DNA of 23,571 nucleotides, taken from the IMG/VR virus record IMGVR_UViG_3300037042_003694, positions 1 to 23,571 of that record. One strand, written 5' to 3'. The position numbers and the translations under genes were made by a program. The stretch comes from a virus. Shown here in pieces: positions 1 to 23,571 of the stretch. Within the stretch, counting starts at the first letter, position 1, and every line of letters starts with the position of its first letter. The notes beneath the pieces were generated by a model. The model was not told the origin of the DNA, did not search any database, and worked only from the letters and a program-made list of their open reading frames with translations.

Positions 1-68
1 TCGCGAACGGTCTCGGCCGTGACCGCGTCCATCAGCGCCCGCACCGGCGGGCCCACGAGGCGGCTCAC
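1..68 (-). CDS. Partial CDS, start of an unidentified gene cut by the window edge
   Basis: A GTG codon at 66-68 forms a GTGA overlap with the stop of the preceding gene, the same coupling used throughout this operon. The frame stays open to the window edge for 22 full codons; the N-terminus reads MSRLVGPPVRALMDAV. There is too little sequence to identify a domain. The coupling is the only argument that it is real, and it could be a short spurious frame. Confidence 0.4.
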   Translation of the reverse strand, partial: MSRLVGPPVRALMDAVTAETVR

Positions 69-307
69 CGGGCCACCAGCGCGCGGACTGCCGCGTCCTT
101 TGCCTCCAGCAGCTTGCGCAACGCGACGGAGCGCTCGGCGTTACGCGGCAGGGGGACTCCTATTGTCCCCGCGGTCTCGTCGACGAGACCGCAGACGATG
201 GCGTGCGCGAGGACGCAAAACGGCTTGCTGACCTCCTGGAGGTGCGGCGGCAAGTGAGCGTAGGCGAAGAACTGCAAGATGGGTTCGGTCTCGTTGGGTG
301 CGCTCAC
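65..307 (-). CDS. Small helical-hairpin protein (80 aa), possible Acb2/Tad1-like anti-defence protein
   Basis: I place the start at the GTG at 307, which overlaps the upstream stop as GTGA; a longer open frame exists upstream but lacks plausible protein character. The protein reads as two amphipathic helices: residues about 17-38 (YAHLPPHLQEVSKPFCVLAH) and about 55-78 (NAERSVALRKLLEAKDAAVR), joined by a loop. I recognise the LPPHLQEVS...ALRKLLEAKDAAVRA pattern as a recurrent small phage protein. A helical hairpin of this kind resembles the Acb2/Tad1 hairpin of cyclic-nucleotide sponges that counter CBASS or Thoeris, but that assignment is inference from memory. From memory of family members, the loop seems about ten residues longer here (around VDETAGTIGV). 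It lies at the end of the lysis cluster, a common place for accessory genes. Presence of the gene is well supported; its function is not. Confidence 0.75.
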   Translation of the reverse strand: MSAPNETEPILQFFAYAHLPPHLQEVSKPFCVLAHAIVCGLVDETAGTIGVPLPRNAERSVALRKLLEAKDAAVRALVAR

Positions 308-783
308 GGCGTGCACACGGCCGGGAGCTTGGCCCCCGGTGCCTTCTCGGCGAGGCGCGCACACAGCCACGCCGTCGGCATGTCGATGGGGCACTCCTTG
401 TCCCAGCGGACCCGGTACGCGCGCACGTCGTCCACGTCGACCGTGAGGACGCATGGTGGGCCCGGGTCAAAGAACGGGTGCACGGACTTCTCGGCCCGCA
501 CATCGGTCGAGCCGCAGCCCCAGAGGAACGCCCCGAGCCCGACGACCACGACGGCGCCGGCGAGGAGGAGCGCGAGCCCCGCGGCGATGGTGCCGCGCTG
601 GTCTTTGTCGGGCGCGCGGAGGCCCGGCGCGGTCGGAGACCACCCGACGAGCATGCCGCCCAGCACGGTGAGCGCCGAGCCCATGCCGCGACCCGCGTCA
701 GCGTCCGAGGTCAGCCACGGCACGATCGCCGCGGCGATGAGACAGAGCAGCCCGATCACATTGTTCGCCGTCCACATACTCAC
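304..783 (-). CDS. Three-helix holin-like membrane protein with Cys-rich C-terminal domain (159 aa)
   Basis: The GTG at 783 overlaps the upstream stop (GTGA); an ATG two codons later is an alternative. Hydrophobic segments lie at about residues 8-24 (VIGLLCLIAAAIVPWL), 35-48 and 64-88 (GTIAAGLALLLAGAVVVVGL). Three membrane helices next to a muramidase suggest a class-I-type holin. The protein continues for about 70 residues beyond the last helix, with cysteines at 90, 111, 131, 141 and 157. C90 falls in FLWGC, right after the third helix, where a lipobox-like motif would sit. If the tail is periplasmic, the cysteines could form disulfides or the protein could span the envelope. Holin function is inferred from topology and position, not from recognised homology; a superinfection-exclusion membrane protein is an alternative. 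Confidence 0.7.
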   Translation of the reverse strand: MSMWTANNVIGLLCLIAAAIVPWLTSDADAGRGMGSALTVLGGMLVGWSPTAPGLRAPDKDQRGTIAAGLALLLAGAVVVVGLGAFLWGCGSTDVRAEKSVHPFFDPGPPCVLTVDVDDVRAYRVRWDKECPIDMPTAWLCARLAEKAPGAKLPAVCTP

Positions 784-995
784 CTCGCTTCGGCGCGGAG
801 ATCCGCGACCTGTCCCTCGAGCACGCGGACCCGTTCCGCGAGCTTTGCGCCGCGCGCCTCGGCGAGCTCGGCCTCGAGCCGCTCGAGCCGACGGTCGACC
901 CCCTCGACCTTGCGACCGACATACACGAGCGCGCCGCACACCGCGGTCGCGCAGCCAACGAACGCGCCGATCGTCGTCGGGTCGATCTCCGTCAT
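780..995 (-). CDS. Membrane-anchored coiled-coil protein (71 aa), candidate i-spanin or holin accessory
   Basis: The start at 995 overlaps the endolysin stop (ATGA). One hydrophobic helix spans residues about 9-29 (IGAFVGCATAVCGALVYVG). It is followed by a charged heptad-type coiled coil from about 33 to the end (DRRLERLEAELAEARG, then RVRVLEGQVADLRAE). An N-terminal membrane anchor with a coiled-coil ectodomain is the layout of Rz-type inner-membrane spanins, and the gene sits directly after the muramidase gene. It is shorter than lambda Rz, and I see no separate or embedded Rz1 gene with a clear lipobox. A small holin-associated protein is possible. Confidence 0.7.
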   Translation of the reverse strand: MTEIDPTTIGAFVGCATAVCGALVYVGRKVEGVDRRLERLEAELAEARGAKLAERVRVLEGQVADLRAEAR

Positions 996-1618
996 GCGAT
1001 CACCCCGTAGGCCGTGCACAGCTCAGCGAAAGTCCCCGCGTAGACGTCCAGGTCAACGTGCTTCTCGATGCCCGGGACGACCCCGTGCCACGAGTGCTGC
1101 CAGAAGTCCCAGCGCTGCCATCCGCGCGGCACGATGGGCGTCTGGGCGTCCACGTGCGCGACCCAGAGCGGGCACTCGGCGAGGCGCTCGGTGTGCAGGT
1201 GCGGCGCGAACCCGGGCATCGTGTAGAGGATGGGCCGCACCTCGGTCGAGACGTGCACGTGGTCGATCCACTCGCACGCCGCGTCGGTGATTCGGTCCGC
1301 CGTCAGCTTGTACGCGCTCTCGACGTCGAGGACCGGAGGAAGCTCGCCGGCGCCGTGCTGCGCGAGCAGCTCCAGGACGAGGTCCGCTTGCGGCAGCGCG
1401 GCGCGATCGGCGCGGAAGAACTGGTAGACGCCGCGCAAGATCCCGGCGTCCCGCGCACCGGCCCAGTTGGCGGCGAAGAGCGGGTCGCGATAAAGCGCAT
1501 CCGCGGCGCGGATGAACGCGAATCTGACGCCACTATCGCGCACCTTGGCCCAATCGATCACACGCTGGAACTGCGAGACGTCGATGCCGGGGCAGCCTGC
1601 GGGCGCTGGCGTGGTCAT
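992..1618 (-). CDS. Endolysin, GH25 family lysozyme (muramidase)
   Basis: This 208-residue protein is a single GH25 domain that hydrolyses the beta-1,4 bond between N-acetylmuramic acid and N-acetylglucosamine to release progeny phage. Recognisable family motifs, in order: GIDVSQFQ with Asp13; FAFIRAAD (33-40), the second strand; GVYQFFRAD (63-71); PPVLDVES (94-101) with the acidic pair Asp98 and Glu100; ILYTMPGF (130-137); PLWVAHVD (150-157); WDFWQHS (170-176); and VDLDVYAG (188-195). Length is typical for a catalytic-domain-only enzyme. No cell-wall-binding domain or signal peptide is visible, so export would depend on a holin. The ATG at 1618 overlaps the stop of the upstream small membrane peptide (ATGA). 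Confidence 0.95.
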   Translation of the reverse strand: MTTPAPAGCPGIDVSQFQRVIDWAKVRDSGVRFAFIRAADALYRDPLFAANWAGARDAGILRGVYQFFRADRAALPQADLVLELLAQHGAGELPPVLDVESAYKLTADRITDAACEWIDHVHVSTEVRPILYTMPGFAPHLHTERLAECPLWVAHVDAQTPIVPRGWQRWDFWQHSWHGVVPGIEKHVDLDVYAGTFAELCTAYGVIA

Positions 1619-1713
1619 CGCCGCGGCCTCCGCTCAAGCCAGCGCGCCGCAAGGAACGCCGCGATGGCAGCGATCGCGAGCCAGCCCGACAGGTCGGTGA
1701 GCAGGCGACGCAT
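1615..1713 (-). CDS. Very small single-pass membrane peptide (32 aa) upstream of the endolysin
   Basis: The ATG at 1713 shares one base with the upstream stop (TGATG), and the stop overlaps the endolysin start (ATGA), so both ends fit the coupled operon. The peptide has a basic start (MRR), a hydrophobic stretch at about residues 9-26 (GWLAIAAIAAFLAARWL) and a very basic end (ERRPRR). It is a plausible minimal holin, pinholin or antiholin-like peptide. It has no recognisable homology, and peptides this short are easily missed or miscalled. Confidence 0.6.
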   Translation of the reverse strand: MRRLLTDLSGWLAIAAIAAFLAARWLERRPRR

Positions 1714-2027
1714 CACGGCCCCTCGGGAGGTGGATCCGGAGGCACCACGACCGCGCGCGCGAACGGCACCATGTCCGGCGTCCGGTCCGCTGGCGAGGTG
1801 TTGACGATGGCCATGACCTCGGCGCACGGGCACTGCGTCCACACCTCGACCGAGACGCCGTCACCCGCAGCGTAGGCCGCGAATCCAAGGTCTGACAGCC
1901 ACGCGAGGAGGTCGCCGACGAGCTCGTTCGGGGTCGTGATCTGCAACGCAGGGTCCGGCCCGCCCTGGCCATCGAACATCGACAGGATCGCGAGCGTCGC
2001 GGCGAGCTTGATGTCGTCGATGCTCAT
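1713..2027 (-). CDS. Hypothetical phage protein (104 aa)
   Basis: The start at 2027 overlaps the stop of the fibre gene (ATGA). The N-terminus (DDIKLAATLAILSMFDGQGG) looks helical; the middle (NELVGDLLAWLSDLGFAAY, then GDGVSVEVWTQCPCAEVMAIV) looks like a compact mixed fold; the C-terminus is proline-rich (VVVPPDPPPEGP). I do not recognise a family. Its position between fibre and lysis genes would suit a fibre chaperone or an accessory protein, but the sequence does not show which. Confidence 0.75.
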   Translation of the reverse strand: MSIDDIKLAATLAILSMFDGQGGPDPALQITTPNELVGDLLAWLSDLGFAAYAAGDGVSVEVWTQCPCAEVMAIVNTSPADRTPDMVPFARAVVVPPDPPPEGP

Positions 2028-3679
2028 AGACTCGCCGACGTCGATCCGCCCGTGCGTCCGCTGGCCGGCGTGGTGTTGAGCGTGTTGGTGCAGGCACCCG
2101 TCTGGGCGTTGCAGACCACCACGAGACCACCGTGGCCCCCGGTTCCGTCGGATCCCGGACCTGGTCCGCCGCCGGCGGCCCCCCCGGCGCCGCCCTGTCC
2201 TCCGGTGGACGAGAAAGCGTTCGACACTGCCGACCCGGTGCGGGACCAGTACGCGACCTCGATCATCCCGCCTCCGCCTCCACCTCCGCCCCCGCCGGCG
2301 CCGTCGTTTGCGTAGCCATTTGCACCGTTCCCGCCGGCTCCGCCTGTCGCACGGAACATCCCAGATGCGGTGCTGCCGCCGGTGAGAAGCTCATACGCGT
2401 GGAAAACGAGCGTGTAGCCTGCGAGCCCGCCCCCACCGCCGGACGACCCCTGATTCCAGCAGCAGGGCCCTGGCCCGCCGCTGCCGCCGCCGGCGCCTGA
2501 AGACGCCGGCCTGACGCTGTTTGCCGCGATCGGAGATATGGGCCTCCACGGGATGAGCCACCGCCGGGTGGTGTGCACCGCCGGTACCCGGGAGGCCCCT
2601 CCACCTCCGGTTGAGCCGGTGCCTCCGGCGCCTCCGGTTCCCCCCGGGTACCCTAACCAGATTGCGGCCGATGGGCCGCTTGCCTGTTGCCCCGTGTTGG
2701 CCGAACTCGCGCCATTCGTGCCGGCAGTAGGCAGCAAGAGATCCGAGGCCGTGAACGCTACGGCGGTAGCCGTGCCTCCGGCAGCGTTGGTGTTGTACCC
2801 GCCAGCGTTTCCATTCGCGGAGGCCGCTGGCGTTGGCTCGACCAACCAGACCGCTGGTGCGGCCGTGAGGTCCGCCGTGCCAGACGCATATAGCGGGTAG
2901 CCGTTCGCCAAGATCTGGCACCCAGACTGGACCGTGACGTTCTGGTAGTACGCGGTCCGCGTGAGCGCCCCGGACGTCAGCGGGCCCGACGTGATCGTCG
3001 ATGACGAGCACGTCAGGTTTCCATCCGAGCCATCGCCGAACAGCTCGGCGATCGTGCGCAGGTCGGCGGTGCTGCCGGACTGGGCTTCGAGCGCGTCAAG
3101 CCGGCCCCCGGCGGACGTCTCGAAGGTCATCATCTCGTCCCAGAACGAGGCGAAATCGACGCTCGCGATGGTGGCGTTCCCGGCGACGAGCGTGTCGTCG
3201 ACCGTGACGTTGTCCGCGGTCAGGTTGCCCGTCGTGAAGGTCGTCGCGAACCCGGCGACCGTGGCCGTCAGGGCGTCGAGGGCGGTCTCGATGCTGGCGA
3301 ACGATGGCGCGGGCACCAAGACGATGGACCCGGACGTTGCGCCCGAGCTCGCCGAAGCGCTCGCGAATCCCATGAAGGTCTTGCTTGCGCTGGTCTTGCT
3401 CAGGCCGGTGTCGCCCTGCGCGTAGTATAGAGCGTCGCCAACGGTCCACGCAGAGCCCGCGACCTTGGCGACGGTGTAGACGCCCTCGCGTCGCAGGCGT
3501 AGCTGCGCGCCTGACGAGACGCCTTGCGCGGCGATGCCCGTGAACCCGCCGACGATCACCGGATCGCCGACCGAGACGGTCCACGGAGCCGTGACGATTA
3601 CGACCTCGCCGGCGGCTTTGGCGGGTATCGGGGCGAGGGCGCAAATGAGCGCAGCGAGGATAGAGAGTAGGCGCTTCAC
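2024..3679 (-). CDS. Glycine-rich tail fibre/adhesin with signal peptide and DUF2190-like N-terminal domain
   Basis: I choose the GTG at 3679 because it overlaps the upstream stop (GTGA); the open frame runs 32 codons further upstream, but that part is arginine-rich shadow. Residues 1-22 look like a Sec signal peptide: MKR, a hydrophobic core (LLSILAALICALAPI), then PAKA-A. Residues about 23-124 match the DUF2190-like decoration domain encoded at 15626-16552, including GEVVIVTAPWTVSVGDPVIV and VGDALYYAQGDTG. Residues about 125-215 look like a trimerising stalk. At 216-270 there is a pattern familiar from glycine-rich phage adhesins (AYYQNVTVQSGCQILANGYPL). Residues 285 to the end are glycine-rich, with a run of ten glycines at 462-471 and final GGHGGLVVVCN. 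Such regions form host-binding glycine-rich tips in other phages. A signal peptide is unexpected on a virion protein. Confidence 0.85.
   Translation of the reverse strand: MKRLLSILAALICALAPIPAKAAGEVVIVTAPWTVSVGDPVIVGGFTGIAAQGVSSGAQLRLRREGVYTVAKVAGSAWTVGDALYYAQGDTGLSKTSASKTFMGFASASASSGATSGSIVLVPAPSFASIETALDALTATVAGFATTFTTGNLTADNVTVDDTLVAGNATIASVDFASFWDEMMTFETSAGGRLDALEAQSGSTADLRTIAELFGDGSDGNLTCSSSTITSGPLTSGALTRTAYYQNVTVQSGCQILANGYPLYASGTADLTAAPAVWLVEPTPAASANGNAGGYNTNAAGGTATAVAFTASDLLLPTAGTNGASSANTGQQASGPSAAIWLGYPGGTGGAGGTGSTGGGGASRVPAVHTTRRWLIPWRPISPIAANSVRPASSGAGGGSGGPGPCCWNQGSSGGGGGLAGYTLVFHAYELLTGGSTASGMFRATGGAGGNGANGYANDGAGGGGGGGGGGMIEVAYWSRTGSAVSNAFSSTGGQGGAGGAAGGGPGPGSDGTGGHGGLVVVCNAQTGACTNTLNTTPASGRTGGSTSASL
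2267..2296 (-). repeat. Poly-glycine codon run (C/G-rich low-complexity tract)
   Basis: Ten consecutive glycine codons of the fibre gene (residues 462-471) give a near-continuous GGN tract on the coding strand. Further GG-rich tracts lie at about 2140-2200, 2430-2500 and 2600-2645. This is low-complexity coding sequence, not an intergenic repeat. Such tracts are prone to slippage and could allow length or phase variation of the host-binding tip. Confidence 0.7.
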
Positions 3680-3996
3680 AGCCGCACCTTCATTCCGATT
3701 TCCACGGACACATCGCCGCCGATCGCGAAGACGCGCACAACGCTTGCCCCTGGCCCACCCTGCGCGTCGTGCCACTCGCTCACGGGGTCATCGGCCGTGA
3801 GGAAGTAGCCCGCCGTCTCGGTAGGCGTGCCGTCCTGCTCGTAGCGCAGATCACCAGCGCTCGCCTCGAGCCGCTTGACGCGCCACTCGACGGTGTTGGC
3901 CACGAGTGCGATCGGATCCGAGCATTCGCCAGATGCGACCGTGACGATGGTGGGAGTCCCCAGACGTACGCTCGGCTCTCGGAAGCTACGGGCCAC
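3676..3996 (-). CDS. Hypothetical small protein before the fibre gene (106 aa)
   Basis: The start is a GTG. Two are possible: 4002, whose first base lies inside the GGAGG at 4002-4006, and 3996, which leaves a five-base spacer; I prefer 3996. The stop overlaps the fibre GTG (GTGA). The protein is soluble and beta-rich, with segments TPTIVTVASGECSDPIALVAN, VEWRVKRLEASAGDLRYE and ASVVRVFAIGGDVSVEIGMKV. I do not recognise a family. Its ribosome binding site lies in the 3' arm of a hairpin (4005-4025), so its translation may be controlled by RNA structure. It may be a tail-tip or fibre-attachment protein. Confidence 0.75.
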   Translation of the reverse strand: MARSFREPSVRLGTPTIVTVASGECSDPIALVANTVEWRVKRLEASAGDLRYEQDGTPTETAGYFLTADDPVSEWHDAQGGPGASVVRVFAIGGDVSVEIGMKVRL

Positions 3997-4025
3997 AGGC
4001 ACCTCCTATCGCTGGCGACGATAGG
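3994..4025 (-). promoter_or_regulatory. Ribosome binding site within an intergenic hairpin
   Basis: In the RNA sense, CCTATCG and CGATAGG (positions 4019-4025 and 4005-4011) form a perfect 7-bp stem with a 7-base loop. The 3' arm ends in the AGGAGG ribosome binding site (4002-4007) that precedes the GTG at 3996. The overlap means folding would partly hide the site. There is no U-run, so I do not call a Rho-independent terminator. Confidence 0.6.
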
Positions 4026-4042
4026 CGATGCCCGCGCGACGC

Positions 4043-4055
4043 CGGGAGGGGGGTC
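4043..4055 (-). repeat. Intergenic C-rich 13-mer, copy 1 (GACCCCCCTCCCG)
   Basis: In the RNA sense this 13-mer begins two bases after the TAG stop of the 195-residue protein gene. The identical 13-mer occurs at 14114-14126, also at a stop codon and also at the head of a 54-base gap. A degenerate copy (GACCCCCTCACG) follows the portal stop at 19097-19108. Confidence 0.6.
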
Positions 4056-4056
4056 C

Positions 4057-4644
4057 CTAGATTGCGTTCAGGTCCGCCACTTGCACCGGCACGAAGGTGC
4101 ACCCGACGCCGCCGCGAATCTTGATCAGCTCGGGCATCGGCGATGCGAGCGACGCCGCCGTCGGGGATTCGAGCATGCGATCGCCAGCGGCCGCGGGCGA
4201 TGCGTCGTAGGTCTCGGAGCCGGACACGATCTGGATCTGACCGACGTCCGGCGGCCAATCGTCCTCGCCGACATCGAAGGGGCACGGGATCACGATCTCG
4301 TCATTCGCCCCGGCACCCGAACTCGGCGACGTAATGTACGTGGCTCGTGTCGGGCCCGAACTGGCGTCTGACTGGTCGTTGCGCGCGACCTTCGGCCGAA
4401 GCGCCTGCGTCCCCACGTTTACCTGCTGATAGACCGCCCACAGTGCGGCCGCGTTGTCTCCGGTCCCATTGCGCAGGCGCGTGCTCACGCCGGTCATCGC
4501 ATACGGAGCCGTGCATGCGGCCTGCACACGGGCAGCGAGCGCCAGCAGGTACTCGAGACGAGGCGCAGGCGTGACGCCGTTGATGAGGTCGACAGCAGGA
4601 TCCAGCTTCCCCGCCCAGGTGATCACGATCGGGACGATGCGCAT
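4057..4644 (-). CDS. Hypothetical tail-region protein (195 aa)
   Basis: The ATG at 4644 begins three bases after the upstream TAG, with a GGGAGAG ribosome binding site lying in the end of the upstream gene. The first half is helical (DPAVDLINGVTPAPRLEYLLALAARVQAACTA region) and the second half is polar and beta-like, with an acidic patch (FDVGEDDWPPDVGQIQIVSG) and paired cysteines at about 120 and 181. I do not recognise a family. The position between two adhesin-type genes suggests a tail-tip or fibre component. Confidence 0.75.
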   Translation of the reverse strand: MRIVPIVITWAGKLDPAVDLINGVTPAPRLEYLLALAARVQAACTAPYAMTGVSTRLRNGTGDNAAALWAVYQQVNVGTQALRPKVARNDQSDASSGPTRATYITSPSSGAGANDEIVIPCPFDVGEDDWPPDVGQIQIVSGSETYDASPAAAGDRMLESPTAASLASPMPELIKIRGGVGCTFVPVQVADLNAI

Positions 4645-4647
4645 GGC

Positions 4648-6354
4648 CTACTCTCCCGGCACCCAGTCGATGGACAGCGCCAAGAGATGCAGCTCGGTCA
4701 CCGGCTCCATCGTCACCGCGAAGGCCGGCTCGTCGCGCGACACCTCGATCGTGGTCTCGATCAGGCCATAGGTGTCCGCACCGGCACCGCTCCCGTTGTT
4801 CGGGATCGTCAGCTCCGCCCCGCCACCGCCACCGCGCTCGGACACGTAGACGTGCGAGTTCGTCCCGTCGCTGCCGGTGTCGTAGGCGTAGGCCGAGATT
4901 CGTGCCGTGGCGCCGCCCTGGCCGACGAAGGAAGTCGGCGACAGGCCGATGGTGCGGGCAGGTTTCGCCGTGCTCGAGTCGAGCGTAAGCGCCGCCTTCG
5001 GGGTAGCGCCGTGGACGAACGGGATGGCCATCGAAAAGAGCCGTTGACGGCGGTCCGCCATCACGCGCGCCGGGTTCCGCCAGGCGCGGTTGTACCACTC
5101 GGGATGTATGCTGGCGCCCTCTTGGATGATTTGCCCGAGCCCCATGAACTCGAACCCTGACCCCGCGCCGGCCGAGAGGTCGATCAAGTCCGTCACGCGC
5201 GGCGTCACCATGATGCCCATGACCCGCACCACGTCGGCGCCTGAGCACGTGACCCGGAACCGGAGCATCGTCGTTGCCGCCGGAATCGTCAGCGTCAAAT
5301 CGGTCCATTCGGTGAGTCCGGAGATCGTGGCCTCGGCCGTCGTGTCAATGTCGGTCCAGTCCCCTGCGGTGTCGGGGTCGGGCTCGGCCACATCGTTCTG
5401 GGCGACCGCGAGCGTGGCCAGTGTGGCGGTTCCGTAGGTCACGATCCGGACCACGTACTCGAGGCCGTCGGCGCTTGGGACGATCGGCTGCAGGATCGAC
5501 TGGTCGTTGTGCCCGACGGCGAGGCCCCCGTCGTAGTACGGCGCGACGTTCACAAGCGGCGGCGCGTGGACGAGGAAGTGCCAGTTGACGTCATTCGCGA
5601 GCTTGCGCACGGGGTCGCTATAGGCGGTCTGGAGCCCCGAGAGTTCGTCCGCTCCGATCCCCAGGAAGCGGCCCGTGAACGGATAGTTGGGCTCGGCGAC
5701 GAAGGCGACCGCGGGCCAGTCGGTAGGCGCCACGGCGTAGGCCGGCGTCGCGCTGTCGCGTCCACCGAGCACAAGCGTGTCCGCGAGGAACGAGCGGCGA
5801 CGGTTGCCGCCCGACATGTCCGCGCAGATCCCCGCCACCGCGCCATAGCCCGTGCGGCTCGGAGACCCGCCGACCTCGAGCGCACCGTAGCGCAGTTCGA
5901 TTCGGTCCCACGTCTCGAAGAGCACCGTCTGCACCTTCCCGCGTTCGTAGATCGATCCGTTGTGCGCCGAGAGGAGCTTGATATACCACTCGATCACGCA
6001 CCGACGGAACGGCGCCGTGCCCTGCACCTCGGCCTTGACGTAGCCCACCGAGTCAGCGGTCGCGCAGTCGTCCCACCATGCGGCGATGAGCGGCAGATCC
6101 GTCGAGCCGAAGAACACCGCCGGATCTGCGCCCGGGGCGGCGTTCGTGAAGTCGACGAAGCCTTGTCCGCTCAGGTAAGCACTTGTGTAGGTCGTTCCGT
6201 CCAGGCGGAAATCGAAGCCCCACGAGAAGTTCGCGGCCGCGGCACTGTTAGCGCCGAGCACCGTCGTGGCCGAACTGAACGGATAGAATCGGGTGTCGGC
6301 GCTCCGCCGATGCACCAGCATCCGCGTCATGTCCGTTGCCTTCAGCGCTGGCAT
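4648..6354 (-). CDS. Tail protein with N-terminal nidogen-like adhesin domain (568 aa)
   Basis: The ATG at 6354 begins one base after the upstream stop. Residues about 20-200 follow a pattern I know from secreted adhesins with a nidogen-like beta-sandwich: GQGFVDFT, then LPLIAAWWDDC (88-97), FRRCVIEWYIKL (116-127), VQTVLFETWDRIELRYG (141-157) and a closing glycine-rich GYGAVAGI. Residues about 290-390 look like a second beta-sandwich of the carbohydrate-binding jelly-roll type (LTEWTDLTLTIPAATTMLRFRV). The C-terminal 150 residues carry a glycine run (RGGGGGAELTI) and a beta-rich end. By position it follows the baseplate hub gene, so receptor recognition is the likely role. The domain reading is pattern-based and needs a profile search. 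Confidence 0.8.
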   Translation of the reverse strand: MPALKATDMTRMLVHRRSADTRFYPFSSATTVLGANSAAAANFSWGFDFRLDGTTYTSAYLSGQGFVDFTNAAPGADPAVFFGSTDLPLIAAWWDDCATADSVGYVKAEVQGTAPFRRCVIEWYIKLLSAHNGSIYERGKVQTVLFETWDRIELRYGALEVGGSPSRTGYGAVAGICADMSGGNRRRSFLADTLVLGGRDSATPAYAVAPTDWPAVAFVAEPNYPFTGRFLGIGADELSGLQTAYSDPVRKLANDVNWHFLVHAPPLVNVAPYYDGGLAVGHNDQSILQPIVPSADGLEYVVRIVTYGTATLATLAVAQNDVAEPDPDTAGDWTDIDTTAEATISGLTEWTDLTLTIPAATTMLRFRVTCSGADVVRVMGIMVTPRVTDLIDLSAGAGSGFEFMGLGQIIQEGASIHPEWYNRAWRNPARVMADRRQRLFSMAIPFVHGATPKAALTLDSSTAKPARTIGLSPTSFVGQGGATARISAYAYDTGSDGTNSHVYVSERGGGGGAELTIPNNGSGAGADTYGLIETTIEVSRDEPAFAVTMEPVTELHLLALSIDWVPGE

Positions 6355-6355
6355 C

Positions 6356-8920
6356 TCAGCTCCATTGGACCTTGTCCGTGTTCTGGAGGTACCGCGCTTG
6401 CGCCTCGGTGCACTCGGCGTTGACGGGCCACGTGAGCCGCATCGACGTCGTGAAGGTCATCGTCACCGATGGCCACGCGCTGAGTGCGATGCGTGCGACC
6501 CCGCCGCCGGGGAGCGTCACGCCGGAGACGGTGACGAGGCCCGCGCCGTCGTCCTCGCCGGGCGTGTAGGCCAGCAACTTCCACGGGGTGCCGCGGTTGC
6601 CGTAGATCAGCGCGTAGTAACTCTCGTCCACGTCGAGCGAGGTGGGCGCGGTGGCCGTGCCGTTGACGGCGAGGACGGGGACCGACGGCGACATCGGCGG
6701 CGCGGTGCGCTTCCCGTCGATCGCCACCTCGACGGTCTGCGCGCCGGTCTCGAGACGGAGCTGGACGCCGAGCACGCGTGCGAGCCCATGATAGCCCGGC
6801 GCGGCCCGCGAGTAGTCCCACAGCGCAACGTCGTCCAGGTCGAGCATGAGCACGTCGCCCACCTGCACGTCCTGCCACGGCGGGAGGTCCAGCTCGACGA
6901 CCTGCCGCTCGCACGCTTGGAACCACGAGCTCGCCCACGCCTGCGCGGGTAGCAGGAGCGTGGAGCGATCCACGCCGTAGACGTCCAGCTTCCAAACGTC
7001 GTCGGTGCGGTCGGCGACGTCCTTGCTCTTGGCGATGATCACGCCCTCGCTGCCTTCCTGGTCGCCGATGTCCGCCGTCTTGCACGTGACCTGGATCGTC
7101 TGCGGCGCTGCGAACGAGGAACGCACGCGGATCGGGCGCGTCGATGGATCGACGAAAGCCAAGTCCGCGTCGCGAATGGTCGCGACTACATCGAAGGTGT
7201 CCGGCGGGCCGACGTTCACGGCCGCGATCTCCATCGCGCTTCCGTCAGCCGAGCGGCGAGCGGCGATACCACGCTGCGAGAGCTTGAGCAGGCCGCCCAT
7301 GAGCTTGGCAAGCGACGTCCCAGCGTCGACCGCGAGCACGGCGGAGATCATGCCGAAGGCACCATCGAAGACGTCCGCGAACGACTGCGCGTCGATGTCG
7401 GGCATCGCGTAGCCCTGGCCACGCGCAAGCGTGTCGTGCGCGCCGTTCACGCCGTCGCCGGTGCTCACGATTGCGCGGCGCATGACGTCCTCGACCGGGC
7501 CCTCGTCGCGCCACAGGAACGTGACGGACAGTTCGGCGGACTCGCCCGAGACATCATCCGCAGCGAGCATCACAAGGTCGCTGCCGATGGGCTGGGATCC
7601 CGGGTCCAGCTGAAGGTGCACCTTCGCGCCGTTCCCGGCGTCGACGGAGAGTGACGTGTACTCGAGGATCTGCTTCTTGTCTCCTCCCTCGATGCGGATG
7701 AATCCCGCAGTCGGCAAGTCAGCGGGGTCGCCTTCCTCGATGACAACCGCGAGGCTTCCGCCAACGACCTGCGTCCGCTGAATCAGCTGCGTGTCGTAGT
7801 TCTCGGTCGCTCCAAGCCAAATCTTGAGCGGCACCTCGACAGCGATGCCAGCCTGTATGCTGGACACAGAGATCGTGACGCGTGTCTCAGCGTCCGTCTG
7901 GGTCGAGTGAAACCACATCCTCCAGACGCGGCGCATCGCGTCACCGTCCGGGCTCGTCTCCTGTTTCCATCCGATGAAGTCGATCGGCGAGCTCGGGTTG
8001 TCGGCAAGGATCCGAGCGAGCAGTTTATCGGCAATGAGCTTGCGGGCTCGCGATGGCGCAACCAGCGTGGACCCATCGCTGAACGTGTTGATCGCCACCT
8101 CGGTCACGATGGCCGGGCTCGCCACGGGAGTCTGTCGGACCTTCATGCAGATCGTGTGGCTGAAGCCGACGTGCTGGAGTCCGTCTTGGTCGAGGGCCCA
8201 AGAAGCCGTGCCCTGCGCGGAGGCCGACAGCGGTGCGCGCAAGGTCTGCACCTGGTCGCTCGCGATGCACTCCCACTCGGTCCCGTTGCGCACCGGCCGC
8301 GCCGACATGTAGCCGGTCCAGACGCAGCACGCTTGCGAGAGGATGTCCCCGCCCGAGGTCACGACGTAGCGCGCGCACGGGTCGATGAGCGCCATGAACA
8401 GCTCGACGCGGCGGCGCTTCCAGTCGCCGGGCGAGTCAGTGACGACGGTGCCCGCGGGGTAGGTCTTCGCGGGGCCGTAGACGCTTCGGTCGAGCGCCGT
8501 GAAGGCGTCGTAGAGGTAGCCGGTCTTTTCGAGGCACGACGTTCCAAAGTAGATGGTCGACGCCGCCGTCGGGAAACCTGCGGTGGAGTCGACGGCCATC
8601 GTCGTCGCGTCGTGCGCGAACTCCGCCGTGATGGTCGTTTGAGCCGTCGGCCGTCCCATCAGCGCGCGCACCGCGGGCGTGTCCGTGAGCCGGAACTCCA
8701 GATCCTTCGCGCCCGCGAAGTGGTCCTTGTCCGAAAGCACGGAGCCGATGCGCGCGCTTCCGTCGATCACGAGGCTCGCGTCGAGCGTGTAACCCGTGGG
8801 CGCGTTCGCGTCGCGCACCGCCTCGACCAAGAGAGTCGTGATCCCCTCGATTCGTAGGATGTAATAGGGCGCGAACCCGTAGCGGATCGCGCCCGTCAGC
8901 GTGGCCCACGGCGCGCTCAT
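6356..8920 (-). CDS. Baseplate-hub / tail-tip protein, gpJ-position (854 aa)
   Basis: This is the largest tail-tip gene, placed after two small tip genes as lambda J or the hub proteins of other siphophages are. The N-terminal 90 residues (APYYILRIEGITTLLVEAV, SLVIDGSARIGSVLSD) resemble hub domain 1. Residues about 104-165 form a small beta module I recognise from phage tip proteins (TTMAVDSTAGFPTAASTIYF, then TALDRSVYGPAKTYPAGTVV). This is followed by RVELFMALIDP, CVWTGYMSARPV and GTEWECIASDQVQTLRAPL, typical of the gp27-like hub barrel. The C-terminal half (DVQVGDVLMLDLDDV, ARVLGVQLRLETGAQTVEVAI) also fits a hub. The start at 8920 overlaps the upstream stop (ATGA). Confidence 0.85.
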   Translation of the reverse strand: MSAPWATLTGAIRYGFAPYYILRIEGITTLLVEAVRDANAPTGYTLDASLVIDGSARIGSVLSDKDHFAGAKDLEFRLTDTPAVRALMGRPTAQTTITAEFAHDATTMAVDSTAGFPTAASTIYFGTSCLEKTGYLYDAFTALDRSVYGPAKTYPAGTVVTDSPGDWKRRRVELFMALIDPCARYVVTSGGDILSQACCVWTGYMSARPVRNGTEWECIASDQVQTLRAPLSASAQGTASWALDQDGLQHVGFSHTICMKVRQTPVASPAIVTEVAINTFSDGSTLVAPSRARKLIADKLLARILADNPSSPIDFIGWKQETSPDGDAMRRVWRMWFHSTQTDAETRVTISVSSIQAGIAVEVPLKIWLGATENYDTQLIQRTQVVGGSLAVVIEEGDPADLPTAGFIRIEGGDKKQILEYTSLSVDAGNGAKVHLQLDPGSQPIGSDLVMLAADDVSGESAELSVTFLWRDEGPVEDVMRRAIVSTGDGVNGAHDTLARGQGYAMPDIDAQSFADVFDGAFGMISAVLAVDAGTSLAKLMGGLLKLSQRGIAARRSADGSAMEIAAVNVGPPDTFDVVATIRDADLAFVDPSTRPIRVRSSFAAPQTIQVTCKTADIGDQEGSEGVIIAKSKDVADRTDDVWKLDVYGVDRSTLLLPAQAWASSWFQACERQVVELDLPPWQDVQVGDVLMLDLDDVALWDYSRAAPGYHGLARVLGVQLRLETGAQTVEVAIDGKRTAPPMSPSVPVLAVNGTATAPTSLDVDESYYALIYGNRGTPWKLLAYTPGEDDGAGLVTVSGVTLPGGGVARIALSAWPSVTMTFTTSMRLTWPVNAECTEAQARYLQNTDKVQWS

Positions 8921-9648
8921 AGGGTCACCGAGAAGCGGGCGAGGAAGGCCGCGCCGAGGTCGTCGTCTTCGAGCGTGGCGCGGATCTTCACGCCGATCTC
9001 ATCGTCGGTGCCCTCGATATAGAACGTGTCGAGCACCTCGACCGGGTACACGTCGAGATAGCCCGCGAGCGTGCCGTAGGCGTAGGGGTCGCCGGTGTCT
9101 GCGAGGCGCACGCGCACCTTGCCGTGGCCGCTGAGGAGCGGGCCCTCGACCAGCACGGCGCGCAGCGATGCCGGGCAAAAGAAGTCGAGCTCGACCATGC
9201 GGACGCGGCCCCATTGGTAGGACGTGACGCGGCCCGCGCGGTACTCGGTGATCTCGCCGCTCTCCTGGTCGTGCACCATCGTCCGGCCGACCGGGACCGC
9301 CGCGCCCGGGAGCAGATAGCCGAGCGGCGTCACCGTGCTCGACACGGGAAGCGAGCCCGTCAGGTAGAGCCCGAGCAGGTCGGCCAGCGTCTGGCTCATG
9401 CGGTAGTAGGTCGCGCCGCCGGTGGCGCTGATCGTGATGACCCCCGCGGCGTTCATGGCGAACGTGAACACGCGCGTTGCGAGAGCCGCGTCCGCCGCCG
9501 TCTTCCACGCGGGCAATGCGTCCTCGACGGGCAGCGGCGTCGGCAGCGTCGCCGAGACCCACGCGACGCCATCGTCGGACACCTCGACCGTTCCCGTCGT
9601 GCCGATGGTGTAGAGGAAGAGCTGGACGCCCAGATCGGTGACGGTCAT
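8917..9648 (-). CDS. Tail-tip structural protein (243 aa)
   Basis: I use the ATG at 9648, which gives an ATGA overlap with the previous stop; a start seven codons upstream is less likely. The N-terminal 110 residues read as a sensor-like beta domain (VFTFAMNAAGVITISATGG, YYRMSQTLADLLGL). The second half reads as a beta-barrel (GRVTSYQWGRVRMVELDFFC, HGKVRVRLADTGDPYAYGTL, LDTFYIEGTDDEIGVKIRATLEDDD). Its place between tape measure and hub fits a distal-tail or tip-attachment protein (position of lambda L/K). It may be a distant paralogue of the preceding gene product: both have a residue pattern of A-R-V-(F/W) followed by a short beta hairpin near residues 60-85. I do not recognise a named family. 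Confidence 0.8.
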   Translation of the reverse strand: MTVTDLGVQLFLYTIGTTGTVEVSDDGVAWVSATLPTPLPVEDALPAWKTAADAALATRVFTFAMNAAGVITISATGGATYYRMSQTLADLLGLYLTGSLPVSSTVTPLGYLLPGAAVPVGRTMVHDQESGEITEYRAGRVTSYQWGRVRMVELDFFCPASLRAVLVEGPLLSGHGKVRVRLADTGDPYAYGTLAGYLDVYPVEVLDTFYIEGTDDEIGVKIRATLEDDDLGAAFLARFSVTL

Positions 9649-10301
9649 GACGCACCACCGCCAAGGCACGGGAGCGACACGCGCACGAGCGTCACGTCGC
9701 CGTCAGGGTGTTCCCACTCGGGCTCGCCGATGGTCACCCAGCGCCAGACCGACTCCTGCTCGTCGTAGACGTATGCGGTCCGCGGCACGGCCGCATAGCG
9801 CAGCGCTTGCGAGAGGACGTGCGCCTGCGCCTCGGTGAGCCACAGTTCCACCTCGGGCCGCTGCGGTGCGAGCTGCGCGTGGCCGTACCGCCACGAGCCC
9901 TGGCGGCACCGGATGCCGCCGCTGTTGTCGATGCGGATCCAGCCGACGAGCCCCGGCATCTCCGAGAGCGTCCCCTCGGCCGGGATTTGGTCGTCCAACG
10001 GGTCGCCGTAGAACGTGAGGAACGGGGCCGGCCCGTCGACCGAGAGAAAGGTCCCGGTGTACGTGATGAGGAAGTTCAGCCGGTTGCCCGTGTCGGCGTC
10101 TGCGGCCACCGTGAAGGCCACCCCGGACACGTTCGCGGCCCAGACCCGCGCCGGGTCGTCCAGCCACGCCACGAGGGCCGTGGCGACGTCATAGGCGTTC
10201 GCCACGTCGCCGCTGACCGTGTAGGTCTCGGCGCCGTCGGCATGCGTCCACGTGATGGCAGCGCCGAGCCAGCCGCGCGTGGTGAGGATGACGCCGCCCA
10301 T
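9645..10301 (-). CDS. Tail-tip / distal tail-like protein (218 aa)
   Basis: The ATG at 10301 shares a base with the tape-measure stop (TGATG); the longer open frame upstream overlaps the tape-measure gene and is arginine-rich shadow. The protein is beta-rich: WLGAAITWTHADGAETYTV, VSGVAFTVAADADTGNRLNF, GPAPFLTFYGDPLDDQ, RPEVELWLTEAQAHVL and RTAYVYDEQESVWRWVTIGE. It directly follows the tape measure, the place of the lambda M or distal-tail protein, which joins the tube to the tip. The family name is inferred from position only. Confidence 0.8.
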   Translation of the reverse strand: MGGVILTTRGWLGAAITWTHADGAETYTVSGDVANAYDVATALVAWLDDPARVWAANVSGVAFTVAADADTGNRLNFLITYTGTFLSVDGPAPFLTFYGDPLDDQIPAEGTLSEMPGLVGWIRIDNSGGIRCRQGSWRYGHAQLAPQRPEVELWLTEAQAHVLSQALRYAAVPRTAYVYDEQESVWRWVTIGEPEWEHPDGDVTLVRVSLPCLGGGAS

Positions 10302-11911
10302 CAGGCGGCCCGTCGGCGGTCGAGGATCCGCCCGATGCTCTCCGCGTTCTCCTGCGGGCTGCCGCCAGCGAGTACGCCGATGTTGAGCACGATCGGGCCA
10401 TTCGACTGGCCACCGCCGCTGTTGTTGCGCACGAGCGACGTGCGCGGGGTGTTGCGCGCCGCTCCGGCGCCTCCGCCACTTGCGCCGCCGCCCGTGCCGA
10501 TCCCGGTCGCCGCGACGATGCCAAGCGCGATCGAACTGGCGAGGTAGCCGGAGGCCATGGGCTGCATGCCAGGCACGAACTCGGACGCGAGGAACAACCC
10601 GAAGTTGATGGCCGCAAGGACGCCCGCACGAGCGCGCTCGTCCTTGATCTGCTGAGCGCCGACCTTCGCGAGGTTTCCAACGGTCGTCGTGACCGCGGCG
10701 CCCATGTTCTGGCTCGTCTTCCCGTACTCGGCCCAGACGTCCGTGATCTGGCCGAGGGAAGCGGCGTACTTGTCCAGCGCCGGGATCGACTCCATGATCG
10801 CGGACGAGATGTCGCGGATGCCCTGGGCGCGCGCGTCGGCCTCTTCGGCTGACCACATCCGGTTGATGTCTTCCCACTGCGAGTCCGCCGTGGCGCGCTC
10901 GACGCCCTCTTTCTGCTTCTCCTCGATGCCGCGGTCTTCCTTCTGCCGCATCACCTGGATCGTGTGCTCGACGCCCGCGATGTCCTCGTCCTTCCAATCG
11001 CTCAGGATCTTCTCGAGGTCCTTGTCAGAAACGCCGCCGCCTTTCTTCGTGCCCCCGCCGCCGCCACCTCCGCGGGGCTTGAGAAGCTCCTTGTTGACGG
11101 CGTCGTTGATGCCGGGCCCGGCGCCAAGCGCGCCCACAACGCCAAGAGCCCCGCCGGCCGCCTTCAGCGGTGCCAGCAAGGCCCACGACTTCTGCACCGT
11201 GATCTCTAGCCGCTCGTTGAGCGTGCGCGCCGCTTCGGCCTGTAGAATGCGGTTCGTGAGCTGCTCGGCCGTGATGCCGCGGACGGAAAACTCGATCTCG
11301 CGAGCCATCGTGCGGATCTGGAGATCCTCGACCTTGATCTTGTGGATCTCGTCCTCGCGCTCGCGCTGGCCACCGAGCATGTCGTAGGTGGCCTGCACGA
11401 AGCCCGGCATGGCCTCATAGCGCGTTGCGATCTGGGACAACGCGGCCTCGGCCTGCGCGTGCTTTTCGTTCAGCTTGCCCCACGCCTCGACCTCTTCGGT
11501 GCCGAGCGATCTGATGGTCGCGCCAGCCTCGCCGAGCTTCGCGACGAGCGACGCGGTTGCCTTCTCGAGCCCGGCGATGTCGCGCTTGAACTCGTCGTGG
11601 AACTCCCGCACCCGGTCGACGGAAAATGCGTCGTTGAGCGACGCCACGAACCCGATGACCGCGGCGCCCATGCCAGCGACCGCGCCGGGGATCCCCATCA
11701 TCCCCATGCGCACGCCAGCGAGCCCGCCACCGAGCGAATTGATGCCCGACGTGGCGCCCTTCAGCGACTCGCCGATGCCCTTGAGTCCGGTGGCCTCTTC
11801 TTTGAGGCCCTTGAGCGCCTTCGCGTTCTTGTCGACGACGGCGGCCCCATCGCCCTGCCCCCGCACGTCGATGACGACATTGATCGTTCCGGACTGCGCC
11901 CCGATACCCAT
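10301..11911 (-). CDS. Tail tape measure protein, short type (536 aa)
   Basis: Features of a tape measure protein: a helical N-terminal part (AAVVDKNAKALKGLKEEATG), a glycine/methionine-rich hydrophobic segment at about 62-92 (GLAGVRMGMMGIPGAVAGMG, AAVIGFVASL), long charged helices with coiled-coil character (about 95-240 and 305-370), a flexible poly-glycine/lysine linker near 285 (RGGGGGGGTKKGGG) and a second hydrophobic stretch near 425-480. The C-terminus (GPIVLNIGVLAGGSPQENAE) is a pattern common at tape-measure ends. At 536 residues it is short, implying a short tail because tail length scales with this protein. TGATG overlaps flank the gene on both sides. Confidence 0.9.
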   Translation of the reverse strand: MGIGAQSGTINVVIDVRGQGDGAAVVDKNAKALKGLKEEATGLKGIGESLKGATSGINSLGGGLAGVRMGMMGIPGAVAGMGAAVIGFVASLNDAFSVDRVREFHDEFKRDIAGLEKATASLVAKLGEAGATIRSLGTEEVEAWGKLNEKHAQAEAALSQIATRYEAMPGFVQATYDMLGGQREREDEIHKIKVEDLQIRTMAREIEFSVRGITAEQLTNRILQAEAARTLNERLEITVQKSWALLAPLKAAGGALGVVGALGAGPGINDAVNKELLKPRGGGGGGGTKKGGGVSDKDLEKILSDWKDEDIAGVEHTIQVMRQKEDRGIEEKQKEGVERATADSQWEDINRMWSAEEADARAQGIRDISSAIMESIPALDKYAASLGQITDVWAEYGKTSQNMGAAVTTTVGNLAKVGAQQIKDERARAGVLAAINFGLFLASEFVPGMQPMASGYLASSIALGIVAATGIGTGGGASGGGAGAARNTPRTSLVRNNSGGGQSNGPIVLNIGVLAGGSPQENAESIGRILDRRRAA

Positions 11912-12324
11912 CAGGCCACCCGGCCGGTACGACGCACCGGCTCCTTGTTGACTGGGGTGCCCGTCGCCGCCGCATCCAGTTGGCGCCTCTCCTCCTCGCC
12001 GGCGGCGTGCTTCAGTTCGATGAGCGCATCGGTGCCGCCGGCCACGAAGCCGTTCGGGTAGTCCGACAGCGGCGAGACCTTCGCGGCGATGTAGGTGTCA
12101 CGGGCATCGCGCCAGCCCGGCGCGCGCGTCATCCCAATCGGGCACGCGGGCCAGTCGCGGCGCTCGAGCACCGGCGTTCGGCTCGCCCAGGTGGCGCACC
12201 GCGAGCCGTCGCAGTCCTTGCACTGCTTGCACGCCGGGTGCTCGCGGAGCTCGGGCATGCGCAGCTCCGCAAGCGCGCAGAGGTCGAGGCGCACGGCACT
12301 ACTCGTCGCTTTTCGAGTCTCCAT
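11911..12324 (-). CDS. Cysteine-containing protein at the gpT position (137 aa)
   Basis: I choose the ATG at 12324, which has GGAGG at 12334-12338 nine bases upstream; it overlaps the end of the chaperone gene by 26 bases in the +1 frame. A conserved-looking block, CKQCKDCDGSRCATW (about residues 36-50) followed by ERRDWPACPIGMTRAPGW, holds five cysteines and suggests a metal-binding or disulfide-bonded knuckle. In lambda this slot between G and H holds T, made by frameshifting from G as the gpGT chaperone. Here the good ribosome binding site argues for separate initiation, but a +1 slip on the A-run at the end of the G-like gene could also join the frames. It has no similarity to lambda T that I can see. 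Confidence 0.75.
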   Translation of the reverse strand: METRKATSSAVRLDLCALAELRMPELREHPACKQCKDCDGSRCATWASRTPVLERRDWPACPIGMTRAPGWRDARDTYIAAKVSPLSDYPNGFVAGGTDALIELKHAAGEEERRQLDAAATGTPVNKEPVRRTGRVA

Positions 12325-12790
12325 CGGCGGCCACCTCCGGGGTCTCGACCGCGTCCTCGGGCTTGAGATTCGAGCGCGCGAGCTTGCGGAGTCCGTCAAG
12401 CGGCACGCGATTCGTCAGATCGAAGATGAGGAGCGCGAGAAGGTCCGCCGCCTGGCTGCTCGTCAGGTACAGATCCTCGACCCAATCGGCGATTGCCTTG
12501 GCCGAGCGCACCTTCCCAACGGCGCAGACGGCGGTGTGCAGCGCGCGGAGTCGGCCCCGCGCCTCGCCACCGGCATCGCGGCACGCGGCCTTTTCGGCTG
12601 CGTTCATCCCACGCACGGTGACGCGCGCGGCGCCCGCGCCGACGGAGATCACCCCAGGATCGTCCACGCTGACCCATCCGCACCACGCGAGCTCGGGCGC
12701 GAGGCGCACGTCGGTGTCCTGCGAGTAGACGTATTCCGTCTCGGACTGCTTGACGGTCATTGCCCCGGCGGGCGTGCCTGGGAGGCCCAT
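12299..12790 (-). CDS. Tail assembly chaperone, gpG-like (163 aa)
   Basis: The start at 12790 shares a base with the tail-tube stop (TGATG); ATG at 12760 is an alternative. The N-terminal 60 residues are beta-type (ETEYVYSQDTDVRLAPELAW, VISVGAGAARVTVRGM) and the rest is helical (AEKAACRDAGGEARGRLRAL, AIADWVEDLYLTSSQAADLL), ending in an acidic tail (PEDAVETPEV...DSKSDE). Its place between the tail tube and tape measure, and overlap with a second short reading frame, are hallmarks of the gpG/gpGT chaperone that holds the tape measure during tail assembly. The sequence itself is too diverged for me to recognise; the call rests mainly on synteny. Confidence 0.75.
   Translation of the reverse strand: MGLPGTPAGAMTVKQSETEYVYSQDTDVRLAPELAWCGWVSVDDPGVISVGAGAARVTVRGMNAAEKAACRDAGGEARGRLRALHTAVCAVGKVRSAKAIADWVEDLYLTSSQAADLLALLIFDLTNRVPLDGLRKLARSNLKPEDAVETPEVAADGDSKSDE
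12334..12338 (-). promoter_or_regulatory. Ribosome binding site deciding the start of the gpT-position gene
   Basis: GGAGG lies nine bases before the ATG at 12324 and inside the end of the chaperone gene. It supports independent initiation of the 137-residue protein instead of, or as well as, frameshifting. Confidence 0.6.
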
Positions 12791-14070
12791 CAGCCCACCG
12801 CCGCGACGAAGACCTTGTTGCCGGCGCCCGTGCTCGCGCCGTCGCCGTCGTAGAGCCCGGCAGCCAAGCCGACCGCCGTTCCCCACGTCCCGTTGTTGTA
12901 GGCCGGCTTCGCGCTCACGACGCGTCCAGCCGGCATGCCCAGCGCGAAGAGACGCCCGGCCGTGTCGCCCTGGTAGACGTTGAGCGCGAGCGGCGTGCGG
13001 TTCTGGCGCGCCGTCTCCACGATGTCGACCGCCGACACCTGGTAGGCGCTCGTGCGCGGGATCCAGAGGTTCGCCATGATGTTCGGCGTCAAGACGCGCA
13101 CATCGCTGACACCCTCGGGCCCGCTCGGATTCAGGATCGGATCGTGCGGGATCTCGATGTCGAACCCGAGATCGCGGACGTCATCAGACCCGGACGGGTC
13201 CGCCGTCCCATCGTCCATGGCCGAGATGACGTTGCCGCCGAGCGTGACGCGCGCGCCGCCGCGACCGAGCATAGGCTCGAGCGCGAGGTAGCTGGTGTGG
13301 GCCCGATCGAGGCCGCCGTCGGCGCCGGCGAAGTTCGTGCCGCCGTAGCAGATCATTTCGTAATCGAGCCACCACCGATCGGCGTCGAGCTTCAGGTGGA
13401 CGGCCGAAGGGACGCCGCCAAGAAAGCGGTAGTCCTGGTCCGTGTCCTCACCGACGAGGCGGGCCGTGAAGTACCACGGCGTATCCTTCACCACGATCGC
13501 GGAGCACGTCGGATAGCGGAGCACGCCCGAGCCCGGCACCGCGCCGAGGTCCTCGCGGAACTGCACCACGTAGGGGGTCGACGGGTGCGTGACCGCCTCG
13601 ACCCATCCCATCCCCGTGACGACACCAGCAGCGCCGAAGGCGAGCAGAGAGCCCGGCGACGTCGCGCCCGGCGTCGTCGCGCAATCGACGGTGTTCCCGT
13701 CCACGGGCGAGACGTCGGCCGCCGCATAGGCGATTGCGTTCGTGTCGCCGTTGGCACCGCCGAGAGCTGCGAGAAGCGGCAGCATCCCGCCACCGAATGC
13801 GGGCGTGCTACTCGCGTGCGCGTAGGCCGCAACCTGGCCATGCGCGGGCACGCGGAACTTGATCGCCCACCACCGACGTCCGAGGTACGGGTGGACGCTA
13901 CCGCCGCGCGAGCGAATCGGACCGTTGGGCTTGGCTTCGACGACGATCTCGTCGACCGAGACGTTCGAGGCGTCGTGCCAGATCCACGACGACCCCTCGG
14001 TCGCAAGGTCTGCCTGGTCCGCCAGCGCGAACTCGTAGGCGTTCTCTCGGAGCACGCTTTGAATCGACAT
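12790..14070 (-). CDS. Major tail tube protein, enlarged (426 aa)
   Basis: The position of lambda V, between the tail-completion protein and the chaperone, identifies this as the tail tube subunit. The start ATG at 14070 follows a 54-base gap with a hairpin-embedded GAGGTGG ribosome binding site. The N-terminal part (AYEFALADQADLATEGSSWI, VDEIVVEAKPNGPI, RWWAIKFRVPAHGQV) and the middle (YRFLGGVPSAVHLKLDADRW) fit the beta-barrel tube fold with added loops. It is much longer than lambda gpV (246 residues), so surface or inserted domains are likely (about residues 100-170 and the C-terminal 70, which are glycine/threonine rich). Dedicated gap and ribosome binding site suggest high expression. 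Confidence 0.75.
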   Translation of the reverse strand: MSIQSVLRENAYEFALADQADLATEGSSWIWHDASNVSVDEIVVEAKPNGPIRSRGGSVHPYLGRRWWAIKFRVPAHGQVAAYAHASSTPAFGGGMLPLLAALGGANGDTNAIAYAAADVSPVDGNTVDCATTPGATSPGSLLAFGAAGVVTGMGWVEAVTHPSTPYVVQFREDLGAVPGSGVLRYPTCSAIVVKDTPWYFTARLVGEDTDQDYRFLGGVPSAVHLKLDADRWWLDYEMICYGGTNFAGADGGLDRAHTSYLALEPMLGRGGARVTLGGNVISAMDDGTADPSGSDDVRDLGFDIEIPHDPILNPSGPEGVSDVRVLTPNIMANLWIPRTSAYQVSAVDIVETARQNRTPLALNVYQGDTAGRLFALGMPAGRVVSAKPAYNNGTWGTAVGLAAGLYDGDGASTGAGNKVFVAAVG

Positions 14071-14092
14071 CGAGCCACCTCTGAGGCGACTC
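14068..14092 (-). promoter_or_regulatory. Hairpin covering the ribosome binding site of the tail tube gene
   Basis: In the RNA sense GAGUCGCC (14085-14092) can pair with GGUGGCUC (14072-14079), eight pairs including two G-U pairs, around a five-base loop. The 3' arm holds the GAGGTGG ribosome binding site directly before the ATG at 14070. No U-run follows. Confidence 0.6.
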
Positions 14093-14113
14093 TTGACCGC
14101 TCAACGATGCGCT

Positions 14114-14126
14114 CGGGAGGGGGGTC
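14114..14126 (-). repeat. Intergenic C-rich 13-mer, copy 2 (GACCCCCCTCCCG)
   Basis: Identical to the 13-mer at 4043-4055. Its first two bases are part of the TGA stop of the tail-completion gene, and it opens the 54-base gap before the tail tube gene. Confidence 0.6.
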
Positions 14127-14574
14127 AGGCTGGCTTGAATTCGAGCCGTAGCACAAAGACCATCACGGCTTTGTGAGGCACGGCCGAGTAGTTGAACGAC
14201 GCGTCAGAAACCTGCTCGCTTTCGTCGCGCGACAGGCACACATCGGGCACCGGAGTTGGCAGCGCCGCAAGCAAGAGACCGATGCGCCTGAAGGCATCGT
14301 AGAAGACCGGCGCGTCGGCCAGCATCACCGCACGCGAGGCCTTATTGCGCGGGTAGACGAAGTCAACCTCGACGCCCATCTGCCACATTACCGTCGAGCG
14401 CCCCACGGGCCGGCGGACATAGAGCGGCTGGACGTAGGACACGCGCGGCACGTCGCGCTCGCCTTCCCATCCGTCCGACGGAGCCGGGTAGTCGTCCGAC
14501 AGCGTGAGCCCCGAGATGTCCGGGAGGATGGCCTCGATGCCCGCGATGATGCCTTCGGGAGTCGGCTCCGCCAT
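14125..14574 (-). CDS. Tail completion / terminator protein, gpU-like (149 aa)
   Basis: I use the ATG at 14574 (MAEPTPEGIIAGI), which shares a base with the upstream stop (TGATG); a start 23 codons upstream is shadow of the previous gene. The protein alternates helix and strand (EGIIAGIEAILPDISGLTLS, RVSYVQPLYVRRPVGRSTVM, QMGVEVDFVYPR, KAVMVFVLRLEFKPA), as in gpU/HK97-type terminators that cap the tail and fit it to the head. The role is supported mainly by its place between the gp10-like protein and the tail tube. Confidence 0.75.
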   Translation of the reverse strand: MAEPTPEGIIAGIEAILPDISGLTLSDDYPAPSDGWEGERDVPRVSYVQPLYVRRPVGRSTVMWQMGVEVDFVYPRNKASRAVMLADAPVFYDAFRRIGLLLAALPTPVPDVCLSRDESEQVSDASFNYSAVPHKAVMVFVLRLEFKPA

Positions 14575-15287
14575 CAGTCGCCACCGCCCGACGTGACCTG
14601 TACGACGCGCCCGCCGTGGCCCTGGAATGCGGACGCCACGCACTCGGCGACCGTGGCCCCGCGCGCGACGTGGCCGTGGTAGCTGAGGTCATGCTGGACG
14701 CCCAGCGCGAGCCCCTCGACAGTCGCAGCAGCCACCGCGCGCATCTCGCCATCGGTCAGCGCGAGCACGTTGATCCCGTGCTTCGCGGCGATGGTCCACG
14801 CCTTGAGCTTGTTGTTTTCCTTGAGCCCTACGCTGAGCTTCTGGCCCTTCTTCTTGCCGCGCTTCGCGGTGCGCCAGTTCGGACTCGCGCCGATACTCCG
14901 GCCGCGGAACTGGATGCTCGCGCGCGTCGGCGACTCGACGACCACCGAGAGCCCATCCCACATGCCGCCCGTGGTCGAGTACGTGCCCGGCCGAGTCCCG
15001 TTCATCTGGTGGTAGGCCGCCGAGGTGGGGAAGAACTCGGCGCCCGATGGGCCGACCTTTCCCTGCGCGTGGTCGGGGTAGCGCGCGGCCGTGGCGTGCC
15101 ACTTGTGCTTCGCGTCCCAGCCCGGGAACGTCTGGCCGGCGAGGTCGCCACGACCCTGCACGCGCTCGCGCTGGACCGCCGCAAGACGCTGCGCGATGGC
15201 CACGGCGATCTGCGATTCGGCGCGCCGCGTTGACGTCACCCCGAGCTTCTGCGCGTTGCGGCTGATCTCAACCTTCACGCCGATCAC
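14574..15287 (-). CDS. Neck/minor tail protein, HK97 gp10 or gpZ-like (237 aa)
   Basis: The GTG at 15287 overlaps the upstream stop (GTGA). The N-terminus (MIGVKVEISRNAQKLGVTST) and the long helix (AESQIAVAIAQRLAAVQRER) resemble gp10-like and Mu gpG-like neck proteins. A middle region (GPSGAEFFPTSAAYHQMNGT) matches the motif in such proteins where a strand precedes a histidine-containing loop. A basic patch (RTAKRGKKKGQKL) follows. Its place between the FII-like and U-like genes equals lambda Z, needed for stable tail attachment. Somewhat longer than lambda Z (192). Confidence 0.75.
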   Translation of the reverse strand: MIGVKVEISRNAQKLGVTSTRRAESQIAVAIAQRLAAVQRERVQGRGDLAGQTFPGWDAKHKWHATAARYPDHAQGKVGPSGAEFFPTSAAYHQMNGTRPGTYSTTGGMWDGLSVVVESPTRASIQFRGRSIGASPNWRTAKRGKKKGQKLSVGLKENNKLKAWTIAAKHGINVLALTDGEMRAVAAATVEGLALGVQHDLSYHGHVARGATVAECVASAFQGHGGRVVQVTSGGGD

Positions 15288-15613
15288 GACCGGATCCCCA
15301 GGCGCAGGATGATGGACCCGGCGCGCTCTGGTAGGACCTCGACGATCTTGTTCGTCCGCGAGATGCCGAGGACGCTGAACGTGACAGAGTCTCCCTCGGC
15401 GGTCGGGGTGATGCCCGCGTCGGCGAGATCCTGAGCTCGGAATGAGAGCGAGTTCTCTACCGAGTCGAACTGTGGCGCCCGCGGGTCGAGGGCATCCGTG
15501 TGTTCAGCGGTCAGCGGGACGGGCGCCCCGTTGAGCGGTGTGTAGGTCACCGCGCGCCCGAAGATATCGCGGCACGCGGTGATCGGCAGATCCATCAGGG
15601 CGTCGACGTCCAC
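15284..15613 (-). CDS. Head-tail connector, gpFII-like (109 aa)
   Basis: The start is a GTG at 15613 (MDVDALMDLPITACRD), with only a weak G-rich ribosome binding site. The protein has length and layout like lambda FII (117 residues): a short helical N-terminus, then strands (GRAVTYTPLNGAPVPLTAEH, NSLSFRAQDLADAGITPTAEGD) and a terminal hairpin (TNKIVEVLPERAGSIILRLG), matching the pattern of head-tail joining proteins that bind gpW and the tail. Position after the decoration gene supports this. Confidence 0.75.
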   Translation of the reverse strand: MDVDALMDLPITACRDIFGRAVTYTPLNGAPVPLTAEHTDALDPRAPQFDSVENSLSFRAQDLADAGITPTAEGDSVTFSVLGISRTNKIVEVLPERAGSIILRLGIRS

Positions 15614-15625
15614 GACTGCCCCCGA

Positions 15626-16552
15626 TTACGCCGAGGCGCGCTCGATGCTGATCGAGAGGTCGCGGAGCGTGGCGAGGTTGGACGCATGGCCCGCGTTACT
15701 CGTGGCCCGCACCGTCACGTCGAAGCCAGCAGTGGACGAGGCCGTGATGGCCTTGGCCTTCTGGATGCTCCCCGGCGTGGTCACCGTGCTGTCCTTGAGG
15801 ATCTGCGTCGACTTCACCTCGCCGGTGATCGAGCCGCCGACCGCGGTGCACTTGATCCGCGTGTGGCCCGCTGCATAGTCGTCGGCAGCCGCCGTGGCGA
15901 TCACGGCCGTGTCGACGACCGTGGACCCGACGAGGACCTCGACGGTCACCTGCGGGGTCGAGTCGGACCCGTCCACATAGACCGACCAGTCGATGTTGAG
16001 GAAGTCGTCGGCGACCATGAAGGCCGCTCCCACCGAGCACTTTTCGGTGAAGACGTGCGCCGCGGTGTCGGTCAGGTTGACCTGGTCGCCAACGCCGACG
16101 TTCGAGTCCGAAAAGACGAGGCCGTTCACGTTGTCGAGCGCGTCGACTCGAAGGTCGAGCGTCCCGCCATTCAGGGCGATCGCTTCGAGGTCCTCGATCC
16201 GGGTCAGCTGTGCCGCGGCCTCGACGACCTTCAGCGGGAAGATCGCGTACTTGACGAGAAGCGCACCGCTGGCGGCATACTCAGTCGCGACGGCGACTGC
16301 CGGGTTCGCCGTGTCGGTGTTGAATTCCTGGTCGGCGATGTCCCAATAGAGCAGCTCGCCGACGTCGACCACATAGCCGGTGGCCTTGGTCCCGACGAAC
16401 TCGCCGCCAATGCGGACCGCCACGAGATCGCCGACCGCGGCTGCCTTCTCCGGCACACACGCCATGCCGTTGATGATTTCCAGAACGCCGGCCTCGAGGA
16501 TGTTCGGCGTCACGATGTTGATGAGGTCGCCGGCGCCGCGATAGTTCTGCAT
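15626..16552 (-). CDS. Capsid decoration (DUF2190-like) protein with extra C-terminal domain (308 aa)
   Basis: Residues about 1-105 fit the DUF2190 pattern of small capsid-cementing proteins: MQNYRGAGDLINIVTPN, MACVPEKAAAVGDLVAVRIG, then VGELLYWDIADQEF and a closing LLVKYAIF. Residues about 106-308 form an added beta-rich domain, with VDALDNVNGLVFSDS, SVYVDGSDSTPQVTVEVLVG and GFDVTVRATSNAGHASNLAT. Such extensions on decoration proteins are often displayed on the capsid surface. The ATG at 16552 has a strong ribosome binding site (AGGAG, about eight bases upstream) after a 61-base gap, consistent with high expression. Lambda has gpD upstream of E; here the decoration gene follows the capsid gene. 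Confidence 0.8.
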   Translation of the reverse strand: MQNYRGAGDLINIVTPNILEAGVLEIINGMACVPEKAAAVGDLVAVRIGGEFVGTKATGYVVDVGELLYWDIADQEFNTDTANPAVAVATEYAASGALLVKYAIFPLKVVEAAAQLTRIEDLEAIALNGGTLDLRVDALDNVNGLVFSDSNVGVGDQVNLTDTAAHVFTEKCSVGAAFMVADDFLNIDWSVYVDGSDSTPQVTVEVLVGSTVVDTAVIATAAADDYAAGHTRIKCTAVGGSITGEVKSTQILKDSTVTTPGSIQKAKAITASSTAGFDVTVRATSNAGHASNLATLRDLSISIERASA

Positions 16553-16613
16553 GTTCTCTTCTCCTGCGGGCTACGCGCCCAGTGTTGGATGCGCGATCAG
16601 GCGCCTGGATGGC
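16553..16613 (-). other. Intergenic gap between capsid and decoration genes
   Basis: The 61 bases hold a perfect 10-base palindrome (CAGGCGCCTG) near 16600 and the AGGAG ribosome binding site near 16563. I see no terminator and no convincing promoter. Confidence 0.5.
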
Positions 16614-19070
16614 TTAGCTCCGGTTGATCTGGACGAGGCCGCGATGGTCCACCGCGGCAACGTAGAACGGCAGGCGGACCTTGTAGTTCTTGCCGTCCGT
16701 GGTGAAGCCGTCCTCTTCCGTGAGGTCGGGCCCCTCGGCGCCATCGAGATAGCCGTACTGGATCGAGACGATCTCGTTCGGGTCGGCGACGAGGATCGAG
16801 AACACCGGGCTCTGATCGTCGAGGAACGGCTCTTGAATGAGGCCGTCGATGAGTCCTCGCATCGAGTTCGTCGGTGCCGTGCCGGACGAGGTCGGCACAT
16901 AGCCAGGCCCGAGGAACGCCTCGGCCGTGGCCTTGTCGTCGATCCCGAGGATCCAGAACTTGGGCTCGAGGCTGAGGTAGTCGCCGAGCGCGTCGGGTTC
17001 GCCGGCGAGACCAAGCTCGCCCTTCTGCTTGCCCATAGCTTTCCGTCCGCTTTGCAGCGTCGTGAAGCTCGGCGTCCCCGTCGATGCCGCGATGTTGGCG
17101 TGTCCGACGGAGAACAGATCCGTCGTCCCGTCGGCCATCTTGTTTGCCTCGATCATCGCCTTGAACTTGCGATTTTCGTAGCGCAGGCAGGCCGTGACGC
17201 GATCGTCGGCGAGCTGCTGGATGCGGCCCCAACGATCCGCAAGGATGAGCTCCCAGCTCACCGGGAAGATGCGTCCGCCCTTGGCGAGCCTGACGTCGTA
17301 GTCGCTCTCGGTGACCCCGCCCATCTCGTACTTGCCGTTTTCAGGCACGTCGAGGAGCGGTGGGAAATTGCCACCACCGATCGCCTTCGTCGACTCGAAG
17401 TCGGGCAGGTTGATCTTCTTCGCGGCCAGCTTCCAGGCGCTCACGCGCTCCGTGTAACGCTGCTTCGTGTAGGTGCGGAGGGCCGCGCCAACGAGGGTCG
17501 ATAGGTCCCCGGTGCCCGACAGCGTCCGCACCGCGACGTGATCGCGGCGAGCGCCCATCAGGACCTGCACACGCTCCAGGCGCGACATGCCGCGGAGCTG
17601 GCGGGAGTCGCCGCCTCGCGACTCAAAAAGCGTCTCGGCGAGATCCATCATCGAGAGCCGCGATGCGCGCTTGACCTCGGGGTCGTCGTGTTTCACGCCG
17701 ATCTCGGCGAGTTCGGCGCGAAGGGCCGGAGAATCCTTGCCGGCGAGGTGCACCGCAAAGCCGGCGTGCAGCACCGAATAGAGCTTCTCGGTCGCCTCGG
17801 CGCCAACGTCGACTTGATGGTGATTGCTCACGCTGGTGGTCCTTTTCGGATCGGCTGCGGCCGCGAGGATCGAGAGCTTCGCCTCGGTGAACGTCTTGGC
17901 CGTCGTGACGATCTTTTCGACCGCGGCCTGGTCGAGCCCGAGGCTCGTCGCGAGCTGGCGACCCATCGCGAGGTTTGCGGCGCGTTCGGCGGCGAGCTTG
18001 TTCGCGCGGACCTCGACGCGCCGATCGGTCGCGGCCGACAGCGCCTTGGCCGCCATCGCAGATGCGGCCGCGGGCACAGTGCCGCACGCCTCCGCGCAGA
18101 CCTTGCACGCTTCCGTGCACGCGGCCGTGCACGCATCGCAAGCGGCCATGCAGCTTTCGGGCGTCGCGTCGGCAGCGGTGCACGCGTCGGCACACGTCTG
18201 ACACGCGGCCTGACACGCGGCCATGCACGCGTCCGTGGCGGCCTGAGCGCCAGCGACGGCGAGCTTGTTTGCGGCGGCGATCTGCTCTGCGGTCATGGTC
18301 ATCGTGGGCTCCTCGTGTTGCGTTCCGGAGTCTGTTCCCGCGCGATGCGCGAGCGAGATGGGGGTGTCGGAGAATGCCGCCGAGAGCGCTGCGCGCACCT
18401 GCTCCACGCCTGCGGCTTGGACCGCCGGAACATTGCAGACGCTGCACTCGGTCAGTTCGGCCGAGGTGAAGACCCACTCGGCGCGGGCGCTTGCCCCGTT
18501 CGCTCCGGCGATCGTGTCGCCGGGCAGGTGGTAACACTTGGTCAGGACCGGCGCGGCGCACGCGCTACACTCGATCGGGCCCGTCGGTGCCCATCCGATG
18601 GAGACGCCACCGAGCAGGCCGCGCAGCGCGAGATCAACGGCCCAGGGGGCGGTCAGGACGGCGGTCATTCGGATCGCGTGCCCGCCGCCTGCGAGCTGCT
18701 CGGTCGTCGACCTGGTGATCGTTCCGGCTCGCGAGAGGCTGTCCTCTTGGGCGTGGTCACGAAGAAACGGCATGCCGACGCCGCTCGCGCCGAGAGCCGA
18801 CATCGCGGCCTCGGAGAATCGGACGTGACGACGGTTCGCGACGCCTGGCCGCTGCTCGTAAGCGAGCAGGTCGATCGAGAGCGAAACGAACTCGCCGGCC
18901 GCGCACTTGGCCAGCATCGCGTCACGCAACGCTGGCGTAATCGCTGCGCCGTCCGAGGCATAGAGCCGCGTTTCGGGTGCCGTGACGACTGCGCGGCAGA
19001 CGACCGGCATCGCCTTTCTGAGCGATGCCTCTCGCGATTGCAGGTGCATGGTGTGCTGGCTCACGAGCAC
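16614..19070 (-). CDS. Prohead protease-scaffold-major capsid fusion polyprotein (818 aa)
   Basis: One frame covers protease, scaffold and capsid, a known fused arrangement in some phages. Residues about 20-215 are the prohead protease: FVSLSIDLLAYEQ, RHVRFSEAAM, PFLRDHAQE with His106, and GLLGGVSIGW with Ser157 as the likely catalytic pair. CxxC pairs at 168/171 and 209/212 may bind zinc. Residues about 260-420 are the helical linker/scaffold; inside it, residues 282-329 hold 12 cysteines in CxxxC/CxxC spacing. Residues about 425-818 are the major capsid protein, Mu gpT-like: VGAALRTYTKQRYTERVSAW, PPLLDVPENGKYEMGGV, RIFPVSWELILADRWGRI, PVFSILVADPNEIVSIQYG, then a C-terminal strand. The start is uncertain: GTG at 19070, GTG at 19064 or ATG at 19049. 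Confidence 0.9.
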   Translation of the reverse strand: MLVSQHTMHLQSREASLRKAMPVVCRAVVTAPETRLYASDGAAITPALRDAMLAKCAAGEFVSLSIDLLAYEQRPGVANRRHVRFSEAAMSALGASGVGMPFLRDHAQEDSLSRAGTITRSTTEQLAGGGHAIRMTAVLTAPWAVDLALRGLLGGVSIGWAPTGPIECSACAAPVLTKCYHLPGDTIAGANGASARAEWVFTSAELTECSVCNVPAVQAAGVEQVRAALSAAFSDTPISLAHRAGTDSGTQHEEPTMTMTAEQIAAANKLAVAGAQAATDACMAACQAACQTCADACTAADATPESCMAACDACTAACTEACKVCAEACGTVPAAASAMAAKALSAATDRRVEVRANKLAAERAANLAMGRQLATSLGLDQAAVEKIVTTAKTFTEAKLSILAAAADPKRTTSVSNHHQVDVGAEATEKLYSVLHAGFAVHLAGKDSPALRAELAEIGVKHDDPEVKRASRLSMMDLAETLFESRGGDSRQLRGMSRLERVQVLMGARRDHVAVRTLSGTGDLSTLVGAALRTYTKQRYTERVSAWKLAAKKINLPDFESTKAIGGGNFPPLLDVPENGKYEMGGVTESDYDVRLAKGGRIFPVSWELILADRWGRIQQLADDRVTACLRYENRKFKAMIEANKMADGTTDLFSVGHANIAASTGTPSFTTLQSGRKAMGKQKGELGLAGEPDALGDYLSLEPKFWILGIDDKATAEAFLGPGYVPTSSGTAPTNSMRGLIDGLIQEPFLDDQSPVFSILVADPNEIVSIQYGYLDGAEGPDLTEEDGFTTDGKNYKVRLPFYVAAVDHRGLVQINRS
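18084..18227 (-). other. 12-cysteine cassette within the scaffold region (DUF326/copper-storage-like pattern)
   Basis: Residues 282-329 of the polyprotein contain cysteines at 282, 286, 290, 293, 297, 307, 311, 314, 318, 322, 325 and 329, all spaced by two or three residues apart from one loop. The alanine-rich helical context (CMAACQAACQTCADAC, then CMAACDACTAACTEAC) matches the pattern I know from Cys-rich four-helix copper-binding proteins. Metal binding is inference. Confidence 0.75.
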
Positions 19071-19106
19071 CGTTTTCGCGCCGACTCCGCCTCGATCGTG
19101 AGGGGG
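19071..19106 (-). other. Intergenic gap before the protease-capsid gene with long-range inverted repeat
   Basis: The 36 bases start with CCCCCTCACG directly after the portal stop, a degenerate copy of the 13-mer seen at 4043-4055 and 14114-14126. In the RNA sense CTCACGA (19096-19102) is complementary to TCGTGAG (19060-19066), which contains the second GTG start candidate at 19064. The loop is about 29 bases, so the pairing is weaker evidence than the two short hairpins. A clear ribosome binding site is not visible. Confidence 0.4.
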
Positions 19107-20747
19107 TCAAGGTGCATTGGGATCCGGCTCCAGCGCGGGCTCTGCGGCCGGATCAACGGGAACATTCGTGCCGCTGACCGCTGGCGGGAAGGCGCCGCGG
19201 AAAGCCATCTTGCTCGGGTTCGAGTCGAAGACGAGTTCGCCCGCCGCGTCGAGTTCGGCCTGGCGCCGTTCGTAGAACGTCGCCGGATCCTCGCCGCGCG
19301 ACGCCAGGACCGTGTCGTGGAGGATGTACCCCGCGCGTTCCTGGATGATGTCCGCGATCGCGTCCTTCTCAGCGTCGACCGACATGCGTTTCGGGGTCGA
19401 CCACTCCCGCGGCATGTTGGGCGTGCTCGCATTGCCGGCGAGATAGGCGCCCTCCTGGCACCAGTCCCAGAGCCGATCGCAGAGCGTCGGGATGAACCAG
19501 ATCCATTGCTGCACGTCCACGTGCGCGTCGCGTTTGAGATGGCCGGCGCGATAACTCGTGTAGTTGACGCCCGACAGATCGCCGGTCAGATCCTCGTATG
19601 GGATATTGAGGCCGGCCGCCACCTCGTGGTGACCCTGCGCCATGTACTCCGGATAGTAGGCCGTCGCCTGCGGCTGCACGTGCGTGACCGAGCCGCCGTT
19701 CTCGACGCACAGGACGGAGCCGGGGCGAATGTCGCCAACCGCGTTCCCGTTCTCGTCGAGTACGCTCGGGGTCAGCCCGTATGGGTTGTGATCGTCGTCC
19801 TCTTCGAGCGGCGATAGAGCCTCGGCGATTGCCGGGGCCGTGACGATTACCGCGCTTCGGGTCTCGATCTCTTTGCGAACGAGTTCGGCCGCGGCGTAGC
19901 TCGACAGAGCCTGCTTGCGGACCATCGCGGCGGACCCGTGCGGCACTCCGTCGAGTTGGCCGACGCGGAGCGGAGACACCAGATGGATCACGTCGCAGGC
20001 CGCGACGAACACGCTCGCACCCGCGCGAGACAGCAGCGACGTCTCGCCCGGATGCGACGGGAGAAACCAATAGCCCTCCACGCGCCCGAGCGCGGATACC
20101 TGGATCCCGCCGATGATCTGACCGCCGCTGTCCGTCGCCCCGTGGCGGGACGTGTCGAGCATGTCGCGCTCGAGCGCCTGGACCCGGAACGGCACGACGC
20201 GTCCCGGCTCCATGTCCCAGACGCGCCGGAAGAACACCGCCCCGTCTCGCTCCCACGCATACCAGGCGAGCCACATCACCGCGTAGATCGTGGCTCGGCC
20301 CTCGACGTCAGCGCGGCCGAGACCCGCGAACCATGACCAGGCGGCGTCGGCCTGGTGCTGCGCGAGGGTGCGCGTGCGCGCCTTCGGCGCCCCGAACTCG
20401 GTAGGCGCGCCCATCGCGCGCGGAACGATCCCCGTGCCGACGCCCTCGTCGGCCGAGATCGTCAGGTAGCGGCGCCAGTGCGGATCGTTGCGATCGAGGT
20501 CGCGAGAGCGGGCGACGAGGTTCGTCGAAGCCGCGGCGACGGTGCTGTTCGGTCCGCCGCTTGTCGTGGTCCAGTCAGGCCGGAGCCGCGAGACCTTCGC
20601 CGAGTCGTACCCGCCGAACGCGGCGAGCACATTGGCGATCCCCATGAGCGGAGCGGGCACTACCTTGGCGCCGATGAGTGCTCGAGCCGTGGCGCGCACG
20701 GTCGCCACAAAGCCCTTCGGCGCTGCCTTTCCGCGTCCGCGTCCCAT
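19107..20747 (-). CDS. Portal protein, lambda gpB-like (546 aa)
   Basis: The dodecameric portal forms the DNA channel at the capsid vertex. Family signatures: LVARSRDLDRNDPHWRRYLT (about 81-100), DEGVGTGIVPR, AVMWLAWYAWERDGAVFFRR, DVIHLVSPLRVGQLDGVPHG (similar to the lambda-family RPGQ.RGvP block) and NIPYEDLTGDLSGVNYTSYR, a strong lambda-portal motif, followed by IWFIPTLCDRLWDWC. Length matches lambda gpB (533). The C-terminal acidic/proline tail (AAEPALEPDPN) is unremarkable. The ATG at 20747 shares a base with the gpW-like stop (TGATG). In lambda an internal start within C gives the scaffold; here the scaffold lies in the next gene. Confidence 0.93.
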   Translation of the reverse strand: MGRGRGKAAPKGFVATVRATARALIGAKVVPAPLMGIANVLAAFGGYDSAKVSRLRPDWTTTSGGPNSTVAAASTNLVARSRDLDRNDPHWRRYLTISADEGVGTGIVPRAMGAPTEFGAPKARTRTLAQHQADAAWSWFAGLGRADVEGRATIYAVMWLAWYAWERDGAVFFRRVWDMEPGRVVPFRVQALERDMLDTSRHGATDSGGQIIGGIQVSALGRVEGYWFLPSHPGETSLLSRAGASVFVAACDVIHLVSPLRVGQLDGVPHGSAAMVRKQALSSYAAAELVRKEIETRSAVIVTAPAIAEALSPLEEDDDHNPYGLTPSVLDENGNAVGDIRPGSVLCVENGGSVTHVQPQATAYYPEYMAQGHHEVAAGLNIPYEDLTGDLSGVNYTSYRAGHLKRDAHVDVQQWIWFIPTLCDRLWDWCQEGAYLAGNASTPNMPREWSTPKRMSVDAEKDAIADIIQERAGYILHDTVLASRGEDPATFYERRQAELDAAGELVFDSNPSKMAFRGAFPPAVSGTNVPVDPAAEPALEPDPNAP

Positions 20748-20959
20748 CAGTCGTCACGCAGACGGAGGACCATGATCCGATTGCGGCGCGCGCCGGTTCC
20801 GAGCCGTCGTCGGAGGTAGGCGATACGTCGCTCGAGGCCGTCGGTGTCGACGAAAGCGACGCTCTTGCCGTCGGACGTAGACGCTGATTGCACGCCGCTC
20901 GCGAGCTTTGTTTCGAGTTCGTCGATCTGCGCCTGGATCTGCTCGGCTGTCAGCGCCAT
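20747..20959 (-). CDS. W: Head-tail joining protein, gpW-like (70 aa)
   Basis: Length and pattern match lambda gpW (68 residues): a first helix (TAEQIQAQIDELETKLASGV), a beta hairpin (SASTSDGKSVAFVDTD) and a second helix (GLERRIAYLRRRLGT), then a basic tail. It plugs the filled portal and provides the platform for FII. The gene sits between terminase large and portal, exactly as W does between A and B. The ribosome binding site is weak (CCGGA), and there are 33 bases between the terminase stop and this ATG. Confidence 0.88.
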   Translation of the reverse strand: MALTAEQIQAQIDELETKLASGVQSASTSDGKSVAFVDTDGLERRIAYLRRRLGTGARRNRIMVLRLRDD

Positions 20960-20992
20960 GTGTCCGGTGTACGCGATGAGGACGGGCGCGCG

Positions 20993-23008
20993 TCAGCGGG
21001 GCGGGACGTACCTCGGGGCGATCGGGTGCCGTTGGCGCCGTAGCGGTTGCGCCGGCGATCTCGGGACAGGCCCCTTATGTGGGGCGACCTGGATCCGAGT
21101 AGGCATCACCGACCCGGTGTCCAATTCAACCGATGCTGTCGGATTCGGATTTATTGGCGCCGTCGGCGCGGTCGGTTTTTTCGCCGACGATGCCGGAGAC
21201 GGTCGCATCGGCCGGTCGAGCTTCACGGCGCCAGTCGCGAGCAGGCCGCAAAGCGTCGCGTAGCTGTAGACCGAGATATCCAGCGCCTCATTGCGCAAGC
21301 CGGGCGACCGCAGCACCCAGCGGCTTTTGCGGTCGCCCTTGGGCGCCCCACGTCCGGCCCGGCTATACTCGACCACGCACACCTCGCTCGTGAGCTCGTC
21401 GAAGTATCCCGCGTGCAGCGTGTCGGAGAAGTGCCAGAACCCGGCCCCGCCGCGCTTCCCGCTCTGGGCGTTCTCGGCGGAACGACGAAGCCGCGCGTGA
21501 AGCACGCTCTTTGCGTCGTGCACGCCGAGCATGATTGGCGAGTAACCGCCCTTGTTCCGAAACCTCGACTCGCGCGGCCAAATGCGTTGACCTGGCCCCT
21601 TCGATCCGCCCTTCACACCCCACACGCCTTTCGACTGGTATCGACGACAGAAGCTCCATGCGGCTTGCGTGTGCTGCCCCCCAGTGTCCACGCTCATGGC
21701 CTTGATGCCGATGACGCCGCCCTCGACTGGGTATCGCGTCCGGTATGCAGCGAAGAGCTCGGCCCACACCTCGGGCGCGGACGGGTCGCCCATCAGGTCG
21801 CGGCGCTCGAGCGTCCATCGCTCTTCGTGCGGGCCCCATGCGTCCGCCTGGAAGACGAGCCTGTCGCCCTGGGCGTCAGCGCCTGCCGTGATGCACGCAA
21901 CCCGCGAGGGCAGTTCGGCGATGGGCTCGAGCAATGCCCGCAGCGATTCGTCGTCCCACTTTTCGGCGTTCTTGGCGTCCCATGTCTCGCCCAGGACCGT
22001 GTTCGCGAAGACCTGCTCGAGCGTCGGATCGCCGCGCGAGTCGATCCACTCGCGAGCGAGCTGCGACCACGGGACCATCGACGAGTAGAGCGCCGGCCCG
22101 AGGTGAAATCCGATGGTCGCGGCGCCTGGATTCGTCGCCGCCCAATGCGCCCCGTTCGCCTCGTCGAGCATCCACGGCTTGCGATGGTGCGGGATGCATG
22201 TGCCGCACTCGGCGCACACGTATTCGGCCGCGGCCGGGTCTCCGTCGGGCCATCGAAGCTGCGCCCATTCGAGCGGCTGCATGTGCCTGCACTCGGGACA
22301 CGGAACGAGATACCGGCGCTGGTCGCTCGCCTCGTACGCAGCCTCGATCCGGCTCGCGCCTCGCACCGTCGGCGTCGAGCAGCGAACGATTTTCTTGCTC
22401 CACGGGTAAGTCTCCGTCCGCTTCTCCGCGAGCTTCTCCGGCGCCCCCTCACCGGCCAGTGACTCGGGGTATGCGTCGAGCTCGTCCATCGCGAGGACGC
22501 GCGCCAGACGCCGCCGGAAGCTCTTGGCGGTCGAGGCGCTCACGGCGTAGATGACGCCGCCCAGATAGCGCTTGTGCAGGATGGTGTTGCCCTTCGCTTT
22601 CTGCCGGTCGGTCGTCACGAGGCCCGCAAGCGATGGCGTCGACTCGAGCATCGGGTCGAGAGCGTCCTTGCTCCACTCCTCGGCGTCGGATTCCGACGGC
22701 TGGACGACCATGATCGGGCACGGCGCGAGCGCCATGTATGTCCCGATCATGTTGTTTATGGCCTCGGTTCCGCCAATGCGCGCGCACTTCTTCAGCACGA
22801 CCGACTGCGCCGGGTGCGATGGCGACAGCACGTCCATCACCTCGCGCAGATAAGGCACTCGGTCCGTACGCCACGGCCCCGGCTCCGAGCTCGCCGACGA
22901 GTCGAGCACGCGGTTTGCGTCCGCCCACTCGCTCACCGTCTGCGAGGACGGCGGGCGAAGCGCGGTGAGGCGGGAGGCGCGGATGTCGCTGGTGTCGGAG
23001 AGCCTCAC
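20993..23008 (-). CDS. A: Terminase large subunit, lambda gpA-like (671 aa)
   Basis: The ATPase-nuclease that cuts and packages the genome. The N-terminal ATPase shows a variant Walker A (VLKKCARIGGTE, residues 71-82) and Walker B (VLAMDELDAY, 171-180). A zinc-ribbon-like insert has CPEC (237-240) and CAECGTC (265-271). The nuclease domain shows TAGADAQGDRL (374-384) and AMSVDTGG (437-444), the expected first two acidic sites, and ALDISVYSYA near residue 588. Length compares with lambda gpA (641). The last 70 residues are a proline- and basic-rich tail without conserved structure. The GTG at 23008 overlaps the small-subunit stop (GTGA), and a long G-run near 23023-23029 can act as ribosome binding site. 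Confidence 0.95.
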   Translation of the reverse strand: MRLSDTSDIRASRLTALRPPSSQTVSEWADANRVLDSSASSEPGPWRTDRVPYLREVMDVLSPSHPAQSVVLKKCARIGGTEAINNMIGTYMALAPCPIMVVQPSESDAEEWSKDALDPMLESTPSLAGLVTTDRQKAKGNTILHKRYLGGVIYAVSASTAKSFRRRLARVLAMDELDAYPESLAGEGAPEKLAEKRTETYPWSKKIVRCSTPTVRGASRIEAAYEASDQRRYLVPCPECRHMQPLEWAQLRWPDGDPAAAEYVCAECGTCIPHHRKPWMLDEANGAHWAATNPGAATIGFHLGPALYSSMVPWSQLAREWIDSRGDPTLEQVFANTVLGETWDAKNAEKWDDESLRALLEPIAELPSRVACITAGADAQGDRLVFQADAWGPHEERWTLERRDLMGDPSAPEVWAELFAAYRTRYPVEGGVIGIKAMSVDTGGQHTQAAWSFCRRYQSKGVWGVKGGSKGPGQRIWPRESRFRNKGGYSPIMLGVHDAKSVLHARLRRSAENAQSGKRGGAGFWHFSDTLHAGYFDELTSEVCVVEYSRAGRGAPKGDRKSRWVLRSPGLRNEALDISVYSYATLCGLLATGAVKLDRPMRPSPASSAKKPTAPTAPINPNPTASVELDTGSVMPTRIQVAPHKGPVPRSPAQPLRRQRHPIAPRYVPPR

Positions 23009-23508
23009 GACTTCAACCCCCCCGCGAGCACCGTCAGCGCCCTGTCAATCTCTGCCGCGATAATCTCCCCGCACACCCGCGGCGAGGTCTCGGCGGCCAC
23101 CCTGTCGCGCAGCCGCATCGGCACATTGCGCAGACGGTCTCGCACCAGCACGGCGAACTCCGCGGCCTCGCGCGTCACCGCATCACGGCGGACGAGCTGC
23201 CCCTGCAACTCGCGGCGCTCGAGGCGCGCCTTCATCGCCTTCTCTTGCTCGAGGACGGCGCCCCAGTCCTTCGACCCTCCGGCCGGCTTGATCTTGCGGC
23301 TGCCTCCGGTGCCGTCGGCGCGCTCTCGCGTCCGGTTCGCCACCCACTCCGCGGTTGCGTCGATGACGTCGTACTTCCCGTCCGGTCCGGGCCCAGACAG
23401 AACGCCGAGCTTGACTTTCTCCGACCACGACTGGCGCGCACACGCCACGCGGCGGCACATCCCCGCCGCCGTGTCTCGCTCTCGCACCTTCGTCGCTCTT
23501 GCACTCAA
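23005..23508 (-). CDS. Terminase small subunit, Nu1-like (167 aa)
   Basis: The small subunit binds the packaging site and recruits the large subunit. Residues about 12-55 look like the Nu1 winged helix (DTAAGMCRRVACARQSWSEK, then LGVLSGPGPDGKYDVIDATA). A charged helical region follows (VLEQEKAMKARLERRELQGQ, 86-105) and a helical C-terminus (VRDRLRNVPMRLRDRV). The start is a TTG at 23508, with AGGTG five bases upstream; GTG at 23487 is an alternative, while ATG at 23460 would cut the helix-turn-helix. Length is close to lambda Nu1 (181). It overlaps the large subunit gene by GTGA. Confidence 0.85.
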   Translation of the reverse strand: MSARATKVRERDTAAGMCRRVACARQSWSEKVKLGVLSGPGPDGKYDVIDATAEWVANRTRERADGTGGSRKIKPAGGSKDWGAVLEQEKAMKARLERRELQGQLVRRDAVTREAAEFAVLVRDRLRNVPMRLRDRVAAETSPRVCGEIIAAEIDRALTVLAGGLKS

Positions 23509-23536
23509 GTTGCACCTGTCAGGTTAGTTGCATCTG
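23499..23536 (-). repeat. TTGCAY direct repeats upstream of the small terminase gene
   Basis: On the plus strand AGTTGCACCTG (23508-23518) recurs as AGTTGCATCTG (23526-23536), with one mismatch and an 18-base period. A third TTGCAC lies at 23499-23504. Between them is ACCTGTCAGGT, a 5-bp inverted repeat around one base. The region is less GC-rich than its surroundings. It could be a binding site for the small terminase subunit or a transcription regulator. No clear -35/-10 pair is visible. Confidence 0.5.
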
Positions 23537-23571
23537 CATTGACTAGTGATTCCGCGTCGTTCCAAAGGACC
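23537..23571. other. Unassigned window end upstream of the terminase genes
   Basis: These bases contain no gene I can support on either strand. They may be the tail of the upstream control region (cos/pac site or promoter), but no motif identifies one. Confidence 0.4.

Follow-up and report, generated by a model that had tools for sequence, protein, structure and literature searches.

Virions of tailed phages are held to assemble in the cytoplasm, so a working signal peptide on a virion fibre is unexpected. Capsid-cement proteins of the family PF09956 (DUF2190, Phage_cement_2), with phiCD508 gp48 and TW1 gp56 as solved members, are mostly of about 110 aa, lie beside the capsid gene, begin with MKN(Y/F) and carry no signal. 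To our knowledge, the head fibre gp8.5 of phage phi29 has no signal peptide either. This protein possesses a base-plus-fibre architecture (PMC6542822, PMC7602432), in which an N-terminal decoration-fold base on the virion capsid is followed by a protruding fibre with a supercoiled stem. Decoration proteins such as Dec attach to mature capsids in vitro. T-even gp38-type adhesins, the Bxb1 tail tip and a springtail antifreeze protein contain glycine-rich bundles of PPII/PGII-like helices, and we know of no cement base in gp38. Exported proteins resembling phage fibres are an established family in Bdellovibrio, the mosaic adhesive trimer (MAT) fibres (PMC10769870). Phages also encode signal-bearing envelope accessories, including the outer-membrane beta-barrel Lom of lambda and the lipoprotein Llp of T5, neither of which is a fibre; the lambda lom gene is located between those of the tail spike and the tail fibre (PMC12309495).

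The window analysed here is a whole IMG/VR virus record of 23,571 bp, possibly a genome fragment, whose minus strand encodes in this order a terminase, a portal, a protease-capsid fusion, a decoration protein, tail proteins, a fibre protein and a lysis region (Table 1). The fibre protein shares its fold and profile in residues 24-118 with PF09956 proteins, from which it differs by its length, a signal in front, a fused adhesin and a location next to the lysis genes. Its base-plus-fibre layout resembles that of phi29 gp8.5, with a glycine-rich adhesin in place of the supercoiled stem, and the model of this adhesin recalls the bundles of Bxb1, the antifreeze protein and, weakly, gp38. Compared by architecture alone, the protein also resembles MAT fibres, which combine a signal, a beta-rich domain of ~130 aa, a phage-fibre-like stalk and an adhesive tip, but these are encoded and exported by the bacterium and their first domain is not known as capsid-cement.

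Table 1. Coordinates of the fibre gene, its parts and selected neighbours in the window.
Feature	Position	Strand	Evidence or remark
Whole fibre gene: signal peptide, cement domain, stalk and adhesin	2024..3679	-	GTG start, 551 aa
Predicted signal peptide of the Sec type, spanning residues 1-22 (MKR / hydrophobic core / PAKA), with a putative cleavage site between AKA and AG	3614..3679	-	Heuristic score 49.8; start-site and GC3 evidence
Capsid-decoration (cement, PF09956/DUF2190) domain, residues 24-118	3326..3610	-	PF09956, PHROG 122, model
Linker or fibre stalk, residues 119-204	3068..3325	-	Translation read directly; no family match
GDGSDGN glycine-rich adhesin domain, residues 205-551, six cysteines	2027..3067	-	Relatives in scans; model
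Capsid decoration protein at its ordinary position, directly after the capsid gene	15626..16552	-	PF09956 E 6.6e-8, PHROG 122 9e-11
GH25 endolysin, lysis region downstream of the fibre gene	992..1618	-	PF01183 E 2.1e-38; phrog_291 endolysin
Small gene immediately upstream whose end overlaps the fibre start (GTGA)	3676..4002	-	Gene overlap

The stand-alone PF09956 cement gene adjoins the capsid gene (16614-19070), whereas the fibre gene lies about 13 kb away from it and adjoins the lysis genes instead. Searches with PF and PHROG profiles yielded no significant family match for the small upstream gene, and in IMG/VR no relatives were found for the two tail genes (4648-6354, 6356-8920). Short membrane-type ORFs beside the endolysin (304-939 and 780-1019, within the region 304-1019) appear holin- or spanin-like by eye.

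The preliminary description had recognized three parts in the fibre protein, a typical Sec signal peptide, a decoration-type domain behind it and a glycine-rich adhesin, and all three are upheld. The stretch at positions 3308-3679 of the minus strand corresponds to residues 1-124. Translation starts with a GTG at 3679 (read as M) rather than an ATG. This codon shares bases with the TGA stop of the upstream gene, and AAGGTG lies in front of it. Third-position GC, read in the same frame, rises from 0.36 just upstream to 0.73 in the signal stretch, so coding is taken to begin at this GTG. The putative 22-residue signal peptide, VKRLLSILAALICALAPIPAKA followed by AGEVV, possesses all Sec (SPase I) features according to a heuristic: a positive n-region (MKR), an uninterrupted hydrophobic core (LLSILAALICALAP) and an AKA site. 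The score in Table 1 comes from this home-made heuristic, not from SignalP; apart from the fibre gene, a single one of the 22 scored window genes obtained a value at all (23.7), and scores of at least 42 were obtained for 23 of the 1574 ORFs of at least 150 aa in the loci. A lipoprotein signal was rejected, as the lipobox [LVI][ASTVI][GAS]C is unmet: the only cysteine of the signal stands in ALIC, with I at position -1. There is no start codon between the signal and the decoration domain, so the intact domain can be made only together with the signal, and predicted cleavage falls ~3 residues ahead of the first modelled strand of the domain.

Residues 24-118 match PF09956 with an E-value of 7e-15 (55.7 bits against a curated cut-off of 24) and PHROG 122 'head decoration' with an E-value of 1e-13. 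The domain model, built with 49 sequences, has a pLDDT of 91.9, and its closest solved folds are phage capsid proteins: phiCD508 gp48 (Z 13.6), HFTV1 (11.8), Pam3 (9.5) and TW1 (8.0). The phi29 head-fibre base (6qyy) is a weak match, with Z 6.2 over 94 residues and an rmsd of 3.7, below the stand-out level of Z 8, and a sequence search against solved structures gave only weak matches. With a profile match above the cut-off and a predicted capsid-decoration fold, the domain is genuine. We inspected about 100 cement proteins encoded on viral contigs or in prophages; nearly all begin with MKN(Y/F) or close variants and none carries a signal peptide. No relative with the full architecture was found, and the fusion of signal, cement domain and adhesin is unique within this sample: stand-alone cement proteins start without a hydrophobic segment, and signal-bearing fibres have no cement domain. 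In one bacterial class, PF09956 occurs in 28 of 385 genomes, always in open frames of at most 208 aa, with no signal in any of the loci read.

The domain had also been interpreted as a duplicated capsid-cement module. The shared family stands, as the window's own decoration protein belongs to PF09956 too, but copying from this gene is neither supported nor rejected. The two domains are 22% identical, compared with 29-39% between the fibre domain and cement proteins of other phages. In a tree of cement domains both are on long branches with poor support, and a constraint making them sisters gave a p-AU of 0.694, a comparison biased because the relatives had been retrieved with the fibre's domain as the query. 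The decoration protein itself has a C-terminal extension of ~200 aa, and similar ones are present in L102, L111, L123 and L076.

The C-terminal GDGSDGN domain was found at 41 loci in one scan, with 134 confirmed matches in another and at 12 loci in a scan of genome contigs; in most cases it forms the end of a fibre protein, and the N-termini of these proteins vary. Its model (pLDDT 81.4, pTM 0.84) predicts a PPII/PGII-like bundle similar to polyproline-II-type bundles and to the glycine-rich tail tip of Bxb1; its resemblance to PP01 gp38 is weak. VIA Z values for glycine-rich bundles range from 3.5 (PP01 gp38) to 8.1 (springtail antifreeze bundle) and may reflect a shared repeat arrangement alone, and Foldseek returned nothing below E 8.9 for the adhesin fold. 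In the bacterial genomes L131, L135, L136 and L138 (Patescibacteria, Zixibacteria, Cloacimonadota), the domain stands behind a signal- or membrane-anchor-like start.

Of the six cysteines in the mature protein, five are at alignment columns with none in 38 relatives, and the column of the sixth has one other case; Cys523 and Cys530 are predicted to lie opposite each other across a hairpin. The argument from cysteines is modest, because the signal-less relatives L017 and L156 also have six in the aligned region. Signal-bearing adhesins taken together contain more cysteine (0.97 vs 0.44 per 100 aa), but this difference was given no weight, since the group comprised three proteins only.

Fibres with predicted secretion signals recur in many other phages. 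Two of them (L021 and L163) combine an independent signal with the window's adhesin domain, making 3 of 132 distinct ORFs with the window included. L163 led to the cultured phages PBR31 (gp35), BcepC6B (gp19) and QDWS, to which a Cys-pair motif is common. A scan with this 48-residue motif, from which the signal was excluded, returned 80 loci, and a signal peptide opens 77 of the 85 distinct motif-bearing ORFs; by eye, two of the remaining eight also appear signal-like. With one setting for both sets, a signal was detected in 75/83 motif ORFs (~90%) versus 131/2150 control ORFs (6%), bearing in mind that the motif seeds themselves carry signals and that related sequences among the 83 are not independent. 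Starts as signal-like as the window's occur in 58 of the 2150 controls. Among 24 motif ORFs the signal varies (17-26 residues, core identity 35%) more than the mature start does (52%), which is the pattern expected if the signal is cleaved off.

The motif search also covered the window ORFs and gave no match to PSCS...GFGCN among them at E 1e-5; the window fibre shares the N-terminal signal with the Cys-pair class, but not its motif. BcepC6B gp19, PBR31 gp35, the QDWS tailspike, L163 and L021 are likewise fibre- or spike-like proteins that begin with a Sec-type signal. Where the surroundings could be read, their genes close the tail module, and in the three cultured phages they stand between the tail and the lysis genes; none of the five proteins has a cement domain. 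Several such phages encode a separate fibre or spike beside the signal-bearing one. A search of open-access PMC papers turned up none that treats phage fibres with signal peptides as a class.

Some further features of these loci are worth recording. Two signal- or motif-bearing Cys-pair fibre ORFs are present in each of L223, L225, L228, L229, L236, L238, L239, L260 and L270. An O-acetyltransferase gene lies beside the signal-bearing fibre, on the opposite strand, in L220, L237, L260 and L215, but was rejected as a general neighbour (3/79 loci only). Shewanella phage vB_Sb_QDWS (L215, OK094664.1) encodes a 688-aa signal-bearing pectate-lyase-like tailspike ORF (4776-6842), annotated as two pieces, one of them as a gene on the opposite strand. 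This genome and that of 'Hujiaoplasma phage zrk29-1' (L344, OP650936.1) are both 47,902 bp long and agree at 100% of the 8,297 bases that were compared, despite assignment to very different hosts. PBR31 gp40 (also L216 7107-7754), near the signal-bearing gp35, is reported to be an esterase with a signal and with similarity to tail-associated hydrolases of phages (PMC10975493).

We propose, with moderate confidence, that the product of the fibre gene is an accessory adhesin made late, exported through Sec and kept in the periplasm until the cell lyses, with the Bdellovibrio MAT fibres, Lom and Llp as known parallels. Judging from its sequence, the fibre is probably exported by the infected cell rather than incorporated into virions in the cytoplasm. 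The preliminary description had left the choice between export and a role of the hydrophobic start in the virion; export appears the more likely option, as the recurrence of signals on phage fibres suggests that it is real.

The fibre would be translated within the tail-to-lysis gene run, where overlapping genes are observed. Its signal would direct it to Sec and be cut at the AKA site, leaving a mature start just ahead of the first strand. The decoration domain would then fold as a cement module, as modelled, of the kind that forms trimers and is able to serve as a fibre base; trimerization is suggested by analogy with phi29 gp8.5 and related proteins. Assuming that the host has a periplasm, the glycine-rich domain would fold in this oxidising compartment, which could allow its six unusual cysteines to pair. 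We found no route by which the fibre would cross the outer membrane, so it should be confined to the periplasm before lysis and may be retained there until the neighbouring lysis genes fire. Outside the cell, it could bind surface glycans, block receptors on debris and neighbouring cells and/or dock on released capsids via its cement base, the last being possible because Dec-type proteins bind mature capsids in vitro.

A counterpoint to export is the nature of the cement domain: as a virion module, it favours a role in the virion. The two could be combined if a capsid-decorating head fibre were exported to the periplasm, where it would fold and form disulfides apart from capsids, and were loaded onto virions only at lysis, with the signal-bearing fibres of other phages behaving likewise; we regard this variant as doubtful. 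Alternatively, the protein may be a virion head fibre whose cement base assembles on the capsid in the cytoplasm, like phi29 gp8.5, its hydrophobic start being uncleaved or otherwise processed and no working signal. The intact cement fold, closest to capsid proteins, and the base-plus-fibre layout (PMC6542822, PMC7602432) are consistent with this. We nevertheless consider it unlikely, given a signal with all three Sec regions, the recurrence of signal-bearing phage fibres, the absence of a hydrophobic start from the ~100 inspected cement proteins and a gene position away from the capsid gene.

A factor of superinfection or surface conversion, produced by a prophage or early in infection, that is exported and masks or alters the phage's receptor on the living cell, like T5 Llp or lambda Lom, would also combine a signal peptide with an adhesin domain. 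Its slot after the tail genes recalls that of lambda lom (PMC12309495), and signal-bearing fibres have an O-acetyltransferase as neighbour in three loci and also in QDWS. However, such neighbours are rare, and the fibre has no outer-membrane anchor, beta-barrel or lipobox, so that a soluble protein would remain periplasmic. Neither an integrase nor a repressor was recognised in the 23.6-kb record, which may be incomplete, and surface conversion of this kind seems rather improbable. It is very improbable that the hydrophobic start is a chance, misassembled or misread N-terminus and that the true protein begins elsewhere: the record is metagenomic and without a close relative and the start is a GTG, but no alternative start codon gives an intact domain, the third-position GC, the GTGA overlap and AAGGTG agree with this GTG, and such signal-like starts are rare in both control sets.

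The exported accessory adhesin that we favour would be one of a recurring group of fibre- or spike-like proteins with a Sec-type signal, in this case fused to a decoration domain. Such proteins suggest that either many phages make exported adhesins that are filed as tail fibres, or some virion parts are added after export. Either reading would alter the sequence-based prediction of receptor-binding proteins.

Follow-up and report, generated by a model that had tools for sequence, protein, structure and literature searches.

A twelve-cysteine cassette, predicted to form a helical hairpin, in the scaffold of a fused phage protease-scaffold-capsid protein

Overview

A cassette of 12 closely spaced cysteines lies in the scaffold of an 818 aa phage protein that combines a prohead protease, a scaffold and a major capsid domain, and of the 154 homologous fused genes whose scaffold could be measured, no other has a Cys-rich one. 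The cassette is predicted to fold as an antiparallel helical hairpin that may bind metal, and it follows closely on an internal translation start signal that is conserved at the protease/scaffold junction of the fused genes. The source record (23,571 bases, 68% GC) was analysed at its full length and is referred to below as the window.

The fused protease-scaffold-capsid gene

The fused gene and its conserved parts are as follows.

16614-19070, minus strand: protease-scaffold-major capsid fusion gene, 818 aa (PF25209, phrog_4523, NF045541)
18366-19013, minus strand: HK97/S78-type protease part, about residues 20-235 (invariant His106 and Ser157, weak S78/proheadase matches)
18753-18755, minus strand: catalytic His106 (invariant alignment column)
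18600-18602, minus strand: catalytic Ser157 (invariant alignment column)
17865-18017, minus strand: scaffold segment common to homologs, about residues 352-402, including ...GLDQAAVEKIV... (alignment)
16629-17522, minus strand: major capsid domain with HK97 fold, residues 517-814 (PF25209, Foldseek, profile matches)

Pfam searches predicted that residues 517-814 belong to PF25209 (Phage_capsid_4; E 3.8e-29), and the 818 aa fusion also matches phrog_4523, annotated as 'major head and protease protein' (E 7e-67). The score against the fusion model NF045541 (E 2e-71, 241.5 bits) is under the model cut-off of 525, and the protein is therefore considered a divergent member of the protease/major capsid fusions. 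The protease, the scaffold and the HK97-fold capsid all lie in one frame, which is the arrangement that defines the fusion family, and the location of the cassette in the scaffold region of such a fusion, first proposed from the sequence alone, is borne out.

The catalytic residues of the protease part align with those of the Peptidase S78 family, and His106 and Ser157 are invariant in an alignment of eight sequences (the 818 aa protein and seven relatives). Matches to S78 and proheadase families at the C-terminal end of this part are weak, and the protease part reaches 12.5 bits against PF04586 (Peptidase S78), for which the cut-off is 21. The predicted structure of the scaffold-capsid portion matches HK97-fold capsids, including HK97, encapsulins and others (E about 1e-7, Foldseek), and the capsid domain has sequence profile matches to the Mu gpT-like capsids 8rkc and 9jod.

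The domain order is that of known fusions in NF045541, NF045540 and PHROG 4523, for example Stenotrophomonas phage S1 gp8 and Rhodobacter phage RcKemmy gp9. These share with the 818 aa protein the HK97 fold, the protease His and Ser, the scaffold segment, and a Shine-Dalgarno (SD) sequence with an ATG at the junction. However, they have 0-4 Cys in the scaffold, whereas here a 12-Cys hairpin is predicted after the internal start and ahead of the scaffold segment that is conserved.

The cysteine cassette

18084-18227, minus strand: 12-cysteine cassette, residues 282-329 (Cys count, shuffles)

The Cys residues are at positions 282, 286, 290, 293 and 297, and then at 307, 311, 314, 318, 322, 325 and 329. 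The gaps are thus 4-4-3-4 / 10 / 4-3-4-4-3-4, and 10 of the 11 are 3 or 4 residues. The sequence-only reading gave the count of 12 and the coordinates exactly, and its description of short spacing with one interruption also holds, a single 10-residue step being the only gap of another size. Dinucleotide-preserving shuffles of the 144 nt of the cassette gave a mean of 4.5 Cys and reached 12 in 1 of 5000 cases, and when 12 Cys were placed at random, a series with 10 of its 11 gaps equal to 3 or 4 did not arise once in 200,000 trials. Other frames in the window never exceed 8 Cys per 48 residues. The cassette is known from one contig, where it is in frame and without stops between conserved domains, and its frame is the coding frame, in which the flanking protease and capsid parts each have homologs.

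Hendecad units of 11 residues (33 nt) make up the cassette and are visible as 33-nt direct repeats with 73% identity, and it also contains 12-nt tandem repeats and three DUF326-like CxxxCxxCxxxC units. All Cys are kept between the 33-nt units while their codons vary synonymously between TGT and TGC, which suggests selection to keep Cys, and the residue differs at 16 of the 24 non-Cys positions compared, a comparison that is suggestive only since the units were picked by their Cys.

Distribution among homologous fused genes

Fused homologs were gathered from phage records, from scans of viral and genome contigs that were guided by the terminase or the capsid, and from genome searches. A Cys-rich stretch had been called unexpected in a scaffold, and the survey agrees: the 153 other scaffolds are Cys-poor, with 0-4 Cys each (46 lack Cys altogether), and no stretch of 48 residues in them contains more than 3. 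By a common measure the scaffold is 318 residues long here, against a median of 228. The site of the cassette corresponds in homologs to a variable spacer, with 23-118 residues up to a conserved Gly, compared with 122 here. As the cassette stands alone among the 154 genes and sits at a variable spacer, it is regarded as a lineage-specific feature and not one of the family.

An exact-peptide search of viral and genome contigs found no close relatives of the whole fused protein, and a search guided by TerL recovered one relative, at 34%. The DNA of viral contigs was scanned with two patterns, one of the helix with 7 Cys and one of a hairpin portion with 9 Cys, and among the matches listed there were only low-complexity or antisense sequences. 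There was no match in phages and plasmids by tblastn with the cassette, which the low-complexity filter probably masks. One match to the cassette in Myxococcota was rejected, being in an unrelated protein with a stop. The absence of the cassette from other sequences is established for the homologous fused genes only.

Predicted structure of the cassette

18177-18290, minus strand: predicted helix 1, residues 261-298, with Cys282-297 in its C-terminal half (AlphaFold2)
18087-18161, minus strand: predicted helix 2, residues 304-328, with Cys307-325 and with Cys329 at its end (AlphaFold2)
17943-18071, minus strand: predicted helix 3, residues 334-376, Cys-free (AlphaFold2)

When the segment was modelled alone (pLDDT 79.5), AlphaFold2 predicted a helix at 261-298, a short loop, a second helix at 304-328 and then the Cys-free third helix, and this arrangement appeared again in the model of the scaffold-capsid product (53 sequences, pLDDT 84.8). 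Helices 1 and 2 are thus predicted to form an antiparallel helical hairpin in both runs, though over the cassette the model draws on a single sequence because the homologs do not have it. All three helices precede the capsid domain, which is the N-terminal, helical arrangement of an HK97-type delta domain. Foldseek found no match to the hairpin segment in the PDB or among viral models.

On each helix the Cys line up in a single stripe, with a vector strength of 0.88-0.91 for a pitch of 3.6-3.67 residues per turn, and five pairs are mirrored about the loop with i+j=604 (297/307, 293/311, 290/314, 286/318 and 282/322). In an antiparallel hairpin this register would place the thiols at equal levels, where they should face each other. 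A mirrored register arises in 0.2% of random Cys placements and in 13% of cases when the gaps of 3 and 4 are reordered, and so adds modest evidence beyond the helical spacing. The segment is predicted to be helical, as the sequence-only reading implied, with its Cys on one face, but the model gives a two-helix Cys hairpin in place of a four-helix bundle.

Comparison with copper storage proteins

The sequence-only reading had likened the cassette to Cys-rich copper-binding proteins of the DUF326/Csp type. The spacing of 3 and 4 stands, but no match to PF03860, NCBIfam or the PDB accompanies it, and neither does a four-helix bundle. Profile searches with hmmscan found no PF03860 match in the 818 aa protein at E<=1, and none in the record, while the family was detected in Bacillus subtilis and in 20 of 299 genomes of another phylum. 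NCBIfam and PDB sequence searches with the cassette gave no DUF326/Csp match, Csp was absent from the PDB fold matches of the cassette model, and the monomer model contained no four-helix bundle. A scan of viral contigs by two conserved patterns confirmed no Csp3-type protein.

For comparison, a set of cellular Csp/DUF326 proteins was assembled from genomes belonging to two phyla. Cys-lined helices with spacing of 3 and 4 are a Csp trait that the cassette has, and the same gaps dominate in the collected Csps, but the order is a hendecad 4-4-3 in the cassette versus a heptad-like 4-3-4-3 in the cellular proteins. A whole-Csp model scored the cassette at 41.2 bits (uncorrected), compared with 38.4 +/- 5.0 for shuffles keeping only the Cys positions, 86 of 500 of which reached the cassette score, and this model does not separate the two. 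A model of the Csp repeat unit gave an uncorrected 60.3, above all 500 such shuffles; with the HMMER composition correction, 14 of 500 shuffles reached the score of the cassette.

In Csp3 proteins each Cys accounts for about 1 bound Cu(I), and BsCsp3 has 19 Cys (PMC9484137). The Csp/DUF326 proteins (PF03860; BsCsp3, MtCsp1) share with the cassette Ala-rich helices and Cys at gaps of 3 and 4. However, Csps are tetrameric four-helix bundles with many core Cys, whereas the cassette has two Cys helices, a hendecad repeat and no profile match. It therefore resembles a Cys-lined helical metal site in outline, yet falls outside the DUF326/Csp family by profile, sequence and fold searches. Its origin may lie in convergence or in a very diverged capture.

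An internal start at the protease/scaffold junction

18309-18314, minus strand: Shine-Dalgarno-like GAGGAG (sequence; duplex energy -8.1 kcal/mol)
18300-18302, minus strand: internal in-frame ATG, Met257, the predicted scaffold-capsid start (equivalents in homologs)

The sequence GAGGAG-CCCACG-ATG at 18300-18314 (minus strand), encoding ...HEEPT-Met257, lies at the junction of the protease and scaffold parts. An in-frame SD and ATG is found at this junction in 124 of 151 fused genes, compared with 20 of 151 control windows, which were of the same size and taken from the capsid part; the SD threshold was -5 kcal/mol or better. Counted by ATG, a strong SD is present in 70% of cases at the junction and 9% in the control windows. 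These counts are not independent as the genes are related, yet they come from a diverse set, with about 13-29% identity to the 818 aa protein.

The natural reading of this signal is that the fused genes make two products, the full-length protease-scaffold-capsid protein and a more abundant scaffold-capsid protein, and initiation at the internal start would yield more of the scaffold-capsid part than of the form with the protease. A conserved internal start would explain how many capsid subunits and few proteases arise from fused genes. Met257 is 25 residues before the cassette, which would place the hairpin close to the N-terminal end of the more abundant protein.

In lambda, Nu3 is nested within C, and the fused genes resemble this pair in having a nested in-frame product that would start at the protease/scaffold boundary. 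The lambda capsid protein E is the product of a separate gene, whereas the nested product here includes the capsid protein. C, Nu3 and B form an initiator complex in lambda (PMC3224144).

Possible role of the cassette

The reading that we tentatively prefer is that the cassette is a metal-binding, thiol-lined scaffold hairpin, specific to this lineage, which would leave with the scaffold at maturation. It would form a helical hairpin in the N-terminal, delta-domain-like scaffold of the capsid precursor and, given an excess of the scaffold-capsid product from the internal start, every capsid subunit would carry it into the prohead. The two Ala-rich helices run antiparallel in the model, and five Cys pairs at equal levels and two more Cys would line their facing surfaces. 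The likeliest role of these thiols under the reducing conditions of the cytosol would be to bind a soft metal such as Cu(I) or Zn(II), either inside one hairpin or between neighbouring ones; naming copper as the specific metal would be a guess. Against this reading, the Pfam scan of window genes recognised none with a function in metal handling, and the cassette has no family or structure match.

In HK97 the N-terminal domain of the capsid protein serves as the scaffold, and its part that corresponds to the hairpin region builds trimeric coiled-coil towers on the portal (PMC10275583). The HK97 gp5 scaffold (delta/mcpN) is, like the one described here, N-terminal, helical, fused to the capsid protein and located inside the prohead (PMC10275583). 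Bound metal may stiffen or oligomerise the scaffold helices at the place where HK97 builds its towers against the portal. The fused protease, which keeps its catalytic His and Ser, would then cut the scaffold off, and the module, with any metal, would leave before DNA fills the head. To our knowledge, the HK97 gp5 scaffold is a coiled coil without a Cys cassette, unlike the scaffold here, for which cleavage is inferred. A built-in metal-binding scaffold, in which thousands of thiols in each prohead gather Cu(I) or Zn(II), assembly or timed disassembly depends on metal, and the metal is freed on cutting, is possible but less likely than not.

The main rival to a metal module is that the Cys are small hydrophobic core residues of an Ala-rich coiled coil that was multiplied by 11-residue (33-nt) duplication, with no metal or redox role. 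The 33-nt and 12-nt repeats are in keeping with such an expansion, as are the Ala/Cys-rich low complexity of the cassette, its freely varying non-Cys residues, and a scaffold that is fluid in length and sequence among homologs. However, coils usually have Leu, Ile, Val or Ala at these positions, none of the 153 homologous scaffolds exceeds 4 Cys, a protein with twelve free thiols in each copy would be at a disadvantage if they had no use, and the TGT/TGC variation between units suggests selection for Cys, so that we consider this explanation somewhat unlikely. It is improbable that the cassette is a thiol/disulfide device, in which disulfides between mirrored Cys, across the helices or between subunits, would lock the scaffold or set the timing of assembly, for instance when reducing conditions are lost at lysis. 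The predicted hairpin, with five mirrored pairs across Ala-rich antiparallel helices, may have a geometry that permits close helix packing, but scaffolds do their work before DNA is packaged, while still in a reducing cytosol, and CxxxC/CxxC stripes on one helix look more like metal sites than structural disulfides.

Capture of a true copper-storage module from a bacterial Csp/DUF326 gene, storing or carrying copper in the prohead or virion, is quite improbable. Such a module would account for the Csp-like spacing and the three CxxxCxxC(A)xxC units, and Csp3 binds Cu(I) (PMC9484137). Against this, PF03860 finds no match, the hendecad is 4-4-3 and not 4-3-4-3, there are two Cys helices and not four, and relatives of Csp3 were not found in viral contigs by the two conserved patterns. 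Carriage of metal in the virion would also be impossible for the cassette, as the scaffold is normally removed. An assembly or sequencing artefact could be suspected of a cassette present on one contig only, but is scarcely credible for 144 nt that are in frame and stop-free, with Cys codons that differ between repeat units and with conserved protease, scaffold and capsid segments on either side.

Phage scaffolds are usually regarded as plain helical, disposable proteins. If the metal-binding hairpin is real, its presence in every capsid precursor would tie capsid assembly to metal or redox state, a link through the scaffold for which the open papers covered by the search gave no precedent. 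The hairpin-bearing prohead would then be a designed-looking metal cage. Encapsulins also use HK97-fold shells, and no paper pairing an encapsulin with DUF326 was found in the literature searched. As an illustration, if this phage had a T=7 head, its roughly 415 copies would together carry about 5000 cassette thiols.

Genome surroundings and a further Cys motif

19107-20747, minus strand: portal protein, lambda family (PF05136, E 3e-76)
20993-23008, minus strand: terminase large subunit, gpA (PF05876/PF20454)
15626-16552, minus strand: head decoration/cement protein (PF09956, E 7e-8)
18435-18569, minus strand: CxxC...CxH...CxxC motif in the protease part, residues 168-212 (Cys168, 171, 179, 209 and 212)

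The neighbours of the fused gene, TerS, TerL, a gpW-like adaptor, the portal, the cement protein and a possible head-tail attachment protein, make up the usual lambda-like head module. Between 203 and 15102, on both strands, most genes have no Pfam match or significant PHROG match where scanned, and this includes the long ORFs at 4648-6354, 6356-8920, 10301-11911 and 12790-14070. As most genes outside the head module are without a family match, the phage belongs to a poorly sampled lineage. Myxococcota, which gave the best portal match, were considered as host and rejected, 284 genomes giving at best about 26-31% capsid identity. Phage_cement_2 proteins are encoded at 2024-3775 and 15626-16552 (both minus strand), each with a long C-terminal extension, and one of them, of 583 aa, is far from the head genes.

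The protease part carries a Cys motif of its own. The full CxxC...CxH...CxxC pattern was found in none of the 153 other fused genes, and its CxxC and CxH are also present in the prohead protease of Bacillus phage KLEB27-3. Given this sharing, the motif is most readily taken for a zinc-like element of an ordinary kind that some prohead proteases have.
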